Shown here: positions 1 to 64,000 of the stretch, in pieces
Position numbering within the stretch: the stretch's first letter is position 1
Layout: every line of letters starts with the position of its first letter
Source of the DNA: Burkholderiales bacterium 70-64
GTDB lineage: Bacteria > Pseudomonadota > Gammaproteobacteria > Burkholderiales > Burkholderiaceae_E
Length of the DNA: 64,000 nucleotides
Direction of reading: 5' to 3'
Assembly (NCBI GenBank): GCA_001898645.1
Contig: MKUQ01000038.1
Coordinates: 1 to 64,000, forward strand
Translations under genes and position numbers: made by a program
Notes under the pieces: model-generated
Database searches by the model: none
What the model saw: the letters and a program-made list of their open reading frames with translations, nothing else
Told to the model about the DNA's origin: nothing

Positions 1-51
1 CCTGCGTCGCTTCCCAAATCATCGCATCATGCCGTTGCTTGACATCGGGTT

Positions 52-786
52 ATGCAGACCTTCCTTAGCACTCGAAGCATATGGCTGACCGATTACCGAT
101 TTCTTAATGACAAAAAGGAGCTTCACCAAGGTCTATCAAGCTTTCTCACTCAACTGCCAGACGATCAGAGGGCGTCATTCAAGAGAGCCTTTCGGTGGCA
201 CGATATGTGGCACTACCAGTGCGTATTTAGTCTTTCAGAATCACCGAAGATTCTCAGCCAATGGCGGGCATATGCCTCTGATGGAACGGGAATGGCAATC
301 GGCTTCGAGAGGATATTTCTTGAGCATGCCGGCATCATCTTAGTCGACTGCCGATATGAGGAGCACGAATCATACGCATCGGAGCTGCGGGTTAAGCACG
401 CGGAGTTCCTAGAAGCCGTTCACCAGGCGTCCGGTCAGCACAAAGCGGAAAACGACTTCATGGATTGGATCGAGGGTAACAGCGCGGGATTCAATGCGCT
501 CTGCGCGGACCTCATCGCACTCAAAAATCCTGCGTTTGCAGAAGAACATGAAGTGCGAGCTGTTTGGTCGCGGAGTATAAGAGAGATCACATTACGTACT
601 GCGCATGATCTTATCATTCCGTATGTTGCTGCGAAGATCTGGCCTGACGACGAGAGACCCACAAGCATGGCAGTTGTTGTTCCTGAGATATGGTTAGGGC
701 CCAAGTGCAACGAGCTAAATAGAATCGCCTTATTCGCCATGAACATGGGGCTAAGCATCAGCCGTCACGACTGCGGTTACGTCTAA
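52..786 (+). CDS. DUF2971-family protein, possibly N-terminally clipped
   Basis: A 244-residue protein whose start resembles DUF2971 proteins: the piece STRSIWLTDYRFLND matches the family pattern of an S-x-W-L/A segment followed by YLND. The function of DUF2971 proteins is not established; they are often found in defence or mobile regions. Family members usually begin some 10 residues earlier with a Y-H-Y-T/S stretch. Here an in-frame TGA at 40-42 rules this out, and only HRV precedes the ATG at 52. The gene may therefore have lost its extreme N-terminus or use the internal ATG. Its base composition is visibly less GC-rich than most of the window, which fits an acquired gene in the IS-rich left end. 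The family call is from memory of its pattern only. Confidence 0.6.
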   Translation: MQTFLSTRSIWLTDYRFLNDKKELHQGLSSFLTQLPDDQRASFKRAFRWHDMWHYQCVFSLSESPKILSQWRAYASDGTGMAIGFERIFLEHAGIILVDCRYEEHESYASELRVKHAEFLEAVHQASGQHKAENDFMDWIEGNSAGFNALCADLIALKNPAFAEEHEVRAVWSRSIREITLRTAHDLIIPYVAAKIWPDDERPTSMAVVVPEIWLGPKCNELNRIALFAMNMGLSISRHDCGYV

Positions 787-1152
787 CTCCTCCTTCCAGC
801 GGACGCCTACGGCGCCGCTGAAGTCAAACGCTACAAGGGCTTCCCCGTCTGTCAAGCCGAGGTTGTTGGTGGTGCACGTGAGCGAATGCAGATGACCATT
901 GAGCGAGCGGGAGTGTTGAAGTAGGCCGACATGGTGCGCACAGGCCAAACTACAACCGGTCATTCATGCGACATCGCAGCCGCGGACCCTGATAAGAACC
1001 GCACGCGGGCGACCCATTCGTTAGCCGGCAAGACGTCTACCCCGGAGTTCAACGGTCACTGCCCGCGCAGGTCCATACCTGTCGCCATCAACGCCTGCCA
1101 TCACGCGGTGGTCGGAGTTCGAATCAGATCATTCGGTGGTCGAGCGCACGGT
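787..1152. other. Gene-free stretch between DUF2971 gene and IS110 remnant
   Basis: No convincing gene. A plus-strand reading frame without a start codon runs from about 790 to a TAG at 922-924 and ends in an acidic/basic helix-like segment (ARERMQMTIERAGVLK). It may be the tail of a lost gene, but I do not recognise it. The rest, about 925-1152, lies just beyond the stop of the IS110-type transposase fragment and may hold that element's end, but no clear terminal repeat is visible. Confidence 0.3.
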
Positions 1153-1670
1153 TCAGGTGGGCATGACGAAGGCATCACCGCGTCGCAGCATCGCCCAGGC
1201 CATGCGTGCATTCTTGGCGGCGATGGCCACCACGGCCTTCCAGTAGCCCCGTCGCTCGGCCAGAACGATGGCCCAGCGGCTGACCGGATCAGTCTTGCCT
1301 TGGGCGGCGACCAGAACGGCCCTGGCACCGAGGATCAGCAGCGATCGCAGGTATCCGTCGCCGGCTTTGGTGATGCGTCCCAATCGAGCCTTGCCGCCGG
1401 AGTTGTACTGCCCGGGCACCAGACCCAGCCAGGCGGCGAACTGTCGGCCACAACGGAACTCATGGCCGTTTCCCACCATGGCGACCATGCACGAAGCGGT
1501 CGTTGGGCCGATGCCACCCAGACGCATGAGTTGGCTCGAGCGCGGGTCGGAGCGGGCCATGACGGCGATGTGGCCGTCGTAAGCAGCGATTCGATCGTCC
1601 AGCCGATGCAGTTCGCTCAAACACCGTTGAACATACAAGGCCTCGCAACCAACGTCGAAACTCGTGCCTA
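1153..1670 (-). pseudogene. IS110-family transposase, C-terminal remnant
   Basis: The minus-strand frame encodes about 170 residues matching the C-terminal transposase_20 half of IS110/IS1111-type transposases. It shows a helix-hairpin-helix-like LGGIGPTTASCMVAMVG, then RQFAAWLGLVPGQYNSGGK, ARLGRITKAGD, LRSLLILGAR and an AAKNARMAWAMLRRGDAF ending. Full transposases of this family are about 320-350 residues with an N-terminal DEDD RuvC-like domain. That domain is missing here, and the frame begins only at a weak TTG next to the start of the YciI gene. The element is therefore truncated and should not be active. The N-terminal break point is placed only roughly. Confidence 0.8.
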
Positions 1671-1682
1671 GAGGACCGAACA

Positions 1683-2024
1683 ATGACGAAGTACCTGATC
1701 TCCTTCCCTAGTCCAGCGATGAATATTCCCGAAGAGGATTGGGCCAATGTCGGGGAAGCAGCGCACGTGGTCATACGCGAGGCGAAGAGCGCCGGCGTCT
1801 ACGTATTCGGTGGCGGGATCAACGAGGATGTCCCACCGCTGATGGTCGCCGCCAACGGGACCGTTACGAACGAGACTTACCCGCAGACCAGGGAGTTCAA
1901 TGGCGGCTTCTGCATCCTGGAGCTTCCGTCCCGCGAAGCCGCTATTGAGTGGGCCGCGAAGATCGCGAAGGCCTGCCGCTGCTCGCAGGAACTCCGCGAG
2001 TTTGGGTACGACCCCGAGAGCTGA
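1683..2024 (+). CDS. YciI / YCII-domain protein
   Basis: A 113-residue protein starting MTKYLISFP with a typical small YCII (DGPF-type) alpha/beta layout: an N-terminal beta strand, a helix with EDWANVGEAAHVVIREAKSA, the turn GVYVFGGGI, and a C-terminal FCILELPSREAAIEWAAKIA segment. YCII domains have the ferredoxin-like fold and some act as small dehydrochlorinases or isomerases; the substrate here is unknown. The gene is squeezed between an IS110 remnant and an IS5 remnant and begins where the IS110 frame ends. It may be cargo or a survivor of the rearrangement. No strong ribosome binding site is visible upstream of the ATG. Confidence 0.65.
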   Translation: MTKYLISFPSPAMNIPEEDWANVGEAAHVVIREAKSAGVYVFGGGINEDVPPLMVAANGTVTNETYPQTREFNGGFCILELPSREAAIEWAAKIAKACRCSQELREFGYDPES

Positions 2025-2095
2025 CCGGCCAGGTAGTACTCGACGAATGCTCCCGGTCCAACCGAGCTTGTGGTCCGACCCGCAGGCGTGGCCAA

Positions 2096-2319
2096 ATGTC
2101 GAGACTGATCGCGGTGATCGAGCCGCTGTATCCCAAGAGCGGACCGGTCGGGCGCCCGCCGATCGGGGTCTCGAAGATGCTGCGCATGTACTGCCTGCAG
2201 CAGTGGTACGGACTGGCCGACGAGGCGCTGGAGGATGCGATCTACGACAGCCAGGCGCTGCGCGATTTCGTGGGCATCGACCTGTCGCGCGAGTCGGTGC
2301 CGGATGCCACGACACTGAA
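2096..2319 (+). pseudogene. IS5-family transposase, N-terminal remnant
   Basis: The translated segment LIAVIEPLYPKSGPVGRPP, then MLRMYCLQQWYGLADEALEDA and YDSQALRDFVGIDLS...VPDATTLN, matches the N-terminal DUF772 region of IS5-family transposases (I-E-P-x-Y-P, GRPP, L-R-x-x-x-L-Q-x-W-x-x-L-x-D, D-x-T-T-L-N-F). The match stops at the L-N of the expected T-L-N-F-R motif. There the sequence runs into a 19-bp inverted repeat, and the DDE domain is absent. It is a broken transposase gene, part of an insertion-sequence graveyard. Confidence 0.8.
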
Positions 2320-2389
2320 TTCGGAGTGGGTAGACTGCGGGGCTGTGTCGTGGCGTGAGTCGATGCCGATTCTACCCACTCGGAATTCA
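2316..2389. repeat. 19-bp imperfect inverted repeat at the IS5 break point
   Basis: The left arm at 2316-2334 (TGAATTCGGAGTGGGTAGA) and the right arm at 2371-2389 (TCTACCCACTCGGAATTCA) are reverse complements with one mismatch, separated by 36 bp. The left arm starts inside the last conserved codons of the IS5-type transposase. The repeat therefore either results from an inverted duplication during the rearrangement or marks the end of a small palindromic element. The right arm ends 25 bp before the lipoprotein start and could also form a hairpin in its leader. Confidence 0.7.
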
Positions 2390-2413
2390 ACAGAGGCTTA
2401 ATAGGGGGACGGA

Positions 2414-3130
2414 GTGTTCCAAGCGATTAGATCTCTTGCATTGATTGCCACGGTGGCTGTTGTTACAGGATGTGCAGCCCCGGTTCCAAGGATCGACGCT
2501 TCACCGGGTGCAATCGCGAATGTCAAGACAATTGCGGTTATCCGCTCGCCGGAGCCGAAAACTTACACGGTCATGAATTTCGGCCATCCGGGGATGGCAT
2601 TCGGTCTGATTGGCGGGCTCGTTGCTGCTGCCGATCAGAACAGCAGGCAGGAGCGACTTACCCAGGCGGTCAAGGAGAAGAGTCCTATTCCCACTTCCGG
2701 CACTTTGGCCGACAGTATCGCGACCCGGCTTGCACGCCAGGGATTCGAGGCCAAGGTGGAGGATGGGCCATGGGAAGAGAGTGACGGCCGATATAAGCTC
2801 GACTTTGAAAAGATCAATTCGAGCGCAGATACCGTCCTCGTGGTGACGCCAACCATCGTCGGGTTTATCGCCACGGGCGTCACGAGCGACTATTTTCCGA
2901 CTGTTACGGCTGTCGTCACGCTTCTTGGCAAGGATCGGAAAGAACAGCTGTACCGTGGCTTCCATGCCGCCGGGTGGGGGCCGGCAGCAGATGGCTGGAG
3001 GCACACATCACCCAAAGTAACCTTTCCGAACTTTGACGCGCTCATGGCAGATCCGGCCAAGGCCGCTGGCGCGCTAAGTGATGCCGCCTCGGAAGTTGCC
3101 GAGACAGTGGCACAAGATCTCAGGCGTTGA
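2414..3130 (+). CDS. Predicted lipoprotein of unknown function
   Basis: A 238-residue protein with a GTG start preceded by AGGGGGACGGA. The N-terminus is a lipoprotein signal: a basic n-region, a hydrophobic core (SLALIATVAVV) and the lipobox VTGC with the lipidated cysteine at about residue 20. The mature part begins with a strand-rich IANVKTIAVIRSPE segment, then a short hydrophobic glycine-rich stretch (GMAFGLIGGLVAAAD), and ends in an AAGALSDAASEVAETVAQDL helix. I do not recognise a named family. The composition is less GC-rich than the catabolic genes. It stands alone, after the IS remnants and convergent with the next gene. Confidence 0.7.
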   Translation: MFQAIRSLALIATVAVVTGCAAPVPRIDASPGAIANVKTIAVIRSPEPKTYTVMNFGHPGMAFGLIGGLVAAADQNSRQERLTQAVKEKSPIPTSGTLADSIATRLARQGFEAKVEDGPWEESDGRYKLDFEKINSSADTVLVVTPTIVGFIATGVTSDYFPTVTAVVTLLGKDRKEQLYRGFHAAGWGPAADGWRHTSPKVTFPNFDALMADPAKAAGALSDAASEVAETVAQDLRR

Positions 3131-3191
3131 TGGCTTGCTTTGGTTCCAGCGGCCGCTTCGTTCACTGGTACAGGGCTTCTTCCTACCCCCA

Positions 3192-3950
3192 TCAACCACG
3201 CCCGACGAAAGGCATCTTGGTCGCCATCACGGTGACGAACTGCACGTTCGCCTCCGGCGGCAGGCCGGCCATGTGGAGCAGCGTCTCGGCGACGTGGTGC
3301 ACGTCCATCACCGGTTCCACCGCGATGCGCCCGTCGGCCTGGGGCACGCCCCTGGCCATCGGCGCCGCCATGTCGGTGGCGGCATTGCCGATGTCGATCT
3401 GGCCGCAGGCGATGTCGTACTTGCGCCCGTCGAGCGAGGTCGACTTGGTCAGGCCGGTGATGGCGTGCTTGGTCGCGGTGTAGGGCGCGGAATTCGGCCG
3501 CGGTGCGTGGGCCGAGATCGAGCCATTGTTGATGATGCGTCCGCCGCGCGGCGACTGGCTCTTCATCACGCGGAACGCCTGCTGCGTGCACAGGAAGGCG
3601 CCGGTCAGGTTCACCTCGACCGCCGCGCGCCACTGCGCGGGGTCGAGATCCTCCAGCGGCACCGGCGGGGTGAACACGCCGGCATTGTTGAACAGCAGGT
3701 CGAGACGGCCGAAGGCGGCCACGGTGCGGTCGAACAGCTCGCGTACCGAGGCCGCGTCGCTCACGTCCGCGGCTAACGCCAGGCCCTGTCCGGCCGGCAC
3801 GCCTGCCGCGGCGACGGCCTCCTCGAGCAGGGCGGCGCGGCGGCCGGCCAGCGCGACGTGCCAGCCGGCGCGCAGCAGCGCGATCGCGCAGGCCCGGCCG
3901 ATGCCGGTGCCGGCTCCGGTGACGATGGCGACGCGGGGCGGGGTGCTCAT
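3192..3950 (-). CDS. SDR-family NAD(P)-dependent oxidoreductase
   Basis: A 252-residue short-chain dehydrogenase/reductase. It shows the cofactor motif TGAGTGIG near the N-terminus, NNAG after the fourth strand, a catalytic serine segment (IINNGSISA) and the active-site YTATK. The start at 3950 is preferred to the longer frame because AGGAG sits 8-12 bases upstream and the cofactor motif then falls at the usual place. The ending ([14 protein letters not shown]) is seen in a subgroup of SDRs annotated only as oxidoreductases. The substrate is unknown. It is divergent from gdhA across 223 bp that hold no gene, so the two promoters must lie there. Confidence 0.85.
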
Positions 3951-4173
3951 GGCATTGCTCTCCTGGGTCGGCTGGCGGATCGCCACAGGGTACACGTCGC
4001 GGCCGGGCGAACCTGATACGATTGGCTGTTTGCGCGGACGGTGCATCCCGATCGTCCGCCGGACGACGGCATGCCCGCCCGCCGGGCGACATGTCGTCGA
4101 GGCGCGTGCGCCGTGCAGCGCAGGCCGCTGAGCATCCCCCTTAGCCAACCACGACCTTCGACCAGGAGCCAAG

Positions 4174-5517
4174 GTGAAATACGCGACCCCGGAAGCGTTT
4201 CTCGTGTCCATCGCGCAACGCGATCCGCACCAGCCGGAATACCTTCAGGCGGTCAAGGAAGTGATGTTCAGTATCTGGCCGTTCCTGCAGCAATATCCCC
4301 AGTACGCCGACCAAGCGCTGCTCGAGCGGCTGGTCGAACCCGATCGCGTGCTGCAGTTCCGCGTGTCGTGGGTCGACGACCACGGCAGCATCCGGGTCAA
4401 TCGCGCCTTCCGCATCCAGCACAGCCTTGCCATCGGGCCCTACAAGGGTGGGATGCGCTTCCACCCCTCGGTGAACCTGTCCATCCTGAAGTTCCTGGCG
4501 TTCGAGCAGACGTTCAAGAACGCCCTCACCTCCCTGCCCATGGGCGGGGGCAAGGGCGGATCCGATTTCGATCCCAAGGGCAAGAGCGACGGCGAGGTGA
4601 TGCGCTTCTGCCAGTCGCTGATGCTCGAGCTGCACCGCCACCTCGGGCCCGATACCGATGTGCCGGCCGGCGACATCGGCGTCGGGGCGCGCGAGGTCGG
4701 CTTCATGGCCGGCATGATGAAGAAGCTGGCCAACAACGCCTCGTGCGTGTTCACCGGCAAGGGCCTGAGCTACGGCGGCAGCCTGATGCGCCCCGAGGCC
4801 ACCGGCTACGGCACGGTCTATTTCGCCCAGGAGATGCTGCGCCGCAACGGGCGCAGCTTCGAGGGCATGAAGGTGGCGGTGTCGGGCGCGGGCAACGTGG
4901 CGCAGTACGCGATCGAGAAGGCGATGGACCTGGGCGCCACGGTGGTGACCGCCTCGGATTCCGACGGTACCCTGTACATCCCGGAAGGCTTCAACGAAGA
5001 CAGCCTGGCCGCCATGATGGAGCTGAAGAACGAGCGCCGCGGCCGCCTGCACGAATTCGCCACCCGCCACGGCCTGCGCTTCGAGGCCGGCCGGCGCCCT
5101 TGGCACGTGCCGGTCGACATCGCGCTGCCGTGCGCGACCCAGAACGAGCTCGACGAGCACGATGCCCGCACTCTGGTGGCCAACGGCGTGGTCTGCGTGG
5201 CCGAGGGCGCGAACATGCCCAGCACCCTCGAAGCGGTCGAGGTGTTCCACAAGGCCGGCGTGCTGTACGCTCCGGGCAAGGCGAGCAATGCCGGAGGCGT
5301 GGCCACCTCGGGTCTCGAGATGGCGCAGAACGCGCAGCGGCTCGCCTGGACACACGCCGAGGTCGACGAGCGGCTGCACGCGATCATGAAAGCCATCCAC
5401 GAGAGCTGCGTGCGGCATGGCCGCCGCGACGACGGCTCGGTCAACTACGTCGACGGCGCGAACGTCTCCGGCTTCGTCAAGGTTGCCGATGCGATGATCG
5501 CGCAGGGCGTGGTCTGA
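4174..5517 (+). CDS. gdhA: NADP-specific glutamate dehydrogenase
   Basis: This 447-residue protein has the usual length of bacterial hexameric NADP-type GdhA (EC 1.4.1.4), which interconverts 2-oxoglutarate plus ammonia and glutamate in the cytoplasm. The family features are clear: [12 protein letters not shown], the catalytic-lysine region [36 protein letters not shown], the Rossmann motif [16 protein letters not shown], and ATQNELD, GANMPST and [15 protein letters not shown] in the C-terminal half. The ATG is preceded by AGGAGCCAAGG. It is followed 13 bp later by a DUF3014 gene and may be cotranscribed with it. This looks like conserved backbone. Confidence 0.96.
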
Positions 5518-5530
5518 GGGACGAGCAGCG

Positions 5531-6388
5531 ATGCCCTCCGGCCGACCCGCCAGGCCGCAGGGGGGACCACCCTGGTGGTTGATCGTGGTCGCCGCCATTG
5601 CGATCGTGGGCGGCCTGTTCCTGTGGCAGCGCGCCAGGACGCCCGTACCGACGCCCCCGCCTGCCGCGAGTGCTCCGGCCGAAGAGGGGGGTGGGGCCGG
5701 GCAGCCGCAAGCGCCTGCGCCCGCTGCGGGCGCCGACATGGGCGCCGTGGCCGGATCCGCCAAGCCCAAGTATCCGCTGCCCGGCGGCGAGCAGGCCGCG
5801 ACCGCCCTGCCGGCGCCCGAGCACAGCGACGGGCCCATCCTCGAGGCGCTGCTGGGCCTCGCTTCGCGCAGCAAGCTGGCACGGTTCCTGAACATGCAGG
5901 ACTTCGCCCGGCGTTTCGTGGTCACCGTCGATCATCTGCCGCGTGAGCTGATCCCCACGCAGCTCAATGCCGCCAGGCCGGTCCCGGGGAAACTGGTGGT
6001 TGCCGAGGAAGGCGATGCCGTCACGCTGCAGCCGGCGAACTTCGCGCGCTACGACGCGTTCGTGCATTTCGCCGAATCGCTCGACGCCAGGAAGATGGTC
6101 GCCGTCTACCTGCGTTTCTACCCGCTGCTGCAGAGCGAATACCAGGCGATGGGCTTCCCGCACGGCCACTTCAACGACCGCGTCGTCGAAGCCATCGACG
6201 ACATGCTCGCCGCCCCCGAGGTCACCGGGCCGATCCGGCTGGTGCAGCCGAAGGTGCACTACCGCTACGCCGACCCCCTGCTCGAGAAGCTGTCGGCGGG
6301 CCGCAAGATCATGATCCGCGTCGGCCCGGCCAATGCCGCGCGCCTGAAGAAGGTGCTGCGCGCGATCCGCGCCGAGCTGGTGCGCTGA
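5531..6388 (+). CDS. DUF3014-domain membrane-anchored protein
   Basis: A 285-residue protein with one N-terminal transmembrane helix (WWLIVVAAIAIVGGLFLW, residues 15-32). A Pro/Ala-rich linker of about 60 residues follows, then a globular domain with DUF3014 features: GPILEALLGLAS, RRFVVTVDHLPRE and FHPL-like YLRFYPLLQSEYQAMGFP. The anchor suggests an inner-membrane protein with the domain in the periplasm. Its function is not known. It lies 13 bp after gdhA on the same strand, and a 91-bp convergent gap separates it from the CAP-domain gene. Confidence 0.8.
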   Translation: MPSGRPARPQGGPPWWLIVVAAIAIVGGLFLWQRARTPVPTPPPAASAPAEEGGGAGQPQAPAPAAGADMGAVAGSAKPKYPLPGGEQAATALPAPEHSDGPILEALLGLASRSKLARFLNMQDFARRFVVTVDHLPRELIPTQLNAARPVPGKLVVAEEGDAVTLQPANFARYDAFVHFAESLDARKMVAVYLRFYPLLQSEYQAMGFPHGHFNDRVVEAIDDMLAAPEVTGPIRLVQPKVHYRYADPLLEKLSAGRKIMIRVGPANAARLKKVLRAIRAELVR

Positions 6389-6479
6389 CTGCCGTGGCGT
6401 CCGGCGCTGCCGCCATCGGCGCCAGCCGCAATCGGTGCGGCGCGGTCGGTGCAGCCACGGTCGGCGCGGCGGGCGCCCG

Positions 6480-7190
6480 TCACTTCGGCTGGGCCAGCAC
6501 CAGGGTCCACCAGGTGCCGTAGCGGTTCGCCGAGGTGCCCGGCTTGAGCGCGAGCGCGACGTCCACGAAGGCGGGGTTCATGATGTTGGCGCAGTGCCCG
6601 GGGCTCGCCAGCCATGCCGCCACCGCCGCCGGCACGTCCGCATACCCGGCCGCGATGTTCTCCCCCACCGTGCGCCAGGCATAGCCGGTTGCGGTTACGC
6701 GCGTGCCGACGCTGGAGCCGCCGGCTCCGGTGTGGCTGAGCGTGTCGTTGGCTTGCATCCATTCGGAATGGCCCATCGCGGCCGACTCGAGCAGGCTGCT
6801 CCAGCGCACCGGTGCAGCGGCCGCGTAGTTGTCGCTGCCGCAGGTGCGCGCAACTGCCCGGGCCGCGTTCAGCTGCTGCAGGACCGCCGTGACGTCGACG
6901 CCGGACGCGGCGCCCGCTCCGGTGTCCACCCCGCCGTCCGTCTTGCCGGCACCAGCTCCCGCACCTGCATCCGCGCCGGCGGCCGGAGCATCTCCGCCGC
7001 CGCTGCCGCAAGCGGCCAGCGCCGCGGCGAATGCCGCGATCGTGGCGAGCGCGGCGAGTGTGCGCAGGCGCGGGCGCGGCTCGCGCCGCTGCGCCCCGTG
7101 CAGCCATGCGTCAGGCAGGCATGCCCCGCGCGCAGCGCGCAGGGCGGCAAGGAGGTCGTCCGGACGAAAGGGCAGCGGAGTGTTCGACAT
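6480..7190 (-). CDS. CAP-domain (SCP-like) lipoprotein
   Basis: The C-terminal 140 residues form a bacterial CAP/SCP domain: AVLQQLNAARA, W....LESAAMGHSEWM, LSHTGAGGSS, GENIAAGY, AWLASPGHCANIMNPAF and YGTWWTLVLAQP. They carry the His and Glu residues typical of the CAP cavity. A hydrophobic segment with lipobox LAAC precedes a Gly/Ala/Asp-rich linker, so the protein should be a secreted lipoprotein. The start is uncertain. The ATG at 7190 is given, but it leaves a 40-residue n-region before the hydrophobic core, and ATGs at 7259 and 7265 are also in frame. CAP domains in bacteria have no settled activity. It is divergent from the SHOCT gene. Confidence 0.8.
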   Translation of the reverse strand: MSNTPLPFRPDDLLAALRAARGACLPDAWLHGAQRREPRPRLRTLAALATIAAFAAALAACGSGGGDAPAAGADAGAGAGAGKTDGGVDTGAGAASGVDVTAVLQQLNAARAVARTCGSDNYAAAAPVRWSSLLESAAMGHSEWMQANDTLSHTGAGGSSVGTRVTATGYAWRTVGENIAAGYADVPAAVAAWLASPGHCANIMNPAFVDVALALKPGTSANRYGTWWTLVLAQPK

Positions 7191-7439
7191 GTCGCGTGGC
7201 GGCCGGATCGTGAGGAGGGACGGACGCCCGGGACGGATCCATTCCCAGGCGAGGAACATCGTCATACCCTTCGGGGATGGCTGCTCGTGCAGCACGGACC
7301 GACGGTCGGCAGGAACGGACTGCCGGCATGCGGCCGCCGCGGGGGCAGGCGTGCATCATGCCGCACCCGGGCGTCCGGGGTCGTGTCCCGGCCCGCCTGA
7401 GCGCCGTGCATGCGGGCGACCGGATCAGGGAGACGGGCA

Positions 7440-7706
7440 ATGTGGAACGGCATCGACGGCTGGGGCTGGCATATGGGCTGGGGCATGTGGATCGCCCACA
7501 GCATCCTGTGGTGGGCGCTGCCCATCGTCGGCATCGCGCTGCTGGTGGTCCTGCTCGCCCGGCCGGCATCACGCGACTCGCCGCGTGATGCCGGCCCCGC
7601 GCCGCCGCCCGCGGAGACCGCCCTCGACATCCTGAAGAAGCGCTACGCGCGCGGCGAGATCGACAAAGCCGAGTTCGAGGAGAAGAAGCGCGACCTCGCA
7701 GAATGA
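7440..7706 (+). CDS. Small SHOCT-domain membrane protein
   Basis: An 88-residue protein with a Trp/Gly-rich start (MWNGIDGWGWHMGWGMW), one transmembrane helix (LPIVGIALLVVLLA) and a C-terminal SHOCT domain with the signature DILKKRYARGEIDKAEFEE. SHOCT modules are short oligomerisation motifs found at protein ends. This layout (helix plus SHOCT) is common in proteobacteria with unknown role. The ATG at 7440 is chosen over the longer frame because GGGAGA precedes it. Its stop lies 12 bp from the convergent ThDP-enzyme gene. Confidence 0.85.
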   Translation: MWNGIDGWGWHMGWGMWIAHSILWWALPIVGIALLVVLLARPASRDSPRDAGPAPPPAETALDILKKRYARGEIDKAEFEEKKRDLAE

Positions 7707-7718
7707 GAGGCGCCGCGC

Positions 7719-9347
7719 CTACGCTGCCGGCGGCATGAGGAATTCCCACGGCGAGACTTCGCTGCGCGGGTCGACCTCGACCTCCACGAGCGCCGGCGCG
7801 CCCTCGCCCAGCGCCCGCTCCAGGCACGCCTGCAGGGCCGGCGGCGTATCGACCCGATAGCCCGCCATGCCGAAGCTCTCGGCCAGCTTCACGAAATCGG
7901 GATTGACCAGGTCGGCCCCGATGACCCGTCCGCCGAAGCGCTGCTGCTGGTCGCGCCGCACGTTGCCGAACGCCCCGTTGTTGAACACCACGGACACCAC
8001 CCCGATGCCGTGCTGCACCGCCGTGGCCAGCTCCTGCACCCCGAACATGAAGCCGCCGTCGCCCGAGATTGACACCACCGCCTTCCCGGGGTTGCCCACC
8101 TTCACCCCCAGCGCGGTCGAGTAGCCGAAGCCCAGCGTGCCCTGGTGCCCGCAGGTCACGAAGCTGCGCGGCGCGTACACCGGAAAGCCGAAGTACGAGG
8201 TGAACCCCGCCTGGCAGATCTCCTCCACGAAGAACCCGTCGCGCGGCAGCACCCGGCGGATCGCCTCGAGGTAGGCCATGTGCGGCTGCACCTTGCGCAC
8301 CTGCGCCAGCGTTTCGGCCTTGACGGCCTCGAACTCCTCGTGCCGGCTCGGGCGGCGCACGCCCTCGCGCATCACCGCCTGCGCCAGGGCGCGGGTGGCC
8401 GCCTGCGCGTCGGCCGTGACGGCCACCGTGGGGCGGATGCGCGGCACCTGCGCCGGGTCGATGTCGATGTTGATGATCTTCAGGTCCTTGGGCAGGTTGG
8501 GCCAGCGGAACCACTGCAGCTCCAGCCGCGAGCCGATGCCCACCAGCACGTCGGTGTGCGCCCAGCGCTTGAAGCCCGCCGCGCAGGTGAACCCGAGCGG
8601 GTGGTCGTCGGCCACGATGCCGCGCCCGCCGCGCCACGAGACCACCGGCGCCTGCAGCAGCTCGGCGAGCTCCAGCACCTCGGCGTGGGCGTGCTGGGCG
8701 CCGCTGCCGACCATGATCATGGGGTTGCGCGCATCGCGCAGCAGCCGGGCCGCGTGCGCGAGCAGCTCGGGATCGGCCTCGATCTGCGGGGTGGGCGCCG
8801 CCGGCGGCGCCAGGGTCACCGGCGCGGTGGCGGTGAACACCTCCCAGGGCATCTCGAGCGCCACCGGCCGCGGCCGCCCCGAGCTCATCTGCCGGAACGC
8901 CTCGGCGACGCGCGCCGGGGCCAGCGCCGGGTGCTCGATGCGCTCGGCCCACTTGGTGAGGGTGCGCAGCGTGGCGAGCTGGTCGGGCAGCTCGTGCAGG
9001 TGGCCCTTGCCCGAGCCGATGAACTCGGAGGGGACCTGGCCGGTCACGCACAGGACGGGCGCGCTCGCGCCGTAGGCCGAGCAGATCGCCGCCGAGGCGT
9101 TGAGCACGCCCGGGCCGGGGACCACCGAGAACACGCCGGCGCGGCCCGTGGACTTGGCGTAGCCGAAGGCCATGTAGGCGGTGGCCTGCTCGTGGCGCGG
9201 CCCCACGACGCGGATGCGCTCGCCCGCGCGCGCGAGCGCGTCGAACAGGCCGTAGGTCTGCACGCCCGGGATCCCGAAGACGGTATCGACCCCGTGCTGC
9301 AGCAGGGACTGGACGATGGCGTCGCCGCCGCTCATTCGATCGGTCAT
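7719..9347 (-). CDS. Thiamine-diphosphate enzyme of the acetolactate synthase family
   Basis: A 542-residue protein with all three modules of the acetolactate synthase/benzoylformate decarboxylase superfamily. The N-terminal Pyr module carries the catalytic Glu in GPRHEQATAYMAFGYAK. A central Rossmann-like module follows, then a C-terminal PP module with the Mg/ThDP motif GDGGFMFGVQELATAV...VFNN. A regulatory ilvN-type subunit is not present, so a biosynthetic acetolactate role is not supported; a catabolic 2-oxoacid carboligase or decarboxylase is equally possible. It is the last gene of a minus-strand run IclR - GH88 - ThDP enzyme, 25 bp after the GH88 gene and preceded by a GGAAGAG site. 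Confidence 0.85.
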   Translation of the reverse strand: MTDRMSGGDAIVQSLLQHGVDTVFGIPGVQTYGLFDALARAGERIRVVGPRHEQATAYMAFGYAKSTGRAGVFSVVPGPGVLNASAAICSAYGASAPVLCVTGQVPSEFIGSGKGHLHELPDQLATLRTLTKWAERIEHPALAPARVAEAFRQMSSGRPRPVALEMPWEVFTATAPVTLAPPAAPTPQIEADPELLAHAARLLRDARNPMIMVGSGAQHAHAEVLELAELLQAPVVSWRGGRGIVADDHPLGFTCAAGFKRWAHTDVLVGIGSRLELQWFRWPNLPKDLKIINIDIDPAQVPRIRPTVAVTADAQAATRALAQAVMREGVRRPSRHEEFEAVKAETLAQVRKVQPHMAYLEAIRRVLPRDGFFVEEICQAGFTSYFGFPVYAPRSFVTCGHQGTLGFGYSTALGVKVGNPGKAVVSISGDGGFMFGVQELATAVQHGIGVVSVVFNNGAFGNVRRDQQQRFGGRVIGADLVNPDFVKLAESFGMAGYRVDTPPALQACLERALGEGAPALVEVEVDPRSEVSPWEFLMPPAA

Positions 9348-9372
9348 CGTGCTCTTCCTCCAAAAAAGGGGA

Positions 9373-10527
9373 TCACTCCACGACCCGCCCGGTCTTCAGG
9401 TAGTACAGCGCGAACAGGAGGTAGGCGGTGCCCCAGATCAGCTCGCTGCGGTTGGCGTATCTCCTGGGCTGGTTGAAGCAACCGTCGAGCAGGATGCCGG
9501 AGGGTTGCCGCGAGTCCGGCGCGGGCGGGGCCATGTGCTGCAGAAGGCCGTCGAGCATGGGCTGCAGGCGCGCGGCCGCGCCGGCCGCCGCCGGCGGCAG
9601 GTCGTGCAGCACGGTCATGCGGGCGAGCTGCTCGACGACCACGGCTGCCGCAGAGGTGTCCACCGGCACCGACGCCGGATCGGTCTGCAGCGCGGGATCC
9701 TTGAAGTCCCACGGGGGAATGCCGCTCTCGTCGCAGTGCTGCGTCCAGTAGCCCAGCAGCCTGCTCCCGATGGCGAGATAGCGCTCGTCGCGCAGCGCCT
9801 CCCAGGCGCGGAGATAGCCGGCCACGGCCCAGGCCTGCCCGCGCGACCAGCAGCTGTCGTCGTGCGCGCCCAGCAGCGTGTAGTGACGCAGCTTCTCGCC
9901 GGTGCGCACGTCGTAGTCGATGAACTCGATGGTCGATCCGTCGTCGAGGACGAAGTCGCGCCAGGCGAGATCGAGGTGCCGGCGCGCGCCCTGCACGAAC
10001 GCTTCGTCGCCGGTCTCCCCGTAGGCCCACCAGTCCAGGATCAGGTTCGGATGCACGTTGTCCACGCACACCTTGTCGCGCCCGGAGAGCTGCGTCGAGC
10101 GCACCTGCACCTGGGTGCCGATGGGCATCGCGCCGTTGGAAGGAATGGCCATGGACCGCACCGCCCAGGCCGCCGCCAGGGCCAGCGTGCGAAACCGCGG
10201 CTCGCCCGTCCACGCGAATTGCCGGGCCGCCGAATAGTAGAAGCGGTGACCGCGGAACATGTCGTCGCGCTCCAGGTAGCGACGCAGCCGTTCCGTACGC
10301 GCGGCCGATTCGTCCATCAGGCGCCGGTCGCCGGCCAGCTCGCCGACGATCCTCAGGCACTCCACCCAGTGTCCGCCGCACCAGTCGCCGTCGTCGGTGG
10401 TGTCCCACTGCCCGGTCGCCGGATCGCAGTGATAGGGCCATCTTTCGCCCACTGCGCTGCGGATCTGCATCACTCGCTCGCACAGGCCGTCGAGGGCGGC
10501 CTGCCAGCGGGATTCGAATTTCGGCAT
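9373..10527 (-). CDS. Glycoside hydrolase family 88-like protein
   Basis: A 384-residue all-helical (alpha/alpha)6-barrel type protein. The stretches GDWCGGHWVECL, NLILDWWAYGETGD, DDSCWSRGQAWAVAGY, SGIPPWDFKDP and PVDTSAAAVVVEQL are typical of GH88 unsaturated glucuronyl hydrolases, in which two Asp residues carry out the hydration of the 4,5-double bond. No signal peptide is seen, so a cytoplasmic enzyme acting on imported oligosaccharide is likely. No polysaccharide lyase or sugar transporter lies nearby, which is unusual. It starts 3 bp after the IclR regulator stop and is surely cotranscribed with it. A hydratase acting on a different unsaturated sugar acid remains possible. Confidence 0.8.
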   Translation of the reverse strand: MPKFESRWQAALDGLCERVMQIRSAVGERWPYHCDPATGQWDTTDDGDWCGGHWVECLRIVGELAGDRRLMDESAARTERLRRYLERDDMFRGHRFYYSAARQFAWTGEPRFRTLALAAAWAVRSMAIPSNGAMPIGTQVQVRSTQLSGRDKVCVDNVHPNLILDWWAYGETGDEAFVQGARRHLDLAWRDFVLDDGSTIEFIDYDVRTGEKLRHYTLLGAHDDSCWSRGQAWAVAGYLRAWEALRDERYLAIGSRLLGYWTQHCDESGIPPWDFKDPALQTDPASVPVDTSAAAVVVEQLARMTVLHDLPPAAAGAAARLQPMLDGLLQHMAPPAPDSRQPSGILLDGCFNQPRRYANRSELIWGTAYLLFALYYLKTGRVVE

Positions 10528-10530
10528 TCG

Positions 10531-11325
10531 TCAACCTCCGAGGGCGGCCTCGATGAGCCGGCAGTACTTGAGGACCACCTTGCCCAGCTTCTGCTCGTTG
10601 CGATAGAAACGTACGCTCGGCACCGGGACCGAGACCGCGAGCAGGCGGCCGTTCGGATCCTGCAAGGCGGCAGCGACGGCGCAGATGCCCTCGCTCTGCT
10701 CCTCCCGGTCGTAGGCGATGCCGGTCTCCCTGACGCGCGCGAGCTCCTCCATGAGCGCCTTGCGCGAGGTGATCGTATTGCGCGTGAGGGCATGCAGCCC
10801 CGTCTTGAGGACTGCGTCGATCTGGTCTTCGTCGAGCCTGGCAAGAATCGCCTTGCCGTTCGCGCAGCAGTAGGGCGGGAAGGTGACGCCGATCGCGGAC
10901 ACTGCCTGGAGGCGGTGGGTCTTCGAGATGACCTGGTCGATGAAGACCATCACGCGGCGGTCGAGCACCGAGAGGTCGACCGTCTCGTTGAGCTCGTCGC
11001 ACAGCCGCTGCAGATAGGGCCTCACGATGTGATCGAAATCGGCCTTGGCCGCCGAGCCCAGCGGCACCAGTCCGGGGCCGAGACGCACGCGCCCCTCCGG
11101 GGAGGCGGCGATGACGAACTTCTCCGCGTCCAGTGCGCCGACGATGCGCTGCACGGTCGAGCGCGGCAGGCCGACCTCCTTGGCGATGGCGCCCAGGCTC
11201 AGACCTTCCGGCTTGCCCTCCAGTGCGCGCAGGATCGAGGCGGCGCGGGAGATCACCTGGATGCCCGAGCGCTCCATCGCCGAACCGCCACTGCCGCGCT
11301 GTCTTGTCCCGTCCATGGCTTTCAC
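10531..11325 (-). CDS. IclR-family transcriptional regulator (copy 1)
   Basis: A 264-residue regulator with an N-terminal winged helix (VISRAASILRALE, then LSLGAIAKEVGLPRSTVQRIV) and the C-terminal IclR effector domain (FIDQV, PYCCANGKAILA, GIAYDREEQSEGICAVAAAL, SVPVPSVRF). The GTG at 11325 or the ATG at 11277 could be the start. It is the first gene of the IclR-GH88-ThDP run and a close paralogue of the next IclR gene, 101 bp upstream on the same strand; the two share long identical stretches in the helix-turn-helix. It may control the GH88 unit, the large catabolic operon or both. Confidence 0.9.
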   Translation of the reverse strand: MKAMDGTRQRGSGGSAMERSGIQVISRAASILRALEGKPEGLSLGAIAKEVGLPRSTVQRIVGALDAEKFVIAASPEGRVRLGPGLVPLGSAAKADFDHIVRPYLQRLCDELNETVDLSVLDRRVMVFIDQVISKTHRLQAVSAIGVTFPPYCCANGKAILARLDEDQIDAVLKTGLHALTRNTITSRKALMEELARVRETGIAYDREEQSEGICAVAAALQDPNGRLLAVSVPVPSVRFYRNEQKLGKVVLKYCRLIEAALGG

Positions 11326-11426
11326 GAGTGAGGTCCTGTTCCGGTCGGATCGAAGCAGGGCATGCTATCCGATCGGTCCATGGCGGGCTACGGCGCCCTC
11401 GTGCGACACATCCGCCTCCATGCCCG

Positions 11427-12221
11427 TCAGCGCTCGAGCTTCTGGCGCATCGCATCCCGGTGCGCGAGCAGCAGCGCCGCCAGCTCCTTCTCCTTGGCCG
11501 CGAAGCGCTGCGTCGGCACGGGAATCGAGATGCAGGCGAGCTCTCCTGCCGGGCTGCGCAGGGCGACGGCCACGGCGGAAATGCCGAGCGAGTTCTCCTC
11601 GCGGTCGAAGGCGACGCCCGTAGCGCGGACTTGCGCGATTTCCTCGTCCAGCCGCTCCCATGACGTGATCGTGGCCGGCGTCTGGCGACGAAGCTTCATG
11701 CGCTTGCGCAGACGGCGCAGCTCGAGGTCGTCCATCAGGGCGAGCACCGCCTTGCCGTTGGCCGAACAATGCAGCGGGAAGGAAACGCCGACGGCGGAGA
11801 CGGCCGTCAGGCGATGGCTGCCCGCCACCTGGTCGATGAAGACGACCTTGTCCTGGTCCGCCACGGCGAGATCCACGCTCTCGCCGGTCTCCCTGGCGAT
11901 GGCTTCCAGCATCGGCCTCATCAGCTCGGCCACTTCGAAGCGCGTGGCCGCCGCCAGGGTCAGCAGGGTGGGGCCCAGCCTGACGCCGTGGGTGGGCGAT
12001 GCGGCGATGAGCAGGCTTTCGTGGTCGAGGGCATCCACGATGCGCTGCACGGTCGAGCGGGGCAGATCGACGAGCCTGGAGATCTCTCCCAGCGACAGTC
12101 CGTTGGGGTGCTTCTCCAGCGCACGCAGGATGGCCGCGGCGCGCGAGATGACCTGGATGCTCTTGCGTTCCGATGCGGCTTCCCCGGAAGGGGGAAGCGC
12201 GGCGGATTCTGGTTTTCCCAT
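11427..12221 (-). CDS. IclR-family transcriptional regulator (copy 2)
   Basis: A 264-residue IclR regulator, paralogous to copy 1 (for example VISRAAAILRALE and LPRSTVQRIVDALD). The effector domain keeps VFIDQVAG, FPLHCSANGKAVLA and VAFDREENSLGISAVAVAL. The ATG at 12221 is preferred to the upstream in-frame ATGs because it places the helix-turn-helix 25-40 residues from the N-terminus, as is usual. It is divergent from the 25-kb catabolic operon. The 223-bp gap holds a strong-looking promoter and two palindromes with a shared core. This is the best candidate for the operon's direct regulator, but which copy binds the palindromes cannot be told. Confidence 0.9.
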   Translation of the reverse strand: MGKPESAALPPSGEAASERKSIQVISRAAAILRALEKHPNGLSLGEISRLVDLPRSTVQRIVDALDHESLLIAASPTHGVRLGPTLLTLAAATRFEVAELMRPMLEAIARETGESVDLAVADQDKVVFIDQVAGSHRLTAVSAVGVSFPLHCSANGKAVLALMDDLELRRLRKRMKLRRQTPATITSWERLDEEIAQVRATGVAFDREENSLGISAVAVALRSPAGELACISIPVPTQRFAAKEKELAALLLAHRDAMRQKLER

Positions 12222-12256
12222 CTGGGCGAGTCCTGTCCATGCGGGCGGTAGTAGCA

Positions 12257-12281
12257 CCGATACACGGTACATGAGTATCGG
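12257..12281. promoter_or_regulatory. Palindrome upstream of iclR copy 2, putative operator
   Basis: CCGATAC (12257-12263) and GTATCGG (12275-12281) are perfect 7-bp arms around an 11-bp centre. The centre plus the first base of the right arm reads ACGGTACATGAG (12264-12275), which recurs with one change at 12361-12372 in the second palindrome. The site lies 36 bp upstream of the IclR start and would suit autoregulation. Confidence 0.55.
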
Positions 12282-12311
12282 GAAGCGATCGAGTCCGGAT
12301 CGATCCGGTGC

Positions 12312-12339
12312 TTGACAACACCCTTTGTTTAGCCATAAT
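12312..12339 (+). promoter_or_regulatory. Sigma-70-type promoter of the catabolic operon
   Basis: A perfect -35 box TTGACA (12312-12317) is followed after 16 bp by CATAAT (12334-12339), five of six bases of the consensus. The expected transcription start is about 12346, 100 bp before the cyclase start. The operator-like palindrome at 12352-12366 falls just downstream of it, a position typical of repression. This is one of the few consensus-like promoters in the window. Confidence 0.7.
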
Positions 12340-12351
12340 ACGATGCAACTA

Positions 12352-12366
12352 TACCGTATGACGGTA
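12352..12366. promoter_or_regulatory. Palindrome TACCGT-N3-ACGGTA, putative IclR operator
   Basis: Perfect 6-bp arms around ATG, located about 6-20 bases after the predicted transcription start of the cyclase operon. The right half continues as ACGGTACATAAG, which matches 11 of 12 bases of the core of the palindrome at 12257-12281. Two related sites flanking the divergent promoters suggest binding by the adjacent IclR protein, which is known to use short dyads in this family. Confidence 0.6.
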
Positions 12367-12444
12367 CATAAGAACAACGCAAGGACAACGATCGCAGGAC
12401 GTTCCTGCGGTCCGGATTCGCACCATGCAAAGGAGGCTGTGGAA

Positions 12445-13284
12445 ATGACCATCAAGGTCCGCGGAGTCGACTTCGAGGAAAACCTGAAGAACGCCATGGG
12501 GCTGGAGTTCTACGACCTCAGCCATCCCTGGGGGCTCGGCCAGCCGTGCTGGCCCTATTTCGAGGACGTCAAGATCGAGCGCCTCCACACCATGGCGAAG
12601 TCGGGCGTGCTCACGCAGCGCATCACCACGGTCATGCACTCCGGCACCCACATCGATGCACCGGGCCATGTCGTGGAAGGCACGCCCTTCATGGACGAAG
12701 TGCCCCTGCCGCATTTCTTCGGTACCGGCGTGGTGGTCTCGATCCCCAAGGGCAGGTGGGGAGTGATCACGGCCGACGATCTGGAAAAGGCGAGGCCGGA
12801 AATCCGGCCCGGCGACATCGTCATCGTCAATACCGGCTGGCACAAGCACTACGGCGACAACCAGATGTACTACGGCTACTCCCCCGGCTTCTACAAGGAG
12901 GCCGGCGAGTGGTTCGCCGAGAGGAAGGTGAAGCTGGTCGGCACCGATACGCAGGCGCTCGACCATCCCCTGGGCACGGCGATCGGACCGCACGGCCCGG
13001 GCTGGCCCAATGGGCTGCTGCCGCATGTCTGCGCCGAATACAAGCGCGAGACGGGCCGCGACGTGCTGCAGGACTTCCCGGAATGGGAGCCCTGCCACCG
13101 GGCCATCCTCTCCGCAGGCATCTGCGGCATCGAGAACATCGGCGGGGAGATCGACGCGGTGACCGGCAAGCGCTGCACCTTCGTCGCCTTCCCGTGGCGC
13201 TGGACCAAAGGCGACGGCTGCATCGTGCGCCTGGTGGCGATCATCGATCGCAGCGGCGGATACCGCATCGCCAGCGGGGAGTGA
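12445..13284 (+). CDS. Cyclase-family (kynurenine-formamidase-like) metal hydrolase
   Basis: A 279-residue protein of the cyclase/KynB superfamily. The metal-binding signature HSGTHIDAPGHV is present, as are DLSHPWGLGQPCWPYF near the N-terminus, DIVIVNTGWHKHYGD and VGTDTQALDHPLGTAIG. The start at 12445 follows AAGGAGG (12429-12435), so the longer frame beginning at 12325 is not used. Known relatives hydrolyse N-formylkynurenine, isatin or cyclic polyketide-like substrates; without tryptophan genes nearby, a ring-opening or amide/lactone hydrolysis in the catabolic pathway is more likely. It is the first gene of the 25-kb operon and starts just behind the promoter/operator region. The next gene begins 1 bp after its stop. 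Confidence 0.85.
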   Translation: MTIKVRGVDFEENLKNAMGLEFYDLSHPWGLGQPCWPYFEDVKIERLHTMAKSGVLTQRITTVMHSGTHIDAPGHVVEGTPFMDEVPLPHFFGTGVVVSIPKGRWGVITADDLEKARPEIRPGDIVIVNTGWHKHYGDNQMYYGYSPGFYKEAGEWFAERKVKLVGTDTQALDHPLGTAIGPHGPGWPNGLLPHVCAEYKRETGRDVLQDFPEWEPCHRAILSAGICGIENIGGEIDAVTGKRCTFVAFPWRWTKGDGCIVRLVAIIDRSGGYRIASGE

Positions 13285-13285
13285 G

Positions 13286-13633
13286 ATGCGCATCAAGCGT
13301 TTCGACGCTGCCCGGCCATACGAAGCGGCCAACCACCGGGCCATGACGGCATTGCGCCTGCAGGGCTTCGAGGAGGGCGGCCCGAATGGGTTCTGGGTGG
13401 GGCTTTCCCACTTCCTGCCGGGCGGTGGCGCGGGCCCCGACTCGTCTTCCCTGGAAAAGGTGTACGTGGTCCTCGCCGGCGAGATGACCCTGCACTGCGG
13501 CGACGAGACGGTCCGCCTCGGCCCCATGGACAGCTGCTGCATCGGTCCCGATGAAGTGCGGGAGTTGAGGAACCAGGGCAACGGCGTGGCCAGCATGCTG
13601 GTCGTGATGCCCTACCCGGATGCACGGCGATGA
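13286..13633 (+). CDS. Small cupin-domain protein
   Basis: A 115-residue single-domain cupin. The double-stranded beta-helix motifs are recognisable (LSHFLPGGGAGPDSSSLEKVYVVLAGEM, then GPMDSCCIGPDE). The usual metal-binding His pair of motif 1 is largely replaced (G-P-D-S-S-S), so metal binding is doubtful. It could be a small isomerase, cyclase or binding protein that assists the neighbouring enzymes. It is tightly coupled: its start lies 1 bp after the cyclase stop, and its end overlaps the following SDR by 4 bp. Confidence 0.75.
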   Translation: MRIKRFDAARPYEAANHRAMTALRLQGFEEGGPNGFWVGLSHFLPGGGAGPDSSSLEKVYVVLAGEMTLHCGDETVRLGPMDSCCIGPDEVRELRNQGNGVASMLVVMPYPDARR

Positions 13634-14430
13634 GCGAGCTGCTGCGCAATCCTGCCGCCCTGTTCGACATCCGCGGGAAGGTGGCGATCGTCACCGGTGC
13701 GTCCGGCGCCTTCGGCTCGCTCGCCGCGCGCGTGCTGGCTGCCGCGGGCGCGCGCATGGTGCTCGCCGCGGGCAACGCGGAAGAACTGGAGCGCACCGCG
13801 GCGGCGTGCCGGGAAGTCGGCGCGGAAGTGGCGACGGTATGCCGCCGCCCGAATGCCGAGGCCGATTGCGAGGCCATCATGGATACGGCGGCCGGGCGCT
13901 TCGGCGGCGTGGACATCCTGGCGGTCGGATCCGGCCTCAACGATCCATGCCCGATCGTCGACATGAGCCCGCAGCGCTTCGAGAGCGTGATGAGCGGCAA
14001 CGTGACCGGGGCCTGGCTGCTGTGCCGCGCCTTCGGCCGCCGAGCGATCGCCCAGGGGCGCGGCGGCAAGGTCATCCTGATGTCCTCCGCGCGCGGCAAG
14101 CTCGGCCATCCGGCCGGCTACAGCGCGTACTGCGCCTCCAAGGCCGCCACCGACGGCCTGACCCACGCGCTGGGATGCGAATGGGGCAAGTACGGCATCA
14201 CCGTGAACGCCATTGCGCCCACGGTGTTCCGTTCGGCGCTCACGGCCTGGATGTTCGAGGACACCGAGAAGGGCAGGGCGACGCGCGAGGGGATGCTGGC
14301 CCGCATTCCGCTCGGGCGGCTGGGCGAGCCGGAGGATCTGGCCGGGCCCCTTCTCTTTCTCGCCTCGCGGGCCTCCGACTTCCATACCGGGCACACCCTC
14401 TATGCCGACGGCGGCTACACGGCGGGCTGA
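13630..14430 (+). CDS. SDR-family oxidoreductase
   Basis: A 266-residue classical SDR with the cofactor motif TGASGAFG, the catalytic serine region ILMSSARG, the active-site YCASK and the C-terminal DGGYTAG ending. The position matching NNAG reads AVGSGLND, a departure from the consensus. The ATG overlaps the cupin stop in ATGA form, indicating translational coupling. A ketone or alcohol intermediate of the pathway is the probable substrate. The 3-hydroxyacyl-CoA-type dehydrogenase begins 3 bp downstream. Confidence 0.88.
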   Translation: MSELLRNPAALFDIRGKVAIVTGASGAFGSLAARVLAAAGARMVLAAGNAEELERTAAACREVGAEVATVCRRPNAEADCEAIMDTAAGRFGGVDILAVGSGLNDPCPIVDMSPQRFESVMSGNVTGAWLLCRAFGRRAIAQGRGGKVILMSSARGKLGHPAGYSAYCASKAATDGLTHALGCEWGKYGITVNAIAPTVFRSALTAWMFEDTEKGRATREGMLARIPLGRLGEPEDLAGPLLFLASRASDFHTGHTLYADGGYTAG

Positions 14431-14433
14431 GGT

Positions 14434-15345
14434 ATGACGGACAAGGCACGCATTGGAATCGTCGGCGCCGGCCTCATGGGCCACGGCATCGCCCAGGTCT
14501 TCGCGGTGCACGGCCATCCGGTGCGGGTGCACGACGCCTCCACCGAAGCGCTGGCCACCCTGCACCGGCGGGTTCGCGACAACCTGATCGACCTGGGCCA
14601 GGACGCCGGTGCGGCCGAGCGGATCGAGGCCTGCACCGGTCTCGCGGATGCGGTGCGCGATGCCGACGTGGTGTTCGAGGCCGGGCCCGAGAGCCTGGAG
14701 CTCAAGCAGCGGATCTTCGCCGCCATCGAGGAGGCTGCGCCGCGGCAGGCGCTGCTCGCCAGCAATACCTCGGTCATTCCGATCGGCCGCATCATGGCCG
14801 GCCTGAGGGGCAAGGAGCGGGCGCTGGGGACGCACTGGTGGAACCCGCCCTATCTCGTCCCGCTCGTGGAAGTGATCCGCACCGACCATACCGATGCCGC
14901 GAGCATGGAGCGCATGCGGGCGCTGCTCGCCGCCGCCGGAAAGACGCCCGTCACGGTGCACAAGGACGTGCCGGGCTTCGTCGGAAACCGCCTGCAGCAC
15001 GCGCTGTGGCGCGAGGCGATCGCCCTCGTGCAGGACGGCGTCTGCGACGCCGAGACGGTCGACATCGTGGTCAAGGCCGGCTTCGGCCGCCGCCTGGCGG
15101 TGCTCGGTCCGCTGGAGAACGCCGATCTCGTCGGTACCGATCTGACCCTGGCCATCCACGAGAACGTGCTGCCGGACCTTGATCGCAGCGCCGGGCCGCT
15201 GCCGTATCTCAGGGACCTGGTCGCCGGCGGGAAGCTGGGCATGAAGAGCGGCGAAGGATTCCGCCGCTGGTCGGCGGAACAGCAGGCAGCGCTGCGCCGG
15301 CGGGTGCGCGAGCACTTGAAGGCATTCGACGCAGAAGAGAGCTAG
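14434..15345 (+). CDS. 3-hydroxyacyl-CoA dehydrogenase-family protein
   Basis: A 303-residue protein with both domains of the family. The N-terminal NAD-binding fold has the motif GIVGAGLMGHGIAQVF. The catalytic His lies in GTHWWNPPYLVPLVEV, where fatty-acid enzymes have G-T-H-F-F-N-P. The C-terminal helical domain contains DVPGFVGNRLQHALWREA and ends with KLGMKSGEGF. It oxidises a 3-hydroxy acid or 3-hydroxyacyl-CoA to the 3-keto form. The next gene is a beta-keto-acid cleavage enzyme, and the order fits oxidation followed by cleavage. The WW variant and single-enzyme form leave open an L-gulonate or 3-hydroxy-acid dehydrogenase activity. Confidence 0.88.
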   Translation: MTDKARIGIVGAGLMGHGIAQVFAVHGHPVRVHDASTEALATLHRRVRDNLIDLGQDAGAAERIEACTGLADAVRDADVVFEAGPESLELKQRIFAAIEEAAPRQALLASNTSVIPIGRIMAGLRGKERALGTHWWNPPYLVPLVEVIRTDHTDAASMERMRALLAAAGKTPVTVHKDVPGFVGNRLQHALWREAIALVQDGVCDAETVDIVVKAGFGRRLAVLGPLENADLVGTDLTLAIHENVLPDLDRSAGPLPYLRDLVAGGKLGMKSGEGFRRWSAEQQAALRRRVREHLKAFDAEES

Positions 15346-15423
15346 CGGCCGAAGCCGCATGCAGGAGGAGGATGCGGGCTCGCGCCTTCATCCGGTTTTC
15401 AGGTTTCGAACGGAGACAGGAGC

Positions 15424-16359
15424 ATGGCCAGAGGGCCGAACAAGGTGATCATCACCTGCGCCATCACCGGCGCCATCCACACGCCCACGCTGTCCGCGGC
15501 GCTGCCTTTCAAACCCGAGGACATCGCCCGCCAGGCGATCGATGCCGCGCGTGCGGGCGCCGCCATCCTGCACCTGCACGCGCGCGATCCGGAAACGGGC
15601 GCGCCGACCGGCAATCCGGACGTGTTCGCCCGCTTCCTGCCGGCCATCCACGAGGAAACCGACGCCGTCATCAATCTCACCACGGGCGGCAGCCCGGAGA
15701 TGAGCGTCGAGCAGCGCCTCGCGGCGGCGCTGCGCTTCAAGCCGGAGATGTGCTCGCTGAACATGGGTTCGATGAACTTCGCCTTCCATCCGATGGGCGC
15801 CAGAATCGAGCAGTGGCGGTTTCCCTGGGAGAAGCAGTACATCGCCAACAGCGAGAGCTTCATCTTCCGCAACACCTTCGCCGACGTGGCGCGCATCTAC
15901 GAGCTGATGTCGGATCACGGCACCCGCTACGAGCACGAGTGCTACGACATCGGCCATCTCTACAACCTGGCCCATTTCCTGGACCGCGGACTGGTCAGGC
16001 CGCCCCTCTTCATCCAGAGCGTGATCGGCATCCTGGGCGGCATCGGCGCCGACCCCGACAACGTGCTGTTCATGCGCCGCACGGCCGACCGCCTGTTCGG
16101 CGACGACTACGTCTGGTCGGTGCTGGCCGCGGGACGGCACCAGATCCCCCTCACCACGCAGGCAGCGATGCTCGGCGGCAACGTCCGGGTCGGCCTCGAG
16201 GATTCGCTCCATATCGGCCGCGGCAAGCTGGCCGAGAGCAATGCGCAGCAGGTCGCCAAGATCAGGCGAATCCTCGAGGAGCTGGGCTTCGAGATCGCCA
16301 CTCCCGCGGAGGTGAGAACAACCCTGGCGCTGAAGGGCCGCAACGAGGTGCATCTGTAG
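15424..16359 (+). CDS. Beta-keto acid cleavage enzyme (BKACE, DUF849 family)
   Basis: A 311-residue TIM-barrel protein of the DUF849/3-keto-5-aminohexanoate cleavage family. It shows KVIITCAITGAIHTPT at the N-terminus, the metal-binding AAILHLHARDPETGAPT, INLTTGGSPEMS, SLNMGSMNF, and the C-terminal family hallmark AMLGGNVRVGLEDS. These enzymes condense a beta-keto acid with acetyl-CoA to give acetoacetate and a shortened acyl-CoA. Placed 78 bp after the 3-hydroxyacyl-type dehydrogenase, it would use its product or the beta-keto acid formed by the HyuA/HyuB pair encoded downstream. The ATG follows GGAGACAGGAGC. Confidence 0.9.
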   Translation: MARGPNKVIITCAITGAIHTPTLSAALPFKPEDIARQAIDAARAGAAILHLHARDPETGAPTGNPDVFARFLPAIHEETDAVINLTTGGSPEMSVEQRLAAALRFKPEMCSLNMGSMNFAFHPMGARIEQWRFPWEKQYIANSESFIFRNTFADVARIYELMSDHGTRYEHECYDIGHLYNLAHFLDRGLVRPPLFIQSVIGILGGIGADPDNVLFMRRTADRLFGDDYVWSVLAAGRHQIPLTTQAAMLGGNVRVGLEDSLHIGRGKLAESNAQQVAKIRRILEELGFEIATPAEVRTTLALKGRNEVHL

Positions 16360-16420
16360 GTTTCATCGAGCACAAGCGCCATCGCAGGCGCGTATCCGTC
16401 AAACAGAGGAGGAACACTGA

Positions 16421-18130
16421 ATGGGAAGAAATCGGAGGGGGATGCTCGACTCGGCCAGGCGTCCGCGAAGGCCGGCCGGTGGCGCACCCGCCGGCGGCCG
16501 GGCGCTGCTGGCGGCGGTCGTGCTGACGCAACTGGCCCTGGTGCCGCAGGCCCGGGCGTTCGAGATCGACACCGGGAATCCGGACCTGAGGGTGCTGTGG
16601 GACAACACGCTGAAGTACAGCGCGGCGTGGCGTCTGCACGATCCGTCCTCAACGCTGACGACCGAGCCGTTTGCCGGCTGGCCGAACCTGGACGACGGCG
16701 ATCGCAACTTCAAGAGAGGGCTGATCTCCAACCGCGTCGACCTGCTGAGCGAGCTCGACGTCCTCTACAAGGGGTTCGGCGCGCGCCTGAGCGGCGCGGC
16801 CTGGTACGACACGGTCTACAACCGCACCAACGACAACGATTCGCCCGCGACCGCCAACAACGTCTCGGTGCCGTACAACCAGTTCAACTCCATCGTCGAG
16901 CAGCGCCACGGGCGCAAGGCCGAGCTGCTCGATGCCTTCGTCTTCGGCAGGTTCGACCTGGGTGAATCGAAAGCGACCTTCCGCGCCGGCAGGCACACCC
17001 TGCTGTGGGGCGAGAGCCTGTTCTTCGGCTCCAACGGCATCGCCGGCGGGCAGGCGCCGATCGACGTGGTGAAGGCCGCCACGGTGCCGAACACCCAGTT
17101 CAAGGAGCTGATGCGCCCGGTCGAGCAGCTGTCCGGGCAACTGCAGGTCAATCCCAACCTGTCCTTCGGCGCCTACTACCGCCTGCGCTGGCAGCGCACG
17201 CTGCTGCCCGGCGTGGGCAGCTATCCGTCGTTCATCGATTTCGTCGGCGAGGGCGCCGAGCGCCTGATCGTGGGCACCCCCGGCGGGCCATTCGCCGACT
17301 CGCCGGCGTTCTTCCGCGGTCCCGACATGAGCGCCAGGAATTCCGGCCAGGGCGGGCTGCAGGCGCGCTTTCGCATCGGGCAGGTCGACTACGGCCTGTA
17401 CGCCATCCGCTATCACGACACCACGCCGCAGATCTACCTGCGCCCGCAGGCCGTGCCCGACTTCCTCACCGGCCAGGTCGGCCAGTACCTTCTCGTCTAC
17501 CCGGAGGGCATCCGCTCCTACGGCGCCAGCGCCACGACCACACTGGGCAACGTGAACTTCGCCGCCGAGGTCTCGGTGCGGCGTAATACGCCGCTGGACA
17601 GCGACGCGCAGGTCGATGCCACTGCAAGCGCCGACAACCGCAGCCATCCGCTCTACGCGGTGGGCAACTCGGTACATGCCCAGGTGTCGTGGCTGGCCTC
17701 GCTGGGGCCCTCGTTCATCTCGAACGAGGCGGACTTCGTGGGCGAGATCGCGTGGAACCGGCGCACCAGCGTCACCAGCAACCTGTCGGCGCTGAACGTC
17801 AACGCCACGCGTGATGCGACCAACATCCGCTTCGTGTACGAGCCGAAGTACCGCCAGGTCTGGCCGGGGGTGGACCTGTCGGTGCCGATCGGGCTGGGCT
17901 ACGGGCTGAGCGGCAACTCCTCGGTGGTGGGGTCGTTCAACGGCGAGGGCGTGGGCGACCTGAGCATCGGCGTGGCCGGCTCCTACCTCGACGCGTGGCG
18001 CTTCAGCGTCAACTACACGCACTATTTCGGGCCCGAGGGCACGTTCATCGATGCGGCCGGACACCGGTCGTTCAAACAGTCGCTCAGGGACCGGGACTTC
18101 GTTTCCATCACGCTTCGCCGAACATTCTGA
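16421..18130 (+). CDS. DUF1302-family outer-membrane-type protein
   Basis: A 569-residue protein with an N-terminal export signal (LLAAVVLTQLALVPQARA, cleavage before FEIDTG) and the DUF1302 pattern: NPDLRVLWDNTLKYSAAWRL, GDRNFKRGLISNRVDLLSEL, FRAGRHTLLWGESLFFG and a C-terminal SITLRRTF. It ends in an aromatic residue, as outer-membrane beta-barrels do. Alternating strand patterns support a barrel. DUF1302 genes regularly precede DUF1329, YCF48-like and RND genes in proteobacterial catabolic clusters, as here, but the role is not defined; substrate passage or export across the outer membrane is the usual guess. SD AGGAGGAA. Confidence 0.85.
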   Translation: MGRNRRGMLDSARRPRRPAGGAPAGGRALLAAVVLTQLALVPQARAFEIDTGNPDLRVLWDNTLKYSAAWRLHDPSSTLTTEPFAGWPNLDDGDRNFKRGLISNRVDLLSELDVLYKGFGARLSGAAWYDTVYNRTNDNDSPATANNVSVPYNQFNSIVEQRHGRKAELLDAFVFGRFDLGESKATFRAGRHTLLWGESLFFGSNGIAGGQAPIDVVKAATVPNTQFKELMRPVEQLSGQLQVNPNLSFGAYYRLRWQRTLLPGVGSYPSFIDFVGEGAERLIVGTPGGPFADSPAFFRGPDMSARNSGQGGLQARFRIGQVDYGLYAIRYHDTTPQIYLRPQAVPDFLTGQVGQYLLVYPEGIRSYGASATTTLGNVNFAAEVSVRRNTPLDSDAQVDATASADNRSHPLYAVGNSVHAQVSWLASLGPSFISNEADFVGEIAWNRRTSVTSNLSALNVNATRDATNIRFVYEPKYRQVWPGVDLSVPIGLGYGLSGNSSVVGSFNGEGVGDLSIGVAGSYLDAWRFSVNYTHYFGPEGTFIDAAGHRSFKQSLRDRDFVSITLRRTF

Positions 18131-18146
18131 AAGCAGGAGGAGATAC

Positions 18147-19511
18147 ATGAAGATGATGCATATGCCGCTGCGAGCAGCGCTGCTGGCGGTGGCCCTGATG
18201 GCCATCGGCCACGGCGGCTGGGCGGCCGTGTCCGCCGACGAGGCGGCCCGGCTCAAGTCGGAGCTCACGCCGCTGGGCGGCGAGAAGGCCGGCAACAAGG
18301 ACGGCACCATCCCGGCCTGGAACGGCGGATACACCACGCCGATTCCGGGGTTCGTCAACGGCGGCAGGCGCCCCGATCCTTTCGCTGCCGAGAAGCCGCT
18401 CCTGTCCATCGACGCGAAGAACGTGGACAAGTACGCCGACAGGCTGACCGAAGGCGTCAAGGCGATGATGAAGAAGTATCCGGAAACCTACCGGGTGGAC
18501 GTCTATCCGACGCATCGCACTGCCGCTGCGCCGCAGTGGGTCTACGACAATACCTACAGGAATGCGACCCGGGCCAAGGTCAGCGGTGTCGCGCTCGAAG
18601 GAGCCTACGGGGGCATTCCCTTCCCGATTCCCAAGACCGGTGTCGAGGCGATGTGGAACCACCTGCTGCGCTGGCGGGGTGAAGCCTGGCACGTGGACAT
18701 CCGCGGCATGCAGACCACGGCCGACGGCAAGCACGTGCCCACCGCCATGGCCTCGGGCAGCTTCCAGATGCCCTACTACTTCAAGGACGGGTCGCTGGAA
18801 GGCTTCAAGGGGAGCGACTTCTGGATGATCCGCATGCTCAACTACGGGCCGCCCATCCGCGCCGGCGAGGCGATCACCGGGCGCGAGGCGCTGGATCCGG
18901 ACAAGAGCCAGTCCTGGGTGTATTTCACCGGCCAGCGCCGCGTCCGCAAGCTGCCCAACGGCTGCTGCGATACGCCCACGCCCGCCAGCGCGGGCATCTC
19001 GATGTTCGACCAGACCGACGTGTTCACCGGGCGCCTGGATCGTTTCGACTGGAAGATCGTGGGCAAGAAGGAGATGTACATCCCCTACAACAGCAACCGC
19101 TCCCTGCAGCGCAAGGCGGCCGAGGTGGTGATGGACCATCACCTGAACCCGGACGACCTGCGCTGGGAGCTGCACCGGGTGTGGGTGATCGAGGCGACGG
19201 TCGCGCCGGGCAAGCGCCACCAGGCCTCCAAGCGCCGCTACTACCTGGACGAGGACACCTGGACGGCGGTGCTGGCCGACCACTGGGATGCCAAGGGGGA
19301 GCTGTGGCAGATGGGCTTCGCGGTGCCCATCGTCATGCCGGATCTTCCGGCCACGGCTTCGCCCTCGGTGTTCGGCTTCTACGATCTGATCTCGGGAGCG
19401 TGGTATTACGACAGCCTGCTCAACGACGCGAAAGAGCAGTACAAGATCGTGCCGCCCTATCCGGATACGGTGTTTACGCCGGAGGCCATGGTCGGCGAGG
19501 GCGTGCGCTGA
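18147..19511 (+). CDS. DUF1329-family exported protein
   Basis: A 454-residue protein with a Sec signal (PLRAALLAVALMAIGHGG) and the DUF1329 layout: ADEAARLKSELTPLGGEKAGNKDGTIPAWNGG near the mature N-terminus, the central PIPKTG.EAMWNHLLRW, GQRRVRKLPN, DRFDWKIVGKKEMYIPYNS and a DEDTWTAVLADHWD strand. The fold is related to outer-membrane lipoprotein carriers of the LolA/LolB type, which suggests binding of a hydrophobic ligand in the periplasm. The ATG at 18147 follows AGGAGGAGA, so the longer frame is not used. It is 16 bp after the DUF1302 gene and is its usual partner. Confidence 0.88.
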   Translation: MKMMHMPLRAALLAVALMAIGHGGWAAVSADEAARLKSELTPLGGEKAGNKDGTIPAWNGGYTTPIPGFVNGGRRPDPFAAEKPLLSIDAKNVDKYADRLTEGVKAMMKKYPETYRVDVYPTHRTAAAPQWVYDNTYRNATRAKVSGVALEGAYGGIPFPIPKTGVEAMWNHLLRWRGEAWHVDIRGMQTTADGKHVPTAMASGSFQMPYYFKDGSLEGFKGSDFWMIRMLNYGPPIRAGEAITGREALDPDKSQSWVYFTGQRRVRKLPNGCCDTPTPASAGISMFDQTDVFTGRLDRFDWKIVGKKEMYIPYNSNRSLQRKAAEVVMDHHLNPDDLRWELHRVWVIEATVAPGKRHQASKRRYYLDEDTWTAVLADHWDAKGELWQMGFAVPIVMPDLPATASPSVFGFYDLISGAWYYDSLLNDAKEQYKIVPPYPDTVFTPEAMVGEGVR

Positions 19512-19588
19512 GCGTGCACGCCGGGATGGTGCTGCGGTAGCGGGGCGCCGGCGGCGTCTCGCCCGAACACGAACGGGAACGAACTGTC

Positions 19589-20683
19589 ATGCTGTCAGCA
19601 GTCCGCGTGCTGGTGCTCGGCGCAATCGTCGTCGGGCAGTCGATGGCCCTTGCCGCTCCTGTGGCGGCACCATTGAGCCGGCCGGCGCTCGCTGTCCAGG
19701 CGCCTTCGCAGGCCGTCCTCATGGCGCTCGCCACGGCGGGCAAGCGGGTCGTGGCGGTGGGCGAACGCGGGATCATCCTGCTGTCCGACGATGCCGGGCG
19801 CAGCTGGCGCCAGGCAGCGGTGCCGGTCACCGTCACCCTCACCGCAGTCGCTTTTCCCACGGAGAAGCGCGGCTGGGCGGTCGGCCACTACGGCGTGATC
19901 CTGCACAGCGAGGACGGCGGCGAAACCTGGGTGAAGCAGCTCGACGGAGTGAGCGCGGCGCGCCTGGCCGTGGAGGCTGCCCGGGCCAGGGTGGCCCGGG
20001 CAGGCGAATCCGACGCGGCGGCGCAAAAGCAGCTTGCCGAAGCGATGCAGCTGGAGCACGACGGCCCGGACAAGCCCTTCCTGGACGTGTATTTCGAGAA
20101 CGAGCGCAGCGGCCTGGTCGTCGGCGCGTACAACCTCGCGTTTCGCACCGAGGACGGCGGCCGCACTTGGCGCTACTGGGGCGACCGCATCGACAATCCG
20201 AAGGCCAACCACCTCTACGCCATCGGCGCCGCGGGCGGCGACATCTACCTGGCCGGCGAGCAGGGCCTGCTGCTGCGCGCTGCGGAAGGCGGCAAGGCTT
20301 TCGTGCGTCTGGAGTCGCCCTACAAGGGCAGCTATTTCGCTCTGGCGGTACTTCCCGGCGGCGAGATCGTCGTGGCCGGCCTGCGGGGGAATGCCTGGCG
20401 ATCGGCCGACCGGGGCGCCAGCTGGCAGAGAATCGACCTGCCCGCACCGGTCTCCGTGTCGAGCCTGAAGGTGCTTCCCGACCACAGCCTGCTGCTGGCT
20501 GACCAGGCGGGACAACTGTACGTGAGCCGCGACCAGGGGCGCACGGTGGCGCCGATCGGGGCGCCGGCGCTGCCGCCCATCCATGCGGTCGAGCCCCTGC
20601 CCGACGGCTCGCTGCTGGTGGCGGGCGTCATGGGCGCCGTGCGCCTGCCCGCGGCGCGTGGCCGGCAAGAGGGCCGCCCATGA
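19589..20683 (+). CDS. YCF48-like beta-propeller protein
   Basis: A 364-residue exported protein with a signal peptide (RVLVLGAIVVGQSMALA) and repeated BNR/Asp-box-like blades: LLSDDAGRSWRQ, LHSEDGGETWVKQL, FRTEDGGRTWRYWG, WRSADRGASWQRI and YVSRDQGRTVAPIG. Each has the S-x-D-x-G-x-T/S-W pattern. It is annotated in relatives as a YCF48 or photosystem II assembly factor-like protein, a name that has no meaning here. A scaffold for the neighbouring RND transporter in the periplasm is likely. Its stop overlaps the RND start by 4 bp (ATGA). Confidence 0.85.
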   Translation: MLSAVRVLVLGAIVVGQSMALAAPVAAPLSRPALAVQAPSQAVLMALATAGKRVVAVGERGIILLSDDAGRSWRQAAVPVTVTLTAVAFPTEKRGWAVGHYGVILHSEDGGETWVKQLDGVSAARLAVEAARARVARAGESDAAAQKQLAEAMQLEHDGPDKPFLDVYFENERSGLVVGAYNLAFRTEDGGRTWRYWGDRIDNPKANHLYAIGAAGGDIYLAGEQGLLLRAAEGGKAFVRLESPYKGSYFALAVLPGGEIVVAGLRGNAWRSADRGASWQRIDLPAPVSVSSLKVLPDHSLLLADQAGQLYVSRDQGRTVAPIGAPALPPIHAVEPLPDGSLLVAGVMGAVRLPAARGRQEGRP

Positions 20684-23142
20684 AGCACCACCCGTCTCCG
20701 GATCAACCGGTGATCCGGCAGCTGTCCGAGTTCGATCGGCAATCCGGCAACCTGGTCGAGCGGCTGCTGTTCAACAACCGGCTGGTCGTGGTGCTGCTGT
20801 GCGCGTTCGTCACCGCCGTGCTCGGCTTCCAGGCCACCAAGCTGCGGCTCAATGCGAGCTTCGAGAAGACGATCCCGAGCGGCCAGGTCTACATCGCCAA
20901 CTACCTCGAGCACCAGGGCGACCTGAGCGGGCTGGGTAATGCGGTGCGCATCGCCGTGGTGAGCACCAGCGGCAGCATCTACGACAAGGGCTACCTGGAA
21001 ACGCTGCGGCAGCTGAGCGACGAGGTGTTTCTCGTCCCCGGCGTGGATCGCGCCTTCATGAAGTCCCTTTGGACGCCCAACACGCGCTGGATCGGCGTCA
21101 CGGAGGAGGGGCTGGAAGGCGGGCTGGTCATCCCGGAGGGCTACGACGGCTCGCCTCGCAGCCTGGAGCAGCTGCGCGCCAACATCCAGCGCTCCGGCGA
21201 GATCGGCCAGATCGTGGCGGTCGACGGCAAGTCCAGCGTCATCTACGTGCCGCTGCTCGCCAAGGACGCCCGCGGCCTTCCGCTCGACTATGCCGGGCTG
21301 TCGGCGACCCTGGAGCAGCTGCGCACGAAGTACCAGGCGGCCGGCGTCGAGATCCACATCACCGGCTTCGCGAAGATCGTCGGCGACCTGATCGACGGCC
21401 TGCGCGAGGTGCTGCTTTTCTTCGCAGTGGCCATCCTCATCGCCACGGCGATGGTGTTCTGGTACACCCGCTGCGCGCGCAGCACCGTCCTGGTGGTGCT
21501 GAGCTCGCTCGTCGCCGTGGTCTGGCAGCTCGGCCTGCTGCCCACCCTGGGCCACGATCTCGATCCCTATTCCATGCTGGTGCCGTTCCTCGTCTTCGCC
21601 ATCGGCATGAGCCACGGCGCGCAGAAGATGAACGGCATCATGCAGGACGTCGGGCGCGGCGTGCACAAGCTCGTCGCCGCCCGCTACACTTTCCGCCGTC
21701 TGTTCCTGGCCGGCCTCACCGCGCTGCTGGCCGATGCCGTCGGCTTCGCCGTGCTGCTGGTGATCGACATCGCGGTGATCAAGGAGCTCGCCATCGCCGC
21801 CAGCATCGGGGTGGCGGTGCTGATCTTCACCAATCTCATCCTGCTGCCGATCCTGCTCAGCTTCACCGGTGTCAGCCCGGCGGCCGCGGCGCGCAGCCTC
21901 AAGTCGGAAGTCGCCGATGAATCCGGAGCGATCAGGCATCCCCTCTGGCGCTTCCTCGATCACTTCACGCGACGCCGCTGCGCCGGCATCGCCGTGGCCG
22001 TCGCGGTGCTGCTGGCCGCGCTCGGGCTTGCCGCCGGCTCCCGCCTGAAGATCGGCGACCTCGATCCCGGCGCGCCCGAGCTGAGGGCCGACTCCCGCTA
22101 CAACCGCGACGTGCAGTTCATGAATGCCGCCTACGGGGCGAGCAGCGATGTCTTCGCGGTGATGGTGCGCACGCCCGACGGCGGGTGCTCGCAGTTCGAC
22201 ACCCTGATGCGGGTGGACGCACTGGAGTGGGAGCTGCGCCAGCTCGAAGGCGTGGAGTCCACCAATACCCTGGCCCAGATGAACCGCCGCGTGCTGGTCG
22301 GGCTGAACGAAGGCAACGGCAAGTGGTACGAGCTCATCCGCAATCAGCAGATGCTGAACGCCATCACCGCCGGTGCGCCGCGCGGCCTCTACAACGACAC
22401 CTGCAACCTGCTGACGATGTACACCTACCTGCGCGATCACAAGGCCGACACCTTGACGCGGGTGGTGGAGCACGTCGAGCGCTTTGCCGCGGCCAACGAC
22501 ACCGAGGACGTGAAGTTCCTGCTGGCGGCGGGAAGCGCCGGCATCGAGGCGGCCACCAACATCGTCGTCAAGCAGGCATGGCGCCAGATGCTGTTCCTGG
22601 TCTATGGCGCGGTGATCGTGCTGTGCTTCGTCACCTTCCGCTCCTGGCGCGCGGTGCTGGTGGCGGTGCTGCCCCTGATGCTGACCTCGATCCTAGCCGA
22701 GGCGCTGATGGTGGCGCTGGGCATCGGCGTCAAGGTGGCGACCCTGCCGGTGATCGCCCTGGGCGTGGGCATCGGCGTGGATTACGCCCTGTACATCATG
22801 AGCGTGATGCTGGCGCGGATGCGCGCGGGCATGAGCCTGTCCCAGGCCTATTACCGGGCGCTGCTGTTCACCGGCAAGGTGGTGATGCTGACCGGGGCCA
22901 CGCTCGCCGTGGGCGTGGCGACCTGGGCATTCTCGGACATCAAGTTCCAGGCCGACATGGGGATCCTGCTGGCCTTCATGTTCCTCTGGAACATGCTCGG
23001 GGCGCTGGTGCTGCTGCCGTCCCTCGCGCACTTCCTGCTGCCGCGGCCGGTCGCCGCCGATGCGTGCGCGGCCGACGCCGGCGCGGCCGTGAAGCCCGGG
23101 CACCCGGCTGCGGCCGGGCCGCTTTCCTCCGTGATCCCGTGA
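20680..23142 (+). CDS. RND/MMPL-family transporter
   Basis: An 820-residue inner-membrane protein with two repeats, each with one helix followed by a large periplasmic loop and a cluster of five helices. TM1 is at about residues 29-50 (LVVVLLCAFVTAVLGFQATK). The helix clusters are near residues 240-400 and 640-800. The MMPL features GVGIGVDYALYIMSVM and the loop ASFEKTIPSGQ are visible. This belongs to the HAE3-like RND group that moves lipids or hydrophobic compounds. With the YCF48-like, DUF1329 and DUF1302 genes just before it, it probably forms an envelope-spanning system for a hydrophobic substrate or product. The direction of transport is unknown. Confidence 0.9.
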   Translation: MKHHPSPDQPVIRQLSEFDRQSGNLVERLLFNNRLVVVLLCAFVTAVLGFQATKLRLNASFEKTIPSGQVYIANYLEHQGDLSGLGNAVRIAVVSTSGSIYDKGYLETLRQLSDEVFLVPGVDRAFMKSLWTPNTRWIGVTEEGLEGGLVIPEGYDGSPRSLEQLRANIQRSGEIGQIVAVDGKSSVIYVPLLAKDARGLPLDYAGLSATLEQLRTKYQAAGVEIHITGFAKIVGDLIDGLREVLLFFAVAILIATAMVFWYTRCARSTVLVVLSSLVAVVWQLGLLPTLGHDLDPYSMLVPFLVFAIGMSHGAQKMNGIMQDVGRGVHKLVAARYTFRRLFLAGLTALLADAVGFAVLLVIDIAVIKELAIAASIGVAVLIFTNLILLPILLSFTGVSPAAAARSLKSEVADESGAIRHPLWRFLDHFTRRRCAGIAVAVAVLLAALGLAAGSRLKIGDLDPGAPELRADSRYNRDVQFMNAAYGASSDVFAVMVRTPDGGCSQFDTLMRVDALEWELRQLEGVESTNTLAQMNRRVLVGLNEGNGKWYELIRNQQMLNAITAGAPRGLYNDTCNLLTMYTYLRDHKADTLTRVVEHVERFAAANDTEDVKFLLAAGSAGIEAATNIVVKQAWRQMLFLVYGAVIVLCFVTFRSWRAVLVAVLPLMLTSILAEALMVALGIGVKVATLPVIALGVGIGVDYALYIMSVMLARMRAGMSLSQAYYRALLFTGKVVMLTGATLAVGVATWAFSDIKFQADMGILLAFMFLWNMLGALVLLPSLAHFLLPRPVAADACAADAGAAVKPGHPAAAGPLSSVIP

Positions 23143-23906
23143 ACCGCATGCTCAAGAGCGTGGTCATGCACGACATTCCCATGGCCCACGTGGCGGCCAT
23201 GGAGCGCTGGTACTACCGCGACCACGCGCCGGAGATCAACCGGCGCTTCGGGCCCTGGCTGGTGCGCCACGACAGCTATCTACCCGTGGATGCGCCGCCG
23301 GAAGCGCGCTCCTACGGCTTCTTCAACTGGCGCGTCACCGAAGGCTACTGGCGCGAGCTGCCTGCATCGGGGCCCGGGGGCCATCTCGCCTTCACGCTGC
23401 CGCCGCGGGTGCCGCGCGTGGCGGCGGGCTTCTTTCCGGCCCAGCCCACCGAGGATTTCATGGGCGGCCGCATCCAGCCCCACGAGAGGAACGTGCTGCG
23501 CTGGTACGTGCTGCTGCGCTATCCCGAGGGGGTCGCGAAGGAAGAGGGCGAGCGCTGGTTTCTCGACGTGCATGCGAAAGAGGCGATGCGGCAGCCCGGA
23601 CTGTTCCGCTTCTTCAGTTTCCGCGCCGCTCCCGAGCGCATCGCCCTGCCCGGCGAGTGGCCGGCCGGCGGGCCGCCCGGCGCGGACACGGTCATGCATT
23701 CCTGGGACCGGCTGATCGAGCTCTGGTACGACTCCTTCGACGACTGGCGCCGCGCGGTGCTCGATGCGCCGCCGCGCTACACGCCGCCTGCCTGGGCCAC
23801 GCAGGCGTCCTACCCCTTCGTCGTGCCGGGCATCGATTTCGTCAGCTCCTTCCTGCTGGAGCGGCCGGCGGACGAATTCTGGCGCGATGCGCGCGGCTAC
23901 CTGTGA
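23139..23906 (+). CDS. EthD/dimeric alpha-beta barrel-type protein 1
   Basis: About 255 residues. It appears to contain two ferredoxin-like halves: one begins LKSVVMHDIPMAHVAAMERW and carries YYRDHAPEINRRFGPWLVRH; the second has RWYVLLRYPEGVAKEE, WFLDVHAKEAMRQPGL and RLIELWYDSFDDWRRAV. Such H-A and DV-H-A signatures occur in EthD-like and related small monooxygenase or cyclase folds. The start is the GTG at 23139, which overlaps the RND stop by 4 bp, or the ATG at 23148. It is followed 24 bp later by a second EthD-like gene. The reaction is unknown; this fold in polyketide and steroid clusters catalyses cyclisation or ring oxidation. Confidence 0.7.
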   Translation: MNRMLKSVVMHDIPMAHVAAMERWYYRDHAPEINRRFGPWLVRHDSYLPVDAPPEARSYGFFNWRVTEGYWRELPASGPGGHLAFTLPPRVPRVAAGFFPAQPTEDFMGGRIQPHERNVLRWYVLLRYPEGVAKEEGERWFLDVHAKEAMRQPGLFRFFSFRAAPERIALPGEWPAGGPPGADTVMHSWDRLIELWYDSFDDWRRAVLDAPPRYTPPAWATQASYPFVVPGIDFVSSFLLERPADEFWRDARGYL

Positions 23907-23930
23907 GAACACCGGAGTGGAGGAAACAGC

Positions 23931-24794
23931 ATGATCAAGTTCATCATCGCCGCCCGCCGCAAGCCGCAGGACACGCAGGAGCGGTATTTCTACGAGTGGG
24001 GGATCATCCACGTCGCCCTGATGGTGACCTCGCCTTCGGTCATGCGCACCTTCAGGCGCTACGTGCAGCACTACTCGATCCCGGGCATCGACGATGGCAT
24101 GCTGGTCCATCCGCTGTCGCCGATGGCCTGGGACAACATGGCCGACCACTGGATGGAGCGCCTCGAGGACATGGGGGAGGCCACGCGTGCTGAGGACTAC
24201 GTGCAGCGCATGCAGCCCCATGTCTTCGGCGACAAGGAATTCGTCCTGCAGCTCACCAGCGGCGAAGTGATCCACGAGGAGCCGGGCTTCGCCCCCGGAG
24301 GCGTGAAGCTGATCCACTTCCTGGATCGCAAGTCCGGGCTGTCGACGGAGGAATTCAACCGGCGCTGGCGCGGGCAGCATGCGGAGGTCTATCTGCAGGC
24401 CATACGCAGCGGCCGGGCGCCGATCCGCAAGTACGTGCAGAACCCGCAGCTGGAGTTCGATCGCGGCTTCTTCAAGGGCACGCTGTTCGAGCACGGCGGA
24501 GTCAACCGCTTCGCGGGCGTCGAGGAATTCTGGTTCGACAGCGTGGAGGAGCTGGCGCGCCTGCGCCACGACGCCCGCCTGCACGAGGCGATCCTCGCCA
24601 GCGAGGCGGATTTCGTCGGCCCGGCCGACACCTTCTCCATGGTCACCACCGAGCGGGTCATCTACGACTACACCCTGGGCGACAGGAGCAGCCCGCTGCC
24701 GGCGGTGCTGGATCCCGACAGCCTGGAGGCGGCCATCCACCGCCAGGGCCTGCGCGACTGGAACATCCCGTCGCCGGCGCGCCGGCGGTCATGA
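23931..24794 (+). CDS. EthD-domain protein 2
   Basis: A 287-residue protein with a tandem EthD-like layout. The second half is clear: KLIHFLDRKSGLSTEEFNRRWRGQHAEVY fits the EthD pattern (L-x-R-K-x-G-x-S-x-E-x-F-x-x-x-W-x-x-x-H). It is followed by KYVQNPQLEFD and a FWFDSVEELARL strand-helix. The first half (MIKFIIAARRKP, ERYFYEWGIIHVALM) is a more divergent copy. EthD was first seen in ether-degradation clusters and is a small alpha/beta barrel without a fixed activity. SD GAGTGGAGGAAA before the ATG. It is unlike protein 1 in sequence, so they are probably not recent duplicates. Confidence 0.8.
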   Translation: MIKFIIAARRKPQDTQERYFYEWGIIHVALMVTSPSVMRTFRRYVQHYSIPGIDDGMLVHPLSPMAWDNMADHWMERLEDMGEATRAEDYVQRMQPHVFGDKEFVLQLTSGEVIHEEPGFAPGGVKLIHFLDRKSGLSTEEFNRRWRGQHAEVYLQAIRSGRAPIRKYVQNPQLEFDRGFFKGTLFEHGGVNRFAGVEEFWFDSVEELARLRHDARLHEAILASEADFVGPADTFSMVTTERVIYDYTLGDRSSPLPAVLDPDSLEAAIHRQGLRDWNIPSPARRRS

Positions 24795-24812
24795 GAGCAG
24801 GGCAGGCGAACC

Positions 24813-26036
24813 ATGAATCCAGCACTCGATTCCCGCCGCGCCGGCCCCGTCCACGCCTACCTGCTGCTGCTGTGCGGCTGCATGTCGGTGCTGGCCGCCG
24901 TGCTGATCGCGCCCATCCTGCCCAAGATGCAGGCCCACTTCGCGGACGTGCCGCGAGTGGAATTCCTGGTGCCCATCTCGCTCACCGCGCCGGGCCTGGT
25001 CATCGCCGCCCTGTCTCTCTTCGTCGGCGCCGTTGCCGACCGCATCGGCCGCAAGCGCCTGCTGGTGGCCGGCCTGCTGCTCTACGGCGTCTTCGGTACC
25101 GCGCCCATCTGGCTCGATTCGCTCTATGCCATCCTCGCCGCCCGCATCGGCGTCGGCTTCACCGAGGCCCTCATCATGACCTGCTGCACGGCCATGATCG
25201 GCGACTACTTCGACGGCATGGAGCGTGAGCGCTATCTCGCCCTGAACTTCACCTTCGCCTCGACCACGGCGGTGATCTTCATCGCGGTGGCCGGCGCCCT
25301 GGGCGAATTCGGCTGGCGCGTGCCCTTCGCGATCTATGCGGTCAGCCTGCTGCTGGCGCCGGCGATCATGTTCATGCTGTGGGAGCCGGCCCGCCGCGCC
25401 TCGGGTGCGACGTCCGCGCCCGATGCCACGGTCGCGGTGATCCCGTGGCGGCCGGCTCTGCTCGCCTGGATCTGCGCCGTGACCCTCGTCGGCGGCATCG
25501 CCTTCATGGCCGTGCAGGTGCATATCGCCTACCTGCTGGAAGGGGTGGGCGTGACCTCGCCCGGCGTCGTGGGGCTGGCCGCATCGGGTGGGCAGGTCGC
25601 GGTGGTGATCGGCTCCCTGGCGTTCCGCCTCCTGCTGCGTGCCCGGGTGCCCACCGCGCTGCGGCTGGCCATTGCCTTCGGCATCACCGGCATCGGATTC
25701 GTCATCGTGGGCGCTTCCGGCACCTTTGCCGGCGTGGTCGCCGGAGCGATCGTCACCGGCCTGGGCGGCGGATTGCTGCTGCCGACCCTGCTGTGCTGGA
25801 ACATGGGGCGCCTGCCCGCGGAACACCGGGCGCTGGGCACGGGTGCATGGAACGCGGCCTTCTTCTTCGGCCAGTTCCTCACGCCCATCGTCGTCGTCGG
25901 CATCGCCGGCGCGCTGGGCGGCCTGCCGCGCGCGATGCAATTGATGGGCCTGGTGCTGGTGCCTTGCGCCGTGCTGCTCTCGGTCGTGAGCCTGCGCCGG
26001 CCGGCTGCGGCGGCCGGGCCCCTCGCCGGCGGCTGA
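24813..26036 (+). CDS. MFS transporter
   Basis: A 407-residue protein with twelve predicted membrane helices in two sets of six and the MFS loop 2-3 motif GAVADRIGRKRLLVAG. TM1 is about residues 14-33 (AYLLLLCGCMSVLAAVLIAP). The sequence is of the drug/metabolite or aromatic-acid antiporter type rather than a sugar porter. Located inside the operon between EthD and the flavoprotein genes, it probably takes up the substrate or exports an intermediate. Spacing to its neighbours is 18 and 33 bp. Confidence 0.9.
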   Translation: MNPALDSRRAGPVHAYLLLLCGCMSVLAAVLIAPILPKMQAHFADVPRVEFLVPISLTAPGLVIAALSLFVGAVADRIGRKRLLVAGLLLYGVFGTAPIWLDSLYAILAARIGVGFTEALIMTCCTAMIGDYFDGMERERYLALNFTFASTTAVIFIAVAGALGEFGWRVPFAIYAVSLLLAPAIMFMLWEPARRASGATSAPDATVAVIPWRPALLAWICAVTLVGGIAFMAVQVHIAYLLEGVGVTSPGVVGLAASGGQVAVVIGSLAFRLLLRARVPTALRLAIAFGITGIGFVIVGASGTFAGVVAGAIVTGLGGGLLLPTLLCWNMGRLPAEHRALGTGAWNAAFFFGQFLTPIVVVGIAGALGGLPRAMQLMGLVLVPCAVLLSVVSLRRPAAAAGPLAGG

Positions 26037-26069
26037 GCGCGGCAGATCCGCATCCGGAGGAAGACGCAA

Positions 26070-27992
26070 GTGCAGAATTCGTACGACATCGTGGCCATGG
26101 GTGCCGGGCACAACGGCCTCACTGCAGCCGCCTACCTGGCCAAGGCGGGCAAGAAGGTGCTGGTGCTCGAGCGCAAGGCCTATCCCGGCGGCGGCGTGTC
26201 CACGCGCGAGCTCAACACGCCCGGTTACTGGCATGACGAGCACTCCAGCGTGCACATCATGATCCAGGGCAACCCGCTGCTGCGCCAGGACGAGCTCGGC
26301 CTCATCGCCCGGCACGGCCTGGAGTACAACTACTCGCCGGTGCCGCACGCCACGATCTTTCCCGACCAGTCCACGCTCTTCACCTACAAGGACGTGGACA
26401 AGACCTGCGAGTGCTTCGCCCGGATCTCACCCAGGGATGCCGAGACCTACCGCGATTTCGTCAGGATGAGCCGGCAGTTCCTCGAAGTCTTCATGCCCGG
26501 CCTCTACATGCCGCCGCCGCCCCTGGGCGAGCTGGTGGCCATGCTCGATCGCAGCGAGGAAGGCCGCGTCATGCTCGACTACATGAGCCGCGACTGCCTG
26601 GACCTGGTGAACCGGCTCTACGAGAACGACAAGATCAAGATTCACCTGCTGCGCCTGGTGAGCGAGAACCTGCAGGTACCCGACGAGCTGGGTACCGGGA
26701 TGGGCGTGCTGCTGATGCCCGGCATCATCCATACTTACGGCGTGTCGCAGCCCGTCGGCGGCAGCGGCAAGCTGAGCGAGTCCCTGGTGCGCTGCATCGA
26801 GTCCCATGGCGGCGAGGTGCGCTGCAACGCCGAGGTGACGAGGATCCTCACCAGCGGCGGCCGTGCCGCCGGCGTGGAGCTCGCCGACGGGGAGCGGATC
26901 ATGGCGCGCGACGCCGTGATCGGCGCCATCCATCCCCACGTCGTCCGTCGTTTCGTGGAGGGCGTGCCCGAGCCGGTGCTCGCGCGTGCCGAGCGGGTCA
27001 CCCTCGCGCCGTTCTCCATCATGGTCAGCCACTACGACCTCAGGGAGAACGCCCGCTACCACGCCGGCGAGGAAGTGGGCCGCGCCATCATGCTGGAACT
27101 GATGGCCACCGACGATCTCGGCGAGATGATGGCCGACTTCCACGCCCTGCGGCGCGGCGAGATCACGGCGCGGCGCCTGTGCGCCGGCGGCGACGAGAGC
27201 ATCAGCGACAAGACCCGTGTGCCGCCCGGCAAGGGGCTGTTCCACGGCATCACGTTCGCTCCCTACACGGTGACCGATCGCCGCTGGGCGGGACGCCACT
27301 GGGACGACTTCAAGGAGGAGATCGGTGACCTCTCCCTGGAGCACTATCGCAGGTTCGTCTCCAACCTGACGGACGACAACATCGTCGCGCGCACCATCGT
27401 CAGTCCGGTGGACATCGAGCGCAACTCGCCCAACAGCATGATGCGCGGCGACCTGCACGGAGCGGCGCCCTACTTCTACCAGAGCGCCGGGCATCGGCCG
27501 ACGCCGGACCTGGGCCAGTTCACCGTGCCCGGCGTTGCACGCCTGTACCTGGCCGGCCCTTTCCAGCATCCGGGCGGCGGTGTGTACGGCGCCGGACGGG
27601 CCACGGCGATGAAGATGTTCGAGGATCTCGGCATGGACTTCGGCTCCGTGGCCAAGGGGGCACGCCAGGATCTGGGCGCGCCGCCGCCCAGGGCGGCGCG
27701 CGGCAACGGAGGGGAGACGCAGGGGATGGTGCTGCGCGGCCCCGCCGACGAGGAGCTGATGAGCGTCGATTCCCTCGAGCGCGTCGGCGACGAGCTCGTC
27801 ATCAAGGGCAAGAGCTTCGGCACCATGCCCATGGAAGCGCGTCTGGATGCCGCCTCGGCACGCGCCGGCCTGAAGCTGCTGGGCTTGCGGCGGCTCGCCT
27901 TCCTCGCGACCTTGCCCCTGCGCGGCGGAAGATCGCGTGCGCGCGGTCGAGGTGCCGAGGACCGCCGGAAGCCGCCGGAGAACGGCCGATGA
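26070..27992 (+). CDS. Phytoene-desaturase-like FAD oxidoreductase with C-terminal extension
   Basis: A 640-residue flavoprotein. The N-terminal dinucleotide-binding motif is VAMGAGHNGLTAAAYLAKAG, followed by ERKAYPGGGVSTREL, and a C-terminal FAD-contact region reads RLYLAGPFQHPGGGVYGAGRATAM. This is the CrtI/NAD(P)-FAD oxidoreductase superfamily, whose members desaturate, isomerise or saturate C=C bonds in hydrophobic molecules. After that motif (about residue 517) there is an extra C-terminal stretch of over 100 residues, rich in Arg/Gly near the end, that is unusual in the family. The GTG start at 26070 follows CCGGAGGAAGA. Its end overlaps the next SDR gene by 4 bp. The substrate is unknown. 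Confidence 0.85.
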   Translation: MQNSYDIVAMGAGHNGLTAAAYLAKAGKKVLVLERKAYPGGGVSTRELNTPGYWHDEHSSVHIMIQGNPLLRQDELGLIARHGLEYNYSPVPHATIFPDQSTLFTYKDVDKTCECFARISPRDAETYRDFVRMSRQFLEVFMPGLYMPPPPLGELVAMLDRSEEGRVMLDYMSRDCLDLVNRLYENDKIKIHLLRLVSENLQVPDELGTGMGVLLMPGIIHTYGVSQPVGGSGKLSESLVRCIESHGGEVRCNAEVTRILTSGGRAAGVELADGERIMARDAVIGAIHPHVVRRFVEGVPEPVLARAERVTLAPFSIMVSHYDLRENARYHAGEEVGRAIMLELMATDDLGEMMADFHALRRGEITARRLCAGGDESISDKTRVPPGKGLFHGITFAPYTVTDRRWAGRHWDDFKEEIGDLSLEHYRRFVSNLTDDNIVARTIVSPVDIERNSPNSMMRGDLHGAAPYFYQSAGHRPTPDLGQFTVPGVARLYLAGPFQHPGGGVYGAGRATAMKMFEDLGMDFGSVAKGARQDLGAPPPRAARGNGGETQGMVLRGPADEELMSVDSLERVGDELVIKGKSFGTMPMEARLDAASARAGLKLLGLRRLAFLATLPLRGGRSRARGRGAEDRRKPPENGR

Positions 27993-28759
27993 ACGGACGG
28001 CTGCACGACAAGGTCGCGATCGTCACCGGTTCGGGCAGCGGCATCGGGCGCGGCTGCGCGATCATGTTCGCCCGCGAGGGCGCGCGAGTGGTGGGCTGCG
28101 ACATCGATGTGCGCACGGCCGCGGAGACGGTGGAGCTCGCGCAGGCGGAGGGCCTGCGCATCGACAGCTTCCATCCCTGCGACCTGACGCGGGCGGCCGA
28201 CGTGCGGCGGCTCGTGGAGTTCGCCGTGGAACGCCATGGCGGCCTCGACGTGCTGGTGAACGCCGGCGCGTTCGGCGCGTTCGCCTGGATCGAGGAGATG
28301 GATCACGAGCGCGACTGGAAGCGCACCCTGGCCGGCGAGCTGGACGTGGTCTTCCTCGCCTGCCAGGCGGCCTGGCCGCATCTGAAAGCGCGCGGCGGCG
28401 GTGCCATCATCAACTTCGCCTCGGCCAGCGCCCGGGTCGCCTTCAGGCCGCTGCCCTCGCTGGCCCATTGCGCCGGCAAGGGCGGCGTGCTGGCCATGAC
28501 CCGCCAGCTCGCCATGGAAGGCGGGCCCCACGGCATCCGCGCCAACACCATCTCGCCCGCGCTGGTCGAGACCACGGCGACCCGCATTCCGCTGGAAACC
28601 ATCCCCGACTTCCGCGAGGAAGTGCTGGACAAATGCATGATCAGGCGCCTGGGCAGGCCGGAGGACATCGGCTGGTGCGCCATCTATCTGGCCTCCGACG
28701 AAGCGGGCTGGGTGACGGGTGCCGATTTCCCCATCGACGGCGGTACGACCGCCTGGTAG
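27989..28759 (+). CDS. SDR-family protein with His at the catalytic Tyr position
   Basis: A 256-residue SDR with an intact cofactor motif TGSGSGIG, NAGAFGAF at the N-N-A-G position, and INFASASAR around the serine. At the Y-x-x-x-K position the sequence is H-C-A-G-K (segment PSLAHCAGKGGVLAMTRQLA, His codon CAT at 28468-28470), so the catalytic tyrosine is replaced by histidine. I recall that some SDR subgroups keep such a change, so it may be a family trait with altered chemistry rather than damage. The rest (GIRANTISPALVET, DFPIDGGTTAW) is normal. It is coupled by a 4-bp overlap to the flavoprotein gene. Confidence 0.88.
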   Translation: MNGRLHDKVAIVTGSGSGIGRGCAIMFAREGARVVGCDIDVRTAAETVELAQAEGLRIDSFHPCDLTRAADVRRLVEFAVERHGGLDVLVNAGAFGAFAWIEEMDHERDWKRTLAGELDVVFLACQAAWPHLKARGGGAIINFASASARVAFRPLPSLAHCAGKGGVLAMTRQLAMEGGPHGIRANTISPALVETTATRIPLETIPDFREEVLDKCMIRRLGRPEDIGWCAIYLASDEAGWVTGADFPIDGGTTAW

Positions 28760-28778
28760 CGCATCGGAAAGGAGCGTC

Positions 28779-29522
28779 ATGAGCAGGAGCCACCAGGACC
28801 GCGTCGCGGTCGTCACCGGCGCCGCGGGCGCGCTGGGCAGCCATTTCGCACGCCGCCTGGCGGCAGAGGGTTGTCACGTCGCCATCGCCGACGTCGCGCC
28901 GGCCGACGAGGTCGTGGCGCAGATCGATGCGCTCGGGCGCAAGGCCTACGCCGAAGTGTGCGACCTGTCCGATGCCCGGGCGGTGAGGCGCTTCGCAGGC
29001 GCCGTGCTGGAGCGCTTCGGGCGCTGCGACATCCTGGTGAACAACGCGGCCTACATGCCGCTGGTGCCGCTGGCCGAGCTGACCCTCGAGGAGTTCCGGC
29101 GCTTCGAGGCGATCAACGTGGAAGCGCCCCTGCTGCTGGCTCAGGCTCTCTCGCCCGACATGGCTCGTCGCGGCTATGGGCGCATCGTGCAGATCGCTTC
29201 CAGCACCGTGGGCAATCCCATGTCCGGTTTTACCGCCTACATCACGACCAAGATGGCCGGCATCGGCCTGGTGCGTGCGCTGGCTGCGGAGCTAGGCCCC
29301 AAGGGCATCGCCGTCAATGCGATCGCGCCGGGGCTGACTCGCACGCCTTCCTCGGAAAAGAATCTGCCGCCCGAGCTCTTCGAAGCCGTGCGCCAGCAGC
29401 AGCTGGTCAAGCGCACGGAGGAGCCGGAAGACCTGTGCGGCGTGCTGGCCTTCCTCACCTCGGAGGAGGCCGGCATGCTCGCCGGCCAGGTCCTGTACGT
29501 GGACGGCGGCACCGTCTTCTAG
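28779..29522 (+). CDS. SDR-family oxidoreductase
   Basis: A 247-residue classical SDR with TGAAGALG, NNAAYMPL at the NNAG position, catalytic IASSTVGNP and the complete YITTK active site, then VNAIAPGLTRT and the C-terminal YVDGGTVF. The ATG at 28779 follows AAAGGAGCGTC, which decides the start. It is 19 bp after the His-variant SDR; the pair may act in sequence or as a heteromer in which this one supplies the normal catalysis. The substrate is not identifiable. Confidence 0.88.
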   Translation: MSRSHQDRVAVVTGAAGALGSHFARRLAAEGCHVAIADVAPADEVVAQIDALGRKAYAEVCDLSDARAVRRFAGAVLERFGRCDILVNNAAYMPLVPLAELTLEEFRRFEAINVEAPLLLAQALSPDMARRGYGRIVQIASSTVGNPMSGFTAYITTKMAGIGLVRALAAELGPKGIAVNAIAPGLTRTPSSEKNLPPELFEAVRQQQLVKRTEEPEDLCGVLAFLTSEEAGMLAGQVLYVDGGTVF

Positions 29523-29536
29523 GAGAGGGAGAGCAG

Positions 29537-29959
29537 ATGAACCGGAGCGATTTCGATGCCTATGTGCGCCGCTTCAACGCCGAGGACGATTCCGCCTTCC
29601 GGCTCTATCTCGCGCCTGACGTCGCGGTGCAGAACGGCGGCCTGCAGCTGCGCGGCGTGCAGGCCATGATCGACCACTACGCCGCGATCTGGAGCGGGTT
29701 CCGCGAGACCCTGCAGGTGCAGAGATTCGTCTGCGACGGGGAGACCCTGGCGGTCGAGCTGCGCACCCACTTCGAGGCGCGGATGGACGATCCCGCCTCC
29801 CCGTTCGGCCCGGTGCGGGCCGGCGAATGCTTCGACTACCACGGTCTCGTCATGTACCGCATCGAAGGCGGCCGCTTCCAGGACATCAAGGTGGCCTATC
29901 TGGAGTTCGTTCACACCGATCGGCACGGCGTGCGCAAGCCGCTCGGCATCGTACATTGA
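29537..29959 (+). CDS. SnoaL-like / NTF2-fold protein
   Basis: A 140-residue single-domain protein with the NTF2-like cone fold: an N-terminal helix FDAYVRRFNAEDD, then FRLYLAPDVAVQNGG, GVQAMIDHYAAIWSGFRETL, the strands VQRFVCDGETLAVELRTHFEAR, and YHGLVMYRIEGGRFQDIKVAYLEF. SnoaL-like proteins act as cyclases, isomerases or hydrolases on polyketide-like and steroid-like substrates. The SD is GGAGAGGGAGAG. It lies 14 bp after the SDR gene and 10 bp before the DAPG-hydrolase-like gene. Confidence 0.8.
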   Translation: MNRSDFDAYVRRFNAEDDSAFRLYLAPDVAVQNGGLQLRGVQAMIDHYAAIWSGFRETLQVQRFVCDGETLAVELRTHFEARMDDPASPFGPVRAGECFDYHGLVMYRIEGGRFQDIKVAYLEFVHTDRHGVRKPLGIVH

Positions 29960-29969
29960 GGAGCGCGCG

Positions 29970-30590
29970 ATGAATCACAGCGTCAGCCACGACGCCCTGG
30001 GCACGCATCTGGACTGGCGGCTCGAGGGGGTCACCGCCCGCATGATCGACTGGTTCTGGAGCAACATGGAAAAGGGATTCATCCTGTGGCATCCGGAGCA
30101 GCACGAAGCGCTGGAATGGGCCGTGGCGCCGCGCCACGGCAATCCCATCGGATCCATCCACATCGCGCCTCAGACCTGGGACGACGGGCGGCGCCAGAAC
30201 CTCTACATCCGCTTCGAGAAGCTGGAGGACGTGCCGGCCGAGATCCGCGACTGCATCGTCTACGAGCATGTCGTCATCGTCGGCGGCCTGGGCCTGGGTG
30301 AGGAATGCCTTGCCGATCCCGACCCCATGGGCTACCGCCTGCACCAGTGGCAGAAGACGGACGAGGGCGTCATCGGCAAGTCCTCGGCCATCGGCACGCG
30401 CAGGAAGGAGACGGTGGAGGACGGCAAGGTATGGGCCGCCCACTGCGCGCAGGAGATCGGCAACTGGGCCGTCTTCCTGCCCCGGCTGTACGACCTCTAC
30501 AAGGTCGTCACCGACACGCGGCGCAACCTCTTCGCCGACCTGTCGGTGACGGGCAAGGGGCGCGACGCGCGCTACACCTTCATCCGCTAA
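29970..30590 (+). CDS. DAPG-hydrolase (PhlG/phloretin hydrolase)-like protein
   Basis: A 206-residue protein resembling the DAPG hydrolase domain of 2,4-diacetylphloroglucinol and phloretin hydrolases, which cleave a C-C bond next to an acyl group with a metal held by two His and two Glu. Here MIDWFWSNMEKGFILWHPEQHEALEW gives His41 or His45 and Glu46 or Glu49, and WAAHCAQEIGNWAVFLPRLY gives His158 and Glu162. Both segments match the family. It is shorter than PhlG (about 290 residues), so a loop or the C-terminal part is reduced. It is the last gene before the 158-bp gap and may deacylate a ring intermediate of the pathway. The family assignment is by motif only. Confidence 0.65.
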   Translation: MNHSVSHDALGTHLDWRLEGVTARMIDWFWSNMEKGFILWHPEQHEALEWAVAPRHGNPIGSIHIAPQTWDDGRRQNLYIRFEKLEDVPAEIRDCIVYEHVVIVGGLGLGEECLADPDPMGYRLHQWQKTDEGVIGKSSAIGTRRKETVEDGKVWAAHCAQEIGNWAVFLPRLYDLYKVVTDTRRNLFADLSVTGKGRDARYTFIR

Positions 30591-30722
30591 ACGATCCGCC
30601 TGCCGCCGGAGGTCGCGTGAAGCGAGGCCGGCGAGCGGCGGCGTTTCCCGCCCGCAGGCATCCGTCGCACGGATAGATGGAATCGCGATAAACGATTTCC
30701 CCGCCCGCTTGCCCCTCGCTAT

Positions 30723-30734
30723 CTTTCGCGAAAG
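30723..30734. promoter_or_regulatory. 12-bp perfect palindrome upstream of the hyuA-like gene
   Basis: CTTTCGCGAAAG is a perfect 12-bp palindrome ending 14 bp before the ATG of the HyuA-type gene and just before its AGGAGGGG site (30739-30746). The 158-bp gap (30591-30748) is the longest interval in the otherwise tight operon, so a secondary promoter with its own control may lie here. No consensus -35/-10 pair is evident. Confidence 0.45.
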
Positions 30735-30748
30735 AAACAGGAGGGGCA

Positions 30749-32833
30749 ATGTCCTACAGAATCTCGGTGGACAGCGGCGGCACCTTCACCGACGGTGTCC
30801 TGATCGACGAAAAAGGCAGCGCGCGCATGAGCAAGGCGCACACCACGCCTGCCGATCCCACCATCGGCGTCGTCGACTGCATCACGAAGCTCGCGCAGGA
30901 ATCGAAGCAGACCCTGGCGGGGCTGCTCGGGCGCACCCGCTCCATCGTGCTCGGGACGACCCTGGCGACCAACCTGGTCGCGACGAAATCGGGCGCGCGG
31001 ATGGGGGCCATCGCCACCAGGGGCTATCGACTGCGCATGGCCTTCCCCCAGGCGGCGAAGATCGAATGGCGGGAGGGGCCGCCGGACATGTACGACTTCC
31101 GTACCGATCCGCCCGCCCCCCTGACGCCTTTCCACCTGATGGAGGAGGTCGAGGAGCGCGTCGACTGCAGGGGCGAGGTGGTGGCGCCGCTGAACGAGGA
31201 AGACGTGCGGCGCGCAGTGCGTCGCCTGAATGAGGAAGGCGTCGAGGCCATCGCCGTGACGCTCCTGTTCTCCCACCTGAATCCCGCGCACGAGCAGCGC
31301 ATCGGGCAGATCATCGGGGAAGAGGCACCCGGGGTGCACGTGGCCTTGTCCCACGTGGTGCTGCCGGTCACCGGAGAGGTGGACCGCTGGGGTACCACCA
31401 TGTTTTCGGCCTACGTGGCGCCGGCGGTGACCCGCTTCGTCTCGAAGATGCGCGGACTGCTGGCGGACGAGGGTTTCGGGGGCGAGCTGCTGCTGATGCA
31501 GAGCAACGGAGGGATCGCGACACCGGAGATCGTGATCGAGAATCCGGCCGCGCTGCTGCTGTCGGGCCCGGCCGCCGGGCCATCTCTCGGCCGTTCGCTC
31601 GGCCGGGCACACGGGTTCGACAACGTGCTGTCGGTCGACATGGGCGGCACCAGCTTCGACGTGGGCGTGGTTCACGACGGGGTGGTGGAAACGATCAAGC
31701 AGCAGGTGATCGACTGGAAGAAATTCTCCCTGCCCTGCGTGGACGTGGACGCCGTCGGCGCGGGCGGCGGCAGCATCGCCGGCGTCGATGCCGCGGGACG
31801 CCTGCGCGTCGGGCCGAAGAGCGCCGGCGCGTTTCCCGGTCCGGCCTGCTACGGCCAGGGCGGAGACCAGCCGACCGTGACCGATGCCAACGTGGTGCTG
31901 GGCTACATCGATCCGGAGTGGTTCCTCGGGGGCGAAACCAGGCTGAGGAAGGATCTCGCGGAGCAAGCCATCGGGGAGAAGATCGCCGCCCCGTTGAACC
32001 TCACGGTCGAGCAGGCCGCGGCGGCGATCTACGAGGTGATCAATTCCAACATGGCGAGCGGCACGCACGTGAGCTTCGCCAAGCGGGGCTTCGATCCGCG
32101 GGATTTCGCCCTCTGCGCGGCGGGCGGCGCCGCGCCCGTTCACGCCGTGAAGATCATGCAGGAGCTCGGCATCCGCAAGCTGATCGTGCCCAGGGTGGCA
32201 CCGATCTACTGCGCCTACGGCATGATGTTCTCCGATCTCAAGCACGATTACCAGCGCACCTACGTGAGCGAGACCGCCAGGGCGGACCTGGAGCGGATCG
32301 ACGCCCTGTTCGCGGAGATGGAGGAATCGGCCCGGGTCACCCTGCGCCGGGAAGGGGTGGCCGATCACGACATGGCGATCACCCGCTCGATGGAGATGCG
32401 CTATTACGGCCAGTTCCGCGAGCGCATCGCCGCGGTTCCGCCGGGTCCCGTCAGCGTCGCGACCCTGGCGCAGACGCTGGAGGCCTTCCACGCCGTACAC
32501 AGGCAGACGGTGGGCTATGCGGACGCGAAGTACCCGACGGAAATCGTGCGGCTGCATCTCTCCGGCACCGCCACGCTGGCAAAACCCGCACTGAGGGAGC
32601 TGGAGAAGGGGAAGGACACCTCGGCGGCCCGCAAGCCCTCGAGGAGGGCCTGGTTCGCCGGTCCGGGGTTCATCGATACGCCGGTCTTCGACGGCGACCG
32701 CCTCCTGGGCGGGGCGGTGATCGAGGGGCCGGCGATCGTCGAGAGCCGTTTCACGACCTTCGTGCTGCCGCCGGACGCGAGGACGGAGGTCGACGCCTGG
32801 GGCAATTTCGTCACGACCGCGAAGGAGGGTTGA
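30749..32833 (+). CDS. HyuA-type subunit (hydantoinase/oxoprolinase, acetone/acetophenone carboxylase family)
   Basis: A 694-residue protein with the two actin-like ATPase halves of the HyuA family: N-terminal YRISVDSGGTFTDGVLIDE and central LSVDMGGTSFDVGVV. It also has SNGGIATPE, SGPAAGPSLG, AGGGSIAGVD, GPACYGQGGDQPTVTDANVVLG and ALCAAGGAAPVHAVKI. Family members use ATP to activate amide or ketone substrates: N-methylhydantoin hydrolysis, 5-oxoprolinase, or carboxylation of acetone or acetophenone. The 3-bp gap to the HyuB gene shows one complex. The acyl-CoA ligase downstream and the beta-keto-acid cleavage enzyme upstream favour ketone carboxylation, but no gamma-type small subunit of acetone carboxylase is seen. 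Confidence 0.9.
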   Translation: MSYRISVDSGGTFTDGVLIDEKGSARMSKAHTTPADPTIGVVDCITKLAQESKQTLAGLLGRTRSIVLGTTLATNLVATKSGARMGAIATRGYRLRMAFPQAAKIEWREGPPDMYDFRTDPPAPLTPFHLMEEVEERVDCRGEVVAPLNEEDVRRAVRRLNEEGVEAIAVTLLFSHLNPAHEQRIGQIIGEEAPGVHVALSHVVLPVTGEVDRWGTTMFSAYVAPAVTRFVSKMRGLLADEGFGGELLLMQSNGGIATPEIVIENPAALLLSGPAAGPSLGRSLGRAHGFDNVLSVDMGGTSFDVGVVHDGVVETIKQQVIDWKKFSLPCVDVDAVGAGGGSIAGVDAAGRLRVGPKSAGAFPGPACYGQGGDQPTVTDANVVLGYIDPEWFLGGETRLRKDLAEQAIGEKIAAPLNLTVEQAAAAIYEVINSNMASGTHVSFAKRGFDPRDFALCAAGGAAPVHAVKIMQELGIRKLIVPRVAPIYCAYGMMFSDLKHDYQRTYVSETARADLERIDALFAEMEESARVTLRREGVADHDMAITRSMEMRYYGQFRERIAAVPPGPVSVATLAQTLEAFHAVHRQTVGYADAKYPTEIVRLHLSGTATLAKPALRELEKGKDTSAARKPSRRAWFAGPGFIDTPVFDGDRLLGGAVIEGPAIVESRFTTFVLPPDARTEVDAWGNFVTTAKEG

Positions 32834-32836
32834 GCC

Positions 32837-34618
32837 GTGTCCGAGAAGATCGACCCCATCACCTTCTCGGTGGTGTGGAACAAGCTCCAGTACCTGGCCC
32901 AGCAGGTGGGCGAGAAGGTGCTGTATTCCACCCAGTCGTTCGTGACCGCGCTCGCCCGGGATCTCGGGCAGAGCATTCTCGACCCGCGGGGCAAGATCGT
33001 CGTGGCGGCCAGCTCGGCCCCCATCCATACGCTGGTCGCCGAGGAGGCGATCAAGGGCCTGGAGTCGTACTTCCACGGCGACTACCGGCCCGGCGACTTC
33101 ATCGTCGCCAACGACCCTTACATCGTGCGCGGCGGGCACCTGCCCGACTGGAACTTCATCCGTCCGCTGTTCTACGAGGGCGAGCACATCGGCTTCTTCC
33201 AGACCAAGACGCACGTCAGCGACACCGGCGGATTCCTGCCCGGCGGCTATGGCGCCGGAGCCTACGACATCATCGCCGAGGGACTCAACCTGCCGCCCCT
33301 GAAGATCATCAAGGCGGGCGAGCTGCAGGAGGACCTCTGGCACCTGGTGCTGAAGAACGTCCGCATGCCGACCGAGCTGGACATGGACACGCGGCTGATC
33401 AACGGCTGCATGGCCCTGGCCGAGGAGCAGATCGGCCGGCTGTGCGACAAGTACGGCGTGGAGACGGTCAAGGCCTGCATGGCGGAGATCGTCGCCAGCG
33501 GCGAGCGGCTGATGCGGGCCGAGATCGCCGGGATTCCGGACGGAACGTATTACGGCGAGTCGGCCACCGACTGGGACGGCCAGACCGACAGGCAGATATG
33601 GGTACGCGTCGAGGCCACGGTGAAGGGCGAGGAGCTGACGCTCGACTTCTCGCGCAGCGATCCGCAGGCGACGTTCGTGAACTGCCCGGTCGGAGCCACC
33701 ATCACCAGCGCCATGGTGGGGCTGTTCTACCTGATGGACGCGAACATCCCCAAGAACGGGGGAGCGATGAACGCGGTCAAGTTCGTCATCCCGGAGGGGA
33801 CGGTGGTCAACCCGCGCTATCCGGCCACCGTGGGCGCATCGCAGATATCGGTAGGCACGCAGATCGTCGAGGCGTGCATGCTGGCCATGGGCCAGGCCCT
33901 GCCGGACCGGGCGATGGGTGCCTGGGGCCGGCATCTGTGCCCGATCAACATCGGCGTGCAGCCGGACGTCATCGATCCGCGTACCGGGCACGTGCGCCAT
34001 TACTTCACCGAGACCTTCGGCAGCGACAGCGGCAGCGGCGCGGTGAAGGGTTCCGACGGCTGGCTCGGCGTGGGATTCCAGAGCGCCTGCGGGAATCTCA
34101 CGCGGCCCAACATCGAATTCTTCGAATCCACCTCCCCCTATCTCGTGACCCACTACGAGGTGCTGCAGGACTGGGAAGGTGCGGGCGAGTTCCGCGGCGC
34201 GCCGGGCAGCTATGTCCGCTTCGTGGCGCGCACCGTGCCCGGCGCACCTTCCCTGCTCATGACGGGCAACAGCGACGGGCAGAGGTCGGCGCCGGCAGGC
34301 GTATGCGGCGGCGGCAGCGGACCGTTCGCCGAGATGGAGATCGTGGCGACGGACGGCGCCCGGCGGATTCTCCGGACCTTCGAGACCAGGCCCATCTTCC
34401 CGGGAGAGGTGTGCGAGACGCGCAACCCGGGGGGCGGCGGCTGGGGCGATCCGCTGGACCGCGAAGCGGGCAAGGTGGGCGAGGACGTGCGCAACGGCTT
34501 CGTGTCGATGCAGCGGGCGCGGGATGTCTACGGCGTGATCCTCGATCCCGGCACGTTCGAGGTCCGGCTCGAGGCCACGCAGGCACGGCGCCGGGAGCTT
34601 CGAGGGCGTGCGGCATGA
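32837..34618 (+). CDS. HyuB-type subunit of the same complex
   Basis: A 593-residue protein of the HyuB/acetone carboxylase alpha family. Family motifs: DPITFSVVWNKLQYLAQQVG, ARDLGQSILDPRG, FIVANDPYIVRGGHLPDWN (usual N-D-P-Y-x-G-G-T-H-L-P-D), KTHVSDTGGFLPGGYG, FSRSDPQATFVNCPVGAT and NPGGGGWGDPLDR. The GTG start follows AAGGAGGGTTGAGCC. With the HyuA-type subunit it should form the ATP-dependent hydrolase or carboxylase. The stop overlaps the next gene's ATG in ATGA form, so that NTF2-like protein is translated with it and could belong to the complex. Confidence 0.9.
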   Translation: MSEKIDPITFSVVWNKLQYLAQQVGEKVLYSTQSFVTALARDLGQSILDPRGKIVVAASSAPIHTLVAEEAIKGLESYFHGDYRPGDFIVANDPYIVRGGHLPDWNFIRPLFYEGEHIGFFQTKTHVSDTGGFLPGGYGAGAYDIIAEGLNLPPLKIIKAGELQEDLWHLVLKNVRMPTELDMDTRLINGCMALAEEQIGRLCDKYGVETVKACMAEIVASGERLMRAEIAGIPDGTYYGESATDWDGQTDRQIWVRVEATVKGEELTLDFSRSDPQATFVNCPVGATITSAMVGLFYLMDANIPKNGGAMNAVKFVIPEGTVVNPRYPATVGASQISVGTQIVEACMLAMGQALPDRAMGAWGRHLCPINIGVQPDVIDPRTGHVRHYFTETFGSDSGSGAVKGSDGWLGVGFQSACGNLTRPNIEFFESTSPYLVTHYEVLQDWEGAGEFRGAPGSYVRFVARTVPGAPSLLMTGNSDGQRSAPAGVCGGGSGPFAEMEIVATDGARRILRTFETRPIFPGEVCETRNPGGGGWGDPLDREAGKVGEDVRNGFVSMQRARDVYGVILDPGTFEVRLEATQARRRELRGRAA

Positions 34619-35295
34619 AGGAAGGAACCGACCGCGAGCGCATCGCCCGCCTGGAGGAAAGGGTCGCTGCGCTGGAAGACCTGCTTTCCCGGGCGAGCAC
34701 GAGACTCGCCATCCTCGAGGACGTCGAGGAGATCAAGAAGCTGCAGCGCATCTACGGCTACTACGTGGACAAGGCGCTCTGGCAGAAGGTGATCGACCTG
34801 TTCAGCGACGATTGCACGATCGAGATCTCCGGCCGCGGCGTGTATCGGGGACGCCGGGGGGCGGAGATCGTCTTCCGCAGGCTGGTCGGGCAGCTGATCT
34901 GCCAGGATCGCGAGGAAGGGCTGTCGCACGGGCAGCTGCACAATCACTTCCAGCTCCAGGGCGTCGTCAACGTGGCGCCGGACGGCCGTACCGCCAGGGG
35001 CCGCTGGCGCGCCTTCATCCAGGTGGCGGTGCTCGGGAAGATGGCGCACTGGGCCGAAGGCCCCTACGAGATGGAATACACGAAGCAGGCCGGCAGGTGG
35101 CGGATCAGCAGGCTGGCCTGGTTCCCCACCTACTACACCCCCTTCGAGGCCGGCTGGGCGAAAACCGGGCTGCCCATGCCCGGGCCCTCGCAGGAGTTTC
35201 CTCCTGACTTGCCGCCGACTTGGGAATACGAGGCCTATCCCGGGACGTTCGTGCCGCCGTTTCACTTCCCTCACCCCGTCACGGGCGAGGAGTAG
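34615..35295 (+). CDS. NTF2/SnoaL-like protein with N-terminal coiled coil
   Basis: A 226-residue protein. The first 40 residues form a short coiled coil (RIARLEERVAALEDLLSRA). An NTF2-like domain follows: EEIKKLQRIYGYYVDKALWQKVIDLFSDDCTIEI, YRGRRGAEIVFRRL, LHNHFQLQGVVNVAPDGRTARGRW, and GRWRISRLAWFPTYYTPFEAGW. The C-terminus is Pro/Phe-rich. Proteins of this type with the signature YGYYxDK are common in catabolic clusters of terpenoid or aromatic degraders, with unknown function. It is translationally coupled to hyuB, in the place where acetone carboxylase operons carry a small gamma subunit; similarity to that subunit is not apparent. Confidence 0.75.
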   Translation: MKEGTDRERIARLEERVAALEDLLSRASTRLAILEDVEEIKKLQRIYGYYVDKALWQKVIDLFSDDCTIEISGRGVYRGRRGAEIVFRRLVGQLICQDREEGLSHGQLHNHFQLQGVVNVAPDGRTARGRWRAFIQVAVLGKMAHWAEGPYEMEYTKQAGRWRISRLAWFPTYYTPFEAGWAKTGLPMPGPSQEFPPDLPPTWEYEAYPGTFVPPFHFPHPVTGEE

Positions 35296-35354
35296 CGCAT
35301 CTTGGACAGGCGCTCTCCCCCGGGCCGCGGCGAATTCGGCGACGGACGGGCACG

Positions 35355-36902
35355 ATGGCAGTGACCGACTACCTGGAGCGCGGCGCCCTCATCGAGCCCG
35401 ACGGCCCGTGCCTCCTCATGGGAGAGCGCTGCTACACCTATCGAGAGGTGTCGAGCCTGGTATGCCGCGTGGCCAACGGGCTGCTCGCGGCCGGCTACGG
35501 CCTGGGCAGGCACGCGGCCGTACTGTGCGCCAACGATCCGCATGGCTATGCCTGCACGCTGGGAATCATGCGCGCGGGCATGACCTACGTGCCCCTCGAT
35601 TTCCGCAATTCGTCCGCCGACAACGAGCGCATCCTCGATTTCAGTGACAGCGAGGTCCTGTTCTACCAGAGCGGTTTCCACGAGCAGGTCGAGGCGCTGC
35701 GCCCGAGGCTGCCGAAGCTGCGCCTGCTGGTCTGCATCGACCGGCGCATGGGCGAGGCCCCGGGCCTGCAGGAGTGGGCGGCGGCATTTGCCGAGAGCGA
35801 GCCGCGGGTCCAGGTGCCGGCCGAAGCCATCGCATGGCTGCAGGCGGGATCGGGCACCACGGGCGATTTCAGGATGGCGATGATGTCGCACCGCGCCTAC
35901 CATGCCTTCGTCGCCTTTCAGCAGATCTGGCTGCCGGATCCCGCCCCCGTGATGCTGGTGGCGGCTCCCATTACCCATGCCGCAGGCGGCCTGAGCTACC
36001 AGGTGCTCGCGCGCGGCGGCCGCCTCGTGCTGCTGGAGAGGCCCGATCCGCAGGCCGTGCTGCGGGCCATCGAGGAGCATCGCATCACGCAGGTGTTCCT
36101 GCCGCCCACCGTCATCTACCGGCTGCTCGAGCAACCCAACGTGCGCGAGTTCGACTACGGCAGCCTCGAGTACCTGATCTACTCGGCGGCGCCCATGTCC
36201 GTCGAGAAGCTGAAGCTGGCGCTGGAGGTCTTCGGGCCGGTGATGGCGCAGGCCTACGGCCAGACGGAGGTACTGGGCATCGCCAACATGACGCCGGCGG
36301 AGCACCATGCCGGCGGCAAGGTGGCCCCGGATGCGCGCCTGTCCGCGTGCGGCCGGCCTGGCCTGCCTTTCTGCAAGGTCGCCATCATGGGAGAGGGGAA
36401 CGAGCCGCTGCCGCGTGGAGAGGCCGGCGAGATCTGCGTGCGCGGCGACCAGGTCATGAGCGGGTATTACAAGAATCCGATCGCGACGCGAGCCACGATC
36501 ATCGACGGCTGGGCGCATACCGGCGACATCGGATTCTTCGACGAGGAAGGCTACCTGCACATCGTCGATCGCAAGAAGGACATGGTCATCAGCGGGGGCT
36601 TCAACGTGTATCCCGCCGAGGTCGAGCAGGTGATCGCTTCGTTCGACGCGGTGCGGGAATGCGCGGTGATCGGAGTGCCGGATGCGGAGTGGGGCGAGGT
36701 GGTGAAAGCGGTGGTCGAGCTCTCCCCCGGCCGCACGCTCTCCGCGCAGGAGATCATCGCGCGCTGCAGGGAGCGCCTGGGAAGCGTGAAGGCGCCGAAG
36801 AGCGTGGACTTCGTCGTCGAGCTCCCGCGAAATGTCCGGGGGAAGGTATTGAAGCGCGTCCTGCGCGATGAATACTGGAAGGGCCGGCAGAGAAGGGTAT
36901 GA
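35355..36902 (+). CDS. AMP-dependent acyl-CoA synthetase
   Basis: A 515-residue ANL-family ligase. Motifs: the P-loop-like GSGTTGDFRMAMMSH (the consensus P-K of the A3 motif is replaced by F-R), YLIYSAAPMS, AQAYGQTEVLGIANMTP, GWAHTGDIGFFDEEGYLHIVDRKKDM, ISGGFNVYPAEVEQVI and the C-terminal catalytic-lysine region PRNVRGKVLKRVLRDEYW. It converts a carboxylic acid to its acyl-CoA through an acyl-AMP. The ATG at 35355 is chosen because the A1-like start (MAVTDYLERGALIEPDGP) is standard; the longer upstream frame has no family match. Following HyuA/HyuB, it probably activates the keto acid formed by them. Its end overlaps the next gene in ATGA form. Confidence 0.9.
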   Translation: MAVTDYLERGALIEPDGPCLLMGERCYTYREVSSLVCRVANGLLAAGYGLGRHAAVLCANDPHGYACTLGIMRAGMTYVPLDFRNSSADNERILDFSDSEVLFYQSGFHEQVEALRPRLPKLRLLVCIDRRMGEAPGLQEWAAAFAESEPRVQVPAEAIAWLQAGSGTTGDFRMAMMSHRAYHAFVAFQQIWLPDPAPVMLVAAPITHAAGGLSYQVLARGGRLVLLERPDPQAVLRAIEEHRITQVFLPPTVIYRLLEQPNVREFDYGSLEYLIYSAAPMSVEKLKLALEVFGPVMAQAYGQTEVLGIANMTPAEHHAGGKVAPDARLSACGRPGLPFCKVAIMGEGNEPLPRGEAGEICVRGDQVMSGYYKNPIATRATIIDGWAHTGDIGFFDEEGYLHIVDRKKDMVISGGFNVYPAEVEQVIASFDAVRECAVIGVPDAEWGEVVKAVVELSPGRTLSAQEIIARCRERLGSVKAPKSVDFVVELPRNVRGKVLKRVLRDEYWKGRQRRV

Positions 36903-37669
36903 AGACGGTCAGGTACGAAAAGAGCGGCCACCTCGTCGTCATCACGCTGAGCCGGCCGGAGAAGCTCAACGCCCTGAACGAGGAATTGATGGCCGGGCTG
37001 CGCGAGGCCTGGGTGCGCTATCGCGACGATGACGATGCCTGGCTGGCGATTCTCACGGCAGAGGGACGAGCGTTCTGCGCCGGTGCCGACAAGAGCTGGT
37101 TTGCCGCCGCCTCGGGAGGGCGGGACGCCCTGGGTGCGGTGCAGCGCCTCATCCGGGAGGATCCCTACTGGTCCGGCGCATTGGACAAGCCGACCATGGT
37201 TTCGGTCAACGGACTCGCCGTGGGTGCCGCCGTGGACCTGGTTCTCCGCGCCGACTTCCGGGTGGCGGCGCAGAGTGCCGTCTTCCGCCAGGCCGAGGTC
37301 GAACGGGGCAACTTCATGCTCTTCCACGACAACCTCCCTTCGGCGATCGCCGCCGAGATGATGGCCGGCTTCCCGATCACCGCCCAGCGCGCCTACGAGG
37401 TCGGCATGATCAACCGGCTCGTGCCGGATGCGGCGCTGAGGGAAGTGACCCAGGCGATGGCCGACGAGCTCCTCTCGCGCCCGCCGCTGGTCCTGCACGA
37501 GGCATTGAAGCTCCTCAGGGACCTCAAATACGCCGGAACGATGGTGCCGCGCAGCCTGGTCGATCGCTATGCGACCGAGGTGTCCAGGGGGTTCGTGCAG
37601 ACCGAGGACTGGAAAGAGGCGACGGCGGCGCTGCTGGAGAAGAGGGCGCCTGTCTTCAGGAGGCGATAG
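36899..37669 (+). CDS. Enoyl-CoA hydratase/isomerase-family protein
   Basis: A 256-residue crotonase-fold protein with the N-terminal VITLSRPEKLNALNEELM, the first oxyanion-hole loop AFCAGADKSWFAA and the second near KPTMVSVNGLAVGAAVDLVLRADFRVA. In canonical hydratases two Glu residues protonate the substrate; here the second-Glu region reads ERGNFMLFHDNLPSAIAAEMMAG, so the chemistry may be hydration, isomerisation or C-C hydrolysis. It is the last gene of the 25-kb operon, and its 3' end overlaps by 14 bp the convergent LysR gene. Confidence 0.87.
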   Translation: MKTVRYEKSGHLVVITLSRPEKLNALNEELMAGLREAWVRYRDDDDAWLAILTAEGRAFCAGADKSWFAAASGGRDALGAVQRLIREDPYWSGALDKPTMVSVNGLAVGAAVDLVLRADFRVAAQSAVFRQAEVERGNFMLFHDNLPSAIAAEMMAGFPITAQRAYEVGMINRLVPDAALREVTQAMADELLSRPPLVLHEALKLLRDLKYAGTMVPRSLVDRYATEVSRGFVQTEDWKEATAALLEKRAPVFRRR

Positions 37670-38612
37670 CCGGCCGGCTTCGAATCGGGCTCGCGGGCCG
37701 GTCTGTGCCGGCGTCCGCGCATTCCTTGAGGACGCCCAGCATCCAGTGCAGGGCCGGATCGGCGCTGCTGTACTTGTGCCACTGGATGATCTCGATCAGC
37801 GGCGGCATCTCGAGCGGAGGCGCCAGCAGGCGCAGGGGCAGGCGGTCGACGTAGTACTCCGCCAGGCGCCGGTGCATGGTTGCGATCCGGTGGGTGCCGA
37901 CCAGCAGCTGCGGCACGTTGTTGAAGGTGGTGGTCACCACCTCGACGCGGCGCTCGCGGCCGAAACGCGCCAGGAACCACTCCTCGATCGCGGGTGTGCG
38001 TTGCCACATGCCGAAGCTGGGCCGCACATGACCCAGCTCGAGGAACTGCTCCAGCGTCAGGCTCTCGCCGACCAGCGGGTTTTCCGACCAGGTGGCGCAG
38101 ACATATTCATCCCGGAACAGCTCTTCCCACGGATGTCCCTCGTGCCGGAAGTGTTCCGGGACGACGAGGAAATCGAACTCTCCCCGATCGAGTGCCGTCC
38201 TGGGATCGTCCATGAGCGGCATCATGTCGATGGTGACGTTGGGCGCCTCCCGACGCAGGCGCTGCAGCACGCCGCTCATGAGCACCGTCGACACATAGTC
38301 GGAAAGCATCAGGCGAAACTGCCGCTGCGACTGCGCCGGATCGAAAACCGGGCGCGCCTCGACCGTCGCGCGTACGTGGATCAGGCATTGCCGCACCGAT
38401 GCGGCGAGGCTCTCGCCCAGCGGGGTCGGGACCATGCTGCGCCCGATGGGCGTCAGCAGCTGATCCTCGAAGAACTCACGCAGCCGGCCCAGGGCTTCGC
38501 TGGTGGCCGACGGACTCTTGTTGAGGCGCCGCGCGGCGCGGGTGATGCTTTTCTCCGAAAGCAGGACATCCAGCGTGACCAGGAGATTCAGGTCGAGTCG
38601 ATGGAATTTCAC
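37656..38612 (-). CDS. LysR-family regulator 1 (NodD/LinR-like)
   Basis: A 318-residue LysR protein. The N-terminal helix-turn-helix reads HRLDLNLLVTLDVLLSEKS, then ITRAARRLNKSPSATSEAL. The effector domain contains FRLMLSDYVSTVLM and HRIATMHRRLAEYY, a pattern shared with NodD-like regulators of aromatic catabolism. The GTG at 38612 is the likely start because it puts KFHRLDLNLL at the N-terminus, as in relatives. It is convergent with the operon before it and divergent from the LLM-F420 operon across 112 bp, so control of that operon is the simplest reading. It is a clear paralogue of the LysR gene at 45863-46801. Confidence 0.9.
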   Translation of the reverse strand: MKFHRLDLNLLVTLDVLLSEKSITRAARRLNKSPSATSEALGRLREFFEDQLLTPIGRSMVPTPLGESLAASVRQCLIHVRATVEARPVFDPAQSQRQFRLMLSDYVSTVLMSGVLQRLRREAPNVTIDMMPLMDDPRTALDRGEFDFLVVPEHFRHEGHPWEELFRDEYVCATWSENPLVGESLTLEQFLELGHVRPSFGMWQRTPAIEEWFLARFGRERRVEVVTTTFNNVPQLLVGTHRIATMHRRLAEYYVDRLPLRLLAPPLEMPPLIEIIQWHKYSSADPALHWMLGVLKECADAGTDRPASPIRSRPAIAS

Positions 38613-38662
38613 GGCGCGGCGATCGTTCGGTTCGGCCGAAAGAATACTTCGTTCGAATCGAC

Positions 38663-38691
38663 TTATCAAAACATTCGTTCTTTCCTATTCT
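38663..38691 (+). promoter_or_regulatory. Candidate promoter of the LLM-F420 operon
   Basis: TTATCA (38663-38668) and TATTCT (38686-38691) are separated by 17 bp. Each matches four of six consensus bases, as expected for an activator-dependent promoter. Upstream in the same gap lie the perfect palindrome TTCGGCCGAA (38631-38640) and the repeats TTCGTTC at 38648-38654 and 38674-38680, one overlapping the spacer, which could be LysR contact sites. The start site would be about 33 bp before the GTG of the LLM gene. Confidence 0.4.
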
Positions 38692-38724
38692 GCCCGGCGA
38701 TCACCGATATCGAGGGCAGGCAGC

Positions 38725-39756
38725 GTGAAATTCGGAATCTCATTGACCTTCTCCAATCCGTCCACCCGGATCCCCGTCGACCAGCTCATCGAATCGCAGA
38801 TCGCCCAGTCCGTGCTGGCCGACGAGCTGGGGTTCGATCACATCTGGATGGCCGAGCACCACGGCTCGGAGAACTATTTCCCGGCGCAGCTGTGCATGCT
38901 CTCCGTGCTCGCCACCAGGACGCGGCGTGCGCGGCTGGGCAGCTTCATCATCGTCATGCCGCTCTACCACCCCATCCATGTCGCAGAGCAGGCGGTGATC
39001 GTCGATCGGCTCTCGGGGGGGCGCTTCGATCTCGGCCTGGGCATCGGCAACTTCCAGGACGAGTTCGACAACTTCGGCGTCTCGCGCAAGGAGCGGGCCT
39101 CGCGCATGGAAGAGAGCGTGCAGATCATCAGCGGGCTGTGGACGCAGAGGAACTTCTCCTTTTCCGGCAGGCACTACAACGTCAGGAACTTCACCATGAA
39201 CCCGCGCCCGGTGCAGCCGCAGGCGCCGATCTGGCTCGCCGGCAACGCGCCGGCCGCGATCGATCGCGCTGCCCGCCTGGGCTATCACCTGGCCGGTTCG
39301 GGCACCGGCTTCGATCTCTACGAGCAGAAGCTGCGCGAGTACGGCCGTGATCCGGCGGCCTACAACAAGGCCATGCTGGTTTATTGCGTGCTGGCCGAAA
39401 CCCGCGAGGAAGCATGGCGGCGCGCGGGCGAGCCGATGATCCGCTGGCTCGGCTACTACAAGGACGAATTCGACCGCCATCCCGATTTCGAATGGTTCAG
39501 GCAGCAGCCGGGCGGCTACTTCGGCGTCGACCCGCTGCCTGACCCGAGGGACGTGGAGAGCCTCAGGCGCCTGCATTTCCTCGGCTCGCCCTTTCTCATC
39601 GGCACGCCGGAGGATGTCATCGAGCCGTTCGAACGCATCCGCTCGACGGGGGTGACTCACCCCGTGCTCTGCCAGCACTTCGGCGGCATGGACCCGGCAC
39701 ACAGCGCGGAGACCATCCGCCTCTTCGCCCAGGGCGTCATTCCCCGCTTCCGCTGA
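38725..39756 (+). CDS. LLM-class (luciferase-like) flavin/F420 oxidoreductase
   Basis: A 343-residue TIM-barrel protein of the bacterial luciferase-like superfamily: VKFGISLTFS, LGFDHIWMAEHHGSENYF, RARLGSFIIVMPLYHPIHVAEQAVIVDRLSGGRFDLGLG, ARLGYHLAGSG and a C-terminal GTPEDVIEPFERI. The superfamily uses FMN or coenzyme F420, and the W-x-A-E-H-H motif also occurs in FMN-type members, so cofactor choice is not settled by sequence. Context favours F420: four F420 biosynthesis genes follow 7 bp later on the same transcript. The GTG at 38725 has only a weak GGCAGGCAG site. It probably hydrogenates or oxidises a pathway intermediate. Confidence 0.85.
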   Translation: MKFGISLTFSNPSTRIPVDQLIESQIAQSVLADELGFDHIWMAEHHGSENYFPAQLCMLSVLATRTRRARLGSFIIVMPLYHPIHVAEQAVIVDRLSGGRFDLGLGIGNFQDEFDNFGVSRKERASRMEESVQIISGLWTQRNFSFSGRHYNVRNFTMNPRPVQPQAPIWLAGNAPAAIDRAARLGYHLAGSGTGFDLYEQKLREYGRDPAAYNKAMLVYCVLAETREEAWRRAGEPMIRWLGYYKDEFDRHPDFEWFRQQPGGYFGVDPLPDPRDVESLRRLHFLGSPFLIGTPEDVIEPFERIRSTGVTHPVLCQHFGGMDPAHSAETIRLFAQGVIPRFR

Positions 39757-39763
39757 TCCCGAG

Positions 39764-40537
39764 ATGCACGCAGCCGGACGGCTCGAGCTGATCGCCGTTC
39801 CAGGCCTGCCGCAGGTCGGGCCGGGCGACGACCTTGCCGAATTGGTGGCGCAAGGCCTCGATGCGGCGGGGATGAAGTTGTGCGACGGCGATGTGGTGGT
39901 CTTCGCACAGAAGGTGGTGTCGAAGGCCGAGGGCCGCCGGGTCGATCTGGGCACGGTCATCCCTACGCCTCGTGCCGAGGAAGTGGCACGCCAGGTGGAG
40001 AAGGATGCGCGGCTGGTCGAGCTCGTCCTGCGGGAGTCGAAGCGCATCGTGCGCCAGCGCAAGGACGTGTTGATCGTCGAGCACCGGCTCGGCTTCGTCA
40101 TGGCCAATGCCGGGGTGGACCAGTCCAACGTCGCTGCCGACGGGTGCGGCGAATTCGCATTGCTCCTGCCCGAGGCGCCCGACCAGAGCGCCGAACGGCT
40201 GCGCCGGGATCTGTACGAGCGCTGCGGGGCGGCGGTGGCAGTGATCATCAACGACAGCTTCGGCCGGCCCTGGCGCCGCGGCACCGTGGGCGTGGCCATC
40301 GGCAGTGCCGGCTTGCCGGCACTGCGCGACCTGCGCGGGCAACCCGACATGTTCGGGCGCCGGCTGCGCGTCACCGAGGTCGGGCTGGCCGACGAGATCG
40401 CCTCGGCCGCGTCGCTCCTCATGGGGCAGGCGGACGAAGCCCGGCCCGTCGTCATCGTGCGGGGCCTGAATGCGAGCAGCCAGTCGTTGCCCGCGCATTC
40501 CCTGCTGCGTACGCCCGAGGAGGATCTCTTCCGATGA
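39764..40537 (+). CDS. cofE: Coenzyme F420-0:L-glutamate ligase
   Basis: A 257-residue stand-alone CofE, the archaeal-type length, without the C-terminal nitroreductase-like domain of mycobacterial FbiB. Motifs: ELIAVPGLPQVGPGDDLAELV, DGDVVVFAQKVVSKAEGR, VLIVEHRLGFVMANAGVDQSNV, AVAVIINDSFGRPWRRGTVGVAIG and GLADEIASAASLLMGQADE. It adds glutamates to F420-0 with GTP in the last step of the pathway. It begins 7 bp after the LLM gene and overlaps cofD by 4 bp. The single-domain form matches other proteobacterial F420 clusters known to me in outline. Confidence 0.93.
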   Translation: MHAAGRLELIAVPGLPQVGPGDDLAELVAQGLDAAGMKLCDGDVVVFAQKVVSKAEGRRVDLGTVIPTPRAEEVARQVEKDARLVELVLRESKRIVRQRKDVLIVEHRLGFVMANAGVDQSNVAADGCGEFALLLPEAPDQSAERLRRDLYERCGAAVAVIINDSFGRPWRRGTVGVAIGSAGLPALRDLRGQPDMFGRRLRVTEVGLADEIASAASLLMGQADEARPVVIVRGLNASSQSLPAHSLLRTPEEDLFR

Positions 40538-41478
40538 ACGGGCGGGTGCTCGCACTCTCGGGCGGCGTGGGCGGTGCGAAGCTGGCCCTGGGGCTGGCGC
40601 GCGTGCTGGATGCCGGGCAGCTCACCGTCGTTGCCAACACCGGCGATGATTTCGTGCATCTCGGGCTGTCGATATCGCCCGACGTCGACACCCTCGTCTA
40701 CACGCTGGCCGGCCTCGCCGACCCGGAGCGGGGCTGGGGGCATCGCGAAGAGACCTGGGGCTTCATGGAAGCGCTTGCCCGCCTGGGCGGCGAGACCTGG
40801 TTCCGGCTCGGCGACCGCGACCTCGCGATGCACGTGGAGCGCACGCACCGCCTGGCGGCGGGCGAGCCGCTGTCGGCCGTCACGGATCACGTCCGGCGGT
40901 GCCTCGGCATCGCGGCGGCGATCGTGCCCATGTCGGACGATCCGGTGCGCACGCGGCTCGATACCGAGTGCGGCCGGCTCGACTTCCAGGATTATTTCGT
41001 GCGCCGCCGCTGCGAACCGGTCGTGCGGGGAATCGTCTATCAGGGTGCCGAAACCGCACGCCCGGCCCAGGCGTGGATGCAGCTCCTCGCCGACGAGCCG
41101 CTGCGGGCGGTGGTGATCTGTCCGTCCAATCCCCTGCTCAGCATCGAGCCCATCCTGGCCCTGCCGGGCGTGAGGGCGGCGCTGGCAGCCTGTGCGGCGC
41201 CCGTGATCGCCGTCTCGCCCCTGATCGGCGGACAGGCGCTCAAGGGGCCGACTGCGAGGCTGATGCGGGAGCTGGGCGAGGAAGCCGGTGCGGGCGGCAT
41301 CGCGCATCGCTATGCCGGCATGATCGATGCGCTGCTCGTCGATGCCGGCGACATGCCGGCAGCGCGGCAAGCCGACATCGAGTGGATCGCTGCACCGATC
41401 CTGATGGACACGCTGCGAGACCGCGAACTCCTGGCCGGCGCCGTGCTCGCGGCCGCCGATCGCATCGCGGGGCGGTGA
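40534..41478 (+). CDS. cofD: 2-phospho-L-lactate transferase
   Basis: A 314-residue CofD/FbiA protein, which joins the activated 2-phospholactate (or phosphoenolpyruvate or 3-phosphoglycerate) moiety to FO to give F420-0 or its analogue. Motifs: the N-terminal [21 protein letters not shown], the loop [37 protein letters not shown], and [18 protein letters not shown] followed by [13 protein letters not shown]. These are the family's nucleotide and FO-binding elements. It is coupled to cofE and cofC by overlaps of 4 bp each. Confidence 0.95.
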
Positions 41479-42143
41479 GCGGGATGCAGGGCATCTGGGC
41501 GGTGGTGCCGGTCAAGCCGTTCGACCAGGCCAAGCAGCGCCTGAGCGGCCTGCTGCCTTCCGTCGAACGCCGCGAACTGGCGCAGGCCATGCTGGAGGAC
41601 GTGCTGGACAGCCTGGCGCGCATCGATCGACTCTCCGGCACGATGGTCGTGACCACCGACGCCGCAGCAGCCGGGCTCGCGTGCGTGCGCAGCTGCGAGG
41701 TGTTCGACCAGGAGCCCGGGGGCGGGCTGGCCGCCGCGGTGACGGCCGCTGCCCGGTGGCTGGCGCGCAACGGCTGCCGCACCATGCTGGCCCTGCCAGG
41801 CGACGTGCCGGGCGTTACACCTCGAGAGCTGGATCTCCTCCTCGCCCGGCATGCCGCCGGCGCGGGCATCACGCTGGTGCCGGCGCACGACCGGCGCGGC
41901 ACCAACGCCGTCGTCATGACGCCGCCGGATGCCGTCGCGCTCGCCTACGGCGAGAACAGCTTCGAGCGTCACCTGTGGAGCGCCCGCTGCACTGGAATCG
42001 AGCCGGCGGTGCTCGTGCTGCCGGGCATCGCGCAAGACCTGGATACACCGCCGGACGTGGCCGCCTTCATGCGGCGCCCTTCACCGACCCGCACCTGGCG
42101 CCGCCTGGCCCGCAGCGCCGCGTTCTCCGACAGCATCGCGTAG
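41475..42143 (+). CDS. cofC: 2-phospho-L-lactate (or 3-phosphoglycerate) guanylyltransferase
   Basis: About 220 residues of the CofC/nucleotidyltransferase fold: WAVVPVKPFDQAKQRLSGLL with the pyrophosphate-binding Lys and Arg, RRELAQAMLEDVLDSL, MVVTTDAAAAG, MLALPGDVPGVTPRELDLL and the late DRRGTNAVVMTPPDA. It makes the guanylylated three-carbon unit used by CofD. Proteobacterial CofC proteins can prefer 3-phosphoglycerate to phospholactate, which leads to the 3PG-F420 variant; this cannot be judged here. The start is the GTG at 41475, overlapping the cofD stop, or the ATG at 41484. Confidence 0.9.
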   Translation: MSGMQGIWAVVPVKPFDQAKQRLSGLLPSVERRELAQAMLEDVLDSLARIDRLSGTMVVTTDAAAAGLACVRSCEVFDQEPGGGLAAAVTAAARWLARNGCRTMLALPGDVPGVTPRELDLLLARHAAGAGITLVPAHDRRGTNAVVMTPPDAVALAYGENSFERHLWSARCTGIEPAVLVLPGIAQDLDTPPDVAAFMRRPSPTRTWRRLARSAAFSDSIA

Positions 42144-42151
42144 GGAGCATC

Positions 42152-44554
42152 ATGCATTCGAGCCCCGACCTCTCCTTCCTGCTCGATGGCGCCGTGGCGG
42201 GAAGGCTCCCCGCCGCGGACGAAGCCCGGCTGCTCGGCGAGTGCACCGACCTCGCGCCCCTCATGTCCGCGGCGGCCGCGATCCGCGACGCGGCCTGCGG
42301 CGACCGCATCACCTACTCGCGCAAGGTGTTCGTTCCCCTCACGCGCCTGTGCCGGGATCGCTGCGGCTACTGCAGCTTCGCCAAGCTGCCGCAGCCGGGC
42401 GAGAAGGTTTTTCTCGAGCCCGCAGAGGTGCTCGACATCGCCGAGGCAGGCCGGCGCGCCGGCTGCAAGGAAGCGTTGTTCACGCTGGGCGACCGGCCCG
42501 AGGCACGCCATCCCGAGGCGCGGGAGGCACTGGCCAGGCTGGGCCACGACAGCACTCTCGGCTATCTCGAGGCGATGGCGAAGCAGGTGCTGGAGCGCAC
42601 CGGCCTGCTGCCCCACCTCAATCCCGGGGTCATGACGGGAGAGGACCTGCGCAGGATGCGGCCGGTCTGCGTTTCCATGGGGCTGATGCTGGAGAGCACG
42701 GCGCAACGGTTGAGCCGGCGCGGCGGGCCTCATGCCGGCTGTCCCGACAAGCAGCCCGCCGTGCGCCTGGCGGCCATCGCCGCAGCGGGCGAGGCAGCGA
42801 TCCCCTACACCAGCGGCATCCTCGTCGGCATCGGCGAGACCCGGCAGGAGCGTATCGACGCCTTGCTCGAGCTGCGCGCCCTCCATGAGCGCTACGGCCA
42901 CATCCAGGAAGTCATCGTGCAGAACTTCCGCGCCAAGCCGGGCACGGCCATGGCCGGGGCGCCCGAGCCGTCCTTCGAGGAACACCTGTGGACCGTTGCC
43001 GTGGCGCGCATCCTGTTCGGCGCCACGTCCAGCATCCAGGCTCCGCCCAACCTCAGCGCCGGTGCGCGGATGCGCCTCATCGAGGCCGGCATCGACGACT
43101 GGGGCGGCGTCTCGCCCGTCACGCGCGATCACGTCAATCCCGAGGCGCCCTGGCCGCAGATCGAGCTGCTCGCGCAGGAGACGGCGCGTGCCGGCAAGGT
43201 GCTGGTCGAGCGACTGGCCGCGCACCCCCCTTATCTCGAAGCCGCTGATCGCTGGCTGGCCCCCGAGGTGGAGAAGCGTGCGCTCCCGCTGATGGATGCG
43301 GCCTGCCATGCCAGGTCCACGGCCTGGGCGCCGGGCAGCACGGTGCCGCCTCGGCCGGAGCCGCGGCACCTGTCAGAACGCCGCGCTACCCCGGCGCGAA
43401 GCATGCTGGAGCACGTGCTGGAAAAAGCGTGCTGCGGCCGCGAGCCGAGCGAGGCGGAGATCGTCGCCCTGTTCGACGCGCGGGATGCCGACTTCTGGCG
43501 TGTCTGCCGGGCGGCCGATGCGCTGCGGCGCGAAGTCAACGGCGACACCGTCGGCTATGTCGTCAACCGCAACATCACCTATACCAATCTGTGCAAGTAC
43601 CGGTGCCGCTTCTGCGCCTTCTCCAAGGGGAAGGCGAACGACAGCCTGCGCGGCCGGCCCTATGAGTTCGATTGCTCCGAGATCGCCCGTCGTGCCGCCG
43701 AAGCCCGGGCACGCGGCGCCACCGAGGTGTGCATCCAGGGCGGCATTCATCCCTCCTACGACGGGCGGCACTACCTGGACATCGTCGCTGCAGTGAAGGC
43801 CGCGGTGCCCGACCTGCACATCCACGCCTTCTCCCCCCTGGAGATCCGGCATGGCGCGGCGAGCCTGGGCATCGGCGTTCGCGAATTCCTGGGCGAGTTG
43901 AAGCGGGCAGGGCTGGGAAGCCTGCCCGGAACGGCGGCGGAGATCCTCGACGACGAGGTGCGCCGGGTGATCTGCCCGGACAAGCTCTCCACCGAGGAGT
44001 GGCTCCGCGTGGTGGAGACGGCCCACGAGCTGGGCCTGCCGACCACTGCCACCATCATGTTCGGCCACGTCGAGCGGCCGATGCACTGGGCGCGTCACCT
44101 GCTGCATCTGAGGCGCCTGCAGGCGCGCAGCGGCGGATTCACCGAGTTCGTCCCGCTGCCCTTCGTGGCGGAGCAGGCGCCCCTGTTCCTGAGGGGAGGC
44201 TCGCGTGCCGGCCCCACGCTGCGCGAGTCGCTGCTGATGCATGCCGTGGCGCGGCTGGTGCTGCACCCCATGGTGCGCAACATTCAGGCCTCATGGGTCA
44301 AGATGGGCAGGGCCGGCGTGGCGCTGTGCCTGGCCGCCGGCGCCAACGATTACGGCGGCACCCTGATGGGGGAAAGCATTTCCCGTGCCGCGGGCGCCGC
44401 GCACGGCGAGGAACTGACTCCCGAGGAGATCGAGGCCGACGTGCGCGCCGCCGGACGCCTGCCGCGCCGGCGCACCACGCTCTACGGCGAGGTATCCGCC
44501 GGCAGGTGCGACCGGGCGACGGAACACCATCGGGTGCGGTGCGAGCCGGCCTGA
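42152..44554 (+). CDS. fbiC: FO synthase, fused CofG-CofH radical-SAM protein
   Basis: An 800-residue fusion that makes the deazaflavin FO from tyrosine and the ribityl-uracil intermediate of riboflavin synthesis. The CofG half has the 4Fe-4S motif C67-x3-C71-x2-C74 (CRDRCGYCSF) and TLGDRPEARHPEAR. The CofH half has C481-x3-C485-x2-C488 (CKYRCRFCAF), GATEVCIQGGIHPSYDG and NDYGGTLMGESISRAAG. Fused FbiC is the form in actinobacteria and some proteobacteria; archaea have separate proteins. The ATG follows TAGGGAGCATC and lies 8 bp after cofC. Confidence 0.96.
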   Translation: MHSSPDLSFLLDGAVAGRLPAADEARLLGECTDLAPLMSAAAAIRDAACGDRITYSRKVFVPLTRLCRDRCGYCSFAKLPQPGEKVFLEPAEVLDIAEAGRRAGCKEALFTLGDRPEARHPEAREALARLGHDSTLGYLEAMAKQVLERTGLLPHLNPGVMTGEDLRRMRPVCVSMGLMLESTAQRLSRRGGPHAGCPDKQPAVRLAAIAAAGEAAIPYTSGILVGIGETRQERIDALLELRALHERYGHIQEVIVQNFRAKPGTAMAGAPEPSFEEHLWTVAVARILFGATSSIQAPPNLSAGARMRLIEAGIDDWGGVSPVTRDHVNPEAPWPQIELLAQETARAGKVLVERLAAHPPYLEAADRWLAPEVEKRALPLMDAACHARSTAWAPGSTVPPRPEPRHLSERRATPARSMLEHVLEKACCGREPSEAEIVALFDARDADFWRVCRAADALRREVNGDTVGYVVNRNITYTNLCKYRCRFCAFSKGKANDSLRGRPYEFDCSEIARRAAEARARGATEVCIQGGIHPSYDGRHYLDIVAAVKAAVPDLHIHAFSPLEIRHGAASLGIGVREFLGELKRAGLGSLPGTAAEILDDEVRRVICPDKLSTEEWLRVVETAHELGLPTTATIMFGHVERPMHWARHLLHLRRLQARSGGFTEFVPLPFVAEQAPLFLRGGSRAGPTLRESLLMHAVARLVLHPMVRNIQASWVKMGRAGVALCLAAGANDYGGTLMGESISRAAGAAHGEELTPEEIEADVRAAGRLPRRRTTLYGEVSAGRCDRATEHHRVRCEPA

Positions 44555-44570
44555 CGACAGGGAGAACAGG

Positions 44571-45866
44571 GTGAGCTCGTCCTGCCGTAACACTTTCAAG
44601 GACATGATGAATGCCGTGGTCGCGGCGGGCGCCTGCTGCGAGTGCGGCAGCTGCGTCACGGTATGTCCGCACAACATCATCGAATACGTCGCCGGCCGGC
44701 CGAGGCAGACCGCAAAGGAGTCGGCGCCCTTCGACCACTGCGGCGTGAGCGAGCGCGTCGGCTGCGACGTCTGCGCCACGGTGTGCCCGCGATTGTGGCC
44801 GCGCGAGGAGCAGTTGCGCGATGCCGTGTTCGGGGACGACCGGGCCTACGAAGGGATCTTCGGAGTGTACCGGCATGTCTTCGTGGCGCGTACGCGTGAT
44901 GGCAGTGTGCTCGGCAAGGCACAGGACGGCGGGGTGGTGACCGCCCTGCTGGCCTGGGCGCGGCAGGAGGGCCATGTGGAAGGTGCCGTCGTGGCCGCGG
45001 TGGGCGAGGGGGACAGCCCCTGCTTCCCCACGCCCAGGCTGGCCACCACCGTAGAGGAAATCAAGGCCAGTGCGGGAAGCTGGTACACCTACTGCCCCAA
45101 CAATCTTGCCCTTCGGGATGCGAAGGAGCGGAAACTCGAACGCCTGGCCTTCGTCGGGGTACCGTGCCAGATCACGCCGCTGCGCAAGATGGCCCATGCG
45201 GATGCCGGCCGGCTGCAGGTGCCCGGCAAGAAGCCCCAGGTGATCTCGCGCCAGATCGGCTTCCTGCGCGATCCCGCCGAACGCGTGGGCTTCAGCGTGG
45301 GCCTGTTCTGCACCGAGGTGTTCAGGCCGGAATTGATGAGCGAGCACGTGGCCGGCCGCATGGGCATTCCCCTGGACGAGATCGACAAGGTCAACGTCAA
45401 GGGCGAGGTGCGCATCCATCGCAGGGGCGGGGAGATGGCGCGCATTCCGCTCGAGGAGGTGGTCCGTGACTACCAGCGTCCTGCGTGCCATCACTGCAGG
45501 GACTTCTCCGCGGAACTGGCCGACATCAGCTGTGGCGGCGTGGGCACGGAGGGAGCCACCATCGTCGTGCTGCGCACGCAGAAGGGCGTCGATATCTGGC
45601 GGGCGTTCGAGGCGAGCGGGCAGGTCGACGTACGGCCGATCGCGGAACACAAGAAGGCCTGGAACATCATGCTGCGCCTGGCCAGGCAGCAGAAGGAGCG
45701 GCTGCCCCCAGGCGCCGTGCGCGCGGACGGCGACGCTCCGGCCGAACGGCGCGGTGCCCCCATTCCCGGCGATCCGGGTGAGCCGGCGCCCGGGGAAAAA
45801 CGCCGCCTGCCGCCGCCGCCCTTGCCGGAGCAGGGTGGGGCATCACCGGGGATGAGCCCGGTCTAG
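44571..45866 (+). CDS. FrhB-type F420-linked iron-sulfur oxidoreductase
   Basis: A 431-residue protein of the coenzyme F420 hydrogenase/dehydrogenase beta-subunit family. Two [4Fe-4S] cluster motifs lie at the N-terminus: C22-C25-C28-C32-P and C57-C65-C68-C72-P. The FrhB N-domain follows (SVLGKAQDGGVVTALLAWA), then the C-domain with FVGVPCQITPLRKM, VGLFCTEVFRPELM and HHCRDFSAELADISCGGVG. Such proteins pass electrons between F420H2 and ferredoxin or an iron-sulfur partner and bind FAD. The C-terminal 65 residues are Pro/Arg-rich and not part of the family. The GTG start follows AGGGAGAACAGG. As the last gene of the operon it is the best candidate for F420 recycling. Confidence 0.9.
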   Translation: MSSSCRNTFKDMMNAVVAAGACCECGSCVTVCPHNIIEYVAGRPRQTAKESAPFDHCGVSERVGCDVCATVCPRLWPREEQLRDAVFGDDRAYEGIFGVYRHVFVARTRDGSVLGKAQDGGVVTALLAWARQEGHVEGAVVAAVGEGDSPCFPTPRLATTVEEIKASAGSWYTYCPNNLALRDAKERKLERLAFVGVPCQITPLRKMAHADAGRLQVPGKKPQVISRQIGFLRDPAERVGFSVGLFCTEVFRPELMSEHVAGRMGIPLDEIDKVNVKGEVRIHRRGGEMARIPLEEVVRDYQRPACHHCRDFSAELADISCGGVGTEGATIVVLRTQKGVDIWRAFEASGQVDVRPIAEHKKAWNIMLRLARQQKERLPPGAVRADGDAPAERRGAPIPGDPGEPAPGEKRRLPPPPLPEQGGASPGMSPV

Positions 45867-46801
45867 CCTGGGGCGTTCACGCTGCGATCGTCCCCCGCAA
45901 ACGGGGCAGCGGCCTGCTTGAGAGCCTCGCGCAGCCAGAGGCTGGCGGGGTCGTGCTCGCGGTACTGATGCCAGACGATGGCCTCCGTCAGGCGAGGCAT
46001 CTCGACCGGAGGCTCGACGAGCTTGAGCGGCAGGAAGTCGCGATAGAAGTTCGCCAGGCGCCGGTGCATCGTGGCGATGCGGCTGGTGCCGACGACGAAC
46101 TGGGGGATGGCATTGAAGCTGGTGGTGATGACCTCGAACTGCCGGACGTGGCCGTAGCGCGCGAAGAACCACTCGTCGTAGGCCGGCAGCCGCTGCGGAC
46201 CGAAGCGAACGGTGACGTGCCCCGATGCCAGGTACTGCTCCAGCGTGATCGATTCGCCGACGCGATCATTGCCCGACCATGCGATGCAGGTGTAGGAGTC
46301 CTCGAACAGCGGCTCCGCCGGATGATCCGCCTGCAGGTATTGGGTCGGCATGATGAGGAAGTCCACCTCGCCGCGCTCGAGGGCCTCCCACTGCCGGTCG
46401 GAATACGGCAGCATCTCGAGCGTGACGCCCGGCGCAGCGCGCTGGAGGCGCGGGATCGCCCTGGTCATCAGCACGGTCGCCACGTAGTCCGACATCAGCA
46501 GCTTGAAATGATGCCGGGCGCTGGCCGGGTCGAACTGCGGCCGGGTCTGCACGGTGGTCTCGACCCTGAGCAGGATGTCCCGCACCGGCGCCGCCAGGCT
46601 CTCGCCGAGGGGCGTCAGCACCATCCTGCGCCCGACCTGGGTCAGCAGCTCGTCGCCGAAATAGTCGCGCAGCCGTGCCAGCGCGCCGCTGGCCGCGGAC
46701 TGGCTCAGGTGCAGCCGTCGGCTGGCCAGAGTGATGTTGCGCTCGGTGAGCAACACATCCAGCGCGACGAGAAGATTCAGATCAAGGCCGTTGAAATGCA
46801 T
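45863..46801 (-). CDS. LysR-family regulator 2, paralogue of regulator 1
   Basis: A 312-residue LysR protein closely similar to the one at 37656-38612: NGLDLNLLVALDVLLTERN, SQSAASGALARLRDYFGDELL, MVLTPLGESLAAPV, FKLLMSDYVATVLMTRAI, SFNAIPQFVVGTSRIATMHRRLANFY. The ATG at 46801 gives the family-typical start MHFNGLDLNLL. It is convergent with the F420 operon, overlapping the FrhB gene by 4 bp, and divergent from the quinone-oxidoreductase-like gene over 160 bp. The repeated arrangement suggests that a LysR plus its target operon was duplicated. Confidence 0.9.
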   Translation of the reverse strand: MHFNGLDLNLLVALDVLLTERNITLASRRLHLSQSAASGALARLRDYFGDELLTQVGRRMVLTPLGESLAAPVRDILLRVETTVQTRPQFDPASARHHFKLLMSDYVATVLMTRAIPRLQRAAPGVTLEMLPYSDRQWEALERGEVDFLIMPTQYLQADHPAEPLFEDSYTCIAWSGNDRVGESITLEQYLASGHVTVRFGPQRLPAYDEWFFARYGHVRQFEVITTSFNAIPQFVVGTSRIATMHRRLANFYRDFLPLKLVEPPVEMPRLTEAIVWHQYREHDPASLWLREALKQAAAPFAGDDRSVNAPG

Positions 46802-46840
46802 GCCGCGCAGGATACGAGGTTTATCCGGCATCCGCATTCG

Positions 46841-46857
46841 ATCATGTATCTCGTGAT
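46841..46857. promoter_or_regulatory. Candidate LysR-type dyad in the divergent gap
   Basis: ATCATG (46841-46846) and CGTGAT (46852-46857) are inverted with one mismatch across 5 bp, in an A-T-C-N11-G-A-T form that recalls NodD-type sites. It lies 40 bp from the LysR start and 105 bp from the quinone-oxidoreductase-like gene. The assignment rests only on position and symmetry. The remainder of the 160-bp gap shows nothing clear. Confidence 0.35.
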
Positions 46858-46961
46858 GGTGCAGTAGTGGAAAATCAGCAGCATGGAGTGCGTTTCCTTC
46901 ACCATCGGTGCATCGATGCGCCTGGCGCGCCCGCGCCAACCGGACAGACGGAGCTGCCTCG

Positions 46962-47987
46962 ATGAAAGCGGTGGTTGCGCACGCCTTCGGAGCCGTTGAG
47001 ACGCTGCGCCTGCAGGACTGGCCGGACCCCGTGCCGGGGCCCGGCGAGGTGGTCGTCGACGTCATGGCGGCCGGAGTGAACTTCTCGGATCTTCTCGTTA
47101 TCGGCGGGCGGTACCAGGTCCTGCCGACGCTGCCGTTCATTCCCGGCGAGGAAGCAGCCGGTATCGTATCGTCCGTCGGGGAAGGCGTTCATACCTGCGC
47201 CGTCGGCGACCGGGTCCTCGCTCTCGTGGAGAGCGGCGCGTACGGCGAGCGCCTGCTTGCGCCGCAGGCGAGCTGCTTCGTCCTGCCTCGGGAGATGAGC
47301 TTCCTCGAGGCCGCCGGGTTTGCACTCGCCTTCCAGACGGCGCATTTCGCGCTGGTCGACCGTGCGAACCTGCAGCCGGGCGAGGTCGTGCTGGTCACCG
47401 GCGCGGCCGGCGGGGTAGGGCTGGCCTGCGTGCAACTGGCGAAGGCGCTGGGCGCGCGTGTTCTTGCCGGTGCGAGTACCGCCGACAAGGGACGTATTGC
47501 GCGGGCTGCCGGCGCCGATGCGATCGTCGACCTGTCCGGGCCCGACCTGGGGAGCTCGATCCGGGACGATGTGCGTGCACTGACCGACGGCAAGGGCGCC
47601 GACGTGGTCCTCGAGGTCGTCGGCGGAGATGCATTCGAAGGTGCGTTCCGTTCCCTCGCATGGCGAGGACGGCTGGTAGCGATCGGGTTCGCCGGTGGCC
47701 GGATTCCGAGCATCGCGGTGAACCGTATCCTGCTGAGGAACGTCTCGGTGGCCGGCCTGCACTCCAGCGACTACCGTGAGCGGCACCCGGAGTGGATGCG
47801 GCGGGTGCAGTCCGAGTTGTTCGTCCTTTACGAGAGGGGCCTGCTGCGCACCGAACCGGCCGGATCCTATCCGCTGGAGGAGGCCCCTCGCGCCATGGCA
47901 GAGCTACGCGACCGGCGCGCCAAGGGAAAGATCGTGCTGACGACTGATCGGTGGCAGCAGCGCAATGCCGGGTCGCCTTCGCGATAA
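46962..47987 (+). CDS. NADPH:quinone oxidoreductase-family protein (MDR superfamily)
   Basis: A 341-residue member of the zinc-free quinone reductase branch: MKAVVAHAFGAVETLRLQDWPDP, GVNFSDLLVIGGRYQVLPTLPFIPGEEAAG, VTGAAGGVGLACVQLAKALGARVLA as the NADPH-binding motif, and DVVLEVVGGDAFEGAFRSLAWRGRLVAIGFAGG. The structural-zinc cysteines of alcohol dehydrogenases are absent. It reduces quinones or activated C=C bonds with NADPH. The ATG at 46962 gives the canonical start. It stands alone between LysR regulator 2 and the convergent binding-protein gene, with 2 bp between the stops. Confidence 0.9.
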   Translation: MKAVVAHAFGAVETLRLQDWPDPVPGPGEVVVDVMAAGVNFSDLLVIGGRYQVLPTLPFIPGEEAAGIVSSVGEGVHTCAVGDRVLALVESGAYGERLLAPQASCFVLPREMSFLEAAGFALAFQTAHFALVDRANLQPGEVVLVTGAAGGVGLACVQLAKALGARVLAGASTADKGRIARAAGADAIVDLSGPDLGSSIRDDVRALTDGKGADVVLEVVGGDAFEGAFRSLAWRGRLVAIGFAGGRIPSIAVNRILLRNVSVAGLHSSDYRERHPEWMRRVQSELFVLYERGLLRTEPAGSYPLEEAPRAMAELRDRRAKGKIVLTTDRWQQRNAGSPSR

Positions 47988-47989
47988 GC

Positions 47990-49135
47990 TCACCTGGCCA
48001 GTGCCCAACGGCCGTTCAGGATTTCCAGCATGGGATAGGCATTTACATCCAGCCCCATGTGATCTGCAGGTGACATGTTGTACCTGCCGGCTGTCAGCAC
48101 CATGTCCCTGGTCTGCTCGATGGCATCGCGGACCTTGGCCTTGTCGGTGGTACCTGCCCGCTTCACGGCATCGAGATAGATCATCAGGGCATCATAGGCG
48201 CAGCCGCCGAAGTGCGAGACCTCGGATTTCCAGAGCGTCTCGTAGGACTTGGCGTAGCCGCTGACCACCGCTTTCTGCGGATCGCTATCCGCCAGCTCGC
48301 CGGCCACGAGCATGGCGGTGCAGGGCAGGCGGATGCCGTCGGCGGCATCCCCGACGAGCCGGATGAACTCATTCGAACAGACGGCGTAAGACTGATACAG
48401 CGGCCGCGTCATGGCTTGTTGCCTGTAATTGCGCGTCACCACGGCAGGTCCCTGGCCCGCGCCGAAAACGAAGACCGCCTGGACATCGGGCCTGGCCTTG
48501 ATCTTCGTGAGTTGAGCGGTCATGTCGGTATCTTTGGCGCCGTAGCTTTCCTGGGTCACGATCTGGATGCCGTACTTCGACGCGACCAGTTCGGATTCTT
48601 TCTTGCCAGACTGGCCATAACCGCTGTTTTCACTGAACAGGGCAATCTTCGAGATACCCCGCTTCTGCATGTCCCTGAAGACCATTTCGGCCACGATGCG
48701 GTCGGTCAGGGACGTCTTGAACACCCACTTCTTGACCGGGTCGACGATGGAAATGGCCCCGGCCATCGTGATGAAAGGAATTTCAGCCTGCTCGACGAGA
48801 GGAATCATCGACATGGCGGCGCCGCTCATCGAGCCGCCGATGATGACATCCACCCGATCGTTGCTGATCAGGCGTTTCGTGAAGCTGTTGGCCTTGCTGA
48901 CGTCGCTGCCGTCGTCATAGGCGACCAGTTCGAGCGGGCGACCCAGAACTCCTCCTTGCTTGTTGATCGATTCGACATACATCTGCAGCGTCTTCATCTG
49001 GGGGTCGCCGATGAAGCCGGCCGATCCGGTCGTGGATACGACCGATCCGATCCTGATCGGATCGGCAGCCTGGGCGGTCAGGCCAAGGGCGGCCAGGGCA
49101 AGGCCGGCCAGCCATCGATGCATCGAGGTCTTCAT
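47990..49135 (-). CDS. ABC-type periplasmic binding protein (branched-chain amino acid/aromatic type)
   Basis: A 381-residue Peripla_BP_6 (LivK-like) protein with a cleavable Sec signal (MHRWLAGLALAALGLTAQA, then ADPIRIG). It has the family's GSVVSTTGSAGFIGDPQMKTLQMYVESINKQGG opening and LISNDRVDVIIGGSMSGAAMSMIPL. The ATG at 49135 follows AAGGAGACAGATAGG. This type feeds uptake of amino acids, aromatic acids or related acids. No permease or ATPase genes are in the window, so it depends on another transporter or on a non-transport role. It is the last gene of the minus-strand operon, 115 bp after the dioxygenase. Confidence 0.9.
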   Translation of the reverse strand: MKTSMHRWLAGLALAALGLTAQAADPIRIGSVVSTTGSAGFIGDPQMKTLQMYVESINKQGGVLGRPLELVAYDDGSDVSKANSFTKRLISNDRVDVIIGGSMSGAAMSMIPLVEQAEIPFITMAGAISIVDPVKKWVFKTSLTDRIVAEMVFRDMQKRGISKIALFSENSGYGQSGKKESELVASKYGIQIVTQESYGAKDTDMTAQLTKIKARPDVQAVFVFGAGQGPAVVTRNYRQQAMTRPLYQSYAVCSNEFIRLVGDAADGIRLPCTAMLVAGELADSDPQKAVVSGYAKSYETLWKSEVSHFGGCAYDALMIYLDAVKRAGTTDKAKVRDAIEQTRDMVLTAGRYNMSPADHMGLDVNAYPMLEILNGRWALAR

Positions 49136-49250
49136 CCTATCTGTCTCCTTGGGTTGGAATAATCCGCGACAGGCTCTCGAGGTGGGGGTGGCTCCCGCGA
49201 CAAGGCCTACCCACGCCCTTGCACGAGCGGGGTGGGCCCGGTTCGAATGA

Positions 49251-50495
49251 TCAGGTCTTGGCGGTGACGCCCTCGTCGCCCGCATAGGCTTCGGCTTGTC
49301 GCCCGCTGAGCGAATCGACCAGCTTCTGGACTGCGATCGTGGCGCCCTTGCCGGCCGTGTTGCCGTAGATCAGCCGGGCCAGTTGTCCGCCCAGGTAGGG
49401 ATGGAAACCCAGGTCGTACAGCGCACGGAAATCCCGCTGCTCGATGGCCCGGCGTTCTTCCGGCCGCATGGGGTAGCGATCGAGGACTTCGGCCTCGTGG
49501 GTGGCAAAGCGGGCCCGCAGCTGCGGATCCCATTTCAGGTCCTGGACCAGGTCGTGCGATACCAGGCTGGGATCGAAGGCGGTGAGCAGGGTAGGTTCGG
49601 CAGTGATCGGCCCCGGATCCCGAACGGTGCGCGGAGCATCGACTTCGCGCGTCAAATCCCAGAGAACTGCCCCGACGCCGCACTTGAAATTGGTGTGCAG
49701 CGCATAATCCGACTGCGTGCCGTAACGGGGGCCTGTCGCCCCGGCCACGACCACCCAGGACAACACCTCCATGGTGCCGCCCGAGCCCGACTGCTCCATG
49801 CGGGTCACGGTCAGTTCATCGAGCAGCCTTCGATGGTCGCCCGAAGCCATCAGCTCCATGAACCACAGATCGAAGTCCTTGTCGATGTACCAGTAGCGTG
49901 AGCCTCCGGGCTCGTGACTCAAGCCGCCGGAACCCAGCAGGGCCACCCTCGACCCGGCCGGCATCTCGTGGGAAATCACGTCGGCCAGCGACCGGCCCAG
50001 GGCATGGCACTGACGGGTGTCCGGCAGGGGCGGCACCGTACAGTTCTGCAGGATGGGGACCAGGGTGATGCCGGATTCCTCCAGGCCCAGGTGCAGCGTC
50101 GGGATCGAGACATTGTCATCGAACCGCAGGTTTTCGCGCTGGGCATGCATGCGGTGGCCGCGCCGGTTCAGCCCGCGGAAAACCGCTTCGGCCACCGCGG
50201 GGTTGCCCTTGACCTGGTAGTCGCGGCAACCCAGCCATTCCCTGTACCACTCGTAGGGGCCGGTATGCACCGGCGCCATCCCGATCAGGAAATCCGGATA
50301 GGTGCGCGGGCGGCTGTTGGCCAGATGGTCATTGCCGAAAATGATCAGCACGTCCGGCCTGGCTGCCAGCAGCTTCCGCCGCAACTCGCCGTACATGTCA
50401 TGGATGACTCTCTGGATATCGTCGGGTGCCGAATCCAGCAGCCCGATCAGGCCCGGTGCATGGGGCACGCCTGCGGCAAAGACGATTTCAGCCAT
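49251..50495 (-). CDS. Class III extradiol dioxygenase, LigB-LigA fusion
   Basis: A 414-residue protein. Residues 1-300 match LigB-type (PCA 4,5-dioxygenase beta) enzymes, with His12 in GVPHAPGLI and DVLIIFGNDHLAN giving the second iron ligand region; PAGSRVALLGSGGLSHEPGG follows. The last 90 residues (RYPMRPEERRAIEQRDFRALYDLGFHPYLGGQLARL) match the LigA alpha subunit. The single-chain beta-alpha order and length resemble gallate dioxygenase, but substrate specificity cannot be read. It opens a catechol-type ring next to a hydroxyl. It follows the acetamidase gene by 33 bp in the minus-strand operon; SD near GAAACATGG is weak. Confidence 0.85.
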   Translation of the reverse strand: MAEIVFAAGVPHAPGLIGLLDSAPDDIQRVIHDMYGELRRKLLAARPDVLIIFGNDHLANSRPRTYPDFLIGMAPVHTGPYEWYREWLGCRDYQVKGNPAVAEAVFRGLNRRGHRMHAQRENLRFDDNVSIPTLHLGLEESGITLVPILQNCTVPPLPDTRQCHALGRSLADVISHEMPAGSRVALLGSGGLSHEPGGSRYWYIDKDFDLWFMELMASGDHRRLLDELTVTRMEQSGSGGTMEVLSWVVVAGATGPRYGTQSDYALHTNFKCGVGAVLWDLTREVDAPRTVRDPGPITAEPTLLTAFDPSLVSHDLVQDLKWDPQLRARFATHEAEVLDRYPMRPEERRAIEQRDFRALYDLGFHPYLGGQLARLIYGNTAGKGATIAVQKLVDSLSGRQAEAYAGDEGVTAKT

Positions 50496-50528
50496 GTTTC
50501 CACCTGAAGCGAGAAATGTTCGAGGGAC

Positions 50529-51470
50529 CTACTCTCCGAAGGCAAACAGCTGCTTCGACAAGCACGCATGCACGCCGTTGTTTCCATTGACCGCCTGGGT
50601 GATCATCAGATCGGCTTGCAGAGAACACAGCACATAGGCGTCGGATCGCGTCAGGCCACGGTCGTGAGACAGCCAGGTCACCATGTCGCCGACGGCCTGG
50701 ACGGCGGCCTGGCGCAAGTCGGTGTGAAATCCCATCGTGACGAGGTAATCCCGGGTTATCGCATGAGGCCGATGCAGATACCGCTCGCGGGCCAGGCTCA
50801 GGCGCAGGTGCGCACGCTCCATGGTGGTTTCCAGCGCCGTCTGGTTGACTTCGCCGCAGCCCTGCATGGCATGCGCATCGCCTGCATAGAACAGGGCCTG
50901 ATCCGCCCAGACAGGCAGGAACAGCGTGGTGCCCGCCACCAGCGCGGGACAGTCGATATTGCCGCCAAACTCGCCGGGAATCGACGAAATGTGCGTTTCG
51001 TCATCGGCGGGGGCAACTCCCATGATGCCCAGGAACGGCCGCAGCGGCATGCGGATACCCGGCACCAGCTCTGTTTCCATGCGCCGGGTGTCCAGACGAA
51101 AGTGCCGGATCTCTCCGTGCGGGAATTCCTCCGTCAGCAAGCCACGGCTATGCGGCGGCGGGGTAATCAGGTTGAAACCGTAGGGACCTGGCTCCAGATC
51201 GAGGATATCCACGCGCAACAGCATGCCCGCCCGCGCCCCCCGGACGGCAACGGGGCCGGTCAGGCTGTGCGGCCCCTTGCCCGCGTGGACTTTCTTCAGC
51301 TCGACGATGTCGTCGAACGTCATGCCCGGCGCCACGGCGTTGCCCCACAGCCCCCACGTCTCGAGAACCAGCTCATCGCCGTCTTCGATCTCGAGTATCG
51401 GCGCATACGACCGATCGATGACGCCTACCCGGACGGTCTGCTCGCTCGCGGGGAGAACGTGGACGGTCAT
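50529..51470 (-). CDS. Acetamidase/formamidase-family protein
   Basis: A 313-residue FmdA/AmdA-family protein. The N-terminus has VIDRSYAPILEIEDGDELVLETWGLWGN. LTGPVAVRGARAGMLLRVDILDLEPGPYGFN and FLGIMGVAPADDE are family signatures, as are GEFGGNIDCPALVAGTTLFLPV and YAGDAHAMQGCGEVNQTALE. Members hydrolyse short amides such as formamide to the acid plus ammonia. Its place between a reductase and a ring-cleavage dioxygenase suggests a small amide or ring-derived amide in the same pathway. It begins 18 bp after the reductase stop. Confidence 0.88.
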   Translation of the reverse strand: MTVHVLPASEQTVRVGVIDRSYAPILEIEDGDELVLETWGLWGNAVAPGMTFDDIVELKKVHAGKGPHSLTGPVAVRGARAGMLLRVDILDLEPGPYGFNLITPPPHSRGLLTEEFPHGEIRHFRLDTRRMETELVPGIRMPLRPFLGIMGVAPADDETHISSIPGEFGGNIDCPALVAGTTLFLPVWADQALFYAGDAHAMQGCGEVNQTALETTMERAHLRLSLARERYLHRPHAITRDYLVTMGFHTDLRQAAVQAVGDMVTWLSHDRGLTRSDAYVLCSLQADLMITQAVNGNNGVHACLSKQLFAFGE

Positions 51471-51488
51471 GTCGAGACTGCGGGGGGA

Positions 51489-52832
51489 CTAGATATCGAG
51501 GATGAGGCGCTCGGACCTTGCCCGCGAAACACATACCATCATCGTGTTTCCCGTCTCCTGTTCCTGCGGTGTCAGGCAATAGTCGCGGTGCTCGACCGCT
51601 CCCTCGTAAACCGCGGTTTCACAGGTACGGCAGGTACCTTCCCGGCAGGAGCTCACGACCGGAATGCCATTCTTCTCGAGTATTTCGAGGAGGCTCTTGT
51701 CGGCCGGCACCGAAAATGAACGACCGCTCCGGCGAAGCTCGACCATGAAGGGCTTTCTATTCTCGGGGAGAGCGGCCGGGCCATCGGACGGCGCACTGAA
51801 ATACTCGAAGTGCATCGTCCTCGCATCACGATGGCTCGCAGCTGCCTTGACGGCGGCCATCATGGGAGCCGGGCCACAGCAATAGACATGCTCCCCCTGC
51901 GGGTCGCCGGATAGCCAGGGAACGGGGTCGAACACGCCCGAGCGTTGGTCGTCCGCGTGCAGATGAATGGATCCGCCGCCGATCGTCGCGAGGGTTTCGA
52001 GGAAGGCAGCGCGCTGTGCGCTGCGAACGGCGTAGACCAATCGCCATGGGCGACCATTGGCCCGGCACCAGCGGATCATCGCGAGGATCGGCGTGATGCC
52101 GATGCCGCCGGCCAGAAACAGGTATTGCGTGGCCGACGGGTCGAGGGGAAAGCCGTTGCGCGGAACACTTACAGGCAGGGTCGTGCCTCGCCGCAAGGCC
52201 TGATGAATGAACAGCGAGCCGCCTCTTCCCTGCGAGGATCGCGCGATGCCGAGTACGTACCGGTCGCGCTCACGCCAATCGTTGCTGAGCGAATAATGAC
52301 GAATCAAGCCGTTGGGCAGGTCGATTGCTACATGGGCACCAGGCTCGAACGCAGGGAGTTCGGCGCCTCCGGGGGCGCGAAGCTCGACCTGAATGACATC
52401 GCGCGCCTCAGCCTGGACGTCGGTGACCTCGAGTTGAAGCTTCGACCCGGTTGTGGGCACTGTGGCGCCAGCTCCGGCAGCTACGCTGCTTCCTGGCGCC
52501 ACGGATGCTGCCTCGGTGATACCGGGGCTTTTGATGAACAGAAGTACGAGGCGGCTATCCGGGCTGGCGGCCAGGCCATGGCGAATGCCTGCCGGTATGA
52601 AAATCATGCTGGTCGGTTCGATGGCAAGCCGTTCCTCTCCGACCCATATTTCGCCGTAACCTTCGAGCACCACCCAGATCTCGTCCTGCACGGGATGATG
52701 ATGGGTTGCTGTTGCCTGCCCCGGCTCGTAACAGACGATTTCCGAAACGAGGCTGGGCACCTTGAGAATGGGCTTGCGCACCCGCAGTTTCGGATCGTAT
52801 TCGATGAAATCCTTGAGTACGAAGCTCAGCAT
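51489..52832 (-). CDS. Three-domain fusion: cupin + flavin reductase + [2Fe-2S] ferredoxin
   Basis: A 447-residue protein. Residues 30-105 form a cupin with the motif ATATHHHPVQDEIWVVLEG and His85. Residues 130-345 are a ferredoxin-NADP reductase-type module with the flavin motif RHYSLSN (178-184) and the NAD(P)-binding AGGIGITPILAM (241-252). Residues 360-447 are a plant-type ferredoxin with C396-x4-C401-x2-C404-x29-C434. The last two modules are the usual phthalate-dioxygenase-reductase layout that feeds electrons to Rieske oxygenases. The cupin fused in front is unusual. No Rieske oxygenase gene is present in the window. SD GGAGACACC. It is the first gene of the minus operon, divergent from LysR regulator 3. 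Confidence 0.88.
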   Translation of the reverse strand: MLSFVLKDFIEYDPKLRVRKPILKVPSLVSEIVCYEPGQATATHHHPVQDEIWVVLEGYGEIWVGEERLAIEPTSMIFIPAGIRHGLAASPDSRLVLLFIKSPGITEAASVAPGSSVAAGAGATVPTTGSKLQLEVTDVQAEARDVIQVELRAPGGAELPAFEPGAHVAIDLPNGLIRHYSLSNDWRERDRYVLGIARSSQGRGGSLFIHQALRRGTTLPVSVPRNGFPLDPSATQYLFLAGGIGITPILAMIRWCRANGRPWRLVYAVRSAQRAAFLETLATIGGGSIHLHADDQRSGVFDPVPWLSGDPQGEHVYCCGPAPMMAAVKAAASHRDARTMHFEYFSAPSDGPAALPENRKPFMVELRRSGRSFSVPADKSLLEILEKNGIPVVSSCREGTCRTCETAVYEGAVEHRDYCLTPQEQETGNTMMVCVSRARSERLILDI

Positions 52833-52942
52833 GCCAGGTGTCTCCTTCAGGAACCAAGGGCTCGATACAAACGGTAGCCAAATCCTGGAGCGGGCACTAG
52901 GTTTAAAATTCGAACACCGTGTTCAGCAGGATGGACGCAACC

Positions 52943-53866
52943 ATGGGAAATGCCAGGCTGAGCGACCTGATCGACCTGTGCCTTGTTGTTGAATATGGTG
53001 GAATCGGTGCTGCTGCCAGGGCGGTCAGCCGGCCCAAGTCCAGCCTCAGCCTTGCCATCCGGCGCCTCGAGGATGATTTGTCCGTTCGCCTCATGGATCG
53101 GACCAGGCGCCGCTTCCATTTGACGGACCGGGGGCGCACCCTTCACGAAAACATCGGTCCGTTGCTGGCGCAGCTGGATCACATCACCTCCGACTTCCGG
53201 GCATCCAGCGGCCAGGTCGCGGGCTCATTGCGGATCGCGGCCCCCTATGAATTCGGCGCTCATCATCTGGCCCGCACCGTCAGAAACCTGGCGTCACGGA
53301 ATCCGCATCTGACGATTACCCTGGACGTGCAATACGCGCCCATAAAGGAATTGTTCGGCAGCGGCTACGACGTCGTCTTCGTCATGACCAATGGGAATCT
53401 GGCGGATTCCGGCGTAGTGTCGTGTCGGGCTTTCATGCTGGAAAGAGGACTATTTGCTTCGCCGGCATTCCTCGAACGTCATCCACGCATACGGACACCG
53501 GAGGATCTTTCAAAAATACCGCTGATCGCCTCGTCCCAGGATCTGCAGTGGCGATTCACGGATAAACACGAGCGAATAATCGACGTGCCGATTCCCGGTT
53601 CGCATTTCAGAAGCTCGAATGCCGACGCACGCAGGCAGGTGGCCATCGATGGCCTCGGAGTAACTCGTACGGTGGCGACCTTCTGCAGCGAGGCGGTTCG
53701 TTCGGGGAGCCTGGCAAGGGTGTTGCCGGAATTCCATTGTGCGCCGCTATGCGTTTACGGAGTCATCAACGAGCGGCGGCTCATGCCGGCCACGGTGAAA
53801 GCGCTGTTCGATGAGCTCGAAAGGATTTCTCCGGACCTGTTCATCGAAACGCATGGCTCCGGCTGA
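52943..53866 (+). CDS. LysR-family regulator 3
   Basis: About 307 residues. The helix-turn-helix is RLSDLIDLCLVVEYGGIGAAARAVSRPKSSLSLAIRRLEDDL. The effector part follows (LRIAAPYEFGAHHLARTVRNLA). The group with S-R-P-K-S-S-x-S in the recognition helix is distinct from the two other LysR proteins. ATG 52943 is chosen with an AGGA at 52928-52931; the ATG at 52931 and GTG at 52919 are alternatives. It diverges from the cupin-reductase operon across about 110 bp with the AT-rich patch GGTTTAAAATTCG, so it most likely controls that operon. Codon and base use are less GC-rich than the block before it. Confidence 0.88.
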   Translation: MGNARLSDLIDLCLVVEYGGIGAAARAVSRPKSSLSLAIRRLEDDLSVRLMDRTRRRFHLTDRGRTLHENIGPLLAQLDHITSDFRASSGQVAGSLRIAAPYEFGAHHLARTVRNLASRNPHLTITLDVQYAPIKELFGSGYDVVFVMTNGNLADSGVVSCRAFMLERGLFASPAFLERHPRIRTPEDLSKIPLIASSQDLQWRFTDKHERIIDVPIPGSHFRSSNADARRQVAIDGLGVTRTVATFCSEAVRSGSLARVLPEFHCAPLCVYGVINERRLMPATVKALFDELERISPDLFIETHGSG

Positions 53867-53976
53867 ATTGCACCGGACTGCGACGCGCGCCAAGCACATC
53901 CCGCCAGGCGCTGTGGCAGGCGTTCGCCAGGAAGAACGAACTCGCCTCGACACCCTTGATCGAGCGACCTCGCATA

Positions 53977-56652
53977 TCAGCTGCGGCGATCTGGTACGCC
54001 CGACGCGGCCCGCGCCAGCTCCTGCGCAAGAAACGGCGCGGTCCGGCTGCTGGGCGCCCGCGCCACCTGTTGGGGGGCGCCGGCCGCCACGATGCTGCCG
54101 CCGGCATCGCCCGCACCCGGCCCCACGTCGATCACCCAATCGGCCTGGGCCACCGCACGCATGTCGTGCTCGATCATCACCACGGTATTGCCGGCATCAA
54201 CCAGGCGCTGCAACTGCACCAGCAGCCGGTCGGCATCCCACGCATGCAGCCCGGTCGTCGGCTCGTCGAGCACGTACAGGCTGCGGCCGCGCTGGCTGCG
54301 CTGCAACTCGGTGGCCAGCTTGATGCGCTGCGCTTCGCCACCGGAAAGCTCGGTGGCCGGCTGCCCCAGGCGCAGATAGCCCAGCCCGATCTCGCGCAGC
54401 AGTTGCAGTGGCCGCGCCACCGCATCCTCGCCCGCGAAGAACTCACGGGCTTCGTCCACCGTCATCTGCAGCACTTCGGCGATGTTGCGTCCGTTCCAGC
54501 GCACCTTCAGCGTGGCCTCGTCGTAGCGTGCGCCATGGCACGTCGGGCACGGCGCGTACACGCTGGGCATGAACAGCAGTTCCACGCTGACGAAGCCCTC
54601 GCCCTCGCAGGTCTCGCAGCGCCCCTTGGCCACATTGAACGAGAACCGCCCGGCGTCGTAGCGGCGACGGCGCGCATCAGGCGTGGCGGCAAACAGCTTG
54701 CGCACGTGGTCGAACAGGCCGGTATAGGTGGCCAGGTTGGAGCGCGGGGTGCACCCGATCGGCTTCTGGTCGACCTGCACCAGGCGCTGCACGGCGTCCA
54801 CGTCACCGGCCAGATGGCCGCCGGTAACCTCGATCACCGTGGGCCCTTCGATGGCGCCGCTGTCGGCGGCATCGTCCTCGGGCTCGTGGCCCAGGTGCAG
54901 CAGCACCAGTTCCGGTAGTGCCTGCGCGACGAGGCTGGATTTGCCCGAGCCGGAGATGCCGGTGACGGCAGTCAGTACGCCGAGTGGAATGCGCGCGTCC
55001 ACGCCGTGCAGGTTGTGGCGGTGGATGCCCTGCAGCTCCAGCCAGCCGGAGGGCTCGCGTCCCCGGCTGCCGAGTGCGGGAATCTCGTCGAACAGGTAGC
55101 GTGCGGTGCGCGATTCGGCAATTTCACGCAGGCCGTCCGGATCGCCGCTGTAGAGCACGCGGCCGCCACGTTCTCCGGCATCCGGCCCCACGTCCACCAG
55201 CCATTGCGCGCGACGCATCAAGTCCAGGTCGTGCTCCACCACGAACACCGAGTTGCCCGCGTCGCGCAGCTTGTCGAGCGCGTCGTACAGGGCCTGGCTG
55301 TCGGAGGGATGCAGGCCCGCCGAGGGTTCATCGAGCACGTACACGACGCCGAACAGCAGGGAACTCAGTTGCGTGGCCAGTCGCAGGCGCTGCAATTCGC
55401 CGGCCGAAAGGGTCGGCGTGGCCCGGTCCAGCGTCAGGTAGCCCAGGCCCAGCCCGCGCAGTCGACGCAGACGTGCCATCACGCCACCGGCCAGGCGCTG
55501 CGCGGCGAGGCGCTTTTCTTCCGACAGCGCGGAGGTGCGGCGTACGTCGGGCGACACCGCATGGACTGCACGGCCAGAGGCCGCGCGTTCGGCACGGTCA
55601 CGCCGGGTCGCTTCCTTGTCAGCGCCCGCTCCCGCCGTATGGGCGCGGAAATCGCCCTGGGCGATGGGTTCGAGCAAGGCCGCCAGCCGGTCCAGCGGCA
55701 TCTGCATGAACTCGCCGATGTCCACTCCGGCGAAGGTTACCGACAGCGCTTCGGGCTTGAGCCGCTTGCCGTGGCAGGTGGGGCACGGCTTGCCCTCCAT
55801 GAACCGGGACACGCGCTTTCTCATCAACGCGCTCTGGGTGTTGGCAAAGGTGTGCAGCACATACCGCCGGGCGCCGGTGAAGGTGCCCATGTAGCTCGGC
55901 TCCAGCTTGCGCTTGAGCGCAGCGCGGGTTTCGGCGGGCGAGAAGCCCGCGTACACCGGCACCGTGGGGGTTTCCTCGGTGAACAATATCCAGTCGCGGT
56001 CTTTCTTCGGCAGGTCCTTCCACGGCCGGTCAACGTCGTAGCCCATGCTGACCAGGATGTCGCGCAGGTTCTGCCCTTGCCAGGCAGGCGGCCACGAGGC
56101 GATCGCCCGTTCGCGGATGGTCAGGGAGGGATCGGGCACCATGGTGGCCTCGGTCACCTCGTACACATGGCCCAGACCGTGGCAGGTCGGGCATGCCCCC
56201 TGCGGCGTGTTCGGCGAGAAATCCTCGGCGTACAGCATCGGCTGGGTGGCCGGGTAGGCGCCTGCGCGCGAATACATCATCCGTACGAGGCTGGACAACG
56301 TGGTCACGCTGCCAACGGAAGAACGTGCGTTGCTGGCGCCGCGCTGCTGCTGCAAGGCGACCGCCGGAGGCAGGCCATCGATCGCATTGACGTCGGGCAC
56401 GCCGGCCTGGTCGATCAGGCGCCGCGCATAAGGGGCTACCGACTCAAAGTAGCGCCGCTGTGCCTCGGCATAAATGGTGCCGAATGCGAGCGAGGACTTG
56501 CCGGAGCCGGAGACACCGGAGAACACCACCAGCGCGTTGCGCGGGATGGAGACATCCACGTCCTTGAGGTTGTGCTCGCGCGCACCCCGCACTTCCACGA
56601 GGCCGCTGGCCGCAGCGGTACAAGAGGATTCACCGAAAGAAGGGTTTGGCAT
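53977..56652 (-). CDS. UvrA-like excinuclease subunit A paralogue
   Basis: An 891-residue UvrA-family ABC ATPase with two ATPase halves. Walker A motifs are GVSGSGKSS (residues 46-54) and GISGSGKSS; the signature motifs are LSAGELQRLRLATQL in half 1 (A for the usual G) and LSGGEAQRIKLATEL in half 2. Zinc-finger Cys pairs are present (CPTCHGLGH, CPTCHGKRL, CETCEGEGF, CPTCHGARY). It is shorter than canonical UvrA (about 940-960) and belongs to the second UvrA class found beside the repair enzyme, sometimes linked to drug self-protection. The ATG at 56652 has no strong SD. Its N-terminus abuts an integrase remnant next to tRNA-Phe. Confidence 0.88.
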   Translation of the reverse strand: MPNPSFGESSCTAAASGLVEVRGAREHNLKDVDVSIPRNALVVFSGVSGSGKSSLAFGTIYAEAQRRYFESVAPYARRLIDQAGVPDVNAIDGLPPAVALQQQRGASNARSSVGSVTTLSSLVRMMYSRAGAYPATQPMLYAEDFSPNTPQGACPTCHGLGHVYEVTEATMVPDPSLTIRERAIASWPPAWQGQNLRDILVSMGYDVDRPWKDLPKKDRDWILFTEETPTVPVYAGFSPAETRAALKRKLEPSYMGTFTGARRYVLHTFANTQSALMRKRVSRFMEGKPCPTCHGKRLKPEALSVTFAGVDIGEFMQMPLDRLAALLEPIAQGDFRAHTAGAGADKEATRRDRAERAASGRAVHAVSPDVRRTSALSEEKRLAAQRLAGGVMARLRRLRGLGLGYLTLDRATPTLSAGELQRLRLATQLSSLLFGVVYVLDEPSAGLHPSDSQALYDALDKLRDAGNSVFVVEHDLDLMRRAQWLVDVGPDAGERGGRVLYSGDPDGLREIAESRTARYLFDEIPALGSRGREPSGWLELQGIHRHNLHGVDARIPLGVLTAVTGISGSGKSSLVAQALPELVLLHLGHEPEDDAADSGAIEGPTVIEVTGGHLAGDVDAVQRLVQVDQKPIGCTPRSNLATYTGLFDHVRKLFAATPDARRRRYDAGRFSFNVAKGRCETCEGEGFVSVELLFMPSVYAPCPTCHGARYDEATLKVRWNGRNIAEVLQMTVDEAREFFAGEDAVARPLQLLREIGLGYLRLGQPATELSGGEAQRIKLATELQRSQRGRSLYVLDEPTTGLHAWDADRLLVQLQRLVDAGNTVVMIEHDMRAVAQADWVIDVGPGAGDAGGSIVAAGAPQQVARAPSSRTAPFLAQELARAASGVPDRRS

Positions 56653-56659
56653 GTTCTTA

Positions 56660-56890
56660 TCAGCAGTTCGTGCGGTGGCGATCCTTGCCGGCCTGCGCAA
56701 GCCAGGCACGCGCCATCAGTTCAAAGGTATTGAGCTTGGCGACGCGGCTGCTGCTCGGCTGCGATGCGACGGGCCTCCTGAGGATCGAGCCCGGCCGATC
56801 GGGTCTCGGAGATGTTCCGGGCCTTTTTGCGTGCGCTTGCGAGGCTCACGGTCGGGTAGGTGCCGAGCCCCAGCTTCACGGAGCATGCCC
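56660..56890 (-). pseudogene. Tyrosine-recombinase (P4-type integrase) remnant next to tRNA-Phe
   Basis: On the minus strand about 56721-56880 the frame reads VKLGLGTYPTVSLASARKKA, then AGLDPQEARRIAAEQQ, which matches the arm-binding domain of P4-type integrases (G-L-G-x-Y-P-x-V-S-L-A-x-A-R-x-x-A and G-x-D-P). It meets a stop at 56721-56723. A second frame continues the family text as LNTFELMARAWLAQAGKDRH and ends at TGA 56660-56662. One frameshift thus breaks the gene, and everything after the start of the core-binding domain is missing. The upstream part is eroded too. It lies about 80 bp from the 3' end of tRNA-Phe, the classic place for an island integrase. Confidence 0.75.
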
Positions 56891-56973
56891 ATGTTGTACC
56901 CCGGCGAATTGATCTGCCTGAAAGGCAGTCTAGGGTACGGGCAAACGCGGGATTGTCTGAGAAGGGTGAATGG

Positions 56974-57046
<73 letters not shown>

Positions 57047-57128
57047 GTAGGGGCGCGAGCCAGGGTGCCGCGCCCGAAAGCCGGCAATCTTAGCAGAATC
57101 GCAGGGCGGGAAGGTGCTGCGGCGTCCC

Positions 57129-57134
57129 TATAAT
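57129..57134 (+). promoter_or_regulatory. -10 box TATAAT at a predicted leaderless start
   Basis: A perfect TATAAT ends 6 bases before the ATG at 57141, which puts the expected transcription start exactly at the start codon. No TTGACA-like -35 is visible at the right distance, and no Shine-Dalgarno sequence precedes the ATG. The same geometry recurs at 63953-63966. Confidence 0.55.
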
Positions 57135-57140
57135 CGCCGG

Positions 57141-58457
57141 ATGCCTTCCAGAGTCGTCAATTCCGGATCCGAGGTCGCGGTGGTGGGGCGCGGGCCTGTC
57201 GGGCTGGCGGCGGCGCTCGCGCTCTCGCGCGAGGGGCTGTCGACGGCGCTCGTTGGCCAGCCGCTGCAGGCCGGGACGGCCGAGCCGTGGGATCTGCGGG
57301 TGTTCGCGCTGTCGCCGGCCGCGCGCGCGCTGCTCGACTCGATCGGCGTGTGGCATGCGCTCGATGCGCGCCGTGTCGCGCCGGTCTACGACATGCGCGT
57401 GTTCCCGCGCTTCGGTGCCGATCGCGACCCGCTGCACTTCGGCGCCTACGAATCTCGCGTCGAGGCGCTCGCCTGGATCGTCGAGCAGCGCAACCTGGTG
57501 CAGGCGCTCGAACAGGCAGTGCGCTTCGCTCGCCTGCCGGTGATCGAGGAGCGCTTCGAGGGATTCGAGCCGCCTCCCGATGCGCCGGCGGCGCCGTCGC
57601 TGCCGGCGCCGGCGCTCGGCCTGCGGCTCGAAGGCGGGCGGCGCATGCTGGCCCGCCTGGTGGTCGGCGCCGACGGCGGAGCCTCGCGCGTGCGCGAGGC
57701 GGCCGGGCTGGCCTGGACGGTGTCGGACTATCCGCAGCGCGCGCTGGTGGCGCACTTCGCCACCGAGCTGCCGCATCGGGACATCGCCTGGCAGTGGTTC
57801 GGCACCGACGGGGTGCTCGCCCTGCTGCCGCTGCCGGCCGATCCGGCCGCGGACGCACGGGCGCAAGCGGCTGCGTCCTCGCCGTCAGGAGGGGCGCTGC
57901 CGCCGCCGGTGGAAGCACCGCATGCAGGCCGCGTCAGCATGGTCTGGTCGGCGCCGCACGAGCTGGCCGATGCGTTGCTGGCGATGTCGCCGGACGAGCT
58001 CGGTGCGCGCGTACAGCAGGCCGCCGGCTCGGCGCTGGGGGCGATGAGGCCGATCTCGGGGGTCGAGGCCTTCCCGCTGCGGCTGGGCCGCGTGGCGGCG
58101 ATGATCGCGCCTCGCGTGGCGCTGGTGGGCGATGCGGCGCACCTGGTCCATCCGCTTGCCGGCCAGGGGATGAACCTGGGCTTCGGCGACGTCGCCGCGC
58201 TGGTGCAGGTGATGCGCCGGCGCGCCCCCGGTCGTGACCCCGGCGATCGGCTGCTGCTGCGCCGCTATGAGCGCATGCGCGCCGAGCCGGTCGCGGCGAT
58301 GCGCCGTGCCACCGACGGGCTGCAGCGCCTCTTCGATCCGGCGCTGCCGCCGCTGCTGCCCGCTGCGTGGCTCGAGGCGGCGGTGGCGCTGGGCTGGCGG
58401 GCCGTCGCCGGCTCGGGCTGGATCAAGCGCCGGCTGGTGGCGCAGGCGGTCCGCTAG
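57141..58457 (+). CDS. UbiH/UbiF/VisC/COQ6-family FAD hydroxylase
   Basis: A 438-residue flavoprotein monooxygenase of the ubiquinone-biosynthesis group. Motifs: EVAVVGRGPVGLAAALALSREG (dinucleotide binding, with R-G-P where G-G-G/A-x is common), RVFALSPAARALLDSIGVW, LVVGADGGASRVREAAG (DG motif), and APRVALVGDAAHLVHPLAGQGMNLGFGDVAALV (GD motif). These enzymes hydroxylate the quinone ring in the inner membrane system. Which of UbiH, UbiI or UbiF it is cannot be decided. An Ala/Pro-rich insertion lies near residues 235-265. It is followed by dsbC on the same strand, as in related betaproteobacteria. Confidence 0.9.
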   Translation: MPSRVVNSGSEVAVVGRGPVGLAAALALSREGLSTALVGQPLQAGTAEPWDLRVFALSPAARALLDSIGVWHALDARRVAPVYDMRVFPRFGADRDPLHFGAYESRVEALAWIVEQRNLVQALEQAVRFARLPVIEERFEGFEPPPDAPAAPSLPAPALGLRLEGGRRMLARLVVGADGGASRVREAAGLAWTVSDYPQRALVAHFATELPHRDIAWQWFGTDGVLALLPLPADPAADARAQAAASSPSGGALPPPVEAPHAGRVSMVWSAPHELADALLAMSPDELGARVQQAAGSALGAMRPISGVEAFPLRLGRVAAMIAPRVALVGDAAHLVHPLAGQGMNLGFGDVAALVQVMRRRAPGRDPGDRLLLRRYERMRAEPVAAMRRATDGLQRLFDPALPPLLPAAWLEAAVALGWRAVAGSGWIKRRLVAQAVR

Positions 58458-58533
58458 AACCTCCCGGCGGGAGCGCGCCCTCGGGCATCGCGCCGTGCGA
58501 CACTTGATGCATGCCTCTTTCCGGAAGACCGTC

Positions 58534-59286
58534 ATGATTCGTTTCGCCGCGACGCTCGCCGCCGCCCTCCTGTGGCTCGCCGCCTCGCCCGTGCTGGCGC
58601 AGGGCGCCGCCGCGATGCCGGCCGCCGATCCGGCGGCTGCGCGTGTGAAAGCCGCGATGGAGTCCTTCCTCGGCGGACGCCACCCGGTGGACGAGGTGCG
58701 CCGCACGCCGCTGCCCGGCATCTACGAAGTCCGCCTGGGCCACGACCTGCTGTACGTCGACGAGAAGGGCCAGTACCTGTTCTACGAGGGCAACCTGATC
58801 GAGATGAAGTCACAGCGCAACCTGACTCAGGAGCGCGTGGAAGAGCTGCTCTCGATCGACTTCCGGATCCTTCCGCTGGATGCCGCGATCAAGCAGGTCA
58901 ACGGCAACGGCAAGCGCGTGGTGGCGGTATTCGAGGACGCCAACTGTGTCTACTGCAAGAAGCTGCGCGCCGACCTGGTCAAGCTCGACGACGTCACGAT
59001 CTACACCTTCCCGCTGGCCTTCCTCGCCGCCGATTCCGAATCGAAGGCCCGCAAGGCCCTGTGCGCGGCCGACAAGGCGCGCGCCTGGAACGAGCTGCTG
59101 CTGAACAATCGCATCCCGGGCAACGCCGGCACCTGCGACACGCAGCTCGCCCGGGTGCGCGAGCTGGCGAGCAAGCTCGGCATCACCGGCACGCCCGTGG
59201 TGTTCTTCGCCAACGGCAAGCGGCTCCAGGGCTACGCGCCGCCGGAGCGCTTCACCAGGATGCTGGAGGAGAACTCCAAGGGCTGA
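58534..59286 (+). CDS. dsbC: DsbC-type thiol:disulfide isomerase
   Basis: A 250-residue periplasmic protein with a Sec signal (MIRFAATLAAALLWLAASPVLAQ), an N-terminal dimerisation domain (PLPGIYEVRLGHDLLYVDEKGQYLFYEG...) and a thioredoxin-fold domain with the active site C138-V-Y-C141 (EDANCVYCKK) and the cis-Pro loop ITGTPVVFFANGKR. It rearranges wrong disulfides and is kept reduced by DsbD. The ATG at 58534 is preferred to 58507 because GGAAGA lies just upstream and the signal begins at once. It is 76 bp after the ubiH-like gene. Confidence 0.92.
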   Translation: MIRFAATLAAALLWLAASPVLAQGAAAMPAADPAAARVKAAMESFLGGRHPVDEVRRTPLPGIYEVRLGHDLLYVDEKGQYLFYEGNLIEMKSQRNLTQERVEELLSIDFRILPLDAAIKQVNGNGKRVVAVFEDANCVYCKKLRADLVKLDDVTIYTFPLAFLAADSESKARKALCAADKARAWNELLLNNRIPGNAGTCDTQLARVRELASKLGITGTPVVFFANGKRLQGYAPPERFTRMLEENSKG

Positions 59287-59451
59287 ACGGCACGCCGGAG
59301 ACGCACGCCTCCCGCGCATCCTGCGAAGCCGCGCATCCGCGCAGGCGCCTGCCGCGGGTCGCTGCCGTGCAAATTCTATTTGCGCCAATCGATCTGCCGG
59401 AATGCTCGCGCTTTGCTATAACTGAACCTTCCGGAGCTCCGGAACGAAGCG

Positions 59452-61008
59452 ATGCGCCCGGCCGAGACCCGATATGCCAGGAGCGGCGAGACGAGGATCG
59501 CCTACAGGGCGGTCGGGCAGGGTTCGCTCGACATCGTGCTGGTGCCCGGCTTCCTCTCGAACCTCGACATCCTGCCGGAGGCCCCGGGCTACGGGCGTCT
59601 CGTCAAGCGGCTCTCCGCCTTCGGCCGGTTGATCCTCTTCGACCGGCGCGGCACGGGGTTGAGCGACCGCGATGCCCGTGCGCTCCCCGATCTCGCGGCG
59701 CAGGCGGGCGACATTGCCGCCGTGATGGATGCAGCCGGCTGCGGCCGGGCTGCGCTGATCGGCGCATCGGATGGCGCGGCCTTGTCCGCGCTCTACGCGG
59801 CAACCCGTCCGGAGCGGGTGCGGGCTCTGGTGCTGTTCGCGGGCTATGCGCATTTTCACGGCACGGTGATGGATGCCAGGCGGCTGCGCGCCTTCATCGA
59901 CTCGATCGAGGCGTGCTGGGGCAACGGGGCGACGCTTCCGCTGCTCGCGCCGAGCCGATCGCAGGATCGCCACTTCGCCGATTGGTGGGCACGCCTGGAG
60001 CGCCTGTCGATGAGCCCTACCGGAGCCGCGGCGCTCGTGCGCACGAACGCGGCCATCGACGTGCGAGACAGGCTCGCCGATATCCGCGCCTGCACGCTCG
60101 TTCTCCATGCGGGGCAGGACGGCTATGCAGGCCTGGAGGGCGGCCGCGATCTCGCGCGCCGGATAGCCGGTGCGCGCCTGGTCGAGCTTTCCGGCCGTGA
60201 CCACCCGATCTGGATGGGCGATGTCGACCGTCTCGCCGACGTGATCGAGGAGTTCCTGACCGGCGATCGTCCGGTCGCCGACCGCAACCGTGTGCTGACC
60301 GTGCTGCTGGTGGCGCGCCTCGACGCCAAGGCCGGCAGGCCGGCCGCGGGCATCGAGAGGCGGCTTCTGGACGAGCGCATGGAACGCTTTCGCGAGGCGA
60401 TGCCCGAGGCCATGCAGCGCCATGGCGGCCATGCCGAGTGGTCCGGCCCCGACAGGATCGTCGCCCGTTTCGACGGGCCGGCGCGCGCGGCCGGCGGCGC
60501 AATTGCGCTGCGCGAGATGGCCGCTGCGCTCGGGCTGCAGATCGCGCAGGGCATCCATGTCGGCGAGATCGACGTCTCGCTCGGGCCGCTGTCCGGCGCC
60601 TCGCTCGATGTGGCCGACCGGATCGCGGCAGCAGCCCGGCCGCTCGACATCCTGCTGTCTCGGCTGGCCAGCGAACTCGTGTCCGGCTCGGGGCTGCGGT
60701 TCGTCGATCGCGGCACGCTCGCCATCGACGGCATGCGCGATCCCCTGGCGGTGGTGGCGCTGGCGGTCGAGCGGCATCTGGAGCCGGTCCGGCGCGAGGT
60801 CCGCTGCGCCGATCCCGGCTCCCTGAGCACGCGCGAGCGCCAGGTGCTGGCGCTGGTGGCCGACGGCCTGAGCAATACGCAAATCGCCATGCAGCTCGGC
60901 CTCAGCGAGCACACGGTCAAGCGCCACGTCGCGAACATCCTGCTGAAGCTCGACCTGCCGTCGCGGGCCGCCGCCGCCGCGCTGGTGGCGCGCCAGCCGG
61001 CGCTGTGA
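59452..61008 (+). CDS. Alpha/beta hydrolase - degenerate cyclase - LuxR regulator
   Basis: A 518-residue three-domain protein. Residues 1-270 are an alpha/beta hydrolase with a complete triad: Ser106 in LIGASDGAA, Asp223 in LHAGQDGY and His251 in SGRDHPIW. Residues 280-440 match class III adenylate/guanylate cyclases in shape (IHVGEIDVSLGPLSGASLDVADRIAA, ELVSGSGLRFVDRGT), but the metal-binding T-D-I-V-G segment reads VARLDAKAG, so it should be inactive. Residues 457-512 are a LuxR helix-turn-helix (STRERQVLALVADGLSNTQI). It may sense a small molecule through the hydrolase or pseudo-cyclase and control nearby genes. No acyl-homoserine-lactone domain is present. Confidence 0.85.
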   Translation: MRPAETRYARSGETRIAYRAVGQGSLDIVLVPGFLSNLDILPEAPGYGRLVKRLSAFGRLILFDRRGTGLSDRDARALPDLAAQAGDIAAVMDAAGCGRAALIGASDGAALSALYAATRPERVRALVLFAGYAHFHGTVMDARRLRAFIDSIEACWGNGATLPLLAPSRSQDRHFADWWARLERLSMSPTGAAALVRTNAAIDVRDRLADIRACTLVLHAGQDGYAGLEGGRDLARRIAGARLVELSGRDHPIWMGDVDRLADVIEEFLTGDRPVADRNRVLTVLLVARLDAKAGRPAAGIERRLLDERMERFREAMPEAMQRHGGHAEWSGPDRIVARFDGPARAAGGAIALREMAAALGLQIAQGIHVGEIDVSLGPLSGASLDVADRIAAAARPLDILLSRLASELVSGSGLRFVDRGTLAIDGMRDPLAVVALAVERHLEPVRREVRCADPGSLSTRERQVLALVADGLSNTQIAMQLGLSEHTVKRHVANILLKLDLPSRAAAAALVARQPAL

Positions 61009-61146
61009 ACGCGCGCTGGCCCGAACGGGCCATGGCTGCGATGGCGCTTTCGGTGCAAGCGCGGGCGGGGCAGGATCGCTACGCTGGGACCTGTTCGCAC
61101 TGCCCTGGTGTGAACACGCCCTGACCGAGGCAAAGGAGAGCGCATC

Positions 61147-61509
61147 ATGACCACCACGACCAAGCCGGTGACCGGCGCGGCCATCAAGCGCGCCATCGAG
61201 ACACGGGACGGCCGGACGCTTGCCGGCTTCTATGCCGATCATGCGGTGACGCGGATCGTCGACCGCAACAACCCGCCGAGTCGGCCGCGCGAGATCAAGG
61301 GACGGGCGGCGATCGCCGCGTTCTGGGACGACATCTGCAGCCGCGCCATGAGCCACCGGGTCGACGTCAGCATCGCCGAGGGCGACCGGCTCGCCTTCAC
61401 CCAGGCCTGCGCCTATCCCGATGGCGCGAAGGTCTTCTGCATCGCCGTCGTCGAGCTGCAGGACGGCCTGATCGCCGAGCAGACCATCGTTCAGGCCTGG
61501 GACGAATAG
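61147..61509 (+). CDS. Small NTF2/SnoaL-like protein
   Basis: A 120-residue single NTF2-like domain: VTGAAIKRAIETRDGRTLAGFYADHAVTRIVDRN as the first helices and strand, EIKGRAAIAAFWDDICS, the strands VDVSIAEGDRLAFTQACAYPDGAKVFCIAVVELQDGLI and the C-terminal EQTIVQAWDE. The function is unknown; such proteins are isomerases, cyclases or binding proteins. SD AAAGGAGAG. It sits between the LuxR-type regulator and a methyltransferase, and the three may form a functional set. Confidence 0.8.
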   Translation: MTTTTKPVTGAAIKRAIETRDGRTLAGFYADHAVTRIVDRNNPPSRPREIKGRAAIAAFWDDICSRAMSHRVDVSIAEGDRLAFTQACAYPDGAKVFCIAVVELQDGLIAEQTIVQAWDE

Positions 61510-61594
61510 CGCCGGCAGGGGCCGGCATGCCGCTTGCGCAATCGCGCCCGCCGGCGACGGAGTCCGTCGGCGGCAGGATCGTTGCGCTTCGTGA

Positions 61595-61606
61595 CGTGAC
61601 GTCACG
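61595..61606. promoter_or_regulatory. 12-bp palindrome upstream of the methyltransferase
   Basis: CGTGACGTCACG is a perfect 12-bp palindrome ending 23 bp before the methyltransferase ATG. It lies in the 120-bp gap after the NTF2 gene. The core GTGAC/GTCAC is used by several dimeric regulators; no regulator can be named. The nearby LuxR protein is a candidate. Confidence 0.5.
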
Positions 61607-61629
61607 CATCAGCAATGGAGGATCGGATC

Positions 61630-62688
61630 ATGGTTCTGAACGAGGAAAGGCTGAACGCCTTCGTGGGCAAGATGCTCGACGACATCGGTGCCGCGATGAA
61701 TGCCTCGCTGCTCGTGGTCGGCGACAGGCTGGGCCTGTACAAGGCGCTGGCCGAAGGCGGTTCCATGACATCGGCCGAGCTCGCCGCTACCACCGGAACC
61801 GCCGAGCGCTATGTCCGCGAATGGCTCGCGGCGCAGGCGGCCTCGGGCTACGTCGCCTATGACACGGCGAGCGGAAAGTTCACCATGCAGCCCGAGCAGG
61901 CCGCCGTCTTCGCCGACGAGGACAGCCCCGTCTTTCTCGCCGCCGTCGGCGATCTCGTGGCGGCCACCCTGCGCGACGAGCCGCGCATCACCGAGGCCTT
62001 CCGTACCGGGCGGGGCGTCGGCTGGGACAAGCGCAACGAATGCCTGTTCTGCGGCACGGCGCGCTTCTTCCGCACCAGCTACAAGCACCATCTCGTGCAG
62101 GAATGGCTGCCGGCGCTCGACGGCGTGGTCGGGAAGCTCGAGCGCGGCGCGACGGTGGCCGACATCGGCTGCGGCCACGGCGTCTCCACCCTCCTGATGG
62201 CCGAGGCCTTTCCCGCTTCGCGCTTCTTCGGCTTCGACTATCACCAGGGCTCGATCGAGGATGCGCGCAAGGCTGCCGCCGCGGCCGGGCTTTCCGGCCG
62301 CGCGACCTTCGAGGTCCGTGCCGCCAAGGCCGTGCCCGCGCACGGCTACGACCTCGTCTGCTTCTTCGACTGCCTGCACGACATGGGCGACCCCGTGGGC
62401 GCGCTGCGCCATGTGCTGGGCACCATGGCGCCGGACGGCACCTGCATGCTGGTCGAGCCCTTCGCGGGTGACCGGCTGGAGGACAACCTCAACCCTGTCG
62501 GCCGCATCTACTACGCCGCGTCCACCATGATCTGCACGCCTGCCTCGCTCGACCAGGAGGTCGGGCTGGCGCTCGGCGCACAGGCCGGCGAGGCGCGGCT
62601 CGCCAGGGTTGCCGAGGAAGCCGGCTTCACGCGCTTTCGCCGCGCCACCGAAACGCCCTTCAACCTCATCCTCGAAGCCCGGCCTTGA
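61630..62688 (+). CDS. Class I SAM-dependent methyltransferase with winged-helix N-domain
   Basis: A 352-residue protein. The N-terminal part (LVVGDRLGLYKALAEGGSMTSAELAATTGTAERYVREWL) is the dimerising winged helix of O-methyltransferase-like proteins of the Rv2258c type. The C-terminal Rossmann domain has ATVADIGCGHGVSTLLMAEAFPASRFFGFDYH as the SAM-binding motif I and LVCFFDCLHDMGDPVGALRHV later. Small-molecule O- or C-methylation is likely. ATG 61630 is chosen because GGAGGA lies 8-13 bases upstream; a nearer-upstream ATG at 61615 overlaps that site. It is convergent with mltA. Confidence 0.87.
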   Translation: MVLNEERLNAFVGKMLDDIGAAMNASLLVVGDRLGLYKALAEGGSMTSAELAATTGTAERYVREWLAAQAASGYVAYDTASGKFTMQPEQAAVFADEDSPVFLAAVGDLVAATLRDEPRITEAFRTGRGVGWDKRNECLFCGTARFFRTSYKHHLVQEWLPALDGVVGKLERGATVADIGCGHGVSTLLMAEAFPASRFFGFDYHQGSIEDARKAAAAAGLSGRATFEVRAAKAVPAHGYDLVCFFDCLHDMGDPVGALRHVLGTMAPDGTCMLVEPFAGDRLEDNLNPVGRIYYAASTMICTPASLDQEVGLALGAQAGEARLARVAEEAGFTRFRRATETPFNLILEARP

Positions 62689-62732
62689 AAGGGGAGAGCC
62701 CCGGCGCGGGGACGATCGTAGGGTGACAGGCC

Positions 62733-63881
62733 CTAGCGTCCGGGAGGCGTCGAGCCCTTCGGCCACAGCAGCCACATGCGCGCCGGCTGCCGGGTGAGGC
62801 CGGCCAGGCGCCCAGCCTCTTGGCCGGACCCCCAGAACAGGTCGGCGCGCGCCGCGCCGACGATGGCTGCGCCGCGATCCTGGCTTACCGTCAGGCGGCG
62901 CAGCGGCGTGCCGTCGTCGGGGCGCGTGGAGTCGATGTAGAGCAGCGCTCCCGGCGGCACGTGCGCGGGGTCGGTGGCTACCGACCGCATCGGCGTCAGC
63001 GGCACGGCGAGCGACCCGGGCGGACCGGCATCGCCGGGCGGCAGCTCGCGAAAGAAGACGTAGCGCGGGTTGCGCCGCATGACCGCGTCGGCCTCGGCCG
63101 GATTCGCGCGCAGCCAGGCCTTGATCGCGTCGGCGTCGACGGCGCCGGGCTCGAGCGCCCCGCGCGCTATGAGCTCGCGGCCGATGGCGAAATACGGGTG
63201 GCCGTTGTGGTCGGCGAAGCCGACGCGCATCTGGCTGCCGTCGCGCAGGCGGATGCGTCCCGATCCCTGGATCTGCAGGAAGAAGGCCTCGACCGGATCG
63301 TCCAGCCATGCCAGCTCCTGGCCGGCCAGCGCGGTTCCGGTCTCGATCTGCTCGCGTGCGGGATACGGCTGCAGCGTGCCGCCGCGCCGCTGCAGGCGCG
63401 TGCCGTCGCCGGCCGCGATCAGGTCGGGGGGCCGGCGATACAGCGGCACCTGCCCCGGACGGTCGCGCCGGCGGCTGCCTTGCAGCACCGGTTCGTAGTA
63501 GCCGGTCAGCAGTCCCGCCGCACCGTCGTCGCGCGCCAGCGGCCAGGCCGCGAAGCGATCGGCGACCCAGGCTTTCAGCGCTGCGGGGGCGGGCAGCTCG
63601 GCGCACAGCGCCGGCCAGGGCGGAGGCGCCTGTCGCAGGGCGCATTGCCGGGCAAGCGCTTCGTGCAGGTGCGCGAGCGAGTCCTCGCGCCAGCCGGGCA
63701 GGGCATCGACGGGCATGGCGCGTGCAGGGCCAGCGGGACGGCTCGCAGCGACGCCTGCCTGCCGGCCCGCCGCGGCGCCTGCGGGGCGATCCGCCTGCAC
63801 GGTGTCGCGCTCCGCCGTGGGCGGTTCCGGCCAGGCCGGCGAGGGCGCGCAGGCGGCGACGAAGGATGCCGAAAGGAGCAC
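62733..63881 (-). CDS. mltA: Membrane-bound lytic murein transglycosylase A
   Basis: A 382-residue MltA-type protein. GLLTGYYEPVLQGSRRR, RREQIETGTALAG-type AREQIETGTALAGQELAWLDDPVEAFFLQIQGSGRI, VGFADHNGHPYFAIGREL, MRRNPRYVFFREL and the catalytic region SQDRGAAIVGAARADLFWG with its Asp are family signatures. It cleaves the glycan strands of peptidoglycan with formation of 1,6-anhydromuramic acid. Lipobox FVAAC at residues 7-11 indicates a lipoprotein. The GTG at 63881 leaves a very short signal; the frame stays open to the window end, and a longer hydrophobic stretch (TAAALLAVLLSASFVAAC) precedes it, so the true start is probably upstream. Confidence 0.92.
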   Translation of the reverse strand: MLLSASFVAACAPSPAWPEPPTAERDTVQADRPAGAAAGRQAGVAASRPAGPARAMPVDALPGWREDSLAHLHEALARQCALRQAPPPWPALCAELPAPAALKAWVADRFAAWPLARDDGAAGLLTGYYEPVLQGSRRRDRPGQVPLYRRPPDLIAAGDGTRLQRRGGTLQPYPAREQIETGTALAGQELAWLDDPVEAFFLQIQGSGRIRLRDGSQMRVGFADHNGHPYFAIGRELIARGALEPGAVDADAIKAWLRANPAEADAVMRRNPRYVFFRELPPGDAGPPGSLAVPLTPMRSVATDPAHVPPGALLYIDSTRPDDGTPLRRLTVSQDRGAAIVGAARADLFWGSGQEAGRLAGLTRQPARMWLLWPKGSTPPGR

Positions 63882-63952
63882 TGCGAGGAGCGCCGCGGCC
63901 GTGCCCCCGCTTCCGTGTGCGGGTATGCGCCGGACCCGCCGCCGCCCGCGAC

Positions 63953-63958
63953 TAGAAT
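63953..63958 (+). promoter_or_regulatory. -10-like box TAGAAT before a second leaderless-looking start
   Basis: TAGAAT ends 7 bases before an ATG at 63966, so the expected transcript start falls one base before the start codon. It matches the geometry at 57129-57141. On the opposite strand the region would hold the mltA promoter. Confidence 0.35.
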
Positions 63959-63965
63959 ATGCCGC

Positions 63966-64000
63966 ATGGCAGACAGCTGGATTCTCTTCGCCGAGGCAGG
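63966..64000 (+). CDS. Start of an unidentified gene, cut by the window end
   Basis: An ATG followed by eleven open codons (MADSWILFAEA...) runs off the end. It is divergent from mltA and sits behind a -10-like box, so a gene is plausible, but the fragment is too short to identify. Confidence 0.4.
   Translation, partial: MADSWILFAEA

Follow-up and report, generated by a model that had tools for sequence, protein, structure and literature searches.

Reductases of the phthalate dioxygenase reductase (PDR)/VanB family, represented by structure 2PIA, carry an FMN domain with an RxYS motif, an NAD domain with a GGxGITP motif and a C-terminal four-cysteine 2Fe-2S domain, in that order. The same module is found in single-chain enzymes in which a catalytic domain precedes it. 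In CYP116B46 the haem domain is joined to the PDR by a linker (A437-V464), and the arrangement of the domains follows the path NADPH-FMN-2Fe-2S-haem according to an excerpt of PMC7260179. Self-sufficient reductive dehalogenases of the BhbA/JtRdhA type, which are corrinoid and 4Fe-4S enzymes, also place a non-Rieske catalytic domain before the PDR module. In catabolic dehalogenases the PDR part presumably feeds in electrons taken from NAD(P)H (PMC10463259, in excerpt). Stand-alone Cupin_2 proteins consist of a single small barrel with an HxH-x4-E...H motif. Electrons for cupin dioxygenases are generally taken to come from the substrate. A cupin with a different activity is LumY of riboflavin catabolism, which an excerpt of PMC12746152 describes as a stand-alone hydratase acting after the extradiol enzyme LumE.

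A catalytic domain and a PDR on a single chain are thus already known; what is new in the gene described here is a cupin in front of the PDR. The gene lies in the window, the whole stretch of 64,000 nucleotides that was analysed, on a contig (C38) of a 4.7 Mb genome in 63 contigs. The PDR/VanB module is matched along its length with the FMN, NAD and 2Fe-2S motifs kept, but the fusion differs from that family in its N-terminal cupin and in having no Rieske oxygenase match beside it. It shares with CYP116B46 the order catalytic domain, linker, PDR (linkers of 28 residues in CYP116B46 and 24 in the fusion), whereas a cupin stands in place of the haem domain and the electron transfer is one that we infer. 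With the BhbA/JtRdhA type it has in common the non-Rieske domain ahead of the PDR, here predicted to be a mononuclear-metal cupin instead of a corrinoid and 4Fe-4S protein. The metal motif and the single small barrel are those of stand-alone Cupin_2 proteins, although none of the nine such relatives examined has a PDR attached or matched nearby. LumY offers a functional precedent for the cupin half, likened from its excerpted description rather than by sequence.

Architecture and distribution of the fusion

The fusion is a single ATG-started open reading frame of 447 amino acids at 51489..52832 on the minus strand, as are all of its parts. The cupin domain (residues 1-106; 52515..52832) was delimited from a Cupin_2 match at residues 32-100 (E 5.5e-14) and an alignment with two orthologues and nine stand-alone cupins. 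Its nearest solved structure is the cupin 1V70, which matches residues 6-103 in a PDB search (3.5e-10), and Pfam gives no P450 match in this domain. The linker (residues 107-130; 52443..52514) is rich in Ala, Ser, Thr and Gly, and its boundaries at residues 106/107 and 130 are our choice from the alignment. Residues 131-355 (51768..52442) form the FMN and NAD(P) part, with RHYS at residue 178, GGIGITP at 242, CCGP at 318 and an NAD_binding_1 match at 239-284. The plant-type 2Fe-2S ferredoxin part follows (residues 356-447; 51492..51767), with a Fer2 match at 366-438 and cysteines 396, 401, 404 and 434 (51531-51647) in the predicted C-x4-C-x2-C-x29-C spacing. The PDB search aligns residues 2-321 of 2PIA with residues 125-447 (2.9e-74). 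The order first read from the open reading frame, cupin to flavin/NAD reductase to ferredoxin, is therefore borne out by Pfam and PDB matches alike, and the protein follows both the PDR/VanB layout and the wider self-sufficient pattern of N-terminal domain, linker and complete PDR. Since RHYS, GGIGITP, CCGP and the four cysteines are in place, the PDR half appears complete and its FMN, NAD and 2Fe-2S sites look intact. An AlphaFold model made with an alignment of two rows only has a mean pLDDT of 39.8 and a pTM of 0.24.

The cupin keeps a 3-His-1-Glu set spread over the two cupin motifs, which we take to be the canonical metal ligands. The first motif, H44-x-H46-x4-E51 (52680..52703, minus strand), and the putative fourth ligand H85 (52578..52580) are invariant in all 12 aligned cupins, namely the three fused domains and nine stand-alone relatives of 34-41% identity. 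The original prediction had proposed an HHH motif, corresponding to H44-H45-H46, and had suggested a search for metal-binding residues; H44 and H46 hold throughout, but residue 45 varies.

Full-length relatives of the fusion occur in two congeneric genomes, G066 (82% identity) and G069 (77%), the former on the contig that also carries L006, a locus from a Burkholderiaceae MAG. The possibility raised at the outset that a frameshift or assembly error had joined two adjacent genes is excluded by these two other assemblies: the fusion is real, is one gene and is conserved within one genus. The cupin is its most conserved part. Identity among the three proteins is 86-87% in the cupin, 77-84% in the FMN/NAD part, 77-80% in the ferredoxin and 29-52% in the linker. 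The corresponding NG86 dN/dS ratios are 0.06-0.19, 0.14-0.19 and 0.08-0.13, with 0.43 and 0.97 for the linker (one pair undefined); dS is often near or above 1, so these ratios are rough.

The fusion is carried by three of 18 genus genomes and by none of the other 56 family genomes searched. A cupin profile run over the 74 family genomes gives the three fusion proteins 177-181 bits and two other, weak matches about 40 bits (open frames of 144 and 304 aa). Among 399 genomes sampled evenly across the order, 10 give a cupin match at 1e-12: besides that of the window there are nine, in open frames of 134-184 aa, and none of the nine has a PDR match in the surrounding 7-19 kb. Seven further weak cupin matches in 398 phylum genomes have no PDR match within 5-6 kb. 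No place covering 80% of the query was found in any of 1061 matching plasmid records, and a scan of viral contigs for PDR relatives confirmed none. A common architecture, the other outcome that had been held to count against the observation, is ruled out at this scale: scans at genus, family and class level gave full-length matches from the genus alone. The class cut-off was strict (1e-90) and the order, class and phylum were sampled, so that a divergent or more remote fusion may have escaped notice (1376 genome scans, repeats included). A search of open-licence PMC full text found no description of a cupin-PDR fusion. The closest candidate, PMC12746152, was rejected, as its excerpt presents the cupin LumY and the reductase-bearing P450 LumU as separate proteins; the cupins in the excerpts of PMC11052242 and PMC6449761 are not fusions either.

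Gene neighbourhoods and redox partners

In the window a LysR-type regulator (52919..53866, plus strand) diverges from the fusion at a distance of 86 bp. On the minus strand the fusion is followed by an acetamidase/formamidase-family gene (FmdA/AmdA, PF03069; 50529..51470), a class III extradiol dioxygenase consisting of LigB with a C-terminal LigA domain (PF02900, PF07746; 49251..50495) and a periplasmic binding protein (47990..49135), the successive gaps being 18, 33 and about 115 bp. The start of the binding protein was chosen by eye at the signal-peptide Met of an open reading frame that runs from 49285. Beyond it lies a quinone-oxidoreductase-like alcohol dehydrogenase (46908..47987, plus strand), which has a 73% relative near the G066 fusion. 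Promoter and terminator scans gave scores near or below the shuffled mean.

At each of the other two loci, too, a LysR relative (72% and 77%) is divergent to the fusion. At the G066 locus (L018) the fusion is accompanied by a TRAP binding protein, an isochorismatase-type hydrolase, a flavoprotein assigned to the 4-hydroxybenzoate 3-monooxygenase subfamily, a gene that by eye resembles a transporter, and one of nitronate monooxygenase type; this contig stops some 4 kb away from the fusion gene. At the G069 locus (L019) a binding protein of the window type (82%) lies downstream of the fusion, and the other genes encode an enoyl-CoA hydratase-family protein, a hydrolase that by eye is isochorismatase-like, and a flavoprotein of the L018 type. 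Neither the amidase nor LigB has a match at these two loci; elsewhere LigB has no match in the G066 genome at 1e-5 and a single 26% match in G069. The comparison of the three loci indicates that the fusion is regularly accompanied by LysR and by an uptake protein, but not by the amidase or LigB. Their presence in the operon, noted in the original prediction, thus stands for the window but is seen at one locus in three, and for that reason they do not define the function of the fusion. The fusion loci have an aromatic-catabolic setting that includes a hydrolase. Both the flavoprotein and LigB are themselves oxygenases, presumably of kinds that need no PDR. We infer the substrate and the reaction: the fusion probably has a role in aromatic catabolism and its substrate would probably bear an amide.

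How PDR relatives find their partners was surveyed with every PDR hit ranked 4-41 in the search of the 74 family genomes, giving 38 loci that include a broken gene (L087) and short contigs. A terminal redox partner is fused or present in the flank in 34 of them: 20 Rieske oxygenases, four P450s (three fused N-terminally and one adjacent), seven dehalogenase-like proteins and three haem-dependent N-demethylases that adjoin the PDR. Four loci (L052, L053, L057 and L087) have no recognised partner. An oxygenase partner nearby is thus usual for PDR relatives, not universal. The 38 loci are not independent cases because many are close kin; L067 and L068 are the same sequence twice, on two equally long contigs of one genome, and L053 and L087 are near-copies in another. 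Among the Rieske cases 17 were found by BLAST with four Rieske queries (one of which comes from L029 itself), four of these 17 also by Pfam, and the remaining three (L056, L058 and L070) by Pfam after a motif match; these three are labelled 'none' in the tree, although Pfam shows a Rieske partner.

A coding-like in-frame N-terminal extension is present in 10 of the 38 loci, the three P450 and the seven dehalogenase-like fusions, and in all ten the front domain belongs to an electron-accepting type. In-frame extensions of L063, L065, L067, L068, L072, L075, L076 and L082 have a non-coding base pattern and were not counted. The dehalogenase-like fusions (L078, L079, L080 and L083-L086) come from seven genomes of the window's family. 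One of the seven, L086, was checked against the PDB and matches NpRdhA (4RAS) with E 8.9e-172; Pfam on L078, L079, L083 and L086 gives only ferredoxin-type and reductase-type matches, and the assignment is otherwise a reading of the sequences together with a 100/100 clade in the tree. The closest unfused PDR found (56%) is a Hydrogenophaga plasmid reductase whose operon also encodes a Rieske alpha subunit, and the fused PDRs are its sister in the tree (99/96).

L087 (G072:C1 3718783-3719631) is a PDR-type stretch with three in-frame stops, to which the open copy in L053 of the same genome is closely similar, and in a PDR/VanB reductase on a plasmid of Pseudomonas sp. MPC6 (L016:8986-9939) Tyr replaces one of the 2Fe-2S cysteines.

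The fusion itself has no such partner nearby. Rieske has no match on the contig and none by BLAST within the window, in agreement with the original claim that the oxygenase is missing there, and Rieske oxygenase, P450 and haem N-demethylase have no match at any of the three fusion loci. The sole Rieske-motif match in the window (48074-49159, plus strand) was discarded as the opposite strand of the binding-protein gene. The genome search proposed for an orphan Rieske subunit had a divided outcome: Rieske oxygenases are present, with seven matches elsewhere in the window genome, but none was found to be specific to fusion genomes. One of them encodes what we read as a VanA-like protein, which has a VanB-like reductase in its neighbourhood. 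Of the oxygenase alpha subunits found, a single one, a GbcA-like Rieske oxygenase, occurs in every fusion genome, and the surrounding 14 kb of the window genome's copy hold no PDR match. It is, however, present in 17 of 18 genus genomes, including 14 of the 15 without the fusion. It is also kept in 10 of the 11 genus genomes without a PDR match at 1e-30, where weaker reductase matches exist, which argues that it is independent of the fusion reductase. No P450 is common to the three genomes; G066 has no match and G069 only a self-sufficient one on contig C22. A fusion-specific Rieske or P450 partner elsewhere was thus not found in the three genomes, of which G066 is 88% complete, so that a miss is possible there. 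Since the GbcA-like protein is near-universal in the genus, no P450 is shared and LigB is patchy, no partner in trans that was found tracks the fusion. A Rieske-matching gene shared by L011 and L040 (54%) was not counted as an oxygenase; the two are taken for small Rieske proteins, and Pfam finds in L040 a Rieske domain without an oxygenase catalytic domain.

Possible acceptors of the electrons

By analogy with the P450 and dehalogenase-like PDR fusions, in which the acceptor occupies the place held here by the cupin, the cupin metal is the likeliest acceptor. NAD(P)H would reduce the FMN, reduced FMN would pass electrons to the 2Fe-2S cluster, and the cluster would deliver them to a metal, probably Fe, at H44, H46, E51 and H85 of the N-terminal domain. 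The fusion would then be a single-chain redox enzyme, either a self-sufficient oxygenase of the non-heme kind or a cupin dioxygenase in which the attached reductase holds the iron as Fe(II), and we tentatively favour this proposal. Its more specific form, a self-sufficient oxygenase in which the cupin metal replaces haem or Rieske and NAD(P)H drives the reaction through FMN and 2Fe-2S on one chain, is on its own rather unlikely. The complete PDR, the ligands shared by all the aligned cupins, the conservation of the cupin and the lack of a partner match at the three loci argue for electrons reaching the cupin metal. Against it, we know of no cupin that accepts electrons from an NAD(P)H reductase, the closest PDR sits in a Rieske operon, and a few other PDR relatives are partnerless too. 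The cupin type also seems not to need a PDR, because the nine stand-alone relatives keep the ligands with no PDR match nearby.

The main alternative is a bifunctional protein, in which the PDR half would serve an unlinked oxygenase, such as the core GbcA-like Rieske protein, and the cupin would hydrate, isomerise or decarboxylate a ring-cleavage product. This is less probable than an electron-fed cupin and still nearly as likely, because the sister PDR is linked to a Rieske protein, the cupin relatives are PDR-free, in catabolic settings with transport receptors, amidohydrolases and similar genes, and LumY is a cupin hydratase that acts after an extradiol dioxygenase in the excerpt of PMC12746152. 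All three fusion genomes also have the GbcA-like oxygenase, whose copy in the window genome lies far from any PDR match in the 14 kb covered. That oxygenase, however, persists across the genus whether or not a PDR is matched, the VanA-like protein already has its own reductase nearby, no oxygenase was found that tracks the fusion, and the ten other coding N-terminal fusions pair the PDR with an electron-accepting enzyme type. It is improbable that the cupin is a non-catalytic module which modulates an otherwise ordinary PDR-type reductase by sensing a ligand, by oligomerising or by docking; a small single domain on a variable linker would suit such a role, but its four metal ligands are invariant and no part of the protein is better conserved. 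The ferredoxin XylT reactivates an extradiol dioxygenase by re-reducing its iron, and the ferredoxin domain could act on the neighbouring LigB in the same manner, as both are in one gene row in the window. This is very unlikely: the co-occurrence expected of an XylT-type protein fails, with LigB beside the fusion at one locus in three, and the cupin would be left unexplained.

If electrons do reach the cupin metal, cupins would extend to externally driven oxygenation or self-repair, and the P450 and the reductive dehalogenase would be joined by another class of single-chain redox enzyme fused to a PDR. At 447 aa the fusion would also be a small enzyme encoded by one gene, open to direct testing through expression of a single protein.

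Other features of the window

Third-position GC is lowest for the fusion (0.71) and its LysR gene (0.70), against 0.79-0.97 for the other correctly framed window genes measured, which hints that the two may have been acquired. A further stand-alone Cupin_2 gene (13286-13633) belongs to a catabolic-looking cluster at 12325-16359 (plus strand) with a putative cyclase, a beta-keto acid cleavage enzyme and, by eye, SDR- and dehydrogenase-like genes. Hydantoinase A and B genes are adjacent at 30749-34618 (plus strand). At 41681-45866 (plus strand) a gene that has two stretches of radical-SAM type and, at its C terminus, a CofH region, read as a CofG-CofH/FbiC-like fusion, lies beside an FrhB/FdhB-type F420 hydrogenase beta-like gene; going by their sequences, these are possibly F420 cofactor genes in a Burkholderiaceae relative. 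At 59452-61008 (plus strand) an alpha/beta hydrolase is fused to a LuxR-type DNA-binding domain.
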